Shown here one piece after another: positions 1 through 64,000 of a stretch of DNA of 64,000 nt. The notes below the pieces were generated by a model that ran no database searches, was not told the DNA's origin, and saw only the letters and a list, made by a program, of their open reading frames with translations. The stretch lies in NCBI GenBank assembly GCA_022072455.1, contig JAJVHY010000004.1, positions 186,001 to 250,000 on the forward strand. Direction: 5' to 3'. Position 1 is the first letter of the stretch. Every line of letters begins with the position of its first letter. The translations under genes and the position numbers were made by a program. Origin of the DNA: Verrucomicrobiia bacterium (GTDB lineage Bacteria; Verrucomicrobiota; Verrucomicrobiia; Palsa-1439).

Positions 1-96
1 TCGCAAACACAACAGTATCAGTCGTAGTCACGTCTAGTAATCAAGCCTGTGGTGAAATAGGTTCGGGTTGAATTGGTGTAGATTGCGCTGAAAAAC

Positions 97-993
97 ATGA
101 GGTGTCACTTACGAGAACTGTCGGCGACCAAGCCACAGGGCGTGAAGGGGTTGATCTGCTCTTCAAGACATGGATTCGCTCATGCACAAGCCAACCGAGC
201 ATTCACGCTCATCGAGCTGCTGGTCGTAATCGCCATCATCGCGTTGCTGGCGGCGCTGCTCTTGCCGTCACTTCGCAGTGCCCGTGGAACCGCCAGACGA
301 TCGGCTTGTCTAAACAATCTGCGACAAATCACCGTCGGGCTATTGGCTTACACAGACGATTACCAGGGGTTTCTGCCGCCCTACCGACACGATAGTCTTG
401 GCAACTACTGGTATCTCTGGATGCATCGCCTCACGAGAGACGGTTATCTGGGCGCCTCTGCCAATTGGAATAACAATGGTAATTATCCCAAAGGCGTCTG
501 GCGTTGTCCGAGTGAACGTTATGCCCCCGGTGATGGTCCCTACCCACTGAATAATGGCTGGAAAGGGTCGCATTACGGATTAAATGGGGCGGTTTTTCAC
601 CGCAACCCCGTTCCCGGCGCGCCGGCCGGCTTTGTGAATCTGACCACTCATGAGCAGATCTACAGCGGTAACATTAAAACCATCAGCCGTCCTGCGGACT
701 TTTACCTTCTCGCCGATGCGAGCGTGGACAGTGGAGGCCTTGGAGTTGGTTGGTCAACCTCCCCCGGTTTCTTTAAATACAGTTCGAGTGATACCTCGGC
801 GAATATCGAGACCCATTCATACAGCCTGTTGATGCCCTTCTGGCGGCACGAGACCGGCGTCACGATGGGGTATATTGACGGGCATGTCGAGTTTTTGAAC
901 GTCAATAACTACTTCACGTCCGGGCGTTCCTATGGTCAGCATGGCCACTGCATGAGCAGTCGCGATGGCTGGACCGGTGGCAGTTGGGATTAA
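97..993 (+). CDS. Type II secretion-type prepilin (H-X9-DG family), copy 1
   Basis: This encodes a 298-residue pseudopilin-like protein. Residues 36-47 read [12 protein letters not shown], the class III prepilin signal, with Glu40 at position +5 of the mature protein and a hydrophobic helix to about residue 60. The residue before the cut is Ala35 rather than the usual Gly. Near the C-terminus a His is followed by nine residues and Asp-Gly (ending GYIDGH), the signature of the large prepilin family expanded in Verrucomicrobia, Lentisphaerae and Planctomycetes. No secretion-machine gene is nearby, so the assembly partner is unknown. The ATG at 97 is the only ATG ahead of the signal; the 35-residue leader is long for a prepilin. 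A second prepilin follows after 22 nt. The family call is secure; the substrate or role is not known. Confidence 0.9.
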
Positions 994-1015
994 GACCAAC
1001 GCACGACAGAACGAG

Positions 1016-1888
1016 ATGAGAACTTCACCGCCGCTTCTCCATGGACAAGCGCATTCGGTGGGGCGCAACCGAGCATTCACACTCATCGAATTACTGGTCG
1101 TGATTGCGATCATTGCTTTGTTGGCAGCCTTGCTGCTGCCGTCCCTGCAGAACGCCCAAGAGTCCGCCCGCATCACCGCCTGCATCAATAATCTCAAGCA
1201 GATCGGCACGGCGGTCCAAGTCTATATTGATGATGCGGACGACTATTTCCCGCTGATTCACGTCGGAAACAACAGTCCACGGTTGACAATGTTCGACCGT
1301 CTGGCTGAGACCCGTTATCTCCCGACCCGGACCTATCCGCACCCAGTGGACGGCCCGATCGTCGGAGTGGATGTTTTCCGGTGCCCGACACTGCAACGAA
1401 AATATGGCGGCAGGCTCTGGCCTCTCAACAACAACACAGCCGGGTCCTACCAGTGCAACTACAGCAGCAGCGCTATCCCCGGTCTCCTGAATGGGACCAA
1501 TGGCCCGACGGCGGGTTACCGGAACGGCTATTATGGCCCTTACAAGATCACCGAGATTGTGCAACCGTCTGTCTGCATCATCGCTGGTGACGCGGTGGTG
1601 AAAGTTGCCGACAGCGGAGGTTGGGTGTTCGGCGCCGCCTATCGCGCCGCCAGTGAGGCCCGCATTGGTCTCGGCAACTCGTACTCCGGGATCTTCGGGC
1701 AACACTGGTTGTCCACCGGAAATCCGGGTCCATGGGTCGGCTACACGACCCACAACAGCCCCAACCTTCTGTTCGTGGACGGCCATATCTCCCGCTGGAA
1801 ATACGGTACCCATTTTGATGCAACCACCGGTGCACCCGATTTGCCGAACCGGATGGTGAGCTACGACGCCAGCGGCCCGACGTGGTAA
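1016..1888 (+). CDS. Type II secretion-type prepilin, copy 2
   Basis: This 290-residue protein has the same architecture as its upstream neighbour: a short basic leader, [12 protein letters not shown] from residue 21, Glu25 at +5, a hydrophobic helix, then a globular domain rich in Gly, Asn and Tyr. A His-x8-Asp-Gly stretch ([11 protein letters not shown]) stands where the H-X9-DG signature is expected. I chose ATG 1016 because it lies just after the stop of copy 1 and gives a 20-residue leader; an in-frame ATG at 965 would extend it by 17 residues and overlap copy 1 by 29 nt. As in copy 1, Ala precedes the cleavage site. The two genes are probably co-transcribed and descend from a duplication, although the globular parts have diverged strongly. 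Confidence 0.88.
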
Positions 1889-2036
1889 ACTTGCGTGAGA
1901 GAAAGGGCGACACACACATTGGTTCGGGTTTCTGGCACGCCATCGAACACAGCACTCCGCGCGGCTGATTCCAACGTCGAATTCACAAGAAATCCCCAAA
2001 GAGGAAAATCCACCAAATCACCGGCCACTCGTTACC

Positions 2037-3968
2037 ATGAGAACCAACCCATCACTTACTGCGGTGCCGTTCACGCTGGTCAGGCTTACTGACAAGTTTT
2101 GGGCGCCGCGCCAGGCGGTCAACCGGCGCGTCACGCTGCCCATCGAATATGAACAGTGCCGGGTGACAGGCCGGATTGCGGCTTTCCGTCTCGCTTGGAA
2201 ACCGGGTCAACCCAATCGGCCGCACATTTTCTGGGATTCCGACGTCGCCAAGTGGATCGAGACGGCGGCGTATAGTTTGCAGACGCATCCCGACAAGCAG
2301 CTTGAACGAAGCGTCGATAAAGTCATCGGCTTGATTGCCAAAGCCCAACAGCCGGACGGCTACTTGAACACATATTTCACCGTGGTCGCGCCCGAGAAAC
2401 GCTGGACGAATCTCGCCGACAATCACGAGTTGTATTGCGCGGGGCACCTGATGGAAGCCGCCGTGGCTTATTTCCACGCCACCGGCAAACGCCAATTTCT
2501 CGACGTGATGAGCCGGTATGCGGATTACATCGGTCAAGTGTTTGGGCGGCGCCCCGGGCAGAAGCGCGGTTATTGCGGCCACGAGGAAATCGAGTTGGCG
2601 TTAGTCAAATTGTTCCACGCAACCGGCGAACGGCGTTATCTGGAGTTGGCCCAGTACTTCATCGACGAGCGCGGTCAGGAACCGAACTACTTCCGGCTGG
2701 AACGTGAGATCCGCCAGTTGAAGGATCCGGCGCCGCGGAAGTCGGCGCACTGGGACTTAAGCTATTATCAGGCTCACCAACCCGTGCGGGAACAATCGCA
2801 AGTCGTCGGTCACGCCGTCCGCGCCATGTATCTCTACAGCGGCATGGCCGACGTCGCCCGGGAAGCCACTGATCCGACACTCCTTCCGGCACTGCGAAAA
2901 CTGTGGCAGCATCTCACCCAGAAGCACCTTTACATTACCGGTGGCATCGGCTCGACGCGCGCTAACGAAGGGTTCACGTTCGACTACGACTTGCCGAACG
3001 AATCCGCGTACTGCGAGACCTGCGCGGCGGTGGGGCTGGTGTTCTGGGCGCACCGGATGTTGCAGTTGACGGGCGCAAGCGAGTTTGCCGACGTGATGGA
3101 ACGCGCTTTGTTCAACGGCTGCCTGAGCGGGGTCAGTCTGGATGGACGCCGGTTTTTCTACGCGAATCCGTTAGCGGTTTATCCAGCCGCGACGCGGGGC
3201 GCAGCGGGCCACGTGGCGGGGCAACGCCAGCCGTGGTTCGACTGCGCTTGTTGCCCGCCCAATCTCGCGCGACTCATCGCCTCGGTCGGGCAATACTTCT
3301 ATTCCGAAAACGCAACAACCGCCGCCGTGCACCTCTACGGGCAAGGCGAAACCAAACTGCACGTCGCCCAACAAACAGTGCGTCTGCAGGTCACGACCGA
3401 GTATCCGTGGAGCGGCGCGGTCAAACTGCGCGTGACGCCCGAACGAGCCGCGCGATTTACGCTTGCCTTGCGCATCCCGGATTGGTGTCCGTCGTTCACA
3501 CTTTTCGTAAACAACAAACCCGTCGCGGTAAAACCGTCGCAGGGTTATGTACGGCTGACCCGAACATGGCGGGGAGGCGACAGCATCCGGCTCATGCTGG
3601 CGATGCCGGTCCTGCAGATCGAGGCGAACCCGCAAGTGCGGATGAACTGTGGTCGCGTCGCCTTGCAGCGGGGGCCGATTGTTTACTGTTTTGAGCAGGC
3701 GGACAACGGCCCCGAATTGAACGACCTGTGTTTACCGCCGGAGACCCGGTTCATTCCCGTTCACCGCGACCGTCAACTGGGCGGGGTCACGGTGCTGCGC
3801 AGCCACGCATGGCGCCGGCAACCGCAGCCCTGGCGGAACGGATCCTTGTATCGCAATGACCCAACACCGCGCCACCGCGTCTCGATCACCGCAGTCCCGT
3901 ATTGCGTTTGGGGAAACCGGCGCCCAGGCGAGGAAATGCTCGTGTGGCTGAATCGAGCCAGTTCGTAA
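2037..3968 (+). CDS. GH127-type beta-L-arabinofuranosidase (DUF1680 family)
   Basis: This 643-residue protein matches the GH127 family, whose characterised members release L-arabinofuranose from beta-arabino-oligosaccharides with a zinc-bound cysteine nucleophile. The start (RLTDKFWAPRQ) and the (alpha/alpha) toroid segments ending in Trp/His-rich stretches are family-like. By comparison with the Bifidobacterium enzyme HypBA1, Glu311 would be the acid/base, Glu327 and Cys329 (motif YCETC) zinc ligands, and Cys405-Cys406 (motif FDCACCPPN) the nucleophile and the last ligand, so the active site looks intact. There is no signal peptide, so it should act in the cytoplasm on imported oligosaccharides. 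No strong ribosome site precedes ATG 2037. It is separated from the prepilins by 148 nt and is convergent with the PEP-CTERM block. Substrate is inferred from family only. Confidence 0.9.
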   Translation: MRTNPSLTAVPFTLVRLTDKFWAPRQAVNRRVTLPIEYEQCRVTGRIAAFRLAWKPGQPNRPHIFWDSDVAKWIETAAYSLQTHPDKQLERSVDKVIGLIAKAQQPDGYLNTYFTVVAPEKRWTNLADNHELYCAGHLMEAAVAYFHATGKRQFLDVMSRYADYIGQVFGRRPGQKRGYCGHEEIELALVKLFHATGERRYLELAQYFIDERGQEPNYFRLEREIRQLKDPAPRKSAHWDLSYYQAHQPVREQSQVVGHAVRAMYLYSGMADVAREATDPTLLPALRKLWQHLTQKHLYITGGIGSTRANEGFTFDYDLPNESAYCETCAAVGLVFWAHRMLQLTGASEFADVMERALFNGCLSGVSLDGRRFFYANPLAVYPAATRGAAGHVAGQRQPWFDCACCPPNLARLIASVGQYFYSENATTAAVHLYGQGETKLHVAQQTVRLQVTTEYPWSGAVKLRVTPERAARFTLALRIPDWCPSFTLFVNNKPVAVKPSQGYVRLTRTWRGGDSIRLMLAMPVLQIEANPQVRMNCGRVALQRGPIVYCFEQADNGPELNDLCLPPETRFIPVHRDRQLGGVTVLRSHAWRRQPQPWRNGSLYRNDPTPRHRVSITAVPYCVWGNRRPGEEMLVWLNRASS

Positions 3969-4022
3969 ACTGGTGCCGCAGGAGCATCGCTCTTCGAACA
4001 CCGTCCTTCTGCCGATTTGCGG

Positions 4023-4140
4023 TTACCGGGGCTGCGGCGTTCGCTGGTACTTTTGCGGGCTGACGCCCAAAACTTTGAAGAATTGTCAGGTACATCCGCG
4101 ACAATCTGTGCTCTCCGTAACGCGGCCGGGTCAAAAGGCA
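4023..4140 (-). pseudogene. Remnant of the C-terminus of an AraC-family regulator
   Basis: Read on the minus strand, the segment ending at the TAA at 4023-4025 translates as FFKVLGVSPQKYQR plus a short tail, which matches the last helix of AraC/XylS regulators (consensus FKK..G.SP..YR). Just upstream another frame gives RRAQIVADVPDNS, similar to the preceding recognition helix (I..IA....D.S.F). A frameshift and a stop separate the two pieces and nothing longer is open, so this looks like the decayed end of a regulator gene. The similarity is judged by eye over about 30 residues and is therefore only suggestive. Confidence 0.38.
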
Positions 4141-4216
4141 ACGGCCGCGCCAGCGTGAGTAGCCAGATGTGCCGGTAAGGGAACATTGGGTACGGTGAGG
4201 TTGCTGGCGCGGCCGT
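4141..4216. repeat. Perfect 14-bp inverted repeat between convergent genes
   Basis: The arms 4141-4154 (acggccgcgccagc) and 4203-4216 (gctggcgcggccgt) are perfect reverse complements, separated by 48 nt. The element sits between the convergent ends of the GH127 gene and the first PEP-CTERM gene and could act as a bidirectional terminator, but the loop is long and there is no T-run, so a relic of a small mobile element is equally possible. Confidence 0.5.
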
Positions 4217-4231
4217 GTGGATTGATCAAAC

Positions 4232-7200
4232 TTATTTTCGCGCCCGCCGGCGACGGGCGGCCCAGAAGGTCAAAGCACCGGCTAGCCACAGCACGAAGAC
4301 GTTGGGTTCAGGGACAACCGACACGACAGTCTGCCCCAGCACCCCAAATTCCAGCACGTAGCCATTCTGGCTAAACGCTGCTTCATTGACGGTCTTCCAG
4401 TACACCAACGCGCCGGCCCCGGGTCCGGATACGCTGAAAGTCGCATTGCTGAGCTTGTCGTCAAACAACGCACTGTTGTCCGTGTAGAACCCACCGCGGA
4501 ACACGTTCGTCTGCCCAACGACCAAGGCCGCACTCACCTTCAGATTGACCGTGTTCGTAATCCCCAAGGCCACGGTAAACGGCAGGCTGTTGGTGATCCG
4601 TAACACATCATTTCCACTCGCTCCCGCCTGCGTGTAGTCTGGCGAGCCGAGTTGGGTGAACTCGAAAGTGAAATCCAGCCCGCCGCTCGGATTCAGTTGG
4701 TCGACGGTGAGGATGCCCGGATTGAGACCGGGGGCGACCGTGCCGCTCCCACTGATCACGCGCGCGATTGTGCCGGTGCCGTACAGAGTTGTCCCGGTGG
4801 CCAGGCTCAAGTCGCTGCCAGCCGAAATGGAAGCGTTTGCGATCAAGCCCCCGCCGGAAACTGTGAGCGCGCCGCTGGAAGTGTAATCCGCGCTCAAGCG
4901 CAAGACGCCGGGACCAGTCTTCGTCAAACCGCCACTGCTGCCACTGAGAATACCGGCCAACTCAGCATCCACAAATGCGCTGCCATTGTCCACCTGCACC
5001 GTGCGTTGCGCGCTGCCCAAATCAATCGGGTTGATGAACTTCACCGTGCTGTCGGACGTGGTCGCGCCCAAAATCAGCGCGCTGCTGGTCGGGACGAAGT
5101 TACCGCTGCCCCACGTCACGCCCGCCCCGGCCCCACCGAGATTAACGGAAAGGGTGCCGCCACGAGCGCTGAATCCGCCGCTGCCCGTCCATTGCAACGA
5201 GCCGGCACTGGTGCCGAGACTGCGACTGAATGTGCCGGACGTTTCCAGCACGCCTCCATTGAGTTTGAGATTGCTGGCGGCTGGCAATCCACCGCCGTCA
5301 GTCGCCCGCAACACACCGCTGACAATCTCGGTGACGCCGGAGTAGGTGTTCGCGCCGGTCAGTTCCAGTACGCGACTGCCCCGCTTGACCAACCCAACTG
5401 TGCTGTCGGAACCACTGATCACCCCATTGGCAATCATGTTACCATTGAGCGTGTTGAAGGCGCGGGAGCCGCTGTCCAAGACCAAGGGCAGGTTGATCGT
5501 CTGGGTGTTGGCGCTGCGGTTGATCACGTCGCCGACGAGATTGACTGTATTGGTGCCAGCCGCCATTCCATTCAAGACAAACGTGCCCGCGCTGTTGGTG
5601 AACATGATCCCGGCGAACTTGGTGTTTGAGATGAAGTTATTCGTGTTGATGGGCTTGGCATTTCCATCAAAGAGCAATTGGTCATACGCGACCGGCGCCG
5701 GCCCGCTCCCGCCGCCCCAGTTTGTCGAATTCATCCAATAAGTGTCGGTCGAATTGGAGCCTGGATTCCATCCCTGCCCGGTGCCGCCGATGGCCAAGGT
5801 CACATACCCGGCCGATACACCGAAGTTGTACGTGCGGGTGTTCGCCTGATTGCCGACGGTGAAAGCGGTTTCACCGGCCCCGCCGATGGCGCCGTCGTGC
5901 TGGATGAGGTAGTACAACCCGACCGTGTCAAAGCGGACGGTGGAATTGTTGGTGTACAGCAGTACGGTTCCGCCGTTGATGGTCAACCCGCCGGGCGTGG
6001 TGACGCTCAGCTTATCGTTGTCGAGGCCGGTATTGAGGAACTCAAACGGCAGATACCCGCCGTTAACAGTGAGGCTTCCCAGCGTGAGGGTGGCGAGACT
6101 GTTATTGCCGGCCGTGAGCGTGCCGGTGTTGAGGACCATGCTCCCGGAGATTGTGCCGTTGCCGGTGACGAACCCGCCGCCCACGGTCACCGTACTGGCC
6201 GCCCCCGCGCCGGCACTCGCCCCGGTATTGTTGACGAACAACGTGCCACTATTGACCCCGATGTTGCCGGCAACGCCCGTGCCGCCGGCATTGTTCAACA
6301 CGAAATTGCCGCCACTGACAGTGACCGGCGCCGCTGCACCCAGTCCGGTGCTGGTGGAATTGGCGATCGTGAGAGTACCGGCGCTGACGACTACCGGCGC
6401 GGAAAAGTCGTTGTTCCCGGCCAGAATCACCGTGCCGGCATCCTGCTTGGTGAGTTGGTTGGCGCTACCGGTCATCACCCCGTTGATCGTGAAGGTATTC
6501 CCGCCATCGGCGCCAATGGCGATGTTGCCGCCGATCAGGGTGTTGGTAATCGTCGCGTCGAGCGTGGCCCCGTTGCCTTTGAGATAGGAATTCGTCAACA
6601 GATTGATCCCCTTCTCGAACGAGTGAACGCCGCTGCCGAGTTGGAGAGTCGCGTTGTTGACGCCGTTGCCGACGACAAACGCCAAGCCATTGCTGTACGT
6701 CGCGCTCGTGACGCCGATGGTGCCGGAGTTGAAAGCGACCACGTTGGCGGCGTTGGTGACCCGCAGCGCACTGGCCCAGACTGCGCCGCCGTTGACGATC
6801 AACTGGTTGTTGGCGGTCGCGGCAGGGCCACCCGGGCCGGTCTTGCCGACGGTAATGTTGGCATTGGTGACGACACCACCGGTGTTGACCGTCACGCTGT
6901 TGTGAATCGCATTCGAACCAATGATGAGTTCGCCGCCGGACAGGTTCCACAACCCACCGCTCGACACCACGGCGGCATTGGTGGATGAACCGCTGCCGAT
7001 GATGCTCGCTGGGGTTAACAACAGCGCGTTGGTAATATTCAGCTGATTATAGCCGCCGCTGACATTTGCACCCACGATGATTCCCCAATTCGTAACCGTG
7101 CTGGACAACCCAAATCCACCGACATTGTACTGATTGCTCGCGGACGAGCTGGTGCCACCCACCGTGACAGCCCGACTAAAGAATTTTCCTCCATCCTGAA

Positions 7201-8377
7201 TTGTCAGCACTGAGGATTTTGCCCCCGCGGTTCCCACGTTGATCGCCCCAGCATTGGTCACCGTACCGCCGGTGACGGTCAGGGTGTTGCTAAACCCGGT
7301 ACCGCTGCCGATACTGATATTACCGGCCGACGGGTTCCAGGTCGCGTTGGCGTACACGCTGATGTTGTTGTTTGAGGCAACATTCTCCCCAATGTTGACG
7401 GCGCCGACTGTCGTCCATCGAGCATTGGTCAAAATGATGCTGTTATCGCGTGCCCCATTTTGGCTGATGTAGATTGCCCCGTTCGCCGCGGTCGACTCGG
7501 CCCCCAGTCCACCGATTCGGTACGTGTTGTTACTGCCACTCCCAAGAGCAATGTACACGTCGCCACCAAACAACTTGGCCCCGTTGGAAAGGATCAACGA
7601 GTTCCAACTCGCACCGCCGCCACCCACCTGCATGTTGACGGTGGTGCCGACGTTGGTCAGAGTAACACTACCGCTGACCGTGAGGACGTTGCCGGTCGCG
7701 GCAGTGTAGCCAACGTAGAACCCCCTACCACCGTGGTTCCAAACTCCACCGGTCTGGCTGATTGTGGTGATTGTGGCGTTCATGTTCGAAAAATTGTTAC
7801 CAAGCGTGAGGTTACCGGTGGGGTTCGACCAGAATAGTTTGCCGCCTTCGTTGAGGTAAATCGTAGGTTGGTTGCCGGACAGGACCAGCGTGGTAATGCC
7901 GGTCACCACGCCGCCATTGTCAATCTGCAGGCGCGCTCCGGTGCCCAGCCGCAACCCGGTATTGGTGAGAATCGTCGGCGAGGACACGCCGTTGGTGATG
8001 ATCACCGTAGTCAGTTGACCAAGCGAACTAATCGTACTCAGAAAGTTGATATTCAGTCGTCCAATCGGGTCGGCCAGCCCAGAATTCAGAATCACCGTGT
8101 ACGAGGCCGTGTCATTGGTCAGAACGACCCAGTCGTCGGGAGTGCTGGAGTTGGCACCAGGGTATGCGCCGTCCGGTGCACTCGACCACCAGATCGCCGA
8201 ATTTGTCCAGTACAACGGGTCACCGGACAAATTCGCCACCGAACTGGTCACCTGAGCCGAAGTGGAGGGAGCCAAAACGGGGAACAGCAGGAGCGCGCCA
8301 GCTACACCGAGCCAACGCGCCGTGCCAAGAAAACGAGTTGCCCCGCGTCTTGATTTGTTATTGCTATAAAAACTCAC
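4232..8377 (-). CDS. PEP-CTERM surface protein with autotransporter-type beta-strand repeats, copy A
   Basis: This 1381-residue protein has an N-terminal signal peptide (hydrophobic WLGVAGALLLFPVLAPST, then SAQ), a very long Gly/Asn/Thr-rich beta-helical body, and a C-terminal PEP-CTERM sorting signal: VVPEP, a membrane helix, then RRRRARK. The second half holds several PATR-like repeats of the form LTKxGxGxLxLxGxNxYSG (for example TKTGPGVLRLSADYTSSG). PEP-CTERM proteins are handled by an exosortase, which is not in this window; the product should be exported and possibly attached to the outside. The first half is strikingly similar to copy B, even in DNA, while the C-terminal third differs. 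Translation appears to start at a GTG; no ATG is available before the signal peptide and the ribosome site is weak. Ligand and function are unknown. Confidence 0.9.
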   Translation of the reverse strand: MSFYSNNKSRRGATRFLGTARWLGVAGALLLFPVLAPSTSAQVTSSVANLSGDPLYWTNSAIWWSSAPDGAYPGANSSTPDDWVVLTNDTASYTVILNSGLADPIGRLNINFLSTISSLGQLTTVIITNGVSSPTILTNTGLRLGTGARLQIDNGGVVTGITTLVLSGNQPTIYLNEGGKLFWSNPTGNLTLGNNFSNMNATITTISQTGGVWNHGGRGFYVGYTAATGNVLTVSGSVTLTNVGTTVNMQVGGGGASWNSLILSNGAKLFGGDVYIALGSGSNNTYRIGGLGAESTAANGAIYISQNGARDNSIILTNARWTTVGAVNIGENVASNNNISVYANATWNPSAGNISIGSGTGFSNTLTVTGGTVTNAGAINVGTAGAKSSVLTIQDGGKFFSRAVTVGGTSSSASNQYNVGGFGLSSTVTNWGIIVGANVSGGYNQLNITNALLLTPASIIGSGSSTNAAVVSSGGLWNLSGGELIIGSNAIHNSVTVNTGGVVTNANITVGKTGPGGPAATANNQLIVNGGAVWASALRVTNAANVVAFNSGTIGVTSATYSNGLAFVVGNGVNNATLQLGSGVHSFEKGINLLTNSYLKGNGATLDATITNTLIGGNIAIGADGGNTFTINGVMTGSANQLTKQDAGTVILAGNNDFSAPVVVSAGTLTIANSTSTGLGAAAPVTVSGGNFVLNNAGGTGVAGNIGVNSGTLFVNNTGASAGAGAASTVTVGGGFVTGNGTISGSMVLNTGTLTAGNNSLATLTLGSLTVNGGYLPFEFLNTGLDNDKLSVTTPGGLTINGGTVLLYTNNSTVRFDTVGLYYLIQHDGAIGGAGETAFTVGNQANTRTYNFGVSAGYVTLAIGGTGQGWNPGSNSTDTYWMNSTNWGGGSGPAPVAYDQLLFDGNAKPINTNNFISNTKFAGIMFTNSAGTFVLNGMAAGTNTVNLVGDVINRSANTQTINLPLVLDSGSRAFNTLNGNMIANGVISGSDSTVGLVKRGSRVLELTGANTYSGVTEIVSGVLRATDGGGLPAASNLKLNGGVLETSGTFSRSLGTSAGSLQWTGSGGFSARGGTLSVNLGGAGAGVTWGSGNFVPTSSALILGATTSDSTVKFINPIDLGSAQRTVQVDNGSAFVDAELAGILSGSSGGLTKTGPGVLRLSADYTSSGALTVSGGGLIANASISAGSDLSLATGTTLYGTGTIARVISGSGTVAPGLNPGILTVDQLNPSGGLDFTFEFTQLGSPDYTQAGASGNDVLRITNSLPFTVALGITNTVNLKVSAALVVGQTNVFRGGFYTDNSALFDDKLSNATFSVSGPGAGALVYWKTVNEAAFSQNGYVLEFGVLGQTVVSVVPEPNVFVLWLAGALTFWAARRRRARK
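7428..7723. repeat. Near-identical DNA block shared with copy B (partner 9850-10157)
   Basis: This segment of copy A and 9850-10157 of copy B align almost base for base, including an uninterrupted 44-nt identity (7494-7537 with 9916-9959). Differences are mainly third-base changes and a short insertion. It indicates recent duplication or gene conversion between the two PEP-CTERM genes. Confidence 0.85.
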
Positions 8378-8474
8378 GCGCTAGTTCCAAGAACAACCTA
8401 TTGCTTGTAATTCCTCACCGTCCACCACGCGCTTTCTGTTCAACTAGTGAATCTTACGACAGAATCCACCCGCC

Positions 8475-8504
8475 ACAATCTGAATTTGCGCCATTCTTTG
8501 TCAA
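8475..8504 (-). promoter_or_regulatory. Possible sigma-70-like promoter for copy A
   Basis: On the minus strand a perfect TTGACA (8499-8504) is followed after 18 nt by GATTGT (8475-8480), a poor -10 match, about 95 nt ahead of the GTG start. Only the -35 hexamer is convincing. Confidence 0.22.
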
Positions 8505-8531
8505 AATTGCGCCAACTGAACCGCGCCAGCC

Positions 8532-10793
8532 TCAAGCCTTCAAGTGCCGCCGTGGGCGACGTTTGCACACCAGCAACAGCCCAAGTCCAACCCCCACCAA
8601 AACAAGTGAACCAGGTTCCGGAATCAAAACCAGGGTGATGTTGCCCGTTGTAGCCAGCGCAGACGTGTCCCACTGTAAACTGAGCGCCGTTACGTCGGGG
8701 AGATCCATAAAGGCGAAGTCCGTATCGGCGACGTGGCTGCCGAATTGGAACAACTGGTATGTTTGGCCGTCTGCCAAGGTGAAACCAGTGCTGTTGGTCA
8801 CTGCAAGCGTACCGCCGAAGGCCAGGCTGCCACTGACCACGATCAGGTCATTGCTACCGGGCCCAGCCAGTTCCAGCAACACCAGTGAGTTCGCTCGCAA
8901 GGCAACGTTACCGGTGATGCTCAGGCTGCCGACGGAGAAACCGGGGCTGAGAACACCGTCGTTGGTGAGGTTGCCGACGATCAGTCCGTCGCCGGTCAGC
9001 CGGGCGTTGCTGCTGACGACCAGCCCGTCTTGGAAAGCATGCGTCCCGCCAAGGATGTTGAAGTTGGCGGACTGGGTGCCGTTGCCAACGACGAATGCCT
9101 GCCCGTTGGTGATGAAGGTGCTGCTGCTGTTGAGGGTGCCGGAGTTATAGGCGACAGTGTTGACGGCGTTGGTGATCCGCAGTGCGTTGGCCCAGACCGT
9201 GCCGCCGTTGAGGGTTAACCGGTTGTTGGCGGTTGCCGCGGCGCCACCAGCACCGGTCACGCCCACGGTAATGTTGGCGTTACTGACGACGCCACCGATG
9301 TTGACCGTCAGACTGTTGTTGGTGGCATTGGCATTGCCGATATTGAGCGCGGTGCCCTGCAAGTTCCACAAGCCGCCGCTAGAAACGACGGCGGAATTGT
9401 TGGACGAACCATTACCAATCGTGCTCGCGCCGCTCCGCAACAGGGCATTGGTAATGTTCAGCACATTGAAGCCACGGCTGGTGCTCGCCCCGACGGTGAT
9501 CGTCCCATTCGAAACCGTGCTGGACAACCCAAACCCACCGACATTGTAGGTGTTGGTACCTGAGCTGGTGTTACCCACGGTGACATTGCCCGCCGCACCG
9601 CTAAAGAATTTCCCTCCATCTTGAATGGTCAGGACGGAGGACCCAGCGCCGCTGGTTCCGATCAGGACTGCCCCAGCATTGGTCACGGTGCCGCCCGCAA
9701 CGATGAGGTTATTACTGTAGCCGGCGCCGTTACCGATGGTGATCGTCTGGTTCAGCGGGTTCCAGACGGCATTGGAGTAGACTTGGATGCTATTATTCGT
9801 GCCCGCATAGCCAATGTTGACAGCCCCACTGGTCGTCCACCGGGCATTCGTCAAAATAATGCTGTTATCGCGCGCTCCTTGCTGGCTGATGTAGATGATA
9901 CCGTTCGCCGCGGTTGACTCGGCCCCCAGTCCACCGATTCGGTACGTGTTGTTACTGCCGCCACGTCCACTGCCAGTAAAAGCAATGTACACGTCCCCAC
10001 CAAACAACTTGGCCCCGTTGGACAAAATCAGCGAACACCAACTCGCTCCGCCACCACCCACCTGCATATTGGCGCTCGTGCCGACGTTGGTCAGGGTCAC
10101 ACTCCCGCTGACCGTGAGGACATTGCCGGTCGCGGCGTTATAGCCAACGAAGAACCCGGAGGCGCCGCCCATGTTCCACAAGCCACCATCCTGGCTGGTG
10201 ATCGTGGCGTTCAGGTTCGAATAATTGTTGCCCAGTGTGACGTTGTTCCCAGATGCGAGTCCCGCAAATAGTTTACTCCCCCCGTTGAGTGCAATCGACC
10301 AGTTAGTGCCGGTCATTGTCACAGCCGAGGTGACGCCGGTCATCACGCTGCCACCGTCGATCTGTAGGCGGGCCCCATTCCCCATGAGAAGTCGGCTGTT
10401 GGTGACGATGGTTGAAGAGGAGGCGCCGTTGGTTATAATGACTGTGGCGGGCAGCCCAGTGGAGGTGGTCGAATTCAAATAGTTGATGGCCAGCCGATCG
10501 AGCGAGTCGGCTAACCCGGAATTCAAAATCAGCGTGGCGGAGGCCAGATCGTTGGTCAGTAAGACCCTGTCTCTTGTAGTAACACCCTCGACATCATCGC
10601 CAGGGTACACTCCGTCCGCCGCACTCGACCACCAATTCGCCGAATTCGTCCAGTAGAACGTGCCATCGGTCGTGTTCGTCAACGTCCAGGCCACTTGGCC
10701 CCACGCGGTTGACCTTGTTCCGCAATACAGAACCATGAACGCGATGACGGCGCCGGCAATCCGCGATAGTTGCGGGTGATGCTGAACTTTCAT
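8532..10793 (-). CDS. PEP-CTERM beta-strand-repeat surface protein, copy B (mosaic)
   Basis: This 753-residue exported protein has a signal peptide (IAGAVIAFMVLYCG), a Gly/Asn/Thr-rich repetitive body and a C-terminal PEP-CTERM signal (LIPEP, hydrophobic helix, then KRRPRR). Its N-terminal two thirds follow copy A closely (shared stretches such as LILSNGAKLFGGDVYIA and YNVGGFGLSSTV), whereas the last 180 or so residues follow copy C (shared SPGFSVGSLSITGNV and LPDVTAL). It is therefore a recombinant between the neighbouring genes or their ancestors. A good ribosome site, GAGGAG at 10803-10808 on the minus strand, lies 9 nt from ATG 10793. Exosortase-dependent surface sorting is inferred from the signal. 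What it binds is not known. Confidence 0.9.
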   Translation of the reverse strand: MKVQHHPQLSRIAGAVIAFMVLYCGTRSTAWGQVAWTLTNTTDGTFYWTNSANWWSSAADGVYPGDDVEGVTTRDRVLLTNDLASATLILNSGLADSLDRLAINYLNSTTSTGLPATVIITNGASSSTIVTNSRLLMGNGARLQIDGGSVMTGVTSAVTMTGTNWSIALNGGSKLFAGLASGNNVTLGNNYSNLNATITSQDGGLWNMGGASGFFVGYNAATGNVLTVSGSVTLTNVGTSANMQVGGGGASWCSLILSNGAKLFGGDVYIAFTGSGRGGSNNTYRIGGLGAESTAANGIIYISQQGARDNSIILTNARWTTSGAVNIGYAGTNNSIQVYSNAVWNPLNQTITIGNGAGYSNNLIVAGGTVTNAGAVLIGTSGAGSSVLTIQDGGKFFSGAAGNVTVGNTSSGTNTYNVGGFGLSSTVSNGTITVGASTSRGFNVLNITNALLRSGASTIGNGSSNNSAVVSSGGLWNLQGTALNIGNANATNNSLTVNIGGVVSNANITVGVTGAGGAAATANNRLTLNGGTVWANALRITNAVNTVAYNSGTLNSSSTFITNGQAFVVGNGTQSANFNILGGTHAFQDGLVVSSNARLTGDGLIVGNLTNDGVLSPGFSVGSLSITGNVALRANSLVLLELAGPGSNDLIVVSGSLAFGGTLAVTNSTGFTLADGQTYQLFQFGSHVADTDFAFMDLPDVTALSLQWDTSALATTGNITLVLIPEPGSLVLVGVGLGLLLVCKRRPRRHLKA
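9850..10157. repeat. Near-identical DNA block shared with copy A (partner 7428-7723)
   Basis: Counterpart of the block in copy A. The 44-nt perfect run is 9916-9959. The copy B version carries a short in-frame insertion that adds Gly/Arg residues to the loop before the NNTYRIGGLG stretch. Confidence 0.85.
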
Positions 10794-10834
10794 GTCATTT
10801 TTCTCCTCAAAGTTTGCCGCACTTCTGCATTTTC

Positions 10835-10856
10835 CTCAGTTTTTGATATCACGAGC
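10835..10856 (-). repeat. Upstream element shared by copies B and C (B version)
   Basis: The plus-strand string from ctcag to tatcacgagc recurs ahead of copy C (13603-13625) with one indel and few mismatches. In both cases the GCTCGTGATA part lies 53-54 nt upstream of the ATG. It could contain the promoter -10 region (TGATA), or be the relic of a short coding tail (see the small gene at 13604). Confidence 0.5.
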
Positions 10857-10875
10857 GCATCGTCGCCAATCCCAT

Positions 10876-13563
10876 TTACCGGGCGCGCTTGAGGGGCCGC
10901 AGTTTCAAGCGCCAGAGTATCCCAAGCCCCAGCAACACCAAGACGACCGCTCCCGGCTCCGGTATCACCTCGAGCGACAACGTCCCGGTCGTCCCCAAGG
11001 CTTGCGTGTTCCACGGCAGATTCAGCGCCGTAACATCCGGCAGATTGGTCGCACTGAAGGCGCTCCCGTCCACCAGACTGTCAAACTGGAACAATTGGAA
11101 CGCCTGCCCGGCCGCAAACGTAAACCCAGTCAGATTCGTGACCGTCAACGTTCCACCAAAGGCGAGATCACCGCTGACGAACAACATGTCGTTCGAGCCC
11201 ACGCCGGCCAGTTCCAGCAACACCAGTGAACTCGCCCCGAGACTGACGTTACCGGTGATGCTCAGGCTGCCGACGGAGAAACCAGGGCTGATCGTGGCGT
11301 CGTTGATTAGATTGCCGGTGATGAAGCCGTTACCGCGCAAGGTGCCGCCGGCGGTGTTTGTGATCGCACCGTTGAGCGTGGCGGTGTTGAGGGTGAGGCT
11401 GTTGGTGTTGAAAATGCCGCCGCTGAAGTTGGCGATGCTGTTCGCGACGGTGGCCGCACCATAATTGGTCAGCGCCCCGGCAACCGTGGCCGTCGTGTTG
11501 GAGATCAACAGCGACCCATTGCCGCCGACCGTGATGCCATTACCGGCAACACCGGTGGTGCCGCTGATGAGTTCGAGCCGCGAATAGTTCGTCGCCCCCA
11601 ATCCGGTATCGAAGATGTACCCGCCAGCCAGCGTGTTGGTCGCGGTGGAGCTGAGCAGCCGCAAGGTGTTGTTGCCGCTCCACGCCAGATTGGCGAGTTG
11701 GCTACCGCCCCAGTTGTTGGTCAGATTGACGACCCCGCTGGCCAAACGGTACGCAATCGTGCCTCCATCAATGGCGATGCTGCCCGCGCCGCCGTTGGGG
11801 GTGACAGTGATCGTGGTCGAGGTGAATTGATACACGCCGCCCGAATTGGTGATGACGTTGCCAGCACCGGCGTTGGCGGTGATCAGCGAGTTGCCTTGGA
11901 GTATCCCGCCGTCGAACACCCGAACCACGTTCCCGGTACTGTTGGCCGCACCAACCGTCAGTGTGCTCGCCAATCTGACTTCGCCACGGTTGATAACCGT
12001 CAGGCTATTGGAATTCGCGCTCGCCCCCGTTCCAACAGTGAACGCACCGCTCGCGAAGAGCGTCGCCGTATTCGAGACCGTCACGCTGTTCAAACTGGAG
12101 TTCGCCACTTTGCCAATTTCCACGGTCGTGTTCGACCACACCGAGCCGCCGCCACTGACCAGCACGCTGTTGTACAAGTTCGGTGTCGTTCCACCATTCC
12201 CACCCACGATCCCACCCGCATTCGTCACCACACCCCCATCGAGAATGCTGAGTCGGTTGCTGATGCTCCCCGCCACCCCAATGTTGGGGCCGAGCAATAA
12301 ATTCGCATTCACGTATAGCGCCGATCCCGCCCCGGTCACGGTGACGCTGTTGTTGGTCGAACCCCGGTTGCCAATTGCAAAGAGCGTGGTCCCGTTGAAC
12401 ATCTTCCCGCCGTTCGTGATCGTCAACGAGTTGGACGTAGCGCCGTTCCCCCCCACCAGGACGTTCTGTATATTCGTCACGACGCCGCTGTCGACGATCA
12501 AGCTACCGCCAAACGCACTCCCATTCCCAATCGTCAACGCTTGACCCAGGACGTTCCAGACCGCGTTACTCAACACCCGCACCGTGGTGTTCGATGCCCG
12601 TGTCCCTCCAGACTCCAGCCCAATGTTCACCGCGCCACCGCTCCAGAGATTAGCATTGGTGATCGTCATCGTGTTGAAGTGACTCCCCGAATTGCCCACG
12701 GTAATCGTGCCGTTGGAGACGATGCTCACCTCCCCAAGCCCACCCACATTGTACGCGTTGTTGCTGCCGCCGCTGGTCGGGTTGCCGACCGTGACATTCC
12801 CACTGAAGAATCGAGCGCCATTGGAGAGAATCAGCGAGTTCCCCAAGCTGGCGGTGCTATTCCCAATGATGACCGTTCCGACATTCGTCAACGTCGCCGC
12901 GGTCACGGTCAACACGTTCCCGGTCGCCGCGTTGTTGCCGATCGTCAGACCTCCAGTATTCAGGTTCCACACGCCACCTTGGCCGGGGGTGCTGAGGCTG
13001 TTGACCGCGGCGTTGATATTGGAGCGTCCGCTGCCAATCGTGATCAGACCGGATGAGAAAAGTTGACCACCGGTATTGAGCGTGACGACGCCGGTCGTAC
13101 CCAACCAAGTCACACTCGTGATGCCGGTCACCACGCCCCCGTTGTCGATCTGCAACCGCCCGCCGTTGTTGAGGCTGACCGTGGTGTTGGTGAGAATCGT
13201 CGGGGTCACAGCGCCATTCGTGACAATCAACGTCGCCGTATTGCCCAGCGTGTTGCTGATCGCCAGAGTGCCAATGCTATCCGCGAGCGTCGTGTCCAAA
13301 ATCACTGCGTAGGACGAAAGCGCATTGGTCAGATAAACATTGTCGACCGGCGCGCTCGCATTGACGCCAGGGTACACTCCGTCCGCAACACTCGATCGCC
13401 AGACATCCGCTGTATTAGTCCAGAATAACGTGCTACCGGTGGAATTTGTCCACGTCCAACTCACCTGCGCCCGAACGGCTGACACAGCTCCGCAATACAG
13501 AACCACGAGCCCGAGCATTGTGCAGGCAATCCGCCACGAACGGAAATTTTGCTGGACCTTCAT
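10876..13563 (-). CDS. PEP-CTERM beta-strand-repeat surface protein, copy C
   Basis: This 895-residue exported protein opens with a signal peptide (IACTMLGLVVLYCGAVSA, cut near VRAQ) and ends with VIPEP, a membrane helix and LRPLKRAR, a PEP-CTERM sorting signal. The body is a long series of degenerate beta-strand repeats with motifs such as LTITNGGKMF, TVGNxxSxxN and NVGGLG, typical of a right-handed beta-helix. The C-terminal 180 residues match copy B. The ATG at 13563 has a ribosome site (GAGGAA at 13571-13576, 7 nt spacing). It is the first of the three paralogs in the direction of transcription, with only 82 nt before copy B, so C-B-A may form one transcript. Ligand unknown. Confidence 0.9.
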   Translation of the reverse strand: MKVQQNFRSWRIACTMLGLVVLYCGAVSAVRAQVSWTWTNSTGSTLFWTNTADVWRSSVADGVYPGVNASAPVDNVYLTNALSSYAVILDTTLADSIGTLAISNTLGNTATLIVTNGAVTPTILTNTTVSLNNGGRLQIDNGGVVTGITSVTWLGTTGVVTLNTGGQLFSSGLITIGSGRSNINAAVNSLSTPGQGGVWNLNTGGLTIGNNAATGNVLTVTAATLTNVGTVIIGNSTASLGNSLILSNGARFFSGNVTVGNPTSGGSNNAYNVGGLGEVSIVSNGTITVGNSGSHFNTMTITNANLWSGGAVNIGLESGGTRASNTTVRVLSNAVWNVLGQALTIGNGSAFGGSLIVDSGVVTNIQNVLVGGNGATSNSLTITNGGKMFNGTTLFAIGNRGSTNNSVTVTGAGSALYVNANLLLGPNIGVAGSISNRLSILDGGVVTNAGGIVGGNGGTTPNLYNSVLVSGGGSVWSNTTVEIGKVANSSLNSVTVSNTATLFASGAFTVGTGASANSNSLTVINRGEVRLASTLTVGAANSTGNVVRVFDGGILQGNSLITANAGAGNVITNSGGVYQFTSTTITVTPNGGAGSIAIDGGTIAYRLASGVVNLTNNWGGSQLANLAWSGNNTLRLLSSTATNTLAGGYIFDTGLGATNYSRLELISGTTGVAGNGITVGGNGSLLISNTTATVAGALTNYGAATVANSIANFSGGIFNTNSLTLNTATLNGAITNTAGGTLRGNGFITGNLINDATISPGFSVGSLSITGNVSLGASSLVLLELAGVGSNDMLFVSGDLAFGGTLTVTNLTGFTFAAGQAFQLFQFDSLVDGSAFSATNLPDVTALNLPWNTQALGTTGTLSLEVIPEPGAVVLVLLGLGILWRLKLRPLKRAR

Positions 13564-13602
13564 GTCTTGTTTCCTCAGAGGTTACTTACTCTCCGCTTTT
13601 AA

Positions 13603-13625
13603 CTCAGCTTTTCTTTATCACGAGC
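13603..13625 (-). repeat. Upstream element shared by copies B and C (C version)
   Basis: Partner of 10835-10856. Here it overlaps the last codons and stop of the small minus-strand gene at 13604-13759. Confidence 0.5.
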
Positions 13626-13759
13626 AAGCGGCTCGCACTAGAGACGGTCACGCCAATTTCCGTCGCGTTTGCGTCAAGGATTTCCGCCGCGTCCACCGCA
13701 CCAACGGACGCGATTGCGACAGAAATAGCCGCAACCCGACATTGTTTAGACATAGTCAT
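13604..13759 (-). CDS. Possible small exported peptide upstream of copy C
   Basis: A 51-codon reading frame on the minus strand begins MTMSKQCRVAAIS and ends RLLVIKKS. The N-terminal 24 residues resemble a signal peptide (Lys/Arg, then AAISVAIASVGAV, then DAAE), leaving a mature peptide of about 27 residues. It is preceded by a near-perfect ribosome site, AGGAGGT at 13766-13772, 6 nt from the ATG at 13759; another ATG at 13762 is nearer. Its stop is 40 nt from the start of copy C, so the two would be co-transcribed. No family is recognised. It could instead be the truncated start of a lost gene. The strong ribosome site is the main support. Confidence 0.42.
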   Translation of the reverse strand: MTMSKQCRVAAISVAIASVGAVDAAEILDANATEIGVTVSSASRLLVIKKS

Positions 13760-13828
13760 CATGCTACCTCCTGCCATGCGAACTCGCGAAACCTCCGAGG
13801 CGAAAACCGCAAGACTGACGTCCATTTT

Positions 13829-15298
13829 ATGAATCAACTGCGAATGACGAAGATCCGCCTGCTCGCACTCGGGCTTCTGAGCCTGCTCCCCATCAGCCCC
13901 GGCTGGGCCGGCGACCTCCACATTGGCGCTGCTCAAGTTGACATCACTCCCGACCGCCCCGTGGCTCTGGCCGGTCAGCTCTACACACGAATCTCGACGG
14001 GCGTCGAAACCCCCGTAACCGCCACCGCAGTCGCCATCGAAACCCGCGACGGCGACCGGCCCGAAGACCAAGCGATCTTTGTCTCTTGCGACCTGGTCGG
14101 CATTCGCCCTGACATGGCGAAACGTCTTCGCAAACAACTCAGCGAACGACTCCCCGATTTCGACTCCCGCAAATTGGTCCTCAGCGCCACGCATTCGCAC
14201 ACGGCGCCAGTGACCGGCTACGACCGCAATGCGCCCACGAAAGAGGGCGTCATGCCGGCGGCGGAATACACGGACTTCCTGGTGAACCGCCTCGAAGACG
14301 TTTGCGCCCGCGCCTGGCAGCAACGCGCACCCGGCGGCGTCAGTTGGGGCTTGGGCCACGCCGTCGTCGGTCTCAACCGCCGCGCCGTTTATGCCGACGG
14401 TACCGCCAAACTCTACGGCGCGACCAATCGGCCGGATTTCCGCGCGATTGAAGGCGGCGAAGATCACGGACTGGAACTGCTCTATTTTTGGAACCGTGAC
14501 CGGCAGCCCCTGGCCGCCGCCGTGAACATTGAATGCCCCTCCCAAGAATTGGAGCACAACGTCAAAATCAACGCCGACTTCTGGCACGACGTCCGGCAGT
14601 CGTGGCGGGACGGTTTGGTTCTCGGCTGGCCGGCAGCTTGTGGCGACATCACGTCCCACCGGCTGTATCGCAAGGCCGCGGAAGACCGCATGCTGCAGTT
14701 GCGGGGACTCACCTATACCGGCGAAATCAGCCGCCGCATCGTGCGCGAAGTCCGCGACGTCGCCGAACTCACCCGGCGCGAAATCCACACCAGCCTGACC
14801 TTCACGCATTTGGTTGCCGATATCCCCCTGCCCGTCCGCATGGTCACCACGCAGGAAGTCGCCGCCGCCCGGCAAGCCATCGAAGCTCTGCAACAAAAGA
14901 AGGGCGATCAAAGCCTCCGGATCGGTTTCTACCAGCAGACCATCAAACGCTTCGAAACGCAGGACCAGAAACCCACTTACAACTGCCCGGTGCATGTCCT
15001 GCGCCTCGGCGACATCGCCATCGTCACCAATCCGTTCGAGCTGTTCCATGATTACGGCGTCCAGCTCAAAGGCCGCAGCCGGGCACTGCAAACGTTCATC
15101 ATCGAACTGACGGACGCCTCGGGCCGGTATTTACCGACCGCGCGCGCGGTGGCCGGCGGCGGCTACAGTGCCACCGTGGAAAGCAACATGGTCGGCCCCG
15201 AAGGCGGCCAACTCCTCGTGGACCGCACCGTCGAGATGATCAACTCCCTCTGGCCCGCCGCCGCGCCAACCGGCAAGAACAAGAGTGAAACCCATTAA
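13829..15298 (+). CDS. Neutral/alkaline ceramidase N-terminal domain-like secreted protein
   Basis: This 489-residue protein starts MNQLRMTKIRLLALGLLSLL, a signal peptide cut near GWAG, and then shows the ceramidase-like start (IGAAQVDITPD). The zinc motif His122-Ser-His124 (SATHSHTAP) fits the THxH motif of the PF04734 family. Verrucomicrobial members of this family seldom have a proven substrate; lipid deacylation is one option, but the setting among carbohydrate genes suggests an amidase or esterase on a glycan. An in-frame ATG at 13844 is an alternative start. A longer upstream open frame in the same register is not coding-like. It overlaps the next gene by 14 nt and leads the plus-strand array, divergent from the PEP-CTERM genes across a 265-nt gap. 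Confidence 0.82.
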   Translation: MNQLRMTKIRLLALGLLSLLPISPGWAGDLHIGAAQVDITPDRPVALAGQLYTRISTGVETPVTATAVAIETRDGDRPEDQAIFVSCDLVGIRPDMAKRLRKQLSERLPDFDSRKLVLSATHSHTAPVTGYDRNAPTKEGVMPAAEYTDFLVNRLEDVCARAWQQRAPGGVSWGLGHAVVGLNRRAVYADGTAKLYGATNRPDFRAIEGGEDHGLELLYFWNRDRQPLAAAVNIECPSQELEHNVKINADFWHDVRQSWRDGLVLGWPAACGDITSHRLYRKAAEDRMLQLRGLTYTGEISRRIVREVRDVAELTRREIHTSLTFTHLVADIPLPVRMVTTQEVAAARQAIEALQQKKGDQSLRIGFYQQTIKRFETQDQKPTYNCPVHVLRLGDIAIVTNPFELFHDYGVQLKGRSRALQTFIIELTDASGRYLPTARAVAGGGYSATVESNMVGPEGGQLLVDRTVEMINSLWPAAAPTGKNKSETH

Positions 15299-16319
15299 CA
15301 TTGGCGTCGTTGGCTACGGGCACTTTGTCCGCAAAGTGTTCCTGCCGGAATTCTCCGCCAGCCCGCACGTCCGCATCGTCGGTGTCTGCAATCGTGGCGA
15401 AGAGCGCCGCCGGCAGGCGGCGGAAGACGGCTATTGGACCACCGGCGATCTCGCTCAACTCGTGGCGATACCGGAACTCGATGCGGTTTACATCGGGACG
15501 GCGAATGCCGCTCACAAAGACCAATGCATTGCCGCCGCCCGCGCCGGCAAACATGTGCTTTGCGAAAAGCCGCTGGCGTTGAGCGCCGGCGAGGTGGACG
15601 AGATTGTGGCGGCAACCCAGGCGGCCGGCGTGATCACCCACATCAACCACGGCGCGCCGTATACGCCCGCGTTCGAACTCTTCCAGCGCCTGACGCGAGA
15701 ACGTTGCGGCCGCATCCTGCACTTCTGGATGCGCACTTCGCGCGCTTTCGGCAACTGGGCGCATGGCGCGCGCCACTGGGCCGTCGCGAATCCAGCCGAC
15801 AGCGGCGGTTGGACTCTGCATCACATGTGTCACGCATTGGACGACGCCTGCCTGCTGATTGGCCGGCAAGCCGTGACGGCTTACCACGTCGAGCAAAAGA
15901 GCACACCCGACGCACCGAGCGAGGAGCTCGTCCATTGCCTAATCACCTTCGACGACGGCACGACCGCCATGCTCAGCGATGGCACGAGTATCGGCGGCTT
16001 TCACGACAAGGGCGTCATCGGCGTTGATGGCGACTTGCGTCAACAGGCCGACACACTGACGGTCGTCACGATGGGCGCGCCTCAGAAAACAGGCCGCCCC
16101 GGCATTCTGGAACGCAAGGTGGAAACTTATAAAGTCGAGAATACCGGCGGGGAGAAAGCTACGGCGATCGTGGCGCAGGTGTTTGCGGAGGCGGTTCGTG
16201 GCGGGGCGCGGCGAGTGATTTCGTTCGAGTTCGTTCGCGACCAATACCGGATTCTCGACGCGCTCAAACGCAGCAGTCAAACCGGAGAAGCCATACAAAT
16301 CAGGAGCGAATGTTCATGA
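15285..16319 (+). CDS. Gfo/Idh/MocA-family oxidoreductase
   Basis: This 344-residue NAD(P)-dependent sugar dehydrogenase-like protein has the Rossmann glycine motif (GVVGYGHF, Gly7 to Gly12), the EKP motif (CEKPLAL, Glu94 to Pro96) that positions substrate and cofactor, and a C-terminal alpha/beta domain. A conserved His pair in the second domain (LHHMCHALDD) fits the catalytic region. The start is GTG 15285, inside the end of the ceramidase-like gene. There is no signal peptide, so it is cytoplasmic. It ends in an ATGA overlap with the SGNH hydrolase. The family oxidises or reduces sugars, inositols or aldoses; the substrate cannot be told from sequence. Confidence 0.9.
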   Translation: MKPINIGVVGYGHFVRKVFLPEFSASPHVRIVGVCNRGEERRRQAAEDGYWTTGDLAQLVAIPELDAVYIGTANAAHKDQCIAAARAGKHVLCEKPLALSAGEVDEIVAATQAAGVITHINHGAPYTPAFELFQRLTRERCGRILHFWMRTSRAFGNWAHGARHWAVANPADSGGWTLHHMCHALDDACLLIGRQAVTAYHVEQKSTPDAPSEELVHCLITFDDGTTAMLSDGTSIGGFHDKGVIGVDGDLRQQADTLTVVTMGAPQKTGRPGILERKVETYKVENTGGEKATAIVAQVFAEAVRGGARRVISFEFVRDQYRILDALKRSSQTGEAIQIRSECS

Positions 16320-17017
16320 ATCACTACATCCACATACTCGTTGCGGTGACTGTTCTTATGCCGTGTGCAAGCTGGGCTGGCGACGGGCAGCGGGTTCTTT
16401 GTGTCGGCGATTCCATCACGGCGGCGGATCACAGTTGGGTCAGCCTCATCGCCAAGTCCGGTAAGATCGAGACCATCAACGCCGGTCAAGGGGGACGCCG
16501 CACGGGCGCGGCCGTCGAGACGTTCGAGACCGCCGTGACAACCTCGCAATCGTTCAACCGCGTGATCTTTTTCCTCGGCGTCAACGACCTGCCGGGGCGC
16601 GATCCGGCACCGCCCGATAAGAAGGTGGCGCTGTGCGTAAAAAACATGGAACTCGCCATTGACCGGGCGCTCAAGACGCTTCCCGCCAAGGACGTCATTC
16701 TCGTCGCGCCGTGCAACGTCAACGCGGAGTTGATGCGGCAACCGCACAAAACCGACGCCGCCATGACCAAACGGCGGGAACGCAATGTCCAAAAGGGCTA
16801 CGATATTTGTCCGCCAATTCTGGAAAAACTGGAGTCCGCATACCGGCAACTGGCGCAGAAGAAGGGCGTGCAGTTTGTCAGTCTGTTGCGCGTGGTCAGT
16901 CCGGCAAACTTCCCGGACGGCTTGCATCCGGACAATGCCGGCCAACGCCAGATTGCGGATGCGATTCAGCCGGTCTTGGTCCAAACGTGGAAGCCTGGCG
17001 GAAAGGTTCAGCGATGA
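16316..17017 (+). CDS. SGNH/GDSL-family secreted esterase
   Basis: This 233-residue hydrolase has a signal peptide (IHILVAVTVLMPCASWAG) and all the main SGNH blocks: VGDSIT with Ser33 as the probable nucleophile, a Gly in block II (NAGQGG), LGVNDLP with the Asn of block III, and DGLHPDNAG with the catalytic Asp and His of block V. Such enzymes often remove acetyl or other acyl groups from polysaccharides. I prefer ATG 16316 to ATG 16310 because it forms an ATGA overlap with the preceding gene and lies 9 nt from AGGAG (16302-16306). It also ends in an ATGA overlap with the GH5-like gene, so the three are translationally coupled. Confidence 0.88.
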   Translation: MNHYIHILVAVTVLMPCASWAGDGQRVLCVGDSITAADHSWVSLIAKSGKIETINAGQGGRRTGAAVETFETAVTTSQSFNRVIFFLGVNDLPGRDPAPPDKKVALCVKNMELAIDRALKTLPAKDVILVAPCNVNAELMRQPHKTDAAMTKRRERNVQKGYDICPPILEKLESAYRQLAQKKGVQFVSLLRVVSPANFPDGLHPDNAGQRQIADAIQPVLVQTWKPGGKVQR

Positions 17018-18417
17018 GAGGGATTATCTTGGCAACGATGCTGATGACTTTGGCCGGCGCAGCTGTGCGCGCGAGTACCAATAACTTGGGGCACTACGTC
17101 CGGGTCAGCCCGCGCGACAGCCGGTACTTTGAATTGGACAACGGGCAGCCGTATATCCCGATTGGCCTAAACCTGGTCTCCCCACTCAAGGGGGAGATGG
17201 CGATCATGGCAGACTGGTGCGCCAAGCTCGCCGCGCAAGGTGGCAACTTCGCGCGGATCCGGCTGGACAGTGCGTTCTTCGAGATAGAGCACGCCAAGAG
17301 CGGCGAGTACGACGCGGAGAAAGCCAAACGCACCGACGAGATGCTGGCGTTGGCTCGCAAACACGGCCTCCGCGTCAAGCTCTGCATTGACGGGTTCCGG
17401 CACATTCACGAGACCGACGCGAAGAAGTTTGGGAAACCAATCCACCACGTCGCGAACGGCGGACTCGCCACCAACATGACCGACTGGGTGAATAGCCCCG
17501 CCTGCCGGCAACGGCACAAGGGCAAGTACGATTTCCTCGCCAACCGGTACGGCTCTGATCCTATCATTTTCGGCTGGGAACTCTGGAACGAGATGAACTG
17601 CGTCGCGGGCGGTGATGTGCGCGACTGGACCAAGGAGATGTTGGCCGAACTGCATCGCCGGTTTCCCAAGAACCTCTGCATGCAAAGCCTCGGGAGCTTC
17701 GACAGCAACTCGCAGCGGCCGATTTACCGGGACATCTGTCAAATGCCCGGCAACGATGTCGCCCAGATCCACCGGTATCTGGACCTCGGCGCGAGCCTGA
17801 AAGTCTGCCACGGCCCGGTGGACGTGCTTGCGGCCGAGGCGATCCGGGAAGTCCGCGGCTATCGCACGAACAAGCCCATTCTGCTGGCCGAAAGTGGCGG
17901 CGTGGAATGGCAGCACTCCGGGCCGTGGAAGTATTACGATCAAGACACCGAGGGGATGATCTTGCACGATGTGCTGTTTGCGCCATTCTTTGCGGGCGCG
18001 GCCGGCCCCGGTCATTTCTGGCATCGGGATTACGTGGCCAAACACGACTTGTGGTGGCACTTCGGCCGGTTTGCCCAAGCCGTCGCTGATCTTGACCCGC
18101 CGGCAGAGGCTTTCGAGGTGCAAAAACTCGATCATCCCCGCCTGCGCATCTACGTCTTGCGCGGCAAACGGACCACGCTCGCGTGGTGCCGGGACAAAGA
18201 AGCCACTTGGCAAACGGTGCAGGTCGAAGGTCGCAAACCGGAAACGCTCCACGGTCTCACCGTGACGTTGCCGGCGCCGGTGGACGGCGGCGCGGCGGTC
18301 ACGGTTTCGGCGTACGATCCGTGGACGGGAGAGAAGAACATTTTGAAAGCTGCCCCGGCGGGCATCACGTTGCCGGACTTCTCCCGCTCGCTCGTCGTCC
18401 GTTTGCGGGCCGAATAA
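17014..18417 (+). CDS. GH5-like (clan GH-A) secreted glycoside hydrolase
   Basis: This 467-residue protein has a signal peptide (MRGIILATMLMTLAGAAVRA) followed by a TIM-barrel glycosidase. The barrel begins with the substrate-entry strand IPIGLNLVSP, has the acid/base Glu193 in GWELWNEMN and a likely nucleophile Glu293 in LLAESGG, 100 residues apart as in retaining clan-A enzymes. A C-terminal beta domain (about 370-467) ends in SLVVRLRAE. The ATG at 17014 overlaps the upstream stop (ATGA) and follows GAAAGG by 7 nt; an open stretch to 16711 in the same frame is not coding. Family members include mannanases and glucanases, but the exact polysaccharide is not visible. It sits with an esterase and a permease, consistent with glycan breakdown. 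Confidence 0.82.
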   Translation: MRGIILATMLMTLAGAAVRASTNNLGHYVRVSPRDSRYFELDNGQPYIPIGLNLVSPLKGEMAIMADWCAKLAAQGGNFARIRLDSAFFEIEHAKSGEYDAEKAKRTDEMLALARKHGLRVKLCIDGFRHIHETDAKKFGKPIHHVANGGLATNMTDWVNSPACRQRHKGKYDFLANRYGSDPIIFGWELWNEMNCVAGGDVRDWTKEMLAELHRRFPKNLCMQSLGSFDSNSQRPIYRDICQMPGNDVAQIHRYLDLGASLKVCHGPVDVLAAEAIREVRGYRTNKPILLAESGGVEWQHSGPWKYYDQDTEGMILHDVLFAPFFAGAAGPGHFWHRDYVAKHDLWWHFGRFAQAVADLDPPAEAFEVQKLDHPRLRIYVLRGKRTTLAWCRDKEATWQTVQVEGRKPETLHGLTVTLPAPVDGGAAVTVSAYDPWTGEKNILKAAPAGITLPDFSRSLVVRLRAE

Positions 18418-18420
18418 CTC

Positions 18421-19320
18421 ATGTCGACCTTCCTGTTAATCCTGACAACGATCGTGTGGGGCTCGACCTTTTTCATCATCAAGGACACGATCCGCAACGT
18501 TGACCCGTTTTACCTCGTCTTCATCCGCAACCTCATCGCCGCGGTTGCGATGTCGCTGTACGTGTTTACCCGGGACAAGAAGGCGCTGTTCAACAAGACC
18601 ACCCTCACTCGGGGTGCGGTCCTGGGGTTGCTGCTGGCGACGACCTACAGTTCACAGACCATTGGCCTGAAGTACACGACCAGTGGCCACAGCGCGTTCA
18701 TCACCGGGTCGGCGGTGATTTTCGTGCCGATCCTGCTGTTCGTGATCTGGCGCATCAAACTGCACCCCTTGGACATCGTGTCCATTCTCGGGGTCTTTAC
18801 CGGTCTGTTTCTCCTGACTTGGGATGGCGATGGTCACATCAATCCTGGCGATCTCATCACCTTGATCACCGTGGCAGCCTACGCGGTTCATCTCATCAGC
18901 GCAGGCCGGTTTGTCAAAAACGTGAACGTGCCGGCGATGATCGCGCATCAGTTCAATTTCGCGACCTTGTTCAGTTTGATCGCCTACCTCGTGGCGGGCA
19001 GTGGTGGCTTGGCGGTGACGACCAAGTCGTTGTATGCCCTCGCCTATCTGGGCTTTTGCGGAACGCTGTTCTGCTACTTCGTCACCGTCTGGGCGCAGAA
19101 ACACGTCAGCGCTGTGCAAGTCGCGCTAATCTTTGCGCTCGAGCCGGTCTTCGCGGCGGTGTTCGCGTGGCTCTTCGCCGGTGAGACACTGCACCGCAAG
19201 GAATTCTCCGGCATGTTTCTTATCCTGGCCGGGATCATCTTGTATCAAACGGCCAAAAACCTGCGCGACCAGCGCGCCGCCATCGGGGCAAAACCAAACG
19301 CAGTTTTGGAAACAATATGA
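18421..19320 (+). CDS. DMT-superfamily (EamA) permease
   Basis: This 299-residue inner-membrane protein has ten predicted helices arranged as two EamA halves. The first half starts TIVWGSTFFIIKD, typical of the family, and the second contains LFCYFVTVWAQKHVSAVQVA and the end motif PVFAAVFAWLFAGE. The family exports or imports small metabolites such as amino acids or sugar derivatives. The start is ATG 18421, 3 nt after the GH5-like stop; it ends in an ATGA overlap with the first propeller gene. A decayed copy of its last 35 codons is found at 23760-23864 ahead of the third propeller gene. Confidence 0.92.
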   Translation: MSTFLLILTTIVWGSTFFIIKDTIRNVDPFYLVFIRNLIAAVAMSLYVFTRDKKALFNKTTLTRGAVLGLLLATTYSSQTIGLKYTTSGHSAFITGSAVIFVPILLFVIWRIKLHPLDIVSILGVFTGLFLLTWDGDGHINPGDLITLITVAAYAVHLISAGRFVKNVNVPAMIAHQFNFATLFSLIAYLVAGSGGLAVTTKSLYALAYLGFCGTLFCYFVTVWAQKHVSAVQVALIFALEPVFAAVFAWLFAGETLHRKEFSGMFLILAGIILYQTAKNLRDQRAAIGAKPNAVLETI

Positions 19321-21533
19321 AAACGAAAAATCCACTTGTCGTACGCGCTGCGCCTCTGCTTCTCGCAATCTTAACAGCTTGTACCACCCGGCCGAAAGTT
19401 TCGGAAGTTCAGGAGTGGAAGCCGGTCGAGCAGCCGGGGTTGGCCGCGGCACTGGCGAGCGCACCGGAACTGAAATTCGAGGAATTTGCCGAAGGGCCGT
19501 CGGTCTGCGTCGAGGGGCCGATCTGGTGGGTTCCCAACACCGGCGGCAAGACTTGGGACATGGTGATTATCTACAGCCGTGGCTATCCGGGCCCGCACGA
19601 GGCCTTCATCTACGACACCGCCACCAAGGAACTCAAAAAGGCGGCTGTACCTGAACTTGAAAAAGTCCGTTCCAACTTCCACATCGTTCCCTACTTCCTG
19701 ATCAACGGAAAAATGATCATCAGACCCGGCATCGGCAGCGATGTCTGCATTTACACCTATGATCCCGCCGCCAATGAACTGAAGTTCGGCGGGTATCCGC
19801 TGGGCGAGAACGTTGTCAGCGCTGATGGTCAGATGGCACCCAATGCGGACGGTTCGCTGTTCGGCGGCTTCGGCCCGTTTGGCGGTGACAAGACCAATCG
19901 CGCCAGAGTCGGCTTCTATACGATCGACCCCGTCACCCTGAAGGGCGAGCTTCTTGGCGAAGTCGGCCCGCCGAGCGATAGCCGGGCCTGGGAATATGGC
20001 GGCGTCGTGATGGATGGCGACTGGATCTATGCCCGCTATGGACACAGCCCCTGGCGGCTTTACGGAATGAACGTCAAGACGCACAAAGGCAAGGTGATTG
20101 CGGAGACCGAGCAGATCATTGGTGACCGCCAAACCATCACGTTCCGGACCAACAGCGAATACCCCGGCATCTATGTCACCATCACCGGACTCAAGGGCGC
20201 CCCAAAGGATGAAACAAAGGCCTTCTGGTTGCTCGATGGCGAGCTTACACCGTGCGCACTGCAGGATATGCGCGCGAGCACCGCCAAACCCGTCCCCCCC
20301 ATACCCGGCGAGAAGCGGGCTCATCCCCGAGGTAATTTCTATGGCGGCTCAGTTCCCAAGGGCATGGAGGTCATCCAAGGCCGACCAGACGCCGATGGCA
20401 AGGTGACCATCTGGTACCGTTTTAGCGACGCGAGTATGGCGGAAGCCGTACAGACCACCACCGGCGTCTGGCAGCGGGTCGAACTCCCTCCCGTGAAACT
20501 CTACCCCAACCCCATCCGCCGCATGGCCAACCTGTCCGACGGCTCGCTATTTGCCCTTGGCGAAAGCTATGGTCAGGCTCTGGTTTTCGACCCGAAGACC
20601 AAACAGCGCAAGATCCTCGGCGCGACCATGTCCGTCTATTCCCTGCTGCCCGTCGCGGACAAGCTCTACCTCTGCGGCTACCCGAGTTCGCAGGTGTGGA
20701 TCTATGACCCGGCCAAACCGTGGACCGTCGGCGCGGCCATGCCGGCGGATACACCTCCCGACAACGGCAACGAAGCCGAGGCCACCGCCAAGAGTAATCC
20801 GGCAAAAGTGGCCGTCCTGAAGGAATTTGCCGACATCCATATGCCTTGGGCGGCAGCGGAGGGGGCCGACGGTCGCGTGTATTTCGGCGGCAAGGTTGTC
20901 CGCATCGGCGAAGGTGGCGGCTTGGGCTGGTGGGATCCCCGTGAGAATAAGGGTGGCGGCTTCCACAAGCCGTTCGACAATTATCCGGTGTTCTGGATGT
21001 GCTCCGCTGCAAACGGACGCTACATCCTTTGCTCCACCAAAACAGCCGCCTCTCCTGACAATACGGACTACATTCCCCCGCGGGGACGGATCTTCGTTTA
21101 TGACACGACCAAACACGAGCTGATCCACCAGTTCGAAGATGAACGCCTGGTCATGCCCGGCTACATCACCGAGGCACAACCGGGCTTGGTCATGGGCTAT
21201 GCGCCGATTAAGGATGCGGCGGGCAAGTACACCGGCCTCCTCTACGGATTTGATCCGGCCGCCGGCAAGATCCTCTGGACTAAATCCGTTCCATTGGCGC
21301 CCCAGACCGCCTTCTCCTTCATGAAAAGAGGGAAGTATTTCTTCGCCAAAGGCCCGGATGGTTTCATCTGGGCGACGATGAACGGCGTTCTGGCGCGCAT
21401 CAATCCTCAAACTGCGGAAGTGTTACCGGTCGGCAAGATGGAAGATAACCCGCTCGCATTCGTCAACGGCGATGTTTACGTGGCTGGTTCGAATAAGTTC
21501 CGCAGAATCGTTGGGATCCAGGTGAAACCGTGA
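19317..21533 (+). CDS. Beta-propeller lipoprotein, paralog 1 of 3
   Basis: This 738-residue protein has a lipoprotein signal with LTAC at residues 19-22 (Cys22). The body is a series of blade-like repeats with Tyr/Phe-Asp-Pro or Asp-Thr turns (IYDTATKEL, YDPAANEL, IYDPAKPW, VYDTTKHEL, FDPAAGKI), suggesting a propeller of seven or eight blades with distant likeness to kelch or PQQ propellers. Strictly conserved stretches among the three paralogs include GPxWWVPN, MSVYSL/V/M, YFGGKVVRIG and KGPDGFxWATM. I recognise no named family and see no catalytic signature. It should be membrane anchored outside the cytoplasm and could bind or sense a glycan. It ends in GTGA, coupling it to paralog 2. Confidence 0.85.
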   Translation: MKTKNPLVVRAAPLLLAILTACTTRPKVSEVQEWKPVEQPGLAAALASAPELKFEEFAEGPSVCVEGPIWWVPNTGGKTWDMVIIYSRGYPGPHEAFIYDTATKELKKAAVPELEKVRSNFHIVPYFLINGKMIIRPGIGSDVCIYTYDPAANELKFGGYPLGENVVSADGQMAPNADGSLFGGFGPFGGDKTNRARVGFYTIDPVTLKGELLGEVGPPSDSRAWEYGGVVMDGDWIYARYGHSPWRLYGMNVKTHKGKVIAETEQIIGDRQTITFRTNSEYPGIYVTITGLKGAPKDETKAFWLLDGELTPCALQDMRASTAKPVPPIPGEKRAHPRGNFYGGSVPKGMEVIQGRPDADGKVTIWYRFSDASMAEAVQTTTGVWQRVELPPVKLYPNPIRRMANLSDGSLFALGESYGQALVFDPKTKQRKILGATMSVYSLLPVADKLYLCGYPSSQVWIYDPAKPWTVGAAMPADTPPDNGNEAEATAKSNPAKVAVLKEFADIHMPWAAAEGADGRVYFGGKVVRIGEGGGLGWWDPRENKGGGFHKPFDNYPVFWMCSAANGRYILCSTKTAASPDNTDYIPPRGRIFVYDTTKHELIHQFEDERLVMPGYITEAQPGLVMGYAPIKDAAGKYTGLLYGFDPAAGKILWTKSVPLAPQTAFSFMKRGKYFFAKGPDGFIWATMNGVLARINPQTAEVLPVGKMEDNPLAFVNGDVYVAGSNKFRRIVGIQVKP

Positions 21534-23713
21534 AAACAATGCTCCTCCGATTGATTGTCGTTGGCTTGCTTGCAACAAATTGCGCCGTCGCCCAATGGCG
21601 GCCAATCGAACAGCCGGATCTCGCCAAGACTCTGGAGGCTGCGCCGGAACTGAAGTTCGAGGAACTGGCCGATGGCCCGAGCGTCTGTCAGGATGGACCG
21701 GTCTGGTGGGTGCCTAATCCCGACGGCAAGACGTGGGATTTGTTGATGCTGTACAGCCGCGAGTATCCGGGACCGCACGAACTTTTCATCATTGATACCG
21801 GCACCAAAGAGGTCAAGCGACTCGACATCACCCAGCCTGGCGTGAATTTTCACATCCTCCCGTATTTCGTGCTGAACGGGAAAATGCTCATCAAACCCGG
21901 CATCGGTTCCAGTGACGTAAATCTGTTCACCTATGACCCGGCCAGCAACGACTGGCAGAACGCCGGTCTGCCGCTTGGCAAGGAGGTCGTGCGCGGCGAC
22001 GGCCCAATGACGGCCAACGAAACTGGCACGCTCCTCGGCGGCTTCGGCCCGCTCACGACGAACCGCAACAGAGTCGGCTTCTACACCATTGACCCGGTCA
22101 CCCACAAAGGCGACTTCCTCGGCGCGGTTGGCCCGGACAACCCGAAACTGTTCTGGGAATACTGCGGGGTCGTGATGGACGGCGACTGGATTTATGGCCG
22201 CGTCGGCAACACGCCATGGCGGTTGTATGGCATGAACATCAAAACGCGCGAAGGCAAGGTGATTGCCGAGACCGAGCGCATCATCGGCGAGCGCAGAAGC
22301 ATCACGTTTCAAACCAACCCCGCGTACCCGGGCGTGTACGTCACGATTACCGGGTTGAAGGGCGGACCGGTGGACAAAACGCACGCCTTCTGGCTGCGCG
22401 ATGGAAAGTTGACCTCGTGCGAACCAGTGGCGAGAAACTCCGTCCCTGTGCCGCCGTGGGCGGACGAGAAACTCGCGCAACCTCGTCGGTCATTCGCCGG
22501 CAGGATGGAAGGTCAACCACCCCCAGGCATCGAGTGGTACCGCGGCGCGGTGGATAACGACGGCCAAGCCCGCATCTGGTACCGCTACACCGACGCCACG
22601 ATGGCACAAGCGGCACAGGTCGCGACCGGCGAATGGCAGCGCATCGAGTTGTCGAACTTGAGAAGCTATCCCGCCCCGATCCGCCGCATGGCGCCCTTGC
22701 CGGACGGCTCGTTGTTCGCCGTGACGGAAGGCTACGGCCGGGCCGCCACGTTCAATCCCAAGACCTCCGAGCGCAAACTGTACGGCACCACCATGTCCGT
22801 GTACTCGATGGGAACAGTCAACGATCAGGTTTACCTGTGCGGCTACCCCGGCTCCCAAGTCTGGATTTATGATCCCGCCAAACCGTGGGACGTGGGCCGC
22901 AGCTTCGACACGCCGCCGGCCGCAGAGGCCCGGTCGACCGACAACCGCTCCAAAGCCGCGACCGCCCACTCCAATCCGTCGCACGTCACCACGCTCAAGG
23001 AATTCTGCGATGTTCACATGCCCTTCGGCATTGCCGCCGGGGCGGATGGCCGGGTCTATTTTGGCGGCAAAGTCGTCCGCATTGGCAACGGTGGCGGTCT
23101 CGGCTGGTGGGATCCGCAAGAAAAGAAAGCTGGCGGCTTCCACGAACCGTTCGACATGTACACCGTCTTCTGGATGTGCTCGGCTGCCGAAGGCCGGTAC
23201 ATCGTCTGTTCCACCAAACCCGTCGCCGCTGCCAACAATCCGGACTTCATCCCGCCGCGCGGCCGGCTCTTCGTGTACGACACGACGAAACACGAAATCA
23301 TTCACCAAGTAGATGACGAACGCCTCGGCATTCCCGGCTACATCACCGAAGCGTCGCCGGGATTGGTCATGGGCTACACCCCGGCCAAGACCGGTGGCCT
23401 GCTCTACGGCTTCGACCCTGCCGCCGGCAAGGTGCTGTGGACGAAACCCGTGCCGCGCGCGCCGGTCACCGCCTTCAGCGCCATTCGCCGGTGGCGCTAC
23501 GCCTTCACCAAGGGACCGGATGGATTCGTCTGGGCGACGATGGACGGCGTATTGGCGCGCATCAATCCGAAAACCGCTGAAGTCGTACCGGTCGGGAAGA
23601 TGGATGACGCTCAGCTCGCGTTCGTGGACGGGGATGTTTACGTGGCCGGCGCGACAAAGTTCCGCAAAATTGCCGGCATTCCTAAGGTGAGTGCATCAAA
23701 GATTCAGCCATGA
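21530..23713 (+). CDS. Beta-propeller secreted protein, paralog 2 of 3
   Basis: This 727-residue protein is a full-length paralog of its neighbours with the same blade order. It differs at the N-terminus: MKTMLLRLIVVGLLATNCAVA is followed by Gln without a good lipobox, so it is probably released by signal peptidase I rather than lipidated. Compared with paralog 1, one loop before the C-terminal third has shifted Pro/Ala/Arg-rich sequence. The GTG start at 21530 overlaps the preceding stop (GTGA). It ends at 23713 in an ATGA overlap with a reading frame that continues into paralog 3. Function is unknown; a periplasmic or secreted binding role is the simplest inference. Confidence 0.85.
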   Translation: MKTMLLRLIVVGLLATNCAVAQWRPIEQPDLAKTLEAAPELKFEELADGPSVCQDGPVWWVPNPDGKTWDLLMLYSREYPGPHELFIIDTGTKEVKRLDITQPGVNFHILPYFVLNGKMLIKPGIGSSDVNLFTYDPASNDWQNAGLPLGKEVVRGDGPMTANETGTLLGGFGPLTTNRNRVGFYTIDPVTHKGDFLGAVGPDNPKLFWEYCGVVMDGDWIYGRVGNTPWRLYGMNIKTREGKVIAETERIIGERRSITFQTNPAYPGVYVTITGLKGGPVDKTHAFWLRDGKLTSCEPVARNSVPVPPWADEKLAQPRRSFAGRMEGQPPPGIEWYRGAVDNDGQARIWYRYTDATMAQAAQVATGEWQRIELSNLRSYPAPIRRMAPLPDGSLFAVTEGYGRAATFNPKTSERKLYGTTMSVYSMGTVNDQVYLCGYPGSQVWIYDPAKPWDVGRSFDTPPAAEARSTDNRSKAATAHSNPSHVTTLKEFCDVHMPFGIAAGADGRVYFGGKVVRIGNGGGLGWWDPQEKKAGGFHEPFDMYTVFWMCSAAEGRYIVCSTKPVAAANNPDFIPPRGRLFVYDTTKHEIIHQVDDERLGIPGYITEASPGLVMGYTPAKTGGLLYGFDPAAGKVLWTKPVPRAPVTAFSAIRRWRYAFTKGPDGFVWATMDGVLARINPKTAEVVPVGKMDDAQLAFVDGDVYVAGATKFRKIAGIPKVSASKIQP

Positions 23714-23772
23714 CAGATGTTCGACAACTTGCCTGGATGCTGACGGTCCTGCTGCCGGTAAGCTTGCCGGCA
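23710..23772 (+). pseudogene. Leader fragment resembling the start of the gene at 27868
   Basis: The first 21 codons from ATG 23710 read DVRQLAWMLTVLLPVSLPA and match the start of the gene at 27868 (DTRQLAWVLAILLPVSLPA). About 51 of 63 bases agree. The likeness stops at 23772, where the sequence changes to a transporter tail in another frame. The frame stays open into paralog 3, which would give that protein an implausible 57-residue extension. Confidence 0.6.
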
Positions 23773-23864
23773 TGTTCCTCATATTGGCTGGCATTATCGC
23801 GTACCAGACGGTCAAGAGTTTACAGGAACAACGCGCCGTCGTTAGGGCTCAATGCAATTCATAA
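23760..23864 (+). pseudogene. Remnant of a DMT permease C-terminus
   Basis: In the frame starting 23760 this region translates as AGMFLILAGIIAYQTVKSLQ and onwards to a TAA at 23862-23864. It matches the last residues of the intact permease at 18421-19320 (SGMFLILAGIILYQTAKNLR and onwards). In both places the permease tail is directly followed by a propeller lipoprotein gene, so a permease-propeller pair was duplicated and the second permease was then deleted down to its tail. Confidence 0.8.
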
Positions 23865-23880
23865 AATGGAACAAACTAAT

Positions 23881-26088
23881 ATGAAACAACTTGGACAGTT
23901 AGTCGCGGCTCTGCTGCTGGCGGCGAGTCTGACCGCCTGCACCACTTCCACTGTCGTCAAAGAGGAGAAGCCCGGCGAACAGCCAGGACTGGCGGCGGCG
24001 CTGGAGAACGCGCCGGAACTGAAGTTCAAGGAGTTGGCCAACGGACCGGATACTTGCTGGGAAGGGCCGCTCTGGTGGGTGCCCAACCCGGACGGCAAGA
24101 CTTGGGATTTTGTTTTCGTCTACTATCCATCCTACTCGGGCCCCAACCAGGTCTTCATCTACGATACCGGCACGAAGGAACTTAAGAAGAGCGCTTGTCC
24201 CGAATTGGCGCAGGTCAAATTTGGCTTTCACCTCAACCGATTCTACATGGTCAACGGCAAGGCCTGCATCGTCGGAGGCTACGGGCCGGTCAGTCTGTTT
24301 GTCTATGACCCGGCAGCCAACGAGTTCAAGTTCGGCGGATTTCCCCTCGGCCAGGAAGGCGATGGGGTCGTGTTTGGCACAGAGGGCCTCGCCACGGCCA
24401 ACGACGACGGCACCCTGATTGGCGGGTTTGGCCCGTTGACCACCAAACGGAAACAAGCCGCCTTCTATACGATTGACCCGGTCACATTGAAGGGCAACTT
24501 CCTCGGCGAGGTCGGCCCAGAGAACCCGACCGCCGCTTGGGAGTACCGGCGCATCGTGATGGACGGGGATTGGATTTATGCATCACTGGGCCACACCCCC
24601 TGGCGGCTGTATGCAATGAACGTCAAAACGCGCGAAGGCAAAGTCCTCGCGGAAACCGAGCGATTCATTGGCGACAGAAACACCATCACTTTCCGGCGCA
24701 ACGAGAACTATTCGGGCGTGTACGGCACCATTATCGGCCTCAAAGGTGGCCCCAAAGACAAGACCCAAGCCTTCTGGCTGCGCGACGGCAAACTGACGCC
24801 TTGTGAGCCGGTCGAAAAGAACGGCACTCCCATCCCACCCTGGAAAGATGAGAAACTGGCTCAACCGCGCCTGAACTTCATGGGGGCCTTCGACGAGAAT
24901 GATCTCCCACCGAAGGGGCTGGAGGTTTTTCGCGGCCCAGTCGATCTCGAGGGAAAGGTGCGGTGCTGGTATCGCTTCACCGACAAAGCCATGGCCGAGG
25001 CCGCACATGTCCCGCCGGGCCAGTGGCAGAAAATTGAACTCCCGCCTGCTCAACTCTTCCCGGCCCCGATCCGGCACATTGCGCCCCTTCCCGACGGGTC
25101 GCTCTTCGCCGTGACCGAAGGCTACGGTCGCGCGGTCCGATTCAACCCGCAGACCGGCCAACGCACCACCCTCGGCCCGACAATGTCGGTCTACTCAGTC
25201 TGTCCGCTCGCGGAGAAAATCTACCTCTGCGGCTACCCAAGCTCACAACTCTGGATCTATGACCCGGCCAAACCATGGACCGTCGGTCAAAGCCCTGAAG
25301 CGCCGCCGGAACGACCGACCGGCAAGCGCAAAGTGCGCGCCACCGCCACGACCAACCCAGCCAACGGCGGCATGTTAAAGGAGTTCACCGACGTGCATAT
25401 GCCCTGGGCGACAGCGGCCGGCGCGGACGGACGCGTGTACTTCGGCGGCAAAGTGGTTCGGATCGGCAATGGCGGTGGCCTCGGCTGGTGGGATACCCGC
25501 GAAAACAAGGCCGGCGGGATTCACAAACCGTTCGACGCCTACCCGATCTACTGGATGTGCTCCGCCGGCAACGGTCGGTACATCATCTGTTCCACCAAGA
25601 CCGCCGGCGCTGCCGACAATCCCGACGTGAAACCACTCCGCGGCCGGCTCTTCGTGTACGACACCACGAAACAGGAAATCATCCATCAGGTGGAAGACGA
25701 ACGTATCGGCCAATTCCCCGGCTACGTCACCGAGGCGCAACCGGGCGTGGTCATGGGCTACACCGCAGCCAGCGAAGGCGGTCTGCTCTACGGCTTCGAC
25801 CCCGCCGCCGGTAAGGTGCTCTGGACGAAACCGGTGCCACGCTCACCTTCGACGGGCTTCTCCGCCATGAAAAAAGGCAAGTACTTCTTCGCCAAGGGTC
25901 CCGACGGCTTCATATGGGCCACCATGGACGGCGTGCTCGCACGCATCAATCCGCAAACCGCAGAAGTGTTACCGGTCGGCAAGATGGAAGACAACCCGCT
26001 CGCATTCGTCGACGGTGATGTTTACGTCGCTGGTTCGAATATGTTTCGCAGACTCACCGGCATCTCCCCGAGAACGGGGTCCAAGTGA
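23881..26088 (+). CDS. Beta-propeller lipoprotein, paralog 3 of 3
   Basis: From ATG 23881 this gives a 735-residue lipoprotein with LTAC at residues 17-20 (Cys20). It has the same blades as paralogs 1 and 2; its last 40 residues are nearly identical to paralog 1 (shared INPQTAEVLPVGKMEDNPLA), while a central blade (AVTEGYGRA) is closer to paralog 2. I reject the start at 23710, because the extra 57 residues come from the recombination scar described separately; ATG 23866 is a minor alternative. There is no strong ribosome site. It is followed by a 46-nt gap and the GH110-like gene. The role is unknown, as for its paralogs. Confidence 0.85.
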   Translation: MKQLGQLVAALLLAASLTACTTSTVVKEEKPGEQPGLAAALENAPELKFKELANGPDTCWEGPLWWVPNPDGKTWDFVFVYYPSYSGPNQVFIYDTGTKELKKSACPELAQVKFGFHLNRFYMVNGKACIVGGYGPVSLFVYDPAANEFKFGGFPLGQEGDGVVFGTEGLATANDDGTLIGGFGPLTTKRKQAAFYTIDPVTLKGNFLGEVGPENPTAAWEYRRIVMDGDWIYASLGHTPWRLYAMNVKTREGKVLAETERFIGDRNTITFRRNENYSGVYGTIIGLKGGPKDKTQAFWLRDGKLTPCEPVEKNGTPIPPWKDEKLAQPRLNFMGAFDENDLPPKGLEVFRGPVDLEGKVRCWYRFTDKAMAEAAHVPPGQWQKIELPPAQLFPAPIRHIAPLPDGSLFAVTEGYGRAVRFNPQTGQRTTLGPTMSVYSVCPLAEKIYLCGYPSSQLWIYDPAKPWTVGQSPEAPPERPTGKRKVRATATTNPANGGMLKEFTDVHMPWATAAGADGRVYFGGKVVRIGNGGGLGWWDTRENKAGGIHKPFDAYPIYWMCSAGNGRYIICSTKTAGAADNPDVKPLRGRLFVYDTTKQEIIHQVEDERIGQFPGYVTEAQPGVVMGYTAASEGGLLYGFDPAAGKVLWTKPVPRSPSTGFSAMKKGKYFFAKGPDGFIWATMDGVLARINPQTAEVLPVGKMEDNPLAFVDGDVYVAGSNMFRRLTGISPRTGSK

Positions 26089-26134
26089 AGGCAGTTCATT
26101 CACGACGAAACGGGAGCAATCCACGGAAGACTCT

Positions 26135-27871
26135 GTGAACATTGGTTCGCTGTGCAAATTACTGGCGGGTATCGTCATGATTCTACACCTTCCAATCGCT
26201 GCGCCTTCAAAGGCCGGGGAAATATCGCTCAGCCCCCACCCCGCGAATAGTTCGCCCGATCTGCGTTCCGCACTGGAAAACCTGCGCCAGCGTGGTGGTG
26301 GAACGCTCCAGCTCCAGTCCGGGCGCTATCCATGCCGCGGCACCCCGGTGGACATGTTCGGATATCAAACCACCGCGGCGGTACTGGTTAGCAATCTGGA
26401 GCATGTCACAATCGACGGTGGCGGAGCCACTCTTACGGCGTTGGAGGGCGGCCTCTTCATTTTCCGGGATTGCCGCCAGTTGCGGCTTCGCAATTTCACC
26501 ATCGACGCCGAACCGTTGCCATACACCGCCGGGCGGGTAGTCGAACTGCTCCCCAGCGAACACGCCTTCGACATCCAGCCGGTGGTACCAGCCCGGCCGG
26601 TTCCTGGCCGCCCGGTCCGCGCGATTCTCGCCTATGATCCTGAGCGGCATCGTCTGGCCGAAAACGGTTGGGAATTGTACCAAGCCCGGGGCGAAAGAGA
26701 CAAAGACCTGGCCTTCACCACGCCGGCCGGACTTTTCCGCATTTTTCAGGCGCGCTCCACTCCCCTGCCTGAAAAGGGGTGGCATATCGTCGGCCGGCAC
26801 CAGATTTACGAGCATAACGCCTTGGTCTTCCTTGGCTGCCGCGATGTGGTACTCGAAGACATCACGGTCCGAAGTGCCGCCGGCATGGCGGTTGTCGGCT
26901 GGGACATCCGTGATGCCAGCGTTCGCCGGCTGCGGGTCATACCGCCGGAAGGCGGCTGGATGTCAACCACCGCCGACGCCCTGCACTTTCGAAATTGCCG
27001 CGGCACGATCCTGATCGAGGACTGTGAATTTGCCCAGATGGGCGACGATGCCATCAATGTCCACGGCATGTACGGTCTGGTCACCGACCGCATTGACGCC
27101 CACACGTTGGTAGTGGCGCAGGTCCGACTGAATCCCACCTGGGACCAGCAGCGTCCCCCGTGGGATCCGCCCTTGCCCGACGACATCCTGGAGTATGGCA
27201 CCGGCGCCGAACCACTGTTGCCGCAGGGACAACTCCGCGTGGCAGAAGCACGGCGGGATCAGGCCCTGCGGCAAACCGTCATCCGTTTTACCGATGCGCT
27301 CCCGAAAGCGGTGGTCGCCGGCACCGTGCTGGCGAATGCCACGGCCAGCCCCGCGCTCCGCATCCGCCGTTGCCGGGTCCGCGGGAACCGCGCCCGTGGC
27401 ATGCTCATCCAAACGCGCGATGTCCTCGTGGAAGACTGCATTTTCGAAGACATCTCTGGGGCAGGAATTCATATCTGTACCGATGGCAAGGACTGGTGGG
27501 AAAGCCTCGGGGTCCGGAATGTTGTCATGCGGAAGTGCCTCTTCCGCCGGTGCAATTTCGGCGTCGCCCGACGGGCTGCCGCCTTGGACATCTTCGCGGA
27601 GTTGCCGGACGGAAGGCAGTCTGCCGCGGGGGTTCATCGTGGCATTCAGATTCTCGACAACACTTTTGACGCAAATACCGGGGCGGCCATCCATGTCGGC
27701 TCGGCCGACCAAGTCGAAATTCGCGGAAACCGTTTTGTCAACAGCGGCAAACCAGTCGTTCGCGTGTTCAACTCCCGGGACATCGTGCTTCGAGAGAATA
27801 CCGGGTTGGATAACAACAAAGGGATCTCCATTGAGGGAAATAGCCCGCCGTCCACGATCCGCATCGAATGA
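26135..27871 (+). CDS. GH110-like secreted right-handed beta-helix enzyme
   Basis: This 578-residue protein has a signal peptide (LLAGIVMILHLPIAAPSKAG) and a parallel beta-helix. Residues 303-311 read GDDAINVHG, matching the region of GH110 alpha-1,3-galactosidases that carries paired catalytic aspartates; the preceding strand (EDCEFAQM) also fits. A second helix region (RGMLIQTRDVLVEDCIFED) completes the fold. Family members remove terminal alpha-1,3-galactose from glycans. GTG 26135 is chosen because it stands just before the signal peptide and follows GGAAGA by 4 nt; the open frame back to 26015 overlaps paralog 3 and is not credible. It ends in ATGA overlap with the next gene. Galactosidase activity is inferred from a short motif, so a different beta-helix hydrolase is possible. 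Confidence 0.75.
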   Translation: MNIGSLCKLLAGIVMILHLPIAAPSKAGEISLSPHPANSSPDLRSALENLRQRGGGTLQLQSGRYPCRGTPVDMFGYQTTAAVLVSNLEHVTIDGGGATLTALEGGLFIFRDCRQLRLRNFTIDAEPLPYTAGRVVELLPSEHAFDIQPVVPARPVPGRPVRAILAYDPERHRLAENGWELYQARGERDKDLAFTTPAGLFRIFQARSTPLPEKGWHIVGRHQIYEHNALVFLGCRDVVLEDITVRSAAGMAVVGWDIRDASVRRLRVIPPEGGWMSTTADALHFRNCRGTILIEDCEFAQMGDDAINVHGMYGLVTDRIDAHTLVVAQVRLNPTWDQQRPPWDPPLPDDILEYGTGAEPLLPQGQLRVAEARRDQALRQTVIRFTDALPKAVVAGTVLANATASPALRIRRCRVRGNRARGMLIQTRDVLVEDCIFEDISGAGIHICTDGKDWWESLGVRNVVMRKCLFRRCNFGVARRAAALDIFAELPDGRQSAAGVHRGIQILDNTFDANTGAAIHVGSADQVEIRGNRFVNSGKPVVRVFNSRDIVLRENTGLDNNKGISIEGNSPPSTIRIE

Positions 27872-29646
27872 GCGATACCCGACAACTTGCGTGGGTGCTG
27901 GCGATCCTACTGCCGGTGAGCTTGCCCGCAGCGCCTCCTGCCGGCGACAACGGAATTCTGCCAGATAACCTGCCCTACGAAGTGGTTGATGGCGTGCGTT
28001 TTTATTCGCAAATCGCACCCCAGCCATGGCGCGACCATGACGATGTGATCGAAGGGTTCGACTGGTCGTTGCCGGATACCGCGCCGTCGCCCAAGGCCAT
28101 GTTCCGGGCGCGCGGCCAAGACCCCAAGATGTACCCCGTCCCGCTGTTGGGAAACATCATGGTGAGCTGGCGCGAGCTGGAGCCGGAGGAAGGTCGTTAC
28201 GACTTCGGCGTGATCGCCAAGAAAATCGAGCAGCGTGCCGCTGAGGGTTACCGCCGCTTCGAACTCCACCTGCTGGCGAGCATCTGGGCGATGGAGTTCG
28301 TTGACAGCGAGGGCAAAATCATCCCACCCGAGAAGCTCAACGAAAAACAACAAGGCCAACGGTCACGCGCCCCGACGGCGCCGGCATGGCTCGCTCAGTA
28401 CAACATTCCCACCAAGAGCGCCGTCGGGCTTGTCGGCGAAGGTTGTCAGATCACCAATTTCGACATTTTCCATCCCGCGTATCACAGTCGGTATCTGAAA
28501 CTGATCCGCGCGCTGGGCGAGACCGGAATTCCCCAGCGGCCAGACCTTTTGGCCGCTTACGTTCACATCGCCAGCTTCACGCGCGGCGAGGAAGGCGAAG
28601 GTGACCCGCCCGGCCAGCCCCACCACAAGGAGACCGTCGAACGCCTCCAAGCTTGGGCCGACGCGTTCAAGGGAAACTGCGGCAAGCTGATGTTTCTCGG
28701 CAACAATCCCGACCTCCTGCGGATCGCCTACTCGCTCGGCATGGGCCAGCGCAACGGCTACGTCGAACGTTATCTGCTTCACACGCACAACCCCGCCCTC
28801 GGGCAGACAATCGACACCAACGGTTACTTGGTCGTGGACGAATCCCTGCCGCCCATCGCCGAGAACCGCGTCTTCGGCGACGAAAACGAGGAGTATGACG
28901 CGCATAGCGAAGGCTGGGTCGCTCGTTTCGGCCCGCGTGAATCGTGGCCGCATCGTTACCGGGAAGCCACATTCCGTCAGCTCCAGATGCGCCGGAACTA
29001 CGTCTGGGAGCCGGTCAAGTCGAACGATCCTTACCTCACGTACTACCTCGCCTGCTCCCTCGGCCGGACCATTGCCGACACTGCCGATGCTTGGTGTTAC
29101 TTGCGCGAAAGCTACGTTCACGAAAACAATGTCCGCAAAGGCAAGGTGGTGCCGGTGAAAAATTTCGAGCGCTGGCTGCTCCAACGTGACTCCGCTGGCT
29201 ACGAGACCGAACCCGCCCACAAAATCATCTATCCGCCCACTGTCGAGGGTTTCATTCGCACCACGTACGTGAAGGGCTACAACTACGATTACGTCGCGCG
29301 GAAAGGAAAACGCTTCGGTTTTGCGCTCGATGATCGCTTCCTTCCGAAGCCGGCACCCGTCGCCATCAAGGTCACGTACTACGACGAGCAACCCTGGAAG
29401 CTGGTCTATCCAACCGCGACCGGCCCCGCGGCACGCTCCGTACCTTGCCGGGGCGATGGCGCTTTGCGCACGGCCACGTTCTTCCTGGCCGATGCCGTGT
29501 TTGCGGCTAGGAAGCTGGACTACGATTTCGAGATCCAGGCCACGAGCGAACCAGCCACGATCCGGTTCGTGAGAGTCATCAAGTTTGCGAAACCTCAATC
29601 GTCCCCCCGCAACACCGAAGCCCATGAATCGTCACATACACGATGA
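27868..29646 (+). CDS. Secreted TIM-barrel glycoside hydrolase-like protein
   Basis: This 592-residue protein has a signal peptide (LAWVLAILLPVSLPAAP) and a barrel that opens like GH42/GH14-type beta-galactosidases: VPLLGNIMVSWRELEPEEGRY is split here as the strand plus the W-x-E-L-E-P-E-x-G-x-Y signature at about residues 95-110. Further acidic stretches (SFTRGEEGEGD, VFGDENEEYD) may hold catalytic groups, but I cannot assign them. A C-terminal beta domain follows from about residue 490. The start overlaps the GH110-like stop (ATGA). I do not recognise a numbered family. Its leader is the source or sister of the fragment at 23710. A role in glycan breakdown is inferred from fold and neighbours. 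Confidence 0.65.
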   Translation: MSDTRQLAWVLAILLPVSLPAAPPAGDNGILPDNLPYEVVDGVRFYSQIAPQPWRDHDDVIEGFDWSLPDTAPSPKAMFRARGQDPKMYPVPLLGNIMVSWRELEPEEGRYDFGVIAKKIEQRAAEGYRRFELHLLASIWAMEFVDSEGKIIPPEKLNEKQQGQRSRAPTAPAWLAQYNIPTKSAVGLVGEGCQITNFDIFHPAYHSRYLKLIRALGETGIPQRPDLLAAYVHIASFTRGEEGEGDPPGQPHHKETVERLQAWADAFKGNCGKLMFLGNNPDLLRIAYSLGMGQRNGYVERYLLHTHNPALGQTIDTNGYLVVDESLPPIAENRVFGDENEEYDAHSEGWVARFGPRESWPHRYREATFRQLQMRRNYVWEPVKSNDPYLTYYLACSLGRTIADTADAWCYLRESYVHENNVRKGKVVPVKNFERWLLQRDSAGYETEPAHKIIYPPTVEGFIRTTYVKGYNYDYVARKGKRFGFALDDRFLPKPAPVAIKVTYYDEQPWKLVYPTATGPAARSVPCRGDGALRTATFFLADAVFAARKLDYDFEIQATSEPATIRFVRVIKFAKPQSSPRNTEAHESSHTR

Positions 29647-29679
29647 GAGTTGGACTGTGGAAACAGATCAAGCGGCCTC

Positions 29680-31068
29680 ATGAAGACATCAATATCGAAT
29701 GGAGCTTGGATATGGATTGCCATCGCGTGTTTAGCTTTTGGCGAATCAGCCTCCAAGGCGGCGGAACTGTTCAAGGCAGGCCAGTTTGCGGTGACCCTTC
29801 AAGAGGACAACGTGCTGTTACCGGCCTCCATCCGCTGGCTCAAGGGCGATGTCGAATTACTCAAGCCGGAGGTCGGGCTCAATGCGAGTTTCACTTCGTT
29901 CGAGTTTCGCAACAAGATCTATCACGAGGAGAACCGGGGCATCTGGGCGGGAAAAAACGAACCCCGCTTCATCACCGACGCCAAAGTGATCAGCAAGGAA
30001 GCCTGCGAGGAAGGCGAGTACACTGGAGTCCGCGTCAATCTGGAGTCCTCCTACGCCCGGTTTTCCCGCACCCTGCTGTTCCATCGCACGGAGCCCCGCC
30101 TGCAGATCGTGTACTCGTTCGAATGCACGCGGGATGTGATGGTGTACGAGACCGAACATCTGCGGATCGGTTTCCAGTTCGGCCCGGGCTTCGATCAGGT
30201 CACGGTGTGTGACGGACGCGGCCAAGGGGAAGGGTACCTTACCGCCACGGGCGTCACGGGGATAACGCATTCCGCAACGCTGCTGGAGGCGGGCCCTAAA
30301 TTATTGACCGATACGACGAAGAAGATTTGTCTCCTGATCACGACTTCAGCTTCTGGCCCGGGGCTGGAAAATCCTCCACCCTCCATGCTGTTGCTGAAAA
30401 AAGGACAGAAGTTCTCCCTAACCACCGAGTGTGCGTTGGGCCCCCAACATGCACCCGCCCTGCTCCAGCAGATGGCTGACGCCCGCACGAAACTGGACCC
30501 GACCCACCGGGCCTATCTGTTGGTTGAGAATGCCGACATTCTGGAGCGACAGGGCAAACTCAAGGAGGCGGAATCGGTCCTGCTGCAGGCGGCGGAGTTG
30601 AGGCTGGATTATGCGACTCCGTTCATGCGTTTGGCGGAAGTGCGCCGCGACCATAATCTGCCCGGCCAGCCGGAGGCATTTGTCGAGGCGGGCTACCGTA
30701 TGCCTTATAATTTCGGTTACATGTTGTCGGGTAGCGGTTATGCCGACGCGCCCGCGGCGACGGAGGAACAAAAGCGCCTGCACACCCTGAACCTGCTGAT
30801 GGCGGTCGAGAACACTGCGTTTTATCCCGATTACTATCTCTGGGCGGCCCGCGGCTTCCTCAAAATGAACATGGTGGTCCAGGCCTGCGCCATGTACCGG
30901 CAGGCACTCTGGGCGGCTGATTTCATGCCGCGCGGGGAGGAAACGCGTGCGAAGTTCAAGACGCAGTGCCAGAAGAAGATTGCCGAACTGGAAACGATCA
31001 TGCGCAACCAGATCTGCACCAACCTGCCGCCCTTGATCCCCGTCCGGATCCCGGCAAGAGAACCATGA
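29680..31068 (+). CDS. Secreted protein of unknown function with TPR-like C-terminus
   Basis: This encodes 462 residues from ATG 29680, with a signal peptide (GAWIWIAIACLAFGESASKA). Residues 30 to about 260 form a beta-rich domain with a galactose-mutarotase-like look (EFRNKIYHEENRG, RTLLFHRTEPRLQIVYSF), and the last 190 residues are helical with TPR-like spacing (LVENADILERQGKLKEAESV and WAARGFLKMNMVVQACAMYR). A TTG at 29650 would add ten residues. It lies 33 nt after the TIM-barrel gene and ends in ATGA with an alternative start of the next gene. No function is assigned; the first domain could bind carbohydrate and the second a protein partner. Confidence 0.72.
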   Translation: MKTSISNGAWIWIAIACLAFGESASKAAELFKAGQFAVTLQEDNVLLPASIRWLKGDVELLKPEVGLNASFTSFEFRNKIYHEENRGIWAGKNEPRFITDAKVISKEACEEGEYTGVRVNLESSYARFSRTLLFHRTEPRLQIVYSFECTRDVMVYETEHLRIGFQFGPGFDQVTVCDGRGQGEGYLTATGVTGITHSATLLEAGPKLLTDTTKKICLLITTSASGPGLENPPPSMLLLKKGQKFSLTTECALGPQHAPALLQQMADARTKLDPTHRAYLLVENADILERQGKLKEAESVLLQAAELRLDYATPFMRLAEVRRDHNLPGQPEAFVEAGYRMPYNFGYMLSGSGYADAPAATEEQKRLHTLNLLMAVENTAFYPDYYLWAARGFLKMNMVVQACAMYRQALWAADFMPRGEETRAKFKTQCQKKIAELETIMRNQICTNLPPLIPVRIPAREP

Positions 31069-31169
31069 AACAGCGACCGGTCATCACAACAAGTCCGGAA
31101 GATCCCGGACATTCCCAAGGTAACAGCCAAAGAATGACGCCACATACTCTCAACAACATCGATCCAGCC

Positions 31170-32744
31170 ATGAACAAGCGGCATGGCTTGACCCGCGCCT
31201 TGGCATGCCTATTGATGATTGCGCTCAGCTTTCAGGCTCGGGCGGCGGACGTGATCTGGGTCGGCCCCGGCCATAAGTCCGGTGACGGCACGCGCGACAA
31301 TCCGTTTTCGTTCAGTCAGGCGTTTTCGGGGGAGACACAGATCAAGCCCGGCAGCACCGTCCACCTACGCGCCGGCACCTATCAGCCCGAATGGCCGAAC
31401 ACGACCGAGAAAACCAGGGCGACCACGCCGAAGGTGTTTCACATGGCGCTCCAAGGCGAGTCGAACAATGTGATCAACGTTATCGCCGAGCCGGGTGTCC
31501 ATCTCGACGGCTGCCTCGAAATCAACAGCTCCCATCTGCGGCTGACCGGCCTCGAAGTCGGCAACTCGCGTTACGTCGTGACGAACTTGTACCCACCGGC
31601 GTTAGAATTGATGGCGAGTCGCAACGTCGAGATCATCAACTGCAATTTCTTCGGCGCAGGTTCGACAGTCACCTTTCTGCAGCTGAGCAAGGACATCCTG
31701 ATCTACGGCTGCCTGATCCACGATTCCTGTGGCTTACCCCACGGCGCGAGCAACTGCTATTTGCAGAACGCCGCCGACAGCACCAAAACCGTCGAGCAAT
31801 GCGTGGCTTATCGCTCATCCGCCCAGAACCTTGGCGTCCACGTCTATTCCGCCGACGCGGCCCACAACGTCCGGTTCCTCGACAACATCGCGTTCCTCGG
31901 CGGCGGTGTGGTGACGCAGAAAAATTGGGATAACATCTTTATCAATCCCGGCGTCCCGTTTGTCGGCATTGAAGTGACCGGCAATGTCGCCTACCAACAC
32001 GAGACCGCCTGCGGCTGGCGTCCCAATGTGCGATTCTCGAGCAAGAAGGAAGCGAAGAAGACGGATTACACCAACGTCCGCGGCATCGTCCGCGACAATT
32101 GGTTCATGGGCGGCCTCTACGCCGTGAGCATGGGCCGATGGAAACAGATGACGTTCGAAAACAACACGCTGTGGGCCGAGAAATTGATGATCGAGATCAA
32201 CTCCGCCACCATGGCCGACGCCATCCCGGCTCAAGACCAGAAGCCGGACCTCTCCGGCTACCGGCTCGCCGGTAATCACTACTTCACGACTCCCGACGCG
32301 ACTTCGTTCCGGTACGACCGCGTCGGAAAAATCGAGCAGGGCGACCCGCTGTTGACGTTCGCCCAATGGCAAGCGCTCAGCCTCGACAAGGACAGCGCAC
32401 TCGAAAAGACGGTGAACGGCCGTCCGACCGGCACGATGGTTCGCGTGTACGCCAACCGACACGAGAAAGGCCGCGGCCACGTCGCCATCTTCAACTGGGA
32501 CCGGCACGACTCGGTGACGGTAGATCTTTCCAAGGTGCTGACGAAGGGCGACCCGTACCAGATCTACAACTGCGCGGACGTGACGCACACCTTGGCCGCG
32601 ACGAAGCCGGTGCTTACCGGCGTGTATGAAGGCGGTGAACTCGCGTTCCCGATGAAGAAAGACGCAGCATCACCGGATTTCGACGCCTTCTTGGTTCGCC
32701 ACACCCAATCCGCACCCGGCCTTCCCGGCCCGAAAGAACGATGA
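31170..32744 (+). CDS. Secreted right-handed parallel beta-helix protein
   Basis: This 524-residue protein begins MNKRHGLTRALACLLMIALS, a clear signal peptide cut near ARAAD, followed by VIWVGPGHKSGDGTRDNPF, the usual opening of DUF1565/pectate-lyase-like beta-helices in polysaccharide-degrading bacteria. Helix turns such as LRLTGLEVGNSRYV and NVEIINCNFFGAG follow. The last 130 residues form a beta-sandwich (GHVAIFNWDRHDSVTVDLS). An ATG at 31065 overlaps the previous stop (ATGA) and would add 35 residues ahead of the signal peptide; translational coupling could begin there, but 31170 makes the better protein. Likely a lyase or glycan-binding protein; no catalytic residues are evident. Confidence 0.8.
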   Translation: MNKRHGLTRALACLLMIALSFQARAADVIWVGPGHKSGDGTRDNPFSFSQAFSGETQIKPGSTVHLRAGTYQPEWPNTTEKTRATTPKVFHMALQGESNNVINVIAEPGVHLDGCLEINSSHLRLTGLEVGNSRYVVTNLYPPALELMASRNVEIINCNFFGAGSTVTFLQLSKDILIYGCLIHDSCGLPHGASNCYLQNAADSTKTVEQCVAYRSSAQNLGVHVYSADAAHNVRFLDNIAFLGGGVVTQKNWDNIFINPGVPFVGIEVTGNVAYQHETACGWRPNVRFSSKKEAKKTDYTNVRGIVRDNWFMGGLYAVSMGRWKQMTFENNTLWAEKLMIEINSATMADAIPAQDQKPDLSGYRLAGNHYFTTPDATSFRYDRVGKIEQGDPLLTFAQWQALSLDKDSALEKTVNGRPTGTMVRVYANRHEKGRGHVAIFNWDRHDSVTVDLSKVLTKGDPYQIYNCADVTHTLAATKPVLTGVYEGGELAFPMKKDAASPDFDAFLVRHTQSAPGLPGPKER

Positions 32745-32777
32745 CGCAGGCGCACCGGCTGACCGGAGAGTGTTGAT

Positions 32778-34280
32778 TTGACGACATCTCGCAAAGACCG
32801 GTTGCCACATATTCTGATCTTCAACCCAGACCAATGGCGCGGAGATGTCGTCGGGCATCTCGGCAATCCGGCTGCCGTAACGCCGAACCTGGATCGCCTC
32901 GTCGCCCATGAAGCAATCTCGTTTTGCTCGGCGTTTTGTCAGAACCCGGTCTGCACGCCCTCGCGCTGTTCGTTCATGACCGGCTGGTATCCGCACGTGC
33001 GCGGACACCGGACGATGTTTCACATGTTGCGGTCGGATGAGCCGTGTCTGCTGAAAGTGCTGAAGGACCACGGGTATTTCGTTTGGTGGGGTGGGAAGAA
33101 CGACCTGGTGCCGGCCCAGCACGGTTTTGAGAAGTACTGCGACGTGAGGTTTCGCCCCACGCCGGCCGACTACGACCGCTGGGGACACACGCCGCGACGG
33201 GACTTGCACAGCGAGACGACCTGGCGCGGGCAGCCCGGCGCGGACAACTACTACTCGTTTTTTGCCGGCAAATTGGAAACGGGCCAGGACACAATCCACT
33301 GCGATCACGACTGGGCGCGGGTACTCGGCGCGTTGGACTTCATCAAGAATGCGCCGCCGGATCGCCCGCTGTGCATTTACCTCCCACTGGCTTACCCTCA
33401 TCCACCGTATGCAGTCGAAGAACCGTGGTTCAGCCGGATTGACCGGCGGAAACTGCCGGCGCGCATCCCGGCACCAAAATCGTGGGACGGTAAACCGGTG
33501 TTGTTGAAAGGCATCTACGAGAGGCAGCAATTGCAGACGTGGAGCGAGGAGCGGTGGACGGAGTTGCGCGCCACGTACTATGGCATGTGTTCACGAGTCG
33601 ATCATCAGTTCGGACTCGTCCTGGACGCGCTCAAGAGCGCCGGGCTGTACGACGAGACGGCGGTGTTTTTTTTCTCCGATCACGGGGATTTCACGGGCGA
33701 TTACGGGCTGGTCGAGAAAACCCAAAACACATTCGAGGATTGTCTGACTCACGTACCGTTCCTGATCAAGCCCCCACAATTGGTCCCGGTTCGACCGCGC
33801 ATCAGTGAGGCCTTGGTCGAATTGGTGGATTTTCCCGCAACCGTCTATGGCTTGACCGGCATCGATCCCGGCTACGACCATTTTGGCCGCTCACTCCTGC
33901 CGCTCGTGGCGGGAGAGACCGACGAGCATCGGGATGCCGTGTTTGCCGAAGGTGGCCGGCGCGACGGCGAAACCCAGGCGATGGAATTGGAGAGTACCGG
34001 CAATCAGACGCCGACCGGCCTCTACTGGCCACGGGTCGAACTGCAACGACGCATTCCGGAACACACGAAAGCCACCATGTGTCGCACCCAGCGTTTCAAG
34101 TACGTCCGTCGGTTGTATGAAACAGATGAGCTGTACGACTTGCAGAACGACCCGCACGAAACACACAACCTCATCGCTTCCCCCGCACACGCCGCCACGC
34201 TTCGCCAGCTCCAGGACCGCCTGCTGACTTTCTACCAAGAGACCTGCGACGTTGTGCCGCGTGACACCGACCGACGCTAA
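32778..34280 (+). CDS. Type I sulfatase without signal peptide
   Basis: This 500-residue arylsulfatase-like protein carries the formylglycine motif CTPSR at residues 59-63, where Cys59 must be oxidised by a formylglycine-generating enzyme or an anSME (none in window). The N-terminal metal site is FNPDQWRGD rather than the common Asp-Asp, and a later SDHGDFTGDYGL supplies the second metal-binding Asp-His pair. The C-terminal VRRLYETDELYDLQNDPHE is typical. Translation should start at TTG 32778, 7 nt after GGAGAG (32765-32770). There is no signal peptide, so it should act on imported sulfated sugars in the cytoplasm, unlike the exported enzymes around it. Confidence 0.9.
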   Translation: MTTSRKDRLPHILIFNPDQWRGDVVGHLGNPAAVTPNLDRLVAHEAISFCSAFCQNPVCTPSRCSFMTGWYPHVRGHRTMFHMLRSDEPCLLKVLKDHGYFVWWGGKNDLVPAQHGFEKYCDVRFRPTPADYDRWGHTPRRDLHSETTWRGQPGADNYYSFFAGKLETGQDTIHCDHDWARVLGALDFIKNAPPDRPLCIYLPLAYPHPPYAVEEPWFSRIDRRKLPARIPAPKSWDGKPVLLKGIYERQQLQTWSEERWTELRATYYGMCSRVDHQFGLVLDALKSAGLYDETAVFFFSDHGDFTGDYGLVEKTQNTFEDCLTHVPFLIKPPQLVPVRPRISEALVELVDFPATVYGLTGIDPGYDHFGRSLLPLVAGETDEHRDAVFAEGGRRDGETQAMELESTGNQTPTGLYWPRVELQRRIPEHTKATMCRTQRFKYVRRLYETDELYDLQNDPHETHNLIASPAHAATLRQLQDRLLTFYQETCDVVPRDTDRR

Positions 34281-34469
34281 TGCGAGGGTTAACTTGATAC
34301 CCGAATTGAGAACCAGTACCCCACACGCCAATTACCAGCGATTAGATAGCGCACTGGAGAGTTGAACCAAGGCCGCGGCGCGAATCCGACGGAATCTGGC
34401 GCGAACGTGCATTGTCCGTGGGTGTCGGTTCTGGTAATTCCACTTTTCTATAAGATAAGGAATGGGCTG

Positions 34470-36074
34470 ATGCATCTATTAGAACGCTGGGTATCCGGGT
34501 GGGTGATTCTGTTGGCTCTGGGCGCGGCGACGTTTGCGTCGGCCGCCACGGAGGAGAGCGTGGTCAGCGCCGCGCCATTCATCGACCGGGCGGCCGCGGA
34601 TTGCGGCCTGCAGAAAGCAATTGATTCGCTCGCCGGCAAAACTGCCATCCTCGAAATTCCGGCCGGCGAGTATCCGCTCGCCCGGTATCTCTTCGTGCGT
34701 TCCGGGGTGACGCTGCGGGGCGCGGGCACCGGCAACACGGTGCTCACCGTTCGCAATCCTCCGCGCTTCAGCGCGATCACCGCCAAAGACGAAGGGCAAC
34801 GCACGCTGACCCTATACAACGCCGACAGTCTCACGTCCGGCTCCCGGCTGTGTCTCTTCGTCAATGGCCGAGCCACCCATCGCGTCCATCGTCTCTTCCC
34901 CACCGTCACGGCCGTCGCCGGTAACACAATCACCGTGACGAACGACCTCAAAAGACTTCAACTCGCCCGGCAACCTTATGCGGTCTGGGGCTACGAGACT
35001 CGGCTGACCGCCGCGGCCGCGAAGGGCGATACAACCATCGAAGTCGATCAACCGGCGCTGGCCCAACCCGGTTACGCAATCGCTATGTCTGGCCCCGGTT
35101 CCACTTGGGATCATCATTACAACGTCGTCCGTTCCATCGCCGGCAACACGCTCACACTGGACCGGCCGTTGACCATCACCGGCAAGACGGGCGACCCGGT
35201 CGCCTTCGTGTTCGCGATGATCACCGCCGAAGGACAGACGAACATCGGTGTCGAGAACCTCACGATCCGCGGGTATGTCACCGACAAATTCGCCGCTCCG
35301 TGGGCGGGATTCATGTTGGGCGGCATCCACACCTTCAACTGCTCGAACATCGTCATCCGCAATGTTACCGTCGAAAACTGGAACGGCGACGGCATCAGCA
35401 TCCAAGGCGCGAGCAACGTGCTGGTCAGCGGCTGCCAGTCGACCGGTAATTTCGGGCACGGTTTTCATCCCGGCACCGGCATGAAGAAGTCGCGGTTCGA
35501 GAAACTGACTTCGCTGCGCAACGATGGCGACGGGTTCTACTACTGCTGGAGCAACAATGAAACCGACCTCTACGACTCGGTTCTCAAGGGCAACAGCGGC
35601 AACGGCGTGGGCGGCCTCGGCACTCCGGGCGACAACCACTGCACAATTGCCGGCAACACCATTGAGGACAACGGTGAGTCCGGCATCGAAGTCATCGGCG
35701 GTAAAAACTCCTACAACGTGATCCGCGGGAACGTGATTCGCAATAATTCCCGCAAGTCCCCCGGCAAGTCCCCCGGCATCGCCCTGAACGCGATTTGGGC
35801 CGAGCCCTGTCTGAACGTCACCGTCGAAAGCAATCGCATCGAAAGCACGACCTCCCCTGCCACCCAGAAAGTCGGCATTGAGGAACGCCACCAAAAACCA
35901 CGGGAGGACCGAAAGGCGAAAGCTGATCCTGAGACCGGTCTGTTCCTCTCGGATCAACACACCATTACCGGCAACAAGTTTTCGGGACACGAAACCGCCG
36001 ACATCATTGTGGCCGGGCCGCGGAGCGTCGTCGGCGAGGATCAAGGCAAGATCATCAAGGCAGGCACACCATGA
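34470..36074 (+). CDS. Secreted right-handed beta-helix protein (pectate-lyase-like)
   Basis: This 534-residue protein has a signal peptide (WVSGWVILLALGAATFASAA), an opening typical of pectate-lyase-like helices (LEIPAGEYPLARYLFVRSG, then TLRGAGTGNTVL), an inserted beta domain around residues 115-230, and a regular helix with turns such as NIVIRNVTVENWNGDGISIQ and NNGESGIEV-type repeats. The ATG at 34470 follows AAGGA (34457-34461) by 8 nt. It opens a new translational group after a 189-nt gap in which I see no gene, and it ends in ATGA overlap with the heparinase-like gene. Polysaccharide lyase or epimerase activity is possible; a catalytic set is not evident. Confidence 0.82.
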   Translation: MHLLERWVSGWVILLALGAATFASAATEESVVSAAPFIDRAAADCGLQKAIDSLAGKTAILEIPAGEYPLARYLFVRSGVTLRGAGTGNTVLTVRNPPRFSAITAKDEGQRTLTLYNADSLTSGSRLCLFVNGRATHRVHRLFPTVTAVAGNTITVTNDLKRLQLARQPYAVWGYETRLTAAAAKGDTTIEVDQPALAQPGYAIAMSGPGSTWDHHYNVVRSIAGNTLTLDRPLTITGKTGDPVAFVFAMITAEGQTNIGVENLTIRGYVTDKFAAPWAGFMLGGIHTFNCSNIVIRNVTVENWNGDGISIQGASNVLVSGCQSTGNFGHGFHPGTGMKKSRFEKLTSLRNDGDGFYYCWSNNETDLYDSVLKGNSGNGVGGLGTPGDNHCTIAGNTIEDNGESGIEVIGGKNSYNVIRGNVIRNNSRKSPGKSPGIALNAIWAEPCLNVTVESNRIESTTSPATQKVGIEERHQKPREDRKAKADPETGLFLSDQHTITGNKFSGHETADIIVAGPRSVVGEDQGKIIKAGTP

Positions 36075-39000
36075 GAATTTTCCTCGCACTCCAACTCTTG
36101 GTCATCTCGGCGTACGGCGCGCTCGACGAGTTCGGCAACACCCTCTACCCAAGCCAGCACGGCGCGCCAGCGGGATACCCAGGCGTCTTCCCGGGAACGA
36201 AAGAGGCCAAGGACAAGACTACCGGCGAGATGAAGACAGTCCCCAAGTACCCGCAGTGGGGATTCCCGGAGTTGGAGAACTATCCCGGTTCGGTCGAGCA
36301 TTACCGGCAGCGGATGCAGAAGTACCAGCCGGCCATCAATCCGTTCAACGCGAAGACACTCGTGCGGAATTTCATCGTCGGCAAAGACGAGGAGTACGCC
36401 GAGCCGATCTATTACGTGCCGATGTACGAGAACCCCGTCTTCACCGGTAAGCGTCAGGCGCCGGTCAAGGTGTTTCGCCTGAAAAAAGACGGCAGCAACT
36501 CGATCACGCTGAACCTCGGCAAACTCCCACGCGGGATGTACGCCGTCCGTTTAATCGGCGCGCTGCCGTGCGAGCCGAACGATTGGAACGGCACGCCGAC
36601 GCCGATGGTGTTGACCTGCAGCGTGAACGACAAGGCTTGGACGCGCCGGGTGCGTCCGGTGGACGAGTTCTACTGCGTCGGGGCGTGGTATTTCCACGCG
36701 ACCGACGACCGCGAGCACCGGGTGGAGTTGAAGCTCGAACCGGAGAGCGAGAACGATCTGCTCGTTTACAATGTGGACCTCCACAACCCGCTGGCCGAGT
36801 GCCCGGAGAAAATCATCAAACGCAGCGCCACCGTTTACACCACCGAATCCCGGCAAGCCGCGCAGCAGCATTATGAGAAGACCGGCAAAACACTCGCCAA
36901 CTGGGGCGCGAACATTGTGTTGCCCTCGCAGCCGGGGCTCTGGAAAGGCCAACCGCTTGCCGGTGAGGAGCGCGCCAAGCGCGACGAAGTTCTCTGGAAC
37001 GTGAGCCCGCCCGACACGATGAACCTCCAGAACGACCGCGCCTATGGCAAATACGATCAGTTCTACCCGTCCGAGAAGGACCGCTGGGAATTGCCGTTCA
37101 AGACCAAGAACAGCCAAAACTGGGATCGCCCCCGCGTTCTCGAAAACAAAACCCTCGGCGCGACCTACACCGCCGAAGATTATCTGAACCGGAAACCATT
37201 ACCGGGCGCGTATCCCGACCGCGGCTGGGGATTCAACGTCGCCGGCAAGGGCTTCTACGGTCCGCTGCTCACGTTCGCGAAATCGGACGCGGGTTATCAG
37301 GTGACCGGGCACTCGATTGTCGGCGCGTTGCCGTGCGAGTATTTCAATCGCAACAACCTCAACGCCGCTCGCGACGCCGCGCTGCTGCTCTGCCGGCTCG
37401 CCTACACCTTGCCGGCGGACACGATGCAGCAAAAGAACTCGCTGCAACAAGTGACTTGCCGGTCCGACCAAGTCTTCGGCTTCAACGATCCGCTCAACCG
37501 TCGTTACACAGGCACGTACGGCATCCGGGACATCACCAACCTCGCCCGCGCGTACGACATCCTGTTCGACTTCATCAAAGACAATCAGGAGCTGGCCAGT
37601 GCGGTCGGCCGGTTCGTTCCGTGGATCAAAACCCCGGCTGACGTCCGTGCCTTCCTCGACCAACGCATCCTCCAGTTCGCGATGCAGGAACTCCGCCAAT
37701 ACCGGATGAGCACGAGTCACAACACTTCCGACATGACCATCCTGATCGCCACCATCGCGCAGGACGCCGAGGCGACGCGGCCGTTGATGGACTACCTCTT
37801 CACCGCGACGTGGGATTACCCGCTCCCGCTCTCCGGCATCCAAGACTACATGGTCACCGGCACAACGCGCGACGGGACGACGACGATTGGCTCTTACTCG
37901 TACACCGGGGAAGGCAGTCCGTTCCTGGGGGTGGCCGACGCGATTGGCACGTACATCCAGAACGGCGGCGACCCGAAATACAATCTCGCCGACCCGCGCC
38001 GGTATCCGAAGCCATTCGAGGCGGCGTACTTCAACCTCGAAGTCCGCGTGGCCGGCTTGTGGGTACCGGGCGTTGGCGACGTCGGCGGCACGATGCCGTA
38101 TGACCGCTGGTTTGGGGCTCATGAACCGGGAGTGCGGACGGGCTTCAAGTATTTCAAAGACCCGAAGCTCGCCTATATCCTGAAGAATTACTTCGGCCGC
38201 ACCGAGGAGACCGACGCCGAATGGGCGGCCATCGAAACCACCGCCGCAAAGCAAACCCGGAATCCGTGGATGGAAAACCGCAGCCGCGTCTTACCGGCTT
38301 GGGCGGGGATTCTTGAAGGTGGCACGCAGCACGACGATTTCCGATTCCGGCGCGCGGCGACGGTGCGGGTCGGTTTGGGCTGGGGACACTCGCACCGGGA
38401 CACGCTCGACTTGCAGGTCTTCGGCCTCGGTTGCCAGATGAGTCCCGACGGCGGTCAACGCCCCGGCTACGGTCACCCCGATTGCACGCTGACGATGAAC
38501 CACAATGTCGTGGAAGTCGACGGCGACGGCCGGGCATCGGGAGTCTGGGAGGGCCACGCATGGGTCCGGCAACTTGCCGACCTGCCGGGCAGCCACTTCC
38601 TCCACGCCGAGGCCATTCCACCCAAGAACAAACCGCAAGTCCGCTACGCCGGTCGCTCGGTAGCGTTGATCGACGTGGACGAAGGCCAACCCGGCAAGCT
38701 GCCCGACGGCGTGCTCGGTCCGAAGACCGTTTACGACAAGAACGTGACCTTGCCGAAGGCGTACGTGTTCGATGTCTCGCGCGTGGCCGGCGGGAAGCGG
38801 CACACCTACGGCTTCCACGGTTGCCCCGAGGACGAGTTCACTGTCAACGCCGTGAATCCGACCAAGGAGTTGCCGGAACGCGACGCACAGTATCTTCGCA
38901 AATACGTGCTCGAGGGCTACCAAGGCGCGGGCGATGCGCCGGACACCGTTGTGGCGACCTGGCGACTCGGGCGCGAGCCGTTTAATTTCACGACCAAGGG

Positions 39001-40231
39001 CGGCCGGCTCGACGAAGGCAAGGAGAAGGAATTCAAGTGCGCCGCGCCCGAGCCGATGATGCTCGGCGGCAACTACGATCCGACCTCGCCGCGGAAGTTC
39101 ACCCGGCTGCACCTGCTCGGTCAGCAAGGCGCGCGCTGTCTCTGGGACAGATGGATCTCGGCGAGCGATGGCGGGACAGTCGGGCAGTGGTTCACGCAGT
39201 TGCACGTCATGCACGACGGCGATACGGACCGGGAATCTGCGTTCCCGGCGATCATCGAGATGTACGCCGGTGAGCCGGGCATCGCCGAGACGAAGTTGCT
39301 GACGAACAACGTCGTCGTCGCCGTCAAAGTGAAAACGACGAACGGTCACACCGACATCCTCGTGGACGACGGCAGTCCCGGTCAGCCGCGCAAGATCGAG
39401 AACCTGACGGTGAACGCGCGTTTCGCCTACATCTCCACCGACGCGACCGGCTTGCGTCAGGCTTCCATCACGCAGGGCACGGAGCTAGATTTGCCCGGTG
39501 TCGTGCGGATTCAGCCCAAACAAGCCAAATACGCCGGCACGATTACCGGCGTGAATCATCTGGAACGATTCCTCGATCTGTCGGCAGCCGTGCCGGCCAA
39601 GCTCGTGGCGAATTCATCGTGGGACGTCGGCAACACGCAACAACATCGCACCAGCGTTGACGTGACCGGCGCGACCGGCAACCGGCTGAAGTACCGCAAG
39701 GGCTTGGACTTGGTGTGTACGCGCGTCACCGGGGTGGATGCCGCGACCGGCATCGTCACCGGCAAGCTCGTTTCGATTCTGATGGGCGCGGACGAAGACA
39801 ACGGGATGAAACCCGGCATGATCACCGGTCTGCAAGCGAGCAACGAAGCGATGACCAAATGGTGGCAGTGCGAATACCTCGGCGGCTCTCGCGATGAGGG
39901 TTACCGGTACAAGTTGACGGGTGCACCGGTCACTGCCGACGACTTCCCGGCCAACAGCGCCATCCGCATCTGGGAAATCGGCGTCGGCGACCAAGCCGAA
40001 CTCGCCACCTACGCCGGTATCCGTCGAAGTCCGGTTTATCCCGGCCTCTACGAAGTCACGGCCAACGTGCCGTTCACGCTCGCGTTGCCGGCCGCTCGAT
40101 TCGAAGTGTCGAAGGACCGGGTAAACTGGACTCCGTTGAAGACCACCACCAAGAACGGCCTGGCCCAGATGGAATTCACGGAGGAAGTCCTTGGGACCGG
40201 TCATCTCTTCTTGCGGGCCGGCAAACCATGA
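36071..40231 (+). CDS. Giant secreted heparinase II/III-like protein
   Basis: This 1386-residue exported protein (signal MRIFLALQLLVISAYGA) has an N-terminal beta domain (about 100-260), a helical (alpha/alpha) toroid (about 400-690) and a heparinase II/III-type beta-sandwich from about 760. That part contains GWGHSHRDTLDL (His773, His775, Asp777), close to the HxD-L pattern of the family, followed by GYGHPDCTLTMNHNVVEVD. Residues 1130-1386 add a further beta domain ending in FLRAGKP. Known relatives are lyases or hydrolases on uronic-acid polysaccharides such as heparin, alginate or ulvan. The length is about twice that of typical heparinases. It is coupled by ATGA to both neighbours. Substrate unknown. 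Confidence 0.7.
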   Translation: MRIFLALQLLVISAYGALDEFGNTLYPSQHGAPAGYPGVFPGTKEAKDKTTGEMKTVPKYPQWGFPELENYPGSVEHYRQRMQKYQPAINPFNAKTLVRNFIVGKDEEYAEPIYYVPMYENPVFTGKRQAPVKVFRLKKDGSNSITLNLGKLPRGMYAVRLIGALPCEPNDWNGTPTPMVLTCSVNDKAWTRRVRPVDEFYCVGAWYFHATDDREHRVELKLEPESENDLLVYNVDLHNPLAECPEKIIKRSATVYTTESRQAAQQHYEKTGKTLANWGANIVLPSQPGLWKGQPLAGEERAKRDEVLWNVSPPDTMNLQNDRAYGKYDQFYPSEKDRWELPFKTKNSQNWDRPRVLENKTLGATYTAEDYLNRKPLPGAYPDRGWGFNVAGKGFYGPLLTFAKSDAGYQVTGHSIVGALPCEYFNRNNLNAARDAALLLCRLAYTLPADTMQQKNSLQQVTCRSDQVFGFNDPLNRRYTGTYGIRDITNLARAYDILFDFIKDNQELASAVGRFVPWIKTPADVRAFLDQRILQFAMQELRQYRMSTSHNTSDMTILIATIAQDAEATRPLMDYLFTATWDYPLPLSGIQDYMVTGTTRDGTTTIGSYSYTGEGSPFLGVADAIGTYIQNGGDPKYNLADPRRYPKPFEAAYFNLEVRVAGLWVPGVGDVGGTMPYDRWFGAHEPGVRTGFKYFKDPKLAYILKNYFGRTEETDAEWAAIETTAAKQTRNPWMENRSRVLPAWAGILEGGTQHDDFRFRRAATVRVGLGWGHSHRDTLDLQVFGLGCQMSPDGGQRPGYGHPDCTLTMNHNVVEVDGDGRASGVWEGHAWVRQLADLPGSHFLHAEAIPPKNKPQVRYAGRSVALIDVDEGQPGKLPDGVLGPKTVYDKNVTLPKAYVFDVSRVAGGKRHTYGFHGCPEDEFTVNAVNPTKELPERDAQYLRKYVLEGYQGAGDAPDTVVATWRLGREPFNFTTKGGRLDEGKEKEFKCAAPEPMMLGGNYDPTSPRKFTRLHLLGQQGARCLWDRWISASDGGTVGQWFTQLHVMHDGDTDRESAFPAIIEMYAGEPGIAETKLLTNNVVVAVKVKTTNGHTDILVDDGSPGQPRKIENLTVNARFAYISTDATGLRQASITQGTELDLPGVVRIQPKQAKYAGTITGVNHLERFLDLSAAVPAKLVANSSWDVGNTQQHRTSVDVTGATGNRLKYRKGLDLVCTRVTGVDAATGIVTGKLVSILMGADEDNGMKPGMITGLQASNEAMTKWWQCEYLGGSRDEGYRYKLTGAPVTADDFPANSAIRIWEIGVGDQAELATYAGIRRSPVYPGLYEVTANVPFTLALPAARFEVSKDRVNWTPLKTTTKNGLAQMEFTEEVLGTGHLFLRAGKP

Positions 40232-42621
40232 ATACACGCTTCTTACTTCTTGCAGCGATTCTCTGCACCGCAGGCGAAGCGCAGCAGCCGACCGGCCGGG
40301 TCGGACATGTTGCGACGAACGGCTTGGCCGGTGCGGCAACGGCGGCGGAACGTCACGTTGTCTTATGCGTTGCTAATCCAAAAGCCCAATATCCGACCAT
40401 CGAACTGGATGAGTTTGGCCTGACTCCGCATGTATTTTCCTTGGGCGCGGAGGCGCCGGGGGCCGAGGTTGATCTCCGGGAGGCGCTCGACCGGTCCCGG
40501 CTGCTGGTGTTTGCCCCGCCGTCTGGTTCGGACCGGGTGAATCTCGATTTGGTTTTTGCGAATTCCGTCAACCGCAACGCCGTGCGGTCCTTCCTGAAAC
40601 GCGGTGGCACGATAGTTTTCGACGGCACCGGGGTGGCGCAAGGGGAGGTTAAAGGGTTTCTAGCCGAGATCGGAGTCGTGCCGCCGAAAGCCGGCGACCT
40701 GCCCCCGCTCGAAAAGAAGGAAAAGCACCTCGCCACCCCTGGGCCTGCCCACAAGATTCTAAACACCCCCCAGGCGTTGACCGACGAACTCAATCCAAAA
40801 ATACGGAGCGCATATAGTTCTTGGGACGAGAAACAGATCGCGCCGCTGCGTTTGAAGCAGAAACCCGAACTCGCAGTCCTCGTCATTCAGGAAAATGTTT
40901 TAGGCGGAGGCCGGGTGGTCTTCAACACGACTGGCCTGTTCGATGGCCGCACGACTGACGGCGCACGGTTGTGCGACAACCTCTACACGTTCGCCTTCCA
41001 GTCGGAAGTGAAGCGCGTGCCCCCGCCGAAGTCGCGCTACATCGTCGAGTCCGGCTGGCAGGCGTGGACGAAGAATCCGTACGAGCGGTTTTCACTCAAA
41101 CAGGATGCCGCGGAGAAATCACCCCTCGACAAACTCGAGTTGACCGCCGCCATCAATGAACATCTCTCAGCCATGGTGTTGGTGAGCAACTCGGCCAACG
41201 CCCCGGCCTTGAACCTGACCGTTGCCGCCAGCGAGCTGCGCTCGGCGACCAACGCGCTTCCTCCGGTGGTCGTCCGCGAGTTGGTCTTTGACCGCGCCGA
41301 TGGGACAAACCCGGACCCCCTGCCGGAGTGCCAGAAGCTGAGCGTGCCGCCCGGCGAAACGCGCATCGTCTGGCTCACCGTGAACACCTTCGGACGCACC
41401 GCCGGCAGCTACCGCGGGGAGTTGGTGTTGACACCCGACGGCGAAACACCGCGCCCGATACCCCTGCGGGTTGAAGTGCTGCCCATCACCTTGCCGGCCG
41501 CCAATCCGATGAGGTTTTCGACCTGGGAATGGTTTTTCGGCTGGCGCGACAAGCTCGTCCAGAATCGCGACAACTGGAAATACTTTCACCAAGACTTGAT
41601 CAATCACGGGGCAAACGTCTTCCATCCCGTCATGGAAATGCCGAGCCGCGTGGCCGATACCAATGGGAACGTAGTGCTGGGCCCGGATAATTTCCAGAAG
41701 TACCGGGACCGGTTCATCACGCTGGATAAGCAATCCCGTTACCTGATCTACGGGAACATCGAGGCCCCGTTCGCGCCGTCAATCAAGGGCGGATCGGAGC
41801 TGCGCTTCCCTTCGCCCGAACACGACAAGGCTTACCGGGGGTATGTGGCGGGGATCATCAAATTCCTCAAAGGACTCGGCCTGACGTACGACCAGTTCGC
41901 TTTCTATCCGTACGACGAAATCAGAGATACCCAGGTGGCAACGGCACTCAAAAATTACGCGATCATCAAGGAAGTCGATCCGCAGGCGAAAATCTTTGTC
42001 ACCCTCGGCGGCAAGAGTAAGGCGAACTTCTTCGAGTCCAAGGAAGGTTTACCGGTCAAGGACCTCGCGCCGTTCATCGACATCTGGTGCCAGGGCCTGG
42101 CGTTCCATGAATATTTCGCCGATCCAAAATCGAAGCAGGCGCAAAACCTGAAAAAGGTTCTCGAGTTCTGCAAACAGACCGGCCAGGAAGTCTGGAGCTA
42201 CAACGTCACCACCCGCGCGGCGTATGAATTGGCGCCGTACCAGCGTTACCGGCTCAAGCCGTGGGGCGCTTATGCGCTCGGAGTGACCGGGTATGGCTTC
42301 TTCGGCCTCACTATTTGGAAGGACGACACCTTCTCCGCCATCCTGCCGGGCCCTCGGCCTGTGCCGACGATCCGGTGGGAAGCGGTGCGCGACGGGTTGA
42401 ACGACGTGAAGTACCTCGTCGTGCTCACCGAGGAAATTGCCCGCGCCAAGCAGGCCGGTCGTCCGACGGACCGGGCAGAGGCACTCCGTGAAGCCGCATT
42501 GAGGGAGGTCAATGAAAATAGCCTCGACGCCTCGCTGGCTCCCACCTACCGCACTAAGATTGCCAGCATGATCTTGGAACTCCAGAAGAACGCTCCAGCA
42601 AGGGCACAGGTTCAGCCGTGA
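40228..42621 (+). CDS. Secreted DUF4091 glycoside hydrolase-like protein
   Basis: This 797-residue protein has a signal peptide (MNTRFLLLAAILCTAGEAQ), an N-terminal domain resembling a class I amidotransferase/ThuA-like fold (RSFLKRGGTIVFDGTG), a beta-sandwich (VSNSANAPALNLTV, GSYRGELVLTPDGE), and a TIM-barrel-like region ending in the DUF4091 hallmark (RWEAVRDGLNDVKYL). Possible catalytic acids include YPYDEIRDTQ at about residue 560. DUF4091 proteins are common in PVC and Bacteroidetes polysaccharide loci, without a uniform assigned activity. The start overlaps the heparinase-like stop (ATGA). It closes the exported-enzyme part of this operon. Confidence 0.82.
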   Translation: MNTRFLLLAAILCTAGEAQQPTGRVGHVATNGLAGAATAAERHVVLCVANPKAQYPTIELDEFGLTPHVFSLGAEAPGAEVDLREALDRSRLLVFAPPSGSDRVNLDLVFANSVNRNAVRSFLKRGGTIVFDGTGVAQGEVKGFLAEIGVVPPKAGDLPPLEKKEKHLATPGPAHKILNTPQALTDELNPKIRSAYSSWDEKQIAPLRLKQKPELAVLVIQENVLGGGRVVFNTTGLFDGRTTDGARLCDNLYTFAFQSEVKRVPPPKSRYIVESGWQAWTKNPYERFSLKQDAAEKSPLDKLELTAAINEHLSAMVLVSNSANAPALNLTVAASELRSATNALPPVVVRELVFDRADGTNPDPLPECQKLSVPPGETRIVWLTVNTFGRTAGSYRGELVLTPDGETPRPIPLRVEVLPITLPAANPMRFSTWEWFFGWRDKLVQNRDNWKYFHQDLINHGANVFHPVMEMPSRVADTNGNVVLGPDNFQKYRDRFITLDKQSRYLIYGNIEAPFAPSIKGGSELRFPSPEHDKAYRGYVAGIIKFLKGLGLTYDQFAFYPYDEIRDTQVATALKNYAIIKEVDPQAKIFVTLGGKSKANFFESKEGLPVKDLAPFIDIWCQGLAFHEYFADPKSKQAQNLKKVLEFCKQTGQEVWSYNVTTRAAYELAPYQRYRLKPWGAYALGVTGYGFFGLTIWKDDTFSAILPGPRPVPTIRWEAVRDGLNDVKYLVVLTEEIARAKQAGRPTDRAEALREAALREVNENSLDASLAPTYRTKIASMILELQKNAPARAQVQP

Positions 42622-42668
42622 GAACAACCCACCGATTAGTTTTCCCATCGTGATGAAGAATTCGACCA

Positions 42669-42871
42669 TGAAACAAATCAGAGGACTCGCTTGGGCAGTG
42701 TTGGCTTGTCTCGTCAGCTTCAACCACCGCCACGGCCAGCTCCTGCGGCAAACAGGGAAACTGCCGTTCCCGTGCCTGACCAGTTGGTGCGAGATTCCCA
42801 AGCTGCGTGCCCACGTCCAAAAAGTTCTTTCCGAACTGTCACTTCCAACCAATCCTCATCATCAATTATGA
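42669..42871 (+). CDS. Small ORF with hydrophobic N-terminus, possibly a truncated gene
   Basis: From ATG 42669 this gives 67 residues: MKQIRGLAWAVLACLV, a convincing export-type helix, then a His/Arg/Pro-rich region with no familiar pattern. Its TGA (42869-42871) overlaps the ATG of the following dehydrogenase in the ATGA style used throughout this operon, which argues that it is translated. The composition after residue 17 is odd and a frame change there would yield SASTTATASSC, so it may be the start of a decayed secreted protein. An ATG at 42651 would add six residues. No function can be proposed. Confidence 0.4.
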
Positions 42872-44082
42872 AAACCACTCCATCGAAATACCAAATCGGC
42901 ATCATTGGCCTCGGCGCGCGGGCGGAAACTTTTGCTCGCGAACTTTACGCCGGCACGGACCGCGCCCAACTCTTCGGCTTGTGCGATCTCGACGAAGATC
43001 GCACCAGAAAATTCGTGGACTACTGCGGCCTCAAGGGGGCACGCACGTTCCAGAACCCTGAAGAGTTTTTCGCCCAGAAGAACCTCGATGCGGTCATCAT
43101 TACGACGCCTGACTTCACGCACCGGGATGTCGCCGTGGCCGCGATGCAGGCCGGCAAGCACGTTTACCTCGAAAAACCCATCGGCCGCACCAGCGCGGAA
43201 TGCCGCGACATCATCCGCGCCCAGCGTGAAACCGGGCAGACTGTGTTTGTCGGGTTCAACATGCGCGCCTCGACCGCCCACGAACGCGTCAAGGACGTCG
43301 TGCAGTCCGGCATCCTCGGGCAGATCGTGCATATCGAGGGCTTGGAACAGCTCAAAATCGCGCACAGCGCGTCATTTATGCGCCGCTTCCATCGCAAGCA
43401 TGCGAATACCGGCGGGATGCTGAACCACAAATGCACGCACGACCTCGACATCATGCAGTGGTTCATCGGCCACGAACATCGGGTGCGCAAGGTCGCGTGC
43501 TTTGCCGGCTTGAACGTATTCCTCCCGAAGAAAGCGCCCGCGAAATATTGCCACGAGTGCCCGGCCGACATCTATGCCGCGTGCGCTTACAAGGACCAGG
43601 CTGGGTTTGTCTTCCCGGTCGGCGGTACGACGCCGATTCATCACCAGAAAAAGGACACCTACGGCGGCGACCTGTGCGTTTACACCGAGGACAAAGACAC
43701 ATTCGACAACTGGACGATGATCTTTGAATGGGACAACGGCGTGCGCGGCAATTTCAACCTCCAGCTTTTCCAATCGAAGGGCCTGCGCGAGACGCGGATT
43801 TGGGGCGAACTCGGCACGATGCATCTGACGGACGGCCAGCTCCGCACGATCGTTTCCCGCACCGGCGACGAAATCATCCATCGCATCCCGCCGCCCCCGA
43901 AGGGCGGACACGGCGGTGCGGACACGCGGATGCTCGGTCGCTTGATTGCGGCGCTCGATAAAGGCGACAGTGGCGACTCCGGTCTCTCGGCCGGTCTGGC
44001 CGCCACGTTGGTTGCCGAAAAAGCGTTGGTGTCGGCACAGACCGGCCAAGTCCAAGTGATCGCGCCCGAAGAATTCGCATGA
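42868..44082 (+). CDS. Gfo/Idh/MocA-family oxidoreductase with Cys motif (1 of 3 in cluster)
   Basis: This 404-residue cytoplasmic dehydrogenase has the Rossmann motif GIIGLGARAE near residue 11 and LEKPIG (Glu102 to Pro104). The second domain includes the conserved GGMLNHKCTHDLDIMQW, with the His that usually follows the active-site Lys. A four-cysteine stretch (KYCHECPADIYAAC) lies between the halves and may bind a metal; a similar stretch occurs in the third cluster member. ATG 42868 is preceded by no clear ribosome site but is ATGA-coupled to the small upstream frame. It probably oxidises an uncommon sugar or inositol; substrate not determinable. Confidence 0.9.
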   Translation: MKTTPSKYQIGIIGLGARAETFARELYAGTDRAQLFGLCDLDEDRTRKFVDYCGLKGARTFQNPEEFFAQKNLDAVIITTPDFTHRDVAVAAMQAGKHVYLEKPIGRTSAECRDIIRAQRETGQTVFVGFNMRASTAHERVKDVVQSGILGQIVHIEGLEQLKIAHSASFMRRFHRKHANTGGMLNHKCTHDLDIMQWFIGHEHRVRKVACFAGLNVFLPKKAPAKYCHECPADIYAACAYKDQAGFVFPVGGTTPIHHQKKDTYGGDLCVYTEDKDTFDNWTMIFEWDNGVRGNFNLQLFQSKGLRETRIWGELGTMHLTDGQLRTIVSRTGDEIIHRIPPPPKGGHGGADTRMLGRLIAALDKGDSGDSGLSAGLAATLVAEKALVSAQTGQVQVIAPEEFA

Positions 44083-45176
44083 CCCGCACCACTCGCATTT
44101 ACCTCGTCGGCGCGGGTGTCATTGCCCGGTTTCACGCGCAAGCCGCGCAACGCTTGCCGGGGGAAACGCAACTGATCGTTGCCGACCCGAACCCGGCCGC
44201 GCGCGCAGATTTCGCGGGCCGGTTTCCGCAAGCCCGGCTCTTCGACAACGCGACAACGATGCTGGCCGAGCCGGCGCAATCGGGCGACATCGTGGTGCTC
44301 GCGACACCCCCGTTCACGCGGCTGGCCTTGGGCACGCAGGCCCTGAGTTCCGGCCGGCATGTGCTCTGCGAAAAACCGCTGGCGATGAACGCTCAGGAAG
44401 CCGAGCAACTGCTCGCGTTGGCGAAGGCGCGCAACCTTCTCATCGGTTGTTGCAGCGCCCGGTTCGTGGACACACCGACCACGCGCGAGGCGAAACGGCT
44501 GGTGGATTCCGGCAGCTTGGGCGCGGTTTACCACGCCACGTTCGTGCAACGCGTCCAGCGGTTTCGGACCGGCATCGAGTATCAACCCACGAGCCGGTGG
44601 TTTCTGGACAGTTCCAAAAACGGCGGCGGCATCGTGATGGATTGGACGCCGTACGATTTCACGATGTTGAACTCGGTGCTCGCGCCGGTGCGCGTGGAAG
44701 TCGTGGACGCCTGGCTGGCGAATCCAGCAACGCACCTGAGCTTGCCGGCGGGAACGGTGTTCGACGTGGAGGAGCATGCCGGCGCGACGTTGCGGTTTCA
44801 CCGGGCGGACGGCACGAAGGTCAACGTCACCTACGAACGCGCGTCCTGCACGCATGGCGAAGCGCGGTCCGTCCTCGAAATCGAAGGCACACAGGGCGCA
44901 GTGCGTTGGAACTGGCTGATGATCGGCGGCAAGGGCGAGTTGACGCACACCACGGACGTCGATGGCAAGCCCAGCAGCGTGACCCAGACGTTTGACAAGA
45001 CCGAACTGCCGCCGCACGACCGGCCGCTGCATTACCTCTGGAAACGCATTGCCGGGCAACCGTCGGCGGCCGTGGTCAACGCGGACGCGGTGTTCAACTT
45101 CCGCTGCCTGCGCGCCGTGTACGACTGCGCAAACACCGGCCAGCCGCAGAGCATCCAACGCGAGGGGCAAGCATGA
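44079..45176 (+). CDS. Gfo/Idh/MocA-family oxidoreductase (2 of 3 in cluster)
   Basis: This 365-residue cytoplasmic protein has IYLVGAGVIARFHA at the N-terminus (Rossmann motif), CEKPLAM with Glu98, and a C-terminal domain with GGGIVMDWTPYDFTML. The last phrase has Asp-Trp where most relatives have a His-Asp pair, so its catalytic details may differ. It overlaps both neighbours by 4 nt. The presence of three different paralogs in one operon suggests successive redox steps at different carbons, as in known pathways that oxidise a sugar to a keto form and later reduce it again; this is inference. Confidence 0.9.
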   Translation: MTRTTRIYLVGAGVIARFHAQAAQRLPGETQLIVADPNPAARADFAGRFPQARLFDNATTMLAEPAQSGDIVVLATPPFTRLALGTQALSSGRHVLCEKPLAMNAQEAEQLLALAKARNLLIGCCSARFVDTPTTREAKRLVDSGSLGAVYHATFVQRVQRFRTGIEYQPTSRWFLDSSKNGGGIVMDWTPYDFTMLNSVLAPVRVEVVDAWLANPATHLSLPAGTVFDVEEHAGATLRFHRADGTKVNVTYERASCTHGEARSVLEIEGTQGAVRWNWLMIGGKGELTHTTDVDGKPSSVTQTFDKTELPPHDRPLHYLWKRIAGQPSAAVVNADAVFNFRCLRAVYDCANTGQPQSIQREGQA

Positions 45177-46006
45177 GTTGGCGACTCTTCGCGATGGACA
45201 CGCATTTCAAGCACAGCCTCGGCACATACGAGTTCGACGCGCGCTGCGAGATGGTCAAGGAATTGGGCTACGACGCAACCTACCTGAGTCTGCTCAACGA
45301 ACCGGCGTGGAACGATCTTCCCCGACTGGCCAGCGTGAAGACGAAGCACGACCTCGACGTGGCCGGCGTCTGGCTACTGTTGGATGGTGCCGGCGACGAC
45401 AATCATGCCGGCAACCTGCGCGTTTTGCGCGCCATTGAGACGACCGAGGGCTGCGATCATTTCGAATTGTCGATCCGCACCAGCGACACGACCATCACTC
45501 GCTCCGATGCCGCCGGTGATGCCGCTGCCACGCGTTGGCTGGAACGGCTGCTGACAGCTGCGGACAAACGCGGCGCGACCATCTCGCTCTACCCGCACAT
45601 CAACTTCTGGCTCGAACGCATCGAAGACGCCGTCCGCCTCTGCCGGCAATTCAATCACCCACGCTTGCGCGCCGTGTTCTGCGGATTTCATTGGTATGCC
45701 GTCGATGGCAAGAATCTCGGCGCGCGTTTGGCTGAGGCGCAACCGTTTCTCCGGTCGGTCAATCTCTGCGGCACGCGAAAACTTCCCGAGGCAAAACTAC
45801 CGACCATCGAGCCGCTCGACTCTGGCGAACTGGACCACTTCGCGGTACTCGGTCGGCTGCGGGAGATCGGGTACGCCGGCATGATCGGTTTCCAAGGCTA
45901 CGGCATGGGCGGCGACGTTTACACAAACCTGCAACGTTCCATCCGCGCGTTCCGCGACCTCGAAGGACGCCTGCAACGTCATCCCAACTGGGCGAAACTC
46001 CAATGA
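45173..46006 (+). CDS. Sugar phosphate isomerase/epimerase-like TIM barrel
   Basis: This 277-residue protein belongs to the xylose isomerase-like TIM-barrel (AP endonuclease 2) family. It has the typical opening (EFDARCEMVKELGYDATYLS), a mid-barrel strand with possible ligands (ISLYPHINFWLERIEDAVRL), the FCGFHWYAVDG strand and a late GYAGMIGFQGYGMGGD that replaces the usual IGYxGxxxxE end. Such proteins isomerise or epimerise keto sugars, often handing substrates between Gfo/Idh/MocA dehydrogenases, which fits its place between two of them with 4-nt overlaps. It is cytoplasmic. The loss of some usual metal ligands cannot be judged without alignment. Confidence 0.85.
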   Translation: MSWRLFAMDTHFKHSLGTYEFDARCEMVKELGYDATYLSLLNEPAWNDLPRLASVKTKHDLDVAGVWLLLDGAGDDNHAGNLRVLRAIETTEGCDHFELSIRTSDTTITRSDAAGDAAATRWLERLLTAADKRGATISLYPHINFWLERIEDAVRLCRQFNHPRLRAVFCGFHWYAVDGKNLGARLAEAQPFLRSVNLCGTRKLPEAKLPTIEPLDSGELDHFAVLGRLREIGYAGMIGFQGYGMGGDVYTNLQRSIRAFRDLEGRLQRHPNWAKLQ

Positions 46007-47328
46007 AGAAGCGGTACGCCATCGTCGGTATGAGCCATCGGGCACTCCGGCTGTTTGTGGATGCGTTGCTGGATCAATACCGGACCGCGGGCGAAATCGT
46101 CGCTTATGTGGACATCTCGCAGGAACGCATGGACCTGATGAATGAGGCCAAGCAGACGGCGATTCCCACGTTCCTCGCCCACCGGTACGAGGAGATGCTG
46201 GAGACGGTAAAACCGGATGTCGTCATCGTCGCGAGTGTGGATGCGACACATCACGCGTACGTGATTCCCGCGCTGGAACGGAACATTGACGTGTTCTGCG
46301 AGAAACCGCTCACGACAGACGCCGAAAAGGTGCGCGCGATATTGCTGGCCGAGAAGAAGAGCAAGGGCCGCGTCACGGTCACGTTCAACTACCGGTACAT
46401 GCCGCACAGCACCAAACTCCGGGAACTCCTGCTCGAAGATCGCGTCGGCAAAGTCGTTACGCTCGACATGCATTACTACCTCGACACGTACCACGGCAGT
46501 TCCTACTTCATGCGCTGGAATCGCCGCCGCGACATGTCGGGCGGGCTGTGCACCCACAAGTGCAGCCACCACTTCGACTTGATTCAATGGTGGATCGGTC
46601 AAAAGCCGGTCGAGGTGTTCGCCTACGGCGGGCGCGCCTATTACGGCCCGACCGGCCCGCGCAACCCCTCGCGGAAAGATGGCCGGGTCTGTCCGAGCTG
46701 CGACGAACGCCCAAAGTGCGACTACTACATGCGTTGGCACAGTGAAGAGTGGCGCGGCGGCCAGAGCACCGGCCACGATGACGACCATGTCAGCGGCGTG
46801 CAAGCGTTGAGCCATTATGCGAATGCCGAGGCGCGCCGCTGCATTTACGATTCCGAAATCGACATCGAGGATCACTACAGCGCGGTTGTGAAATTCGACG
46901 GCGGCGCGCTGCTGAACTACAGCCTCAATGCTTCTCTGCCCTACGAGGGCTACCGGCTTTCGATCAATGGACTCAACGGGCGATTGGAAACTACCAGCCT
47001 CGAATTCCGGCAAGGCGTTCAGCCACCGGTCGGGATCAACAACCGGGCCATCACCGTGATGGAACTCTTCGGCGCCACGCACACCGTTCAGCCGGTCACG
47101 TTGCCGGGCGACCACAGCGGAGCCGATCCGGTGATGCAGGAAGAACTTCTGCGGGGCCGGAATCCGCACGAAACGATTTCACGTTTGGCCCCATTGGCAG
47201 ACGGCGCACTCGCGGTACTGGTCGGCATCGCCATGCGCGAGTCTATCGCCACCGGTCAGCCCGTGCGCATTGCCGACCTGCTCGGCCCTGAACTGAGCCG
47301 GGACATTTTTGGCAAGGTGAACTCATGA
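46003..47328 (+). CDS. Gfo/Idh/MocA-family oxidoreductase with Cys motif (3 of 3 in cluster)
   Basis: This 441-residue dehydrogenase has a slightly unusual nucleotide-binding start (YAIVGMSHRAL), CEKPLTT at the EKP position, and GGLCTHKCSHHFDLIQWW in the second domain, the same arrangement as the enzyme at 42868. It also has a Cys cluster, RVCPSCDERPKCDYYM, that may bind zinc. It is longer than the family norm by about 80 residues because of this insert. It overlaps the isomerase and the deacetylase genes by 4 nt. Probably an oxidoreductase on a sugar or sugar acid; substrate unknown. Confidence 0.9.
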   Translation: MKKRYAIVGMSHRALRLFVDALLDQYRTAGEIVAYVDISQERMDLMNEAKQTAIPTFLAHRYEEMLETVKPDVVIVASVDATHHAYVIPALERNIDVFCEKPLTTDAEKVRAILLAEKKSKGRVTVTFNYRYMPHSTKLRELLLEDRVGKVVTLDMHYYLDTYHGSSYFMRWNRRRDMSGGLCTHKCSHHFDLIQWWIGQKPVEVFAYGGRAYYGPTGPRNPSRKDGRVCPSCDERPKCDYYMRWHSEEWRGGQSTGHDDDHVSGVQALSHYANAEARRCIYDSEIDIEDHYSAVVKFDGGALLNYSLNASLPYEGYRLSINGLNGRLETTSLEFRQGVQPPVGINNRAITVMELFGATHTVQPVTLPGDHSGADPVMQEELLRGRNPHETISRLAPLADGALAVLVGIAMRESIATGQPVRIADLLGPELSRDIFGKVNS

Positions 47329-48062
47329 CCTGGGCCGGCAATCATCGCGGCGCAGTGTCACTGACCTACGACGACAACCTGCCGGTCCATCACGAGGTCG
47401 TCGCGCCCCTGCTCGCATCAAAAGGGATTACCGGCACGTTCTACCTGTCAGGCGGTTCCGGGCTGACTCAATCCGTGGACGTTTGGCGCAAGGTGGCCGG
47501 CTTAGGGCATGAACTCGGCAATCATTCACTCTTTCATGCTTGCCGGCGTGAGCCACCGGAACGTTACGGCTGGTTGGCGCCGACTTACGACCTTTGCCAG
47601 TACACCCCGCAGCGTTGGCGCGACGAGATACGCATCATGAACTGTCTGCTCCAGCAGATTGACGGTCGCGCGGAACGGACGTTCGGCAAGCCGTGCGGAC
47701 ACGCGACGATCGGTCCTGCCGGTAGCGAAACCCGGCTCGATGAGTTGATACTCGCGATGTTCCCGGCCAGCCGCGGCGGTGGCCAACAGGACATCATCAC
47801 TTCCGGCCACATCGATTTCGCAAACCTGAACAGCGTCGGCGGCGACGGCAAGACTTTCGAACAACTCCGCCCTTGGATCGAGAAGGCGGAGCAGCAAGGC
47901 GGCTGGCTCATTCTCACGATGCACGGAGTGGGTGCGGGCGTCCCGCACGGATTGTTCATCGAGACCGACCAACATGCCGCGCTCGTTGATTACCTCGCGG
48001 CAAATCGCGAGCGGATCTGGAGCGCCTCCGTTCTGGACGTCGTGAAGCGGCTCAAAACATGA
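47325..48062 (+). CDS. Polysaccharide deacetylase (NodB domain)-like protein
   Basis: This 245-residue protein shows NodB motif 1 as SLTYDDN (Asp16-Asp17 from the start) and motif 2 as GNHSLFHA, the His-Ser-x-x-His metal site. Later motifs are divergent, with a Cys/His-containing GKPCGHATIG and an end strand LILTMHGVG that supplies the last His. The enzyme family removes N- or O-acetyl groups from carbohydrates with a divalent metal. No signal peptide is present, so it would act on intracellular oligosaccharides or sugars. It is ATGA-coupled on both sides within the catabolic set. Confidence 0.85.
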   Translation: MTWAGNHRGAVSLTYDDNLPVHHEVVAPLLASKGITGTFYLSGGSGLTQSVDVWRKVAGLGHELGNHSLFHACRREPPERYGWLAPTYDLCQYTPQRWRDEIRIMNCLLQQIDGRAERTFGKPCGHATIGPAGSETRLDELILAMFPASRGGGQQDIITSGHIDFANLNSVGGDGKTFEQLRPWIEKAEQQGGWLILTMHGVGAGVPHGLFIETDQHAALVDYLAANRERIWSASVLDVVKRLKT

Positions 48063-49153
48063 TACCGGCTGCGCCAACTCTCGCGTGGAAACCCGACTGG
48101 GCCGAAGCCCGTCGGGCACTGACCGATTGGTGGGCGGGCCGCGGCCTGGCGATTTCCGTCATCGCACCGAAGGAACAACCGTGGGAAGAAATACCGGCGC
48201 CGGTCAAGCCGGCTGATCCCAAGGATTGGTGGATGGACGTGACGTACTGGGTCCAGCGGGCGCACCGCAACATGTCCCGAACGTACTACGGCGGCGTCGC
48301 GTTTCCCGCGTTCAACACCACCATTGGCGGCGCCGGCAGCCTCGGACTGTTCCTCGGCGCAACCGGTGTACCGGCGGAGACAACGCTCTGGTACGAGCCT
48401 TCGATCCACGACCCGGCAACGCATCCACCGCTGCGGTTCGACCCTGAGAACGCTTGGTGGAAACTGCACATCGAGTTGCTCGAACAAGCCTTGGGCCAAT
48501 CGCGCGGCCGGTACATCGTGGGCTTCCCCGACCTCATCGAAAACATCGATACCCTCGCGCAGCTTCGCGAATCGCAGGTCGTCCTGATGGATTTGGTGGA
48601 ACGCCCCGACTGGGTGAAGGCGCGGCTCGCCGAGATCAATGCCGCGTTTTTCGAGTGCTACGACCGGCTCTGGGAAATCCTGCGCGACCCGTGGGGCGGC
48701 AGCGCCTTCTTCGCCTTCCAGTTGTGGGGCGCGGGTCGGGTCTGCAAGATCCAATGTGATTTGTCCTGCATGATCAGCCCCGCGATGTTCCGCGAATTTG
48801 TCGTGCCGGGCTTGACCGAGCAGTGCGAACGCCTTGATTACACGCTTTATCACCTCGACGGCACCCAAGCCCTGCACCATCTTGATGCGCTGTTGGAAAT
48901 CGAAGCGCTCGCTGCCATCGAATGGACGCCGCAAGCCGGCCTGCCCGGTGGCGGTTCGCCGCGTTGGCACGATCTCTATCGGCGCATCAAGGCCGCCGGT
49001 AAAAGTGTGCAGGCCATCGGCGTAAAGCCGGACGAGATCGAACCGCTCATCGAGGCTGTCGGCGCCGACGGATTGTACATCCACACGCGGACGCCCACTG
49101 AACCGGCAGCCCGCGCTTTACTCAATAAGTTTGGGTGGAAGCCACGGAGTTAG
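48059..49153 (+). CDS. Uroporphyrinogen decarboxylase-like (URO-D/MtaA fold) protein
   Basis: This 364-residue protein resembles the URO-D-type TIM barrels that include methylcobamide:CoM methyltransferases rather than true haem-synthesis HemE. Supporting stretches are GFPDLIENIDTLAQL, LVERPDWVKARL, the IQCDLSCMISPAMFREFVVP helix and YHLDGTQALHHLD, where His/Asp could bind zinc. It lacks the N-terminal arginine motif expected of HemE. It is coupled by ATGA to the deacetylase gene, so a role in sugar metabolism, such as transfer of a methyl group from a methylated sugar, is a reasonable inference. No corrinoid protein gene is in the window. Confidence 0.72.
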   Translation: MIPAAPTLAWKPDWAEARRALTDWWAGRGLAISVIAPKEQPWEEIPAPVKPADPKDWWMDVTYWVQRAHRNMSRTYYGGVAFPAFNTTIGGAGSLGLFLGATGVPAETTLWYEPSIHDPATHPPLRFDPENAWWKLHIELLEQALGQSRGRYIVGFPDLIENIDTLAQLRESQVVLMDLVERPDWVKARLAEINAAFFECYDRLWEILRDPWGGSAFFAFQLWGAGRVCKIQCDLSCMISPAMFREFVVPGLTEQCERLDYTLYHLDGTQALHHLDALLEIEALAAIEWTPQAGLPGGGSPRWHDLYRRIKAAGKSVQAIGVKPDEIEPLIEAVGADGLYIHTRTPTEPAARALLNKFGWKPRS

Positions 49154-49187
49154 TACCATGGACCGGCAATTACGCTGACCACAACCG

Positions 49188-51242
49188 ATGAAATCACCGC
49201 CAGAAACAACCCAATCCGCGACCTCCCGCGCCGCACTGATGTTGGCCGGGGTGGTGGCGTTACTCGGTGTTTTGTTTATTGGCTTCTTTCCGCACTGGTA
49301 CGAGGTCGTCGTGTTCTCCATCCCGGCCCCGCAGATCGCGGTGAACGCACTCGGACCACTGGTGTTTTTCCTCATCATCGCGCTGGTTGCCGGCGTCAAT
49401 CCGATTTTGCGCGCTTGGGCGCCGCGTCTGTCGTTTGGCAGCCGGGAACTCTTCTGGATTGTGTCCGTCTGGCTGCTGGCCGGGGTGATTTCGTACACGC
49501 AACTCACCACGCCCGCCTTGTCGGTCGCCGGTAATACTTTCAACCCCGTCAGCGGACAAACCATGAGCAAGCGAGTCGAGTTCCATTCGCTGCTTAATTC
49601 CAATCTGTTCCTGCCGGCCGACGCCGCGAAAGACTACTACTACGGCACCGGCAACGGTCTGCACCGGCTCTCGTTCGCCGACGTGCCGTGGCGCGAGTGG
49701 CGCCAGCCGCTGCTGTTTTGGATTCCGTTACTGCTCTGCGTCGTCGCGCTCTCACTCTCGCTCGTGCGGATCGTCCACCGGCAATGGTCCAAACACGAAC
49801 TCCTCAGTTTTCCGATTGCTGACGTCACCCAATCCCTCCTCAACCTTGAACCCGGCCGCGCGTTCCCGGCATTGTGCTACAACAAAATCTTCTGGGGCGG
49901 ATTTGGGCTGATCGGGTTCATCTGCCTCGTCAACGGCCTAAATCTGTGGTTTCCGAAAATGATCGTGGTACCGTTGGACTGGGCGTACTTTGACCTCATC
50001 AAACAGTTCCCGTTCCTGAACGACTATTGCGGCCGGGAAGCGTATTCGTTGTTTCGCGGGATGGCGTATCCATTCATCGTCGCCCTGGCGGTGCTGTTGC
50101 CGGCGGAGATCTCGCTGACGTGCTGGCTGGGCTGGGTGTTGATGGTGTTTGGGACCGGGTTCTATTTCCTGTCGACCGGTGAAACCATCGGCGCCACGGA
50201 AACCTCACAAATCCAAGCCGGCATGTATGTCGCCATGCTCGTGACCATCGCGTTCATCGGACGCCGCGAATACCTCGCCGTGGGGCGGCACGCGTTTCGG
50301 CTGCGCTTGCCGGAGGAACCGCAACTCCGGCGGTCAGTCGTCGCCTGCCGGGTGTTCATTGTCAGCTTCGCCGCGCTGACCGGGTTGCTGATGGTAGCCG
50401 GGTTACCGTGGCCGGTTGCCCTCGTGGCGGTGGCGTGTTTCACACTGGTACTGCTGTTGGCTGCGCGGATGACAGCGGAAATCGGCTTGCCGTGGCTGCC
50501 GCATCTGAGCGGGCTGATGCAGGGGTTGCCGGTCAAGATTCTCGGAGCAGCGGCGTTGGGGCCGCAGGCGTTGGCGATGTTGACGGTGCTCGGCGTGGCC
50601 GTGGGCTCGGACATGACCAACAGCATCGTGGCTCAAGCCACCACCTGCGCCAAACTCGACGACAACCAGTCGAAGCGCCGCCGTGAACTGGGACTGCGAT
50701 TATGGTTGGGGATCGGCATCGGCGTCGCGCTCTTGGCGACGGTCGTGGCGACGTTGTCGAATAACTACAGTTTCGGCGCGCGGCGCGAGGAAAAAATCGT
50801 TGCCAACCTGCGCTCCAGCGTGGAACAAACCAGCTCCCAAATCAACCAACTCCGAGCCGAAGGCATCACCGGCAACTCCGCGGACCTGGCGCGCGTGAAA
50901 TCGGAGCCGAAGTTCTGGCGATTCTTCCTCTACGGGGCCGTCATCGTCGGTGGATGCGCCTTGCTGCGATTGCGCTTCACGTGGTGGCCGTTTCATCCAT
51001 TACCGCTGCTGTTATTCGGGAGTTGGACGTTGTCGCGACTGTATTTTTCGTTCCTGATCGGTTGGCTGATCAAGCTGGCGCTGGTCAAGATTGCCGGCGG
51101 GAAAGTATTTGCGGCGTCCAAACCGTTTTTCATCGGAATCATCGTCGGCCAGATATTCATGGCCACGCTGTGGATGTTTGTGGGAGCGATTTATTATCTG
51201 GCGACCGGAACCCAACCGCCGGCAGTGAACCTGTTCATGTAA
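49188..51242 (+). CDS. Polytopic membrane protein of DUF6785/OPT-like type
   Basis: This 684-residue inner-membrane protein has about a dozen or more predicted helices. It follows the pattern of the DUF6785 plus DUF6784 families, which are distantly related to OPT oligopeptide transporters and restricted mostly to PVC bacteria. Distinct stretches are FPIADVTQSLLN, the conserved loop before the middle helices, SDMTNSIVAQATTCAKLDD in a cytoplasmic loop and a charged helix RREEKIVANLRSSVEQTSSQ. The C-terminal 150 residues have three more helices. It begins 34 nt after the URO-D-like gene and ends 6 nt before the MacB-like permease, so it belongs to the ABC cassette. Substrate unknown. Confidence 0.82.
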   Translation: MKSPPETTQSATSRAALMLAGVVALLGVLFIGFFPHWYEVVVFSIPAPQIAVNALGPLVFFLIIALVAGVNPILRAWAPRLSFGSRELFWIVSVWLLAGVISYTQLTTPALSVAGNTFNPVSGQTMSKRVEFHSLLNSNLFLPADAAKDYYYGTGNGLHRLSFADVPWREWRQPLLFWIPLLLCVVALSLSLVRIVHRQWSKHELLSFPIADVTQSLLNLEPGRAFPALCYNKIFWGGFGLIGFICLVNGLNLWFPKMIVVPLDWAYFDLIKQFPFLNDYCGREAYSLFRGMAYPFIVALAVLLPAEISLTCWLGWVLMVFGTGFYFLSTGETIGATETSQIQAGMYVAMLVTIAFIGRREYLAVGRHAFRLRLPEEPQLRRSVVACRVFIVSFAALTGLLMVAGLPWPVALVAVACFTLVLLLAARMTAEIGLPWLPHLSGLMQGLPVKILGAAALGPQALAMLTVLGVAVGSDMTNSIVAQATTCAKLDDNQSKRRRELGLRLWLGIGIGVALLATVVATLSNNYSFGARREEKIVANLRSSVEQTSSQINQLRAEGITGNSADLARVKSEPKFWRFFLYGAVIVGGCALLRLRFTWWPFHPLPLLLFGSWTLSRLYFSFLIGWLIKLALVKIAGGKVFAASKPFFIGIIVGQIFMATLWMFVGAIYYLATGTQPPAVNLFM

Positions 51243-51248
51243 CCGACC

Positions 51249-52658
51249 ATGCCCAACCTCGAAGTCAAAGAACAATTACCGCTTTCGTTCCGGCGACTGC
51301 TGGAGATTTCGCTGGGCAGCATCGTCTACCGGCTGCTGCGATCGGCGGTGACGGTGGCGATCATCGTGCTGGCGATTGCCTTTTTGGCGCAGATCATGAT
51401 GGACGGCTTTCTCGGTCGCGCCGCCCGGCAAGCCGCCCAATCGCGGGCGGACAAACTCGCCGCCTACAGTCGTTTCCTCCGGCAAGTGTCGTCCGTCGAT
51501 GCCGATGAACCGCTCGTGGCCAGCTTCGCCAAAGTCCAACCCGACACCGCGGCATTCCACAATTTGCGCCGCTGGGGTACCGGGGACACGGCCCGGTTCA
51601 TCGCCCTCAGCCGGCAAGCCCAGGTGTACCGGGAGTTCTTCGACGCAATTCCGCTCGGCCGGCGCGTTCTGCTCGTGCAACATCAGGCTGGCTTGGCGGT
51701 CTTCGATTGGCTGGCGCAACCAGAAAACTACCAGTCTTTCCGTGAGCAACTGCAGCGCATGCCGGCGTTGCGGTTGCCGGCGGGGCTGGCGGAATTTCTG
51801 ACTGACTGGCCGTGGTACCGCCAGCAGTTGTCCGCGGTGAAGTCAGCCTACGCCCGCGTGATCGCCGGTGTGGGCGACGTTGACGACCAACTCGCGAAAC
51901 AGCCGACGGAGTTCTTCTCGCATCTGGCGGCAATCGGTTTCGCGGTGGACGCCGAGGTGCAAGCTGACATCCTGCGCGGTTTCGAGCATCAACAGCGCGT
52001 CCGGTGGGCCTTTGCGCAGTTGAAAGCGCCGCCCGTCGCGGCGGGCTGGAGCCGGCAGTTCCAGGAGCCGTTCAGCCCGGGCGCGGCGCTGGTGTCCTGC
52101 GCCGGCTCACCGGCCCGCAGGGCTTGGGTCGCCCAAACTCTCGGCGGTCTGGACACGGAAAAATTTCGGGCCGTCGCCAGTGAATATCGAGCCGACGAAC
52201 GCCTCCAGAAAACCGCTCAAGAGCTCCTCAGCCGCTACGGTTCGGCGAACGCGTTGAGCGAACGCGTGGTGTGGTTGATCGTCGTCTCATTCCTCGTGTG
52301 CGTGGTCGGGATCGCCAACGCGATGTTGATGAGCGTGCTGGAGCGGTTCAAGGAAATCGCCACGATGAAATGCCTCGGGGCGCGCCGGCAGACAATCGCG
52401 TTTCTGTTCGTGACCGAGTCGGTCATCGTCGGCGTGATCGGCGGGATTGTCGGCACGGTGTTGGGGCTGATCATTGTGGTGGTTCGGCATGCGCTGGCGT
52501 ACGGCCGCGTGACGTTCGAGCGGTTTCCCACCGGCGACCTGGCGCTGACGTTCATGGCGTGTTTCTGTTGCAGTCTGCTGCTGGCGGGAATCGCGGCCAT
52601 CTATCCGGCCTTGGTCGCCGCCAAGATGGCGCCGATGGAGGCGATGCGCGTCGAATGA
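51249..52658 (+). CDS. MacB-like ABC transporter permease (FtsX domain)
   Basis: This 469-residue inner-membrane protein has the classic four-helix FtsX topology: one helix near the N-terminus (AVTVAIIVLAIAFLAQIM), a soluble domain of about 300 residues facing outwards, and three C-terminal helices beginning VVWLIVVSFLVCVVGIAN. Between them lies the coupling segment ERFKEIATMKCLGARRQTI, a hallmark of MacB/LolCE permeases, and it ends with APMEAMRVE. Such permeases transmit ATP-driven movements to an outer domain rather than forming a channel. It is ATGA-coupled to its ATPase at 52655. Start ATG 51249 follows the upstream stop by 6 nt. Confidence 0.9.
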   Translation: MPNLEVKEQLPLSFRRLLEISLGSIVYRLLRSAVTVAIIVLAIAFLAQIMMDGFLGRAARQAAQSRADKLAAYSRFLRQVSSVDADEPLVASFAKVQPDTAAFHNLRRWGTGDTARFIALSRQAQVYREFFDAIPLGRRVLLVQHQAGLAVFDWLAQPENYQSFREQLQRMPALRLPAGLAEFLTDWPWYRQQLSAVKSAYARVIAGVGDVDDQLAKQPTEFFSHLAAIGFAVDAEVQADILRGFEHQQRVRWAFAQLKAPPVAAGWSRQFQEPFSPGAALVSCAGSPARRAWVAQTLGGLDTEKFRAVASEYRADERLQKTAQELLSRYGSANALSERVVWLIVVSFLVCVVGIANAMLMSVLERFKEIATMKCLGARRQTIAFLFVTESVIVGVIGGIVGTVLGLIIVVVRHALAYGRVTFERFPTGDLALTFMACFCCSLLLAGIAAIYPALVAAKMAPMEAMRVE

Positions 52659-53389
52659 GCCGCTCCACCACCATCATCCGCACCCGCGCGGTCACCAAGC
52701 ATTACCGGAAAGGCGAGGTGGTGACACAGGCGTTGCGCGGCGTGACCTGCGAGATTCGCCGGGGCGAATTCATCTCCGTGATGGGACCGAGCGGCTCCGG
52801 CAAATCCACCTTCTTTAACGTCATCGGCGCGCTCTCGACGCCGACGGCGGGCCGAGTGTTGATCGACGAAGTGGACGTGGCGCAACTCAGCAACGACGAA
52901 CTGGCCTATGTCCGCTGCAAGAAAATCGGCTACGTCTTCCAGTCCTACAATCTCGTGACCGCCATGACCGCGCTGGAGAATGTGATGACGCCGATGTTGT
53001 TTGCCGGGGTCATTCCCGATGAGGCGCGCACACGCGGGATGAAGTTGCTCGGACGAGTCGGGCTGGCGGAGAAATGGTTTCACCAGCCGAAGCAACTTTC
53101 CGGTGGCCAACAGCAACGCGTGGCCATCGCCCGCGCGCTGGCCAACCGGCCGCGGATCCTGTTGTGCGACGAATTGACAGCCAACCTTGACCTGCAGACC
53201 GGCGAGGCGATCATCCAACTGCTCGTGGAACTGAACAAGCAGGACGGCGTGACGATCATCTGCGCCACACATGATTACCGGATGCTCGACAAGAGCGACC
53301 GGATCTTTTGGATTCGCGATGGCGTGATTGACCGGATCGAAAACCGCGCCGACCTGAAGATCAGCACCGGCACGATTGGAGGACTGTGA
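52655..53389 (+). CDS. ABC transporter ATPase (MacB/LolD type), copy 1
   Basis: This 244-residue ATPase has Walker [10 protein letters not shown] (44-52), the Q-loop YVFQSYNLV, signature [14 protein letters not shown] from residue 148 and Walker [12 protein letters not shown]. Two deviations stand out: a Cys precedes the Walker B Asp172 and Leu174 replaces the near-invariant Pro of DEPT. Glu173, the catalytic base, is kept, and the switch His is in ATHDYRM, so hydrolysis should still occur. The ATG at 52655 is in ATGA overlap with the permease; an open frame back to 52271 is antisense-like noise within the permease gene. It ends in GTGA with the giant fusion gene, its likely second permease partner. 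Confidence 0.92.
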
Positions 53390-56300
53390 TTCTCACACTT
53401 CTCCTTGCCAGCACATTACTGACCGCAAACTACGACGAAGACGTGCGGGCATTGACGGCGACACCGCATCGTATGGCCGGCACGGCGGAAGGCGAACGCG
53501 CCGGCAACTACATCGAAGCTGAACTGCGCAAATTGCCGGGACAGGTGTTCGCACAACGGTTCAGTTTTCCCCAACAGATCACCACAACCTGCGAATTGCG
53601 CACAGCGACCGGCATCATCCCGCTGCAACCGCTAGCCGCCAACGGGCTGCAGCCGAGCGTCGGCACAATCACCAACGGCATCGTCGTCGCGGATTTCAAC
53701 AGTCGGGGCACGATCAACGATGCGTTCCGGCAAGGCGCGAACGCCATCATCTTCGTCGGCGACGAGAAGAATGACCGGCTATTCTTACAAGACAAACGGA
53801 CATTCATTACGGCGGACATTCCACGGTTTTATGTCTCGCGACAGAACGCCAGCAACTTGACCGGCACGATTGTCTCGCAAGTCGAATGGCAGCCACGGAC
53901 GGGACGGAACATCTTCCTGTGGATTCCCGGCACGACGAAAAAGGAGTTCGTCATTCTCTCGACCTACTACGATTCGGAGGGGGTTGTGCCGGAGAATTCG
54001 CCCAGCCCAGCCGCGGCGGCGAACTGCGCGGCGTTGCTCGAGACGGCGCGGCGGCTGGCGGCAAGTCCACCGCAGCGGTCCGTGTTGATCGCCTTCTTCG
54101 ACAACCACGCGAACTTCATGGAGGGTGGCCGTCATTTTTTCGCGGCGTACCGGCGGAGCATACCGGAACGGATTGAAGATCCGTTGCCGGTTCGGCTGCG
54201 CTTCGTCCGGGAAGAGCGCGCGTATTTGAAGCAGGTCTTGGCCAAGCCGCATTTTACTCAGGAACTATTGCGCGATGAATCGAAGCAGCGGTACGAGCAC
54301 TGCCAGGAGCAGTTGACGCTGGCGCGACTCAAACACGAGAACGTCGATGAGTTGAAGAACCAAAAGCAGATTTGGCAACGCATCCGGGAATGCGTGCGCG
54401 ACGGTGTCTCACCGCCGGACTCGCCGGAGTTTCGAGAGATGTTGGGCGCGATTCGAACACGACTGGAACGGCGGTTGCAGGAGTTAGATACGCTCGAGAC
54501 GCAGTTGAACGACAGCGTCGCGTTGACCGCGCCGTTGGCGGGACTCAACCCGGTGGGCCATGTCGCGTTCCGATTTACCGGCGGCAACTCACACTGGTTG
54601 TTCGTGCCGCGCGGATTTGCACACGAACGTTGGCTGGCGAACTTATTGGACAAAGCCCAAGTCGCCGACAACTCGCGCACCACGCCGCTCGCGTTTGTGA
54701 ATTGGCTGACTCAGGACGAAAGCAGTTTCGCGGCGGCGTTCGAGATTCCGTCTTTGACAGCGGTGACTGAGCAAGACCGTGCGCCGTCGGCTTGGATGCC
54801 GGATGCGGTCGCGAGTCCGGCGGAGTTGGCGAACATCCGCCAGCAGGCGCAGGAACTTCAGAAGTTTGTGGACATGCTCGTCAACGACCCGGCGGCGTCC
54901 GTGCCAAATCGCGTGGTACAACGCAAACGGTTGCGGATGGATGATTACCGGTGGCAGGACAACGAGCCGGTCGGGCATCAGGTGAAGAGTTTCGAGTTCG
55001 GCCAGACCGCCGCCGGGCGGATCGAGCCGAATACCATCGTCCATGTCCTCGGCGACCACTACCGGCAGTTGCAGGTGGGGGCGCCGGCGGGGCCGGTCGT
55101 GGATGATCGGTGGACGTTCGGTGCAGAGTATGTGACGTACGCCGACGCCAACGGCTGTTTTCCGCTGACGACAGTTGCGGATGTTGATTTTCTGCCGCAC
55201 GAGAGCGCGTGGGGTATGGTGCTCATCGAAGCCGCGAAGTTTGGGGCGGATGGCCGCGTGCAATCCATCACGACCGCGTCACCGCATGGCGGTCTCGGCT
55301 CGGTCAGCGCCGGTTGGAGCAGCGCGGGGTTTTACCGGTTCAAGGAGGAGGCCGGGTTCTATTCGATCCTGAATATGTTCAGCGGTCCCGGCGGGCTGAT
55401 GTTTGGCGAGACGCTGCCATTCGGGGCGCGGTGGCGACCGATCGGGTTTCATTTGCTGAACGGCCTGTCGAACGCGCAGTACAAGCGGCTGCATTTCCGG
55501 TTTGACCCACTGACCGGGCGCGGCGCGTATTACATCGACCGGCCCGAAGGCGTGAAGGTCGTGTACCAAGACCCACAAAACGAGGACGCGGTCGCGTTGT
55601 GTCTGACGCCGAAGTTCGACCGGATCGATCTGCGCGCTGTGTCGGCGCCGGACATGATCGCGCTGGATGAAACGCGGTTGCAGACGCTGCGCCGCAAAAA
55701 CATTTTGCTCAACTCGGTCGAGTACATCCACAGCCTCGCCCAGCAGGCGGCCAATTTTTCACTGGCCGGCGCGTTGGAACGCCGCGTGTATCGCCCTGTG
55801 ATGGCGGTGACCAATGACATGGTCGTGGCGGTGACGATGTTGTTGCTGCTGGCGATCCCGTTTGCGTTCGCCCTCCAGAACCTCCTGCTTTGGACGTACG
55901 ACGTGTACCGGCGGATCGGGTACTTCATACTGTTCTTCCTGCTGACATTCGGCGTGTTGTACATGGTACACCCGGCCTTCTCGTTCGCGGCGACGCCGAC
56001 GATCATCCTGCTGGCGTTTGTGGTGCTGGTGATGAGCGGCGGCGTCATTTGGATCATCGGCGATAAGTTCGTGTACGAAGTGAAAAAGATGCAGGGACTG
56101 GCCGCCGCGGCGCACACGATGGAACGCAGCCTGTTCGGCAACGTCGGCGCGGCCGTGTCGCTAGCGATCTCGATCATGCGGCGGCGGCCGGCGCGGACGG
56201 CGCTGACGGTGGTGACGGTGATTTTCCTGACGTTCACGATTTTGTCGTTTGTCTCGTTCCAGACCGAGAAAGGCGTGAACAAGTACCGGCTCGAAGCCGG

Positions 56301-57921
56301 TGACCAGACCAGCCGGCTGCTCGTGCGCCGCAACGTCTGGAAATCCATGGACCGGCAAGTCCTGACAGATCTCCAACAGTTTCTCGGCCCGGACCACGCC
56401 GCGCATGGCCGCTACTGGCGCTCGAAGGAATTGACGGTGAGGATTGACCCAGCACCGTTCTCCGTCCCGGTCGCGCACCCGGACGGACGGACGGCGATTG
56501 CCGGCGCGATTCTGAGCCTCGATCCCATCGAGTTACGTTTCGTGCCGGACTTGCTGCTCACCAACGTGGACCGCTTCGCCAAAGGCGAAGGCGTCTACTT
56601 ACCGGCCAAGCTGGCGGCGGAATTGAACGCGCAGCCCGGTGACACGTTGCGAATTCAGGGCGTGAACGTGGTGTTGTTGGGCACGTTCGACCCGCAACGC
56701 CTGAGCAAACTCCGGGAAGTCGATGGTTCGCCGATGCTGCCGGTGAATTTCGCGGCAGCGCAGATGGCACTCGGCCGGTTCGAGGCCAAGGGAAGTGCCG
56801 GCTCAACCGACAAGCAGGCGGACTTGGAAGAAGCCCTCTCGCGACTCGAACCGGAGGCGCTCGAGCCGGTCAGTCCCGATACCGTCATCCTCGCGCCGAC
56901 CGCACTCGAAAGTTTGTTTGGGATGTCGTTGAAGGGCGTGATTGTTTATCCGAAGGCCGGCACGGATCTCGACCAACTCGCGGAACGCATCGCCGTATTG
57001 CGCGATGAAAGCGTCTACGTCAACCAAGGTGGCGAGCGCGCCCGGTATCATTACGGCAACACGTACAGTGTGACCGGCGTGACCGACGTGGCGATTCCGC
57101 TCGTGCTCGGTGGCTTGATCATCTTCTCGACGATGCTCGGCTCGGTGATTGACCGGCAGAAGGAGATTTACACGTTCTCCGCGCTCGGCCTCGCGCCGCG
57201 CAACATCGCGATGCTGTTCTTTGTCGAGGCGGCGATCTACGCAGTCATCGGCGGGTTCGGCGGGTATCTGTTCAGCCAAGTCGTGACCGCGGTGTTGCAG
57301 GCGCTGGCCGCGCACGGTTTGTTCCGCGCGCCGGAAATCAACTATTCGTCCTCGACCGCCATCAACACGATCCTGATCGTGATGGCGACAGTCATCGTGT
57401 CCACGATTTACCCGGCCATTCAGGCCGCGCGCAAGGCGACTGCGGACACCGCCCGGCATTGGAAAACGCCGGCCCCGGTGGGGGACGTGTGCGACTTCGA
57501 CTTTCCCTTCACGATCTCGCAATACGACATCACCGGCATCCTCTGTTTTCTCCGCGAGCACTTCGCCAATCACGCCGACCGGACCGTTGGCGAGTTTGCG
57601 GTGGACAACGTCGCGCTGCACCGCGAGCCGCGCCATGGCTTTGCCGGCTTGCGGGCGACGATCTGGCTGCAGCCGTTCGATCAGGGCATCAGTCAACGAT
57701 TTGAAATCACCGCGCAGTTGTCCGACATCGAGGAGGTCTGCGCGATTCACGTGCGCATCGAGCGCCTGTCCGGCCCGCCAGCGGCATGGACGCGCGCCAA
57801 CAAATTGTTCCTCGAAGACATTCGCCGGCAATTCCTGCTCTGGCGCACGCTGGACGACGAAGAACGCGAACACTACCTCGGGGTGGCTGCTGAAATGGAG
57901 AAAGCGTGGGCACCGGTATGA
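53386..57921 (+). CDS. Pseudo-M28 peptidase fused to FtsX-type ABC permease
   Basis: This 1511-residue membrane protein joins three parts. After a short signal/anchor ([11 protein letters not shown]) comes an M28 aminopeptidase-like domain with a PA-like insert (about 25-300). Its metal ligands are gone: the usual HxD is Tyr194-Tyr195-Asp196, the bridging Asp lies in PSPAAAANCAALLE as Ala, and the Glu-Glu pair is His241-Ala242. A long soluble region follows (300-810). From 812 there are three helices, then an FtsX core: a helix at about 938, an outer domain, three helices at about 1234-1355 with DRQKEIYTFSALGLAPRNI. A cytoplasmic C-terminal domain (1355-1511) ends the protein. GTG 53386 overlaps the ATPase stop; GGAGGA lies only 2 nt away, unusually close. 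It is probably a non-catalytic substrate-binding permease. Confidence 0.88.
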   Translation: MILTLLLASTLLTANYDEDVRALTATPHRMAGTAEGERAGNYIEAELRKLPGQVFAQRFSFPQQITTTCELRTATGIIPLQPLAANGLQPSVGTITNGIVVADFNSRGTINDAFRQGANAIIFVGDEKNDRLFLQDKRTFITADIPRFYVSRQNASNLTGTIVSQVEWQPRTGRNIFLWIPGTTKKEFVILSTYYDSEGVVPENSPSPAAAANCAALLETARRLAASPPQRSVLIAFFDNHANFMEGGRHFFAAYRRSIPERIEDPLPVRLRFVREERAYLKQVLAKPHFTQELLRDESKQRYEHCQEQLTLARLKHENVDELKNQKQIWQRIRECVRDGVSPPDSPEFREMLGAIRTRLERRLQELDTLETQLNDSVALTAPLAGLNPVGHVAFRFTGGNSHWLFVPRGFAHERWLANLLDKAQVADNSRTTPLAFVNWLTQDESSFAAAFEIPSLTAVTEQDRAPSAWMPDAVASPAELANIRQQAQELQKFVDMLVNDPAASVPNRVVQRKRLRMDDYRWQDNEPVGHQVKSFEFGQTAAGRIEPNTIVHVLGDHYRQLQVGAPAGPVVDDRWTFGAEYVTYADANGCFPLTTVADVDFLPHESAWGMVLIEAAKFGADGRVQSITTASPHGGLGSVSAGWSSAGFYRFKEEAGFYSILNMFSGPGGLMFGETLPFGARWRPIGFHLLNGLSNAQYKRLHFRFDPLTGRGAYYIDRPEGVKVVYQDPQNEDAVALCLTPKFDRIDLRAVSAPDMIALDETRLQTLRRKNILLNSVEYIHSLAQQAANFSLAGALERRVYRPVMAVTNDMVVAVTMLLLLAIPFAFALQNLLLWTYDVYRRIGYFILFFLLTFGVLYMVHPAFSFAATPTIILLAFVVLVMSGGVIWIIGDKFVYEVKKMQGLAAAAHTMERSLFGNVGAAVSLAISIMRRRPARTALTVVTVIFLTFTILSFVSFQTEKGVNKYRLEAGDQTSRLLVRRNVWKSMDRQVLTDLQQFLGPDHAAHGRYWRSKELTVRIDPAPFSVPVAHPDGRTAIAGAILSLDPIELRFVPDLLLTNVDRFAKGEGVYLPAKLAAELNAQPGDTLRIQGVNVVLLGTFDPQRLSKLREVDGSPMLPVNFAAAQMALGRFEAKGSAGSTDKQADLEEALSRLEPEALEPVSPDTVILAPTALESLFGMSLKGVIVYPKAGTDLDQLAERIAVLRDESVYVNQGGERARYHYGNTYSVTGVTDVAIPLVLGGLIIFSTMLGSVIDRQKEIYTFSALGLAPRNIAMLFFVEAAIYAVIGGFGGYLFSQVVTAVLQALAAHGLFRAPEINYSSSTAINTILIVMATVIVSTIYPAIQAARKATADTARHWKTPAPVGDVCDFDFPFTISQYDITGILCFLREHFANHADRTVGEFAVDNVALHREPRHGFAGLRATIWLQPFDQGISQRFEITAQLSDIEEVCAIHVRIERLSGPPAAWTRANKLFLEDIRRQFLLWRTLDDEEREHYLGVAAEMEKAWAPV

Positions 57922-59873
57922 AACCCGACCAAGATCTTGAGCAATATCGGAACGTGATGACGCCGCCGGGCACTTTCGAGGAAGGCTTCTCGTGGGCGTC
58001 GGTCATCGGCGCAGTATTCATCGGGGTGTTAATGGTGCCGGGCTCGATGTACATGAGTCTGCTCGCCGGCGTGGGAGTCGGCCCGGCCGCGAAATGGGTG
58101 ACAGTGTTGTTGTTTATGGAAGTGGCGAAGCGGGCGCACCAGAGCCTGCGGAAGGCACAGATTTTCACGCTGTTTTACATGGCCGGCGCGGTCTTGGCGA
58201 CGCCGTTTGAAGGGCTGCTGTACTCGCAGTTCTTCGTCCAGAGCCAGGCGGCGATCGGACAAGGGATGACGGAGTTGATTCCGCGCTGGTTTGCACCAAG
58301 CGACCCGGCAGTGTTGGCGACGCGCAACTTTTTCCAGCTCGCGTGGCTGCCGGCGATCGGGTTGGTGATTTTCAAGACGATCATCTCGCGGATCGACAAC
58401 TCGGTGTTGAGCTTCGGGTTGTTCAAGTTGGCGTCGGATGTGGAGAAGTTGCCGTTCCCGATGGCGCCCATCGGTGCGCAAGGCATCATGGCGTTGTCGG
58501 AAGACATTGATCAGAAGGACGGCACGCCGAACACGTGGCGGTGGCGTGTGTTCGCCATTGGCGGCGCGATTGGGCTGGGATTTGGGTTCTTGTATCTCGG
58601 CATCCCCACGTTGTCGTCAGCGATACTCGGCACGACGATCCAGATGTTTCCGATTCCGTTTGCCGATTGGACCGGACGCACCCAGGATTTTCTGCCGGCA
58701 GTGGCGACCGGTTTGTCGTTCGACCTTGGCGCGTTGATGGTGGGCATGGTTTTACCGTACTGGGCGGTCGTCGGTACGTTTGCCGGCTTGATCGTCACCT
58801 GCGCCCTCAACCCACTCCTCTATGCGACCGGCACGCTGCGGGCGTGGACCCCGGGCGACGGAACGGTGGAAACGCTGTTTAAGAACACGGTCGATTTCTA
58901 TTTCAGCTTTGGCCTTGGCCTGTCGCTCGCCATCGCCGGTATCGGCTTGGCATCGGTGACCGGCGGACTGCGCAAGCTCCGGCAATTCCGCCGCGACCCG
59001 AACGCGGTCGTGGTGCCGAAGGGCCGCGGCGATATTGCGTTGCCGGTTGTTGGCGTGGTTTATGTGGTTAGCACCTTGTTGTACATCGTCGTCTGCGGCG
59101 CACTCATCGGCTGGCACAAGGGCGTGATGGTGGTGCTGATCGTGTATGGCTTCGTTTACACCCCGATCATCAGTTACGTCACAGCGCGGCTGGAAGGCAT
59201 GGTTGGGCAGGCGTTGTCGATTCCATTGGTGCGCGAGGCTGGAATGATTCTCTCGGGCTACCGCGGCGTGGCGTGTTGGTTCCTGCCCTTCCCGATTCAT
59301 AATTACGGCGTCCACACCGTGTTCTACCGGGAGGCCGAACTGACCGGCACGAAGTTCACCTCGATCTGGAAGACCGAGGCGGTGCTGGTGCCGTTCATCG
59401 TGCTGACCTCGATCTTGTTCGCCCAGTTCATCTGGTCAATGGGGCCGATTCCCTCGACGAACTACCCGTACGCCAACACCATTTGGGAACTGCAAGCCCG
59501 CAACCAGACGTTGATGTATTCCTCGACGATGGGGGGTTACTCGCAATTTCAGGAAGCGTTCAAGCCGACATTTATCGGCGTCGGCTTGGTGGTCGGGCTC
59601 GGCGTGTTCGCGGCACTGAAGGCCATGTCCGCGCCGGTGTTGCTGCTGTACGGCGCGGTGATGGGCTTGAACCAAACGATGCCGCACGTCGTCATCCCCC
59701 ATCTGATCGGGGCGTTGCTCGGACGGTATTACTTCCAGAAAAGATTTGGCGACAAATGGCGGCAATACGTGCCGGTATTAACGGCCGGTTACTTTTGCGG
59801 CGCGGGACTGATCACCATCTTCTGCGTCGGCGTGATGTTCCTGTCGAAGAGCGTCTTCACAATGCCTTACTGA
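57918..59873 (+). CDS. OPT-like peptide transporter family membrane protein
   Basis: This 651-residue polytopic protein resembles the oligopeptide-transporter (OPT) group: it begins FSWASVIGAVFIGVLMVPGS and GSMYMSLLAGVGVGPAAKWV, an OPT-like first pair of helices, then about twelve more. A conserved region VEKLPFPMAPIGAQGIMAL with an internal loop and a late stretch YSSTMGGYSQFQEAFKP are notable. OPT carriers import peptides or metal chelates in symport with protons. ATG 57918 overlaps the stop of the fusion gene (ATGA) and is preferred to GTG 57906. The second ATPase follows after 1 nt. It differs clearly from the DUF6785 protein at 49188, so the cassette has two unlike large carriers. Confidence 0.85.
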   Translation: MKPDQDLEQYRNVMTPPGTFEEGFSWASVIGAVFIGVLMVPGSMYMSLLAGVGVGPAAKWVTVLLFMEVAKRAHQSLRKAQIFTLFYMAGAVLATPFEGLLYSQFFVQSQAAIGQGMTELIPRWFAPSDPAVLATRNFFQLAWLPAIGLVIFKTIISRIDNSVLSFGLFKLASDVEKLPFPMAPIGAQGIMALSEDIDQKDGTPNTWRWRVFAIGGAIGLGFGFLYLGIPTLSSAILGTTIQMFPIPFADWTGRTQDFLPAVATGLSFDLGALMVGMVLPYWAVVGTFAGLIVTCALNPLLYATGTLRAWTPGDGTVETLFKNTVDFYFSFGLGLSLAIAGIGLASVTGGLRKLRQFRRDPNAVVVPKGRGDIALPVVGVVYVVSTLLYIVVCGALIGWHKGVMVVLIVYGFVYTPIISYVTARLEGMVGQALSIPLVREAGMILSGYRGVACWFLPFPIHNYGVHTVFYREAELTGTKFTSIWKTEAVLVPFIVLTSILFAQFIWSMGPIPSTNYPYANTIWELQARNQTLMYSSTMGGYSQFQEAFKPTFIGVGLVVGLGVFAALKAMSAPVLLLYGAVMGLNQTMPHVVIPHLIGALLGRYYFQKRFGDKWRQYVPVLTAGYFCGAGLITIFCVGVMFLSKSVFTMPY

Positions 59874-59874
59874 A

Positions 59875-60585
59875 ATGCTAATCCACCTCCGCAACGTATC
59901 AAAGACCTATGGCGACACATACGCGCTCCGCGATGTGGACCTCGACATCCACGCTGGCGAGTATCTCTCGATCATGGGACCATCGGGCTCCGGCAAGAGC
60001 ACCCTCTTCAACATGATCGGCGGCCTCGACCACTGCACGACCGGCACCGTTGAGATCGGCGGCGTGAAACTCAACACGCTCACTGACGGCCAACTGGCCT
60101 ACTTCCGCGGCCGGCACATCGGGTACGTCTTCCAGAGTTACAACCTCATTCCGTCAATGACCGCCCTCAAAAACGTCGCCCTTCCGGCCGTGCTCGCCGG
60201 CAACCCAACCATCGCCGCCGAATCGCGCGCCCGCGAAGTCCTCGGCAAAGTTGGCTTAAGCGAACGCGTCGATCACCGGCCCGATGAACTCTCCGGCGGC
60301 CAGCAGCAACGCGTCGCCATCGCCCGCGCCTTGGTCAACACGCCCACGATCATCCTCGCCGACGAACCCACCGCCAACCTTGACCTCCATACCGGCGAAC
60401 AAATCATCGAACTCCTCCAGCACTTGTGCCACGAACTCGGCATCACGATCGTCACCGCCACGCACGACCACAAGATGCTCAAAGCCTCGCACCGCATCGT
60501 TTGGATCAAGGACGGCCGGGTGGACCGCATCGAAAACGTCGCCGACCTCACCATCGAAGAAGGCGGCATGGAACGCGCCGGATGA
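59875..60585 (+). CDS. ABC transporter ATPase (MacB/LolD type), copy 2
   Basis: This 236-residue ATPase has Walker [10 protein letters not shown] (35-43), Q-loop [15 protein letters not shown], signature [16 protein letters not shown] and a canonical Walker B LADEPTANLD, with the switch His in ATHDHKM. It is a paralog of copy 1 with the same VDRIENVADL tail, but without the Cys and Leu changes. No third FtsX permease is encoded next to it, so it either serves the giant fusion permease while copy 1 serves the shorter one, or the two ATPases form a mixed pair. It begins 1 nt after the OPT-like stop and overlaps the next gene by ATGA. Confidence 0.92.
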   Translation: MLIHLRNVSKTYGDTYALRDVDLDIHAGEYLSIMGPSGSGKSTLFNMIGGLDHCTTGTVEIGGVKLNTLTDGQLAYFRGRHIGYVFQSYNLIPSMTALKNVALPAVLAGNPTIAAESRAREVLGKVGLSERVDHRPDELSGGQQQRVAIARALVNTPTIILADEPTANLDLHTGEQIIELLQHLCHELGITIVTATHDHKMLKASHRIVWIKDGRVDRIENVADLTIEEGGMERAG

Positions 60586-61355
60586 AACTGGCTTGGCATC
60601 CGTTCATCTTCGACGTGCCCCCGACGTGGGAAGTGATCCGGCATCGCAACAATCCCGACGAAGGCCAACTGCACCTCGCCGACCGGCACGGCGAGCAGAT
60701 GCAAATCTTCTGGAAACGCATGAAAGAAGCACCGGCGATCGCCGCACGGTTAGCCGAGTTGGCCGGCGGCGGGCCACGACGCCGAATCGTCGAGCACCAC
60801 GGCTGGCAGGTGTCTTTCGGTCCGCCGACCTTTGCCGCCCGGTATGACGACACGATCTTACTGACGCTGGTCTTTCCGTTGGTCGCCACCGCGCCGGTCC
60901 GCGCCATCTTGGAATCCTACCGCCCCAACCATGGGCCAGAACGACATTGGGCGGCCTTTGGGCTCGACTGTGTTCTGCCGGCCGAATTTCATCCAACCGA
61001 GGTCAAAGCCATGCCGGCGCTGCAGGTGATGCATTTCGAGAATTCGCGCAATGAGTCCGTCACCATCCACCGGTACGGCATGCTCGCGCTCATCTTGGGG
61101 GCCGACGACCTCGCCACGTTCTTCGCGCGCACCAAAGGCCCCCGTACACAACTCCGTCGCACCGGCACCTTCCGCCAAGCCGGCAAGTATCCGGGGGTTG
61201 AACTGTCCTACCGGTCCCGGTCCGGCAAGCTGTGGGGCCGGGGCCGCGAAGGCCACGTGTGGATTTGGCAGTGCGACGAGTTCCAGCGGCTGTACTGCCT
61301 TGATCAGTGTGGCGAACCGATTCGGGACCTCGTCGAGAAAGTGCACTGCCAATGA
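60582..61355 (+). CDS. Cytoplasmic protein of unknown family
   Basis: This 257-residue protein has no signal peptide or membrane helix. It opens MKLAWHPFIFDVPPTWEVIR and appears to contain two similar alpha/beta halves: the first (residues about 10-115) has a strand WQVSFGPPTF and the second (about 125-255) has LDCVLPAEFHPTEVKAMPAL and EGHVWIWQCDEFQRLY. The phrase VPPxWE in the first half and VLPAEFHPTE in the second may be the repeated start. I recognise no catalytic motif. ATGA overlaps on both sides tie it to the ATPase and the PqqD-like gene, so it probably works with the cassette, perhaps as an adaptor. Confidence 0.78.
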   Translation: MKLAWHPFIFDVPPTWEVIRHRNNPDEGQLHLADRHGEQMQIFWKRMKEAPAIAARLAELAGGGPRRRIVEHHGWQVSFGPPTFAARYDDTILLTLVFPLVATAPVRAILESYRPNHGPERHWAAFGLDCVLPAEFHPTEVKAMPALQVMHFENSRNESVTIHRYGMLALILGADDLATFFARTKGPRTQLRRTGTFRQAGKYPGVELSYRSRSGKLWGRGREGHVWIWQCDEFQRLYCLDQCGEPIRDLVEKVHCQ

Positions 61356-61726
61356 CCGATAACACCCTCCTCTTTCAACTCCACTCGGTTCCGGTGCCGA
61401 ACAGAGCCGTGACCCCCTCCGGCCCGGGCCAACTTTCAGTGCCACTCCGACACCCATTTTGGGCGCGCTGGCTGCGATTGGTTTTACCGCTGTCAAAAGA
61501 GAAAAAGATCGAACTCGACAAACGCGGCAACGAAATTCTCGCCTTATGCGACGGTCAGCGCACCGTCGAAGAACTGATCGATCTGCACAAGGATCGCTGG
61601 CACCTTTCGTTCTTCGAATCGCGCGCCATGATCCTGCAATTCCTCCGGCAACTCCTGCGGCACAACCTCATCGTCATCATTCCCGGAGATGCAATAGACC
61701 GGCCGACTGAACAGCACCTGAAGTGA
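61352..61726 (+). CDS. PqqD-like (RiPP recognition element-type) small protein
   Basis: This 124-residue protein carries a PqqD-type domain at about residues 50-115: KIELDKRGNEILALCDGQ, then RTVEELIDLHKDRW, then ILQFLRQLLRHNLIVI, the winged-helix order of helices and strands found in PqqD and in RRE domains. PqqD proteins present a precursor peptide to modifying enzymes; no radical SAM enzyme or precursor is identifiable in the window. The first 45 residues hold a Trp/Leu-rich segment (HPFWARWLRLVLPL) that may touch the membrane. It overlaps the unknown gene (ATGA) and ends the cassette. A plain winged-helix role without peptide chemistry remains possible. Confidence 0.75.
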   Translation: MTDNTLLFQLHSVPVPNRAVTPSGPGQLSVPLRHPFWARWLRLVLPLSKEKKIELDKRGNEILALCDGQRTVEELIDLHKDRWHLSFFESRAMILQFLRQLLRHNLIVIIPGDAIDRPTEQHLK

Positions 61727-61905
61727 AATGTCGTCCCGGGGATTCAAACGCAACTTGCCCGGCGCTCCCAAACGACTGGCCCCGGGCAATGCGGATGGCT
61801 GGAGCGCTGAGATTCTATTGCCAACAGTTGGTGGCGGTGGTAGCTAAAAACGTTACCCAACCGTATGGATACCCCCCCAACGGACCTGTCGCAGTACTGT
61901 CTTGA
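61723..61905 (+). CDS. Doubtful short reading frame after the PqqD-like gene
   Basis: GTG 61723 overlaps the stop of the PqqD-like gene (GTGA) and opens a 60-residue frame with three Cys (CRPGDSNATC and RFYCQQ). It runs 41 nt into the TonB gene, and no ribosome site is seen. It follows the coupling pattern of the operon but may be chance. Confidence 0.18.
   Translation: MKCRPGDSNATCPALPNDWPRAMRMAGALRFYCQQLVAVVAKNVTQPYGYPPNGPVAVLS
61755..61789. terminator. Small inverted repeat at the end of the long array
   Basis: An 8-bp perfect stem (ttgcccgg at 61755-61762 with ccgggcaa at 61782-61789) with a 19-nt loop lies between the PqqD-like and TonB genes. There is no T-run after it, so termination is uncertain. 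Confidence 0.2.
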
Positions 61906-62554
61906 AAAAGACCTGCTGGATTCCCGGCGCGGGTTGGCTTGGGCCAATTCCATTTGCCTGGTTTTTCTTGTCATCGGCATTGCCGGTTTGAAACCGCGGG
62001 CGGCAGAAGTGACGCGGAAGCCGGCCATGGTGGCGGAAGTAGTGCCGACAGTGATCGAACCACTCGTGCCGGCCATTCAACATCTCACGGCGGATTCCGG
62101 GGCCGCCGCCGGGCCCACCGAAACAACCAGTGGTGCCGGCGGTCCGGTCGTGGCAGTGACCGTGGATTCGAGCGCAGTGGCGTTTGCGGTGCCGACCGTG
62201 GGGAATGTCCTCGTGCCGCTGGGAAAAGCGCAGCCACCGCCTGCCCAACCGCTGGCCGCCGTGGTACCGCTGTCGTCGGTCCAATTCGAAACCGTTCAAG
62301 CGACCGGGTTGAGCGGAAGTCGGCCCGCCCCAAGTTACCCCACTGAAGCGCTGCGCCGGCGGGAACAGGGACAGGTGACATTGGTGATTGATGTGGACGC
62401 GCAGGGCCGCGTGACGGCGGTGACAATCAAGGAATCGTCGGGGTTTTCGCGGCTGGATCAGGCGGCGGTCGACCAGATTCGCCGGCGCTGGTTTTTTCCG
62501 CCGAGTTCGGCGCCGCGGAAATTTGAGTGTCCGATCATTTTTCAACTTCAGTAA
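61865..62554 (+). CDS. TonB-family energy transducer
   Basis: This 229-residue protein has a short cytoplasmic N-terminus, one membrane anchor (LAWANSICLVFLVIGIAGL), a Pro/Val/Ala-rich periplasmic spacer (about 45-145) and a C-terminal TonB domain: SYPTEALRRREQGQVTLVID, then VTIKESSGFSRLDQAAVDQI, then RRRWFFPPSS. It transfers proton-motive energy from ExbB/ExbD to outer-membrane TonB-dependent receptors, here presumably glycan importers encoded elsewhere. The anchor lacks the SxxxH motif I would expect of classical TonB. ATG 61865 is followed by a run of seven C. It starts a new transcription unit or continues the array after 138 nt. Confidence 0.88.
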   Translation: MDTPPTDLSQYCLEKDLLDSRRGLAWANSICLVFLVIGIAGLKPRAAEVTRKPAMVAEVVPTVIEPLVPAIQHLTADSGAAAGPTETTSGAGGPVVAVTVDSSAVAFAVPTVGNVLVPLGKAQPPPAQPLAAVVPLSSVQFETVQATGLSGSRPAPSYPTEALRRREQGQVTLVIDVDAQGRVTAVTIKESSGFSRLDQAAVDQIRRRWFFPPSSAPRKFECPIIFQLQ

Positions 62555-62563
62555 GGACAATTT

Positions 62564-63196
62564 ATGCTCGCCAATATCATTGTTGCGTACTTCATCAAGG
62601 GCGGCCCGATCATGTGGCCGATCCTGGTGTGCGCCATCGTCGCCATCGCGGTCGTCGGGGAACGCCTGGTCTGGTGGTGGTATCAAGCCCGGCTCCGCGA
62701 CCACGCGAAGTTGATGAAAATCCTGGACGCGCTGCAGCGCGGGCAGGTCGAGGCGGCGGCGGCGTTGGCAAAAGGGTCGCGCGATCCGGTCATTCAAATG
62801 GTGGACCACGGGTTGAACGATCATGAGACGTCGTTGCAAATCGCGATGCAAACGGCAGCGGGGGCCATTCTGCGACGGGCCGGGCGGTTCGTTCCGGTGC
62901 TGGATACGCTCGTGACGCTCGCGCCATTGCTCGGCTTGCTCGGAACGGTGACCGGCATCATGCAATCATTCACGGCCATCGGCGCATCGGAGTTGGCCGT
63001 CAACAAGGTGACCGGCGGGATCGGGGAAGCGTTGATTGCCACGGCGTGCGGGCTGTGCATCGCGATTGTTGCCCTGGTGCCGTTGAATTATTTCTCCGGC
63101 AAGCTGGCGGGGTTGCAGTACGAACTGGAAACCGCCGCCTCCAACATCGAAGTAATGCTGAATCGGCTCAAAGGCCGCTCACGGGCCACGGACTAA
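62564..63196 (+). CDS. exbB: MotA/TolQ/ExbB proton channel family protein
   Basis: This 210-residue inner-membrane protein has the family layout: an N-terminal helix (GGPIMWPILVCAIVAIAVV), a cytoplasmic loop, and two C-terminal helices. The loop end and channel segment PVLDTLVTLAPLLGLLGTV and the following MQSFTAIG are diagnostic, and ATACGLCIAIVALVPLNYF contains the last helix. ExbB pentamers with ExbD form a proton-driven motor that powers TonB. AAGGA at 62553-62557, which overlaps the TonB stop, lies 6 nt before ATG 62564. It is followed by two ExbD-like genes. Confidence 0.93.
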   Translation: MLANIIVAYFIKGGPIMWPILVCAIVAIAVVGERLVWWWYQARLRDHAKLMKILDALQRGQVEAAAALAKGSRDPVIQMVDHGLNDHETSLQIAMQTAAGAILRRAGRFVPVLDTLVTLAPLLGLLGTVTGIMQSFTAIGASELAVNKVTGGIGEALIATACGLCIAIVALVPLNYFSGKLAGLQYELETAASNIEVMLNRLKGRSRATD

Positions 63197-63201
63197 CACG
63201 C

Positions 63202-63609
63202 ATGCGGTTCACATCCCCAGTTCCCGGCAAGCGCGCGCGGATTGAAATCATCCCGTTGATTGACATCATGTTCTTTCTTCTCGCGTCTTTCATGCTGGTC
63301 AGCGTGAACATGACCAAAGTCGAAAACATCCCGGTCAATTTACCGGTGGCGCTAACCGGGCAGGCTGATTTCGGGGCCGACATGATTCACATCGCGGTCG
63401 ACAAGAACGGCGGCGCGTGGGTCGAAAAGCAACCGCTGACACCGCGGGAATTGAACACGGTTTTAACCAACCGGTTCCAGCACAACGCAAAATTGCCGGT
63501 CTTCATCGGCGGCGACGCGGACACGCCCCATGGTGAGATGGTCAAGGTGCTGGAGTTTGTCCGCCAAGCCGGGGTGCAGAAAATTTCGTTCACGGTGGCC
63601 CCGCGATGA
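63202..63609 (+). CDS. exbD: ExbD/TolR-family biopolymer transporter, copy 1
   Basis: This 135-residue protein has a short cytoplasmic N-terminus, one helix with the proton-carrying Asp (IIPLIDIMFFLLASFML), and a periplasmic domain ending GVQKISFTVAPR. The Asp in PLIDIMFFL is the conserved functional residue. It begins 5 nt after the ExbB stop and overlaps the second ExbD gene by ATGA. It acts with ExbB and TonB in energising the outer membrane. Confidence 0.93.
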   Translation: MRFTSPVPGKRARIEIIPLIDIMFFLLASFMLVSVNMTKVENIPVNLPVALTGQADFGADMIHIAVDKNGGAWVEKQPLTPRELNTVLTNRFQHNAKLPVFIGGDADTPHGEMVKVLEFVRQAGVQKISFTVAPR

Positions 63610-64000
63610 AAATCATCTCACCCTTGCCGAAAAAACGCGGCCGGTTGGAGATCATCCCGTTGATTGACATCATGTTTTTCCTCTTGGCGGCGTTCATGAT
63701 GGTCAGCCTGCAAATGCAGCATCTGGTAAGCATCCAAGCCAGCCTGCCGACCGCGACGCAGGCCAAGTCCACGGCCAAACCGGACATGGCCAACATCCTC
63801 GTCACCCGCACCGGCCAAGTCGCGCTCGACGACCGGCCCATCTCGTTTCCGGAATTGCAGACGCACATCGCGCAAAAAATCGCCGCCAATCCCGCGTATC
63901 CGGTCTACATTTCTGGTCAAAAAGAAACGCCGCATGCTGCCATGATTTATGCACTGGATTTCGTGCGGCGGGCCGGCGCGCAAAAAGTCGCGTTTGCGGT
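63606..64000 (+). CDS. ExbD/TolR-family protein, copy 2 (cut by the window end)
   Basis: ATG 63606 overlaps the stop of copy 1 (ATGA), and the frame is open to the window end (131 codons seen). It opens MKIISPLPKKRGRLEIIPLI and has the same Asp-bearing helix (IDIMFFLLAAFMMVS) and periplasmic domain, with FVRRAGAQKVAFAV at the edge. Two ExbD paralogs after one ExbB are common in this arrangement and probably form a mixed dimer in the channel. Only a few C-terminal residues are likely to be missing. Confidence 0.9.
   Translation, partial: MKIISPLPKKRGRLEIIPLIDIMFFLLAAFMMVSLQMQHLVSIQASLPTATQAKSTAKPDMANILVTRTGQVALDDRPISFPELQTHIAQKIAANPAYPVYISGQKETPHAAMIYALDFVRRAGAQKVAFA

Follow-up and report, generated by a model that had tools for sequence, protein, structure and literature searches.

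A short scar between two propeller genes appears to join the copied start of a nearby gene to the remnant of a lost transporter gene

The cassette and the two halves of the scar

The window, by which we mean the whole stretch of 64,000 nucleotides of Verrucomicrobiia DNA that was analysed, carries on its plus strand a cassette in the order permease, propeller 1, propeller 2, scar, propeller 3, beta-helix protein and the gene at 27868. The scar occupies about 170 bases between propellers 2 and 3 and, judged by its sequence, appears to be the remnant of a lost transporter gene together with the copied start of a nearby gene. That the permease-propeller order is intact at 18421-21533, as the preliminary description had it, is borne out by the ORFs and by Pfam. 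The parts of the cassette are listed below with the evidence for each.

18421..19320, + strand: EamA-type permease, intact, the source-like partner of the scar tail (Pfam EamA, 6.9e-39)
19317..21533, + strand: propeller 1, in ATGA overlap with the permease (ORF)
21530..23713, + strand: propeller 2, its TGA stop overlapping the ATG of the scar (ORF, junction check)
23710..23772, + strand: copied from codons 1 to 21 of the gene at 27868 (alignments, genome search)
23767..23772, + strand: joint CCGGCA, agreeing with the permease at 6/6 bases and with the hydrolase leader at 5/6 (overlap of the two alignments)
23769..23864, + strand: 3' end and stop of a lost second permease, equivalent to the intact permease from codon 264 on (20/31 residues; omega ~0.07)
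23881..26088, + strand: propeller 3, counted from its own ATG; upstream its frame is open as far as 23710 (792 aa; ORF)
26135..27871, + strand: beta-helix protein, encoded downstream of propeller 3 and ahead of the hydrolase (Pfam Beta_helix, 1.8e-17, on ORF 26015-27871)
27868..29646, + strand: gene with the copied start, named hydrolase in the preliminary description (no Pfam match)

The start of the beta-helix protein at 26135 was read from the sequence. The gene at 27868 returned neither a Pfam match nor a solved relative, and its NCBIfam hint of GH35 is weak (E 0.019, far below cut-off); "hydrolase" is used here as a label only.

The preliminary description likened the leader half of the scar to the beginning of the gene at 27868, with about 81 percent of bases identical, and our alignment gave the same value (51/63 bases over 23710-23772). 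The core of this match is ungapped, 23722-23772 corresponding to 27880-27930 at 44/51 bases, and it reaches back to the ATG at 23710, the first 12 bases agreeing at 7/12 when counted by eye. The alignment score was 67, whereas the best among 2000 base shuffles was 30. A whole-genome search with the leader found the start of the gene at 27868 as its sole match besides itself (E 2.3e-10), and when 3329 open N-termini in the window were compared with the leader the hydrolase start scored 87, whereas the best outside these two starts scored 41. Upstream of the ATG, the end of the beta-helix gene and the end of propeller 2 showed no clear likeness beyond the ATG. As the C-terminus of propeller 2, GIPKV..K..P, also occurs in a planctomycete copy, propeller 2 is native almost to the joint; a leader copy carrying more than the hydrolase start was rejected, as no upstream sequence is clearly shared and the end of propeller 2 matches the planctomycete copy instead. 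The leader starts exactly at the ATGA overlap with the propeller 2 stop (23710-23713), a spacing present at 4/7 junctions checked from 16711 to 29650, the scar junction counted, and propellers 1 and 2 each overlap the preceding gene by four bases. From this overlap it can be argued that a real coupled gene once began at 23710.

The tail half had been claimed to match the end of the permease in another frame, with 13 of the first 14 residues identical (GMFLILAGII-YQT), and it does so, the match extending to 20/31 residues over 23769-23861 with the stop codon at 23862-23864. At the DNA level 23767-23838 corresponds to 19208-19279 at 51/72 bases, with a score of 39 against a best of 29 among 2000 shuffles. 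Against the permease tail the scar tail reaches a score of 100, compared with 17 to 23 for the ends of five other EamA proteins (ORFs L030, L062, L063, L056 and L057), none of which resembles it. The pairwise alignments proposed in the preliminary description thus place both halves well above the likeness of other N-termini and EamA tails, and they show two pieces in the scar, first the beginning of a second copy of the gene at 27868 and then the end of a second EamA permease. As a permease, the scar most likely has no present function.

A whole-genome search with the permease returned the permease itself, the scar remnant (E 1e-5) and one 25% identical EamA protein elsewhere, and the EamA family search gave six stretches above cut-off. 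As the genome search, the family search and the ends of the other EamA proteins gave none, the assembly, which is 95.57% complete, lacks an intact second permease. Permease codons 264 onward were the only part matched, and no other piece of the second copy was found in the genome.

Relative ages and the propeller family

A codon model was fitted on a grid, with the tail tested over 31 and 24 codons. The tail gave an omega of ~0.07 (0.05 to 0.15 within ~1.2 log units) with saturated silent divergence (t 4 or more), and the propeller pairs gave an omega of ~0.1, their silent sites saturated and the best t at the grid edge. A tail that was neutral throughout in one lineage fitted less well, by 6.8 log units with 31 codons and 9.3 with 24, and in simulations of an always-neutral tail the observed difference was reached in 0/400 under each of 8 settings, so that the always-neutral model is rejected. 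The tail was thus under coding constraint in both lineages during most of the period before the loss. It follows that the second permease remained a coding gene, placed ahead of propeller 3, through the greater part of the period since its split from the permease at 18421, and was truncated only afterwards. The divergence of the tail from the permease (65% amino-acid identity) is about equal to that of propeller 3 from propeller 1 (~66%). This equality and the coding constraint support the earlier proposal of a duplicated permease-propeller pair that was subsequently truncated and became linked to a different leader.

The leader pair was best fitted by t 1.4 and omega 0.4. Imposing one common age on leader and tail costs 4.9 log units, a value reached in 2/1000 simulations, and the leader copy is likely, rather than certain, to be younger than the tail, since the stretches are short (21 and 31 codons) and codon choice near starts may be otherwise constrained.

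The three propellers are 64 to 66% mutually identical, propeller 1 sharing 66% with propeller 3 and 65% with propeller 2. In a low-confidence model (mean pLDDT 58.3) the fold is similar to that of double beta-propellers, and as this model is poor the match supports only the designation "double beta-propeller". Close relatives of these proteins are very rare: within the order 2/11 genomes had matches (the window's own and one weak), within the class 4/384 at 1e-20, within the phylum 13/387 at E 1e-3 (nearly all weak), and within the class of the planctomycete 3/397 at 1e-60. A scan of species genomes found one propeller locus, L027, in a Planctomycetia MAG, and the same MAG has a second propeller copy on another contig, L053 (the copies lie at L027 8288-10555 and L053 10487-12739). 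In a tree of 9 propeller rows, with the weaker relatives in L045-L050 left out, propeller 3 groups with L053 (support 84/99), which is 66% identical to propeller 3 compared with 59 to 61% for the others, and L027 is nearest to propeller 2. As propellers 3 and 2 match different planctomycete copies, the second pair is old, and the split of the propeller 3 line from the rest appears older than the separation from the planctomycete genes, whatever route the genes moved. Since propeller 3 groups with one of two unlinked planctomycete copies, the permease-propeller pair may also have arrived already diverged, rather than having been duplicated inside this genome.

The permease, the scar leader and the scar tail matched 0/14 of the relatives' loci, the relatives being distant and some loci short. 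Among 365 class genomes the permease had no match at 1e-30 except its own, and in 8 chosen genomes it matched in 2, at only 25 to 27% identity. No genome with the proposed intact order was found among the relatives searched.

Several further likenesses were observed in the window and at the planctomycete loci. Propellers 1 and 3 share an 88-base tract of 93% identity (21419-21506 and 25965-26052) against a mean of ~70%, matched by 0/1000 column shuffles, which looks like gene conversion between the two after their split. Propeller 1 reaches an identity of 0.85 with L027 near alignment position 630, and their best common tract is 26 bases at 0.96 (2/1000 shuffles reach it). The gene after the propeller in L027 (10552-13167) has a beta-helix-like start, 24% identical to the window's 26135-27871 protein (E 1.9e-16), and in that protein the beta-helix-like region is followed by an esterase domain in one fusion. 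Over 430 bases the window (16574-17005) is 71% identical to L027 14248-14676 in opposite orientation; on the window side this stretch overlaps the ORFs at 16310 and 16711, and as these are in different frames the gene call there may need checking. Diverged repeats of 67 to 72% identity pair 6662-8254 with 9078-10697 and 52719-53355 with 59910-60548, which suggests other duplicated genes in the window.

Origin of the joint

The alignments of leader and tail overlap at 23767-23772, and this CCGGCA is a short run common to both sides that fits illegitimate recombination at a short match. The accessible portion of a Salmonella study gives a deduced cut-off of 8 bp or more for true deletion joints (PMC3411829), against which a six-base match is short; later erosion is possible. 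An assembly chimera is excluded by divergence, the leader differing from its source at 14% of bases and the tail at 29%. The scar was also examined for a promoter, a terminator or RNA structure of its own, and each was rejected, the site scan giving 0 promoter-like and 0 terminator-like sites, the folding a z of -1.14 with 29/200 shuffles equally stable, and the search for inverted repeats none of 14 or more.

Based on these data we propose that the scar is the joint of a deletion, or of a similar illegitimate recombination, between the start of a hydrolase copy and the end of a second permease, and we regard this as its probable origin. The earlier order would have been propeller 2, hydrolase copy, second permease, propeller 3, beta-helix gene and hydrolase. 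The deletion would have run from codon 21 of the hydrolase copy to roughly codon 264 of the second permease, with CCGGCA as the meeting point, so that the remainder of both genes was lost, and propeller 3 would have retained its own ATG, which the joint would by chance have put in frame with the copied start. Both matches with their controls, the CCGGCA, the codon tests, the ATGA start and the old second pair argue for this account. Against it, the intact order was seen in none of the genomes searched, the hydrolase copy is deduced from 63 bases only, the six-base match is one base off on the hydrolase side as well as short, and the age difference of the halves depends on 21 and 31 codons. Moreover, a short templated insertion would leave an equal trace.

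In such an insertion a break in the second permease would have been repaired with ~60 bases from the hydrolase start, the front of the permease being lost. The younger look of the leader and the presence of only the first 63 bases of the hydrolase gene would both follow, yet the copy starts precisely at the start codon with the ATGA spacing, which is rare for a random patch, and we consider this route unlikely. A single tandem duplication with its ends in the permease tail and the hydrolase leader was at first favoured for its economy, as one step gives the leader-then-tail order with propellers on either side, a novel joint being formed and a second permease never having existed. Such a joint would make the halves and the duplicated genes of one age and the tail non-coding from birth, whereas the codon model rejects such a tail and a shared age of the halves carries the cost given above (4.9 log units, 2/1000 simulations); the one-step joint was rejected on these codon tests, and we attach very little weight to it. 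Chance similarity of a signal peptide and an EamA tail, for which the composition bias of signal peptides and membrane helices could be invoked, is exceedingly improbable, as the shuffles, the other N-termini and the other EamA tails come nowhere near the observed scores.

The hybrid frame and known systems

The frame from 23710 is open into propeller 3, giving a 792-residue reading frame that stays in phase over 36 codons after the joint. The chance of the open frame is ~0.105, and with phase ~0.035, values that apply to a feature noticed after the fact. The own ATG of propeller 3 lies 167 bases past the propeller 2 stop, whereas the scar ATG overlaps that stop as ATGA. According to the accessible portion of PMC10666635, an ATGA overlap couples translation and a gap of ~20 bases nearly abolishes coupling. 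Since genes must overlap or nearly abut to be coupled, the scar may act as the coupled start of propeller 3. It is therefore conceivable, though doubtful, that the hybrid is a selected working leader, such that ribosomes ending propeller 2 would restart at 23710 and read the 792-residue product; this reading concerns present function and is compatible with any origin of the scar. The open frame, its phase and the ATGA overlap speak for it. Against it, propeller 3 has its own signal peptide right at 23881, containing LTAC, which we take to be lipobox-like, and the 57 additional residues are read in a different frame from the permease tail and gave a poor structural model. We would only tentatively suggest that through a single deletion propeller 3 acquired a new start coupled to propeller 2 and an N-terminus with two leaders, in place of the coupling that went with its permease; the scar would then be an example of a recombination joint that became a leader for translation and export.

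The locus offers a readable record of the rebuilding of a transporter/propeller cassette, in which an old pair, a younger leader copy and the cut between them can each be dated roughly by codon changes. Translation of the hybrid frame, if it occurs, would show a deletion handing a gene a new coupled start; otherwise the scar is an ordinary fossil, mainly of use for annotation, since gene callers may start propeller 3 at 23710.

The literature on such scars provided background only, and the scar is best viewed as a well-preserved example of a common type of event, an ordinary record of bacterial gene rearrangement. Like the truncated pseudogenes left as gene remnants in bacterial operons, it is a short decaying 3' end beside an intact paralogue, but unlike those remnants it is attached to the 5' part of a different gene and leaves the frame open into the next one. 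As in the microhomology joints described in the accessible part of PMC3411829, distant sequences meet at a short shared run, whereas the cut-off deduced there for true deletion joints is 8 bp or more and the joint of the scar has 6 bp and is old. As in the ATGA-overlap translational coupling covered by the available text of PMC10666635, the stop of propeller 2 and the start of the hybrid frame share a four-base overlap; in contrast to those systems, the putative coupled start of the scar is recombinant.
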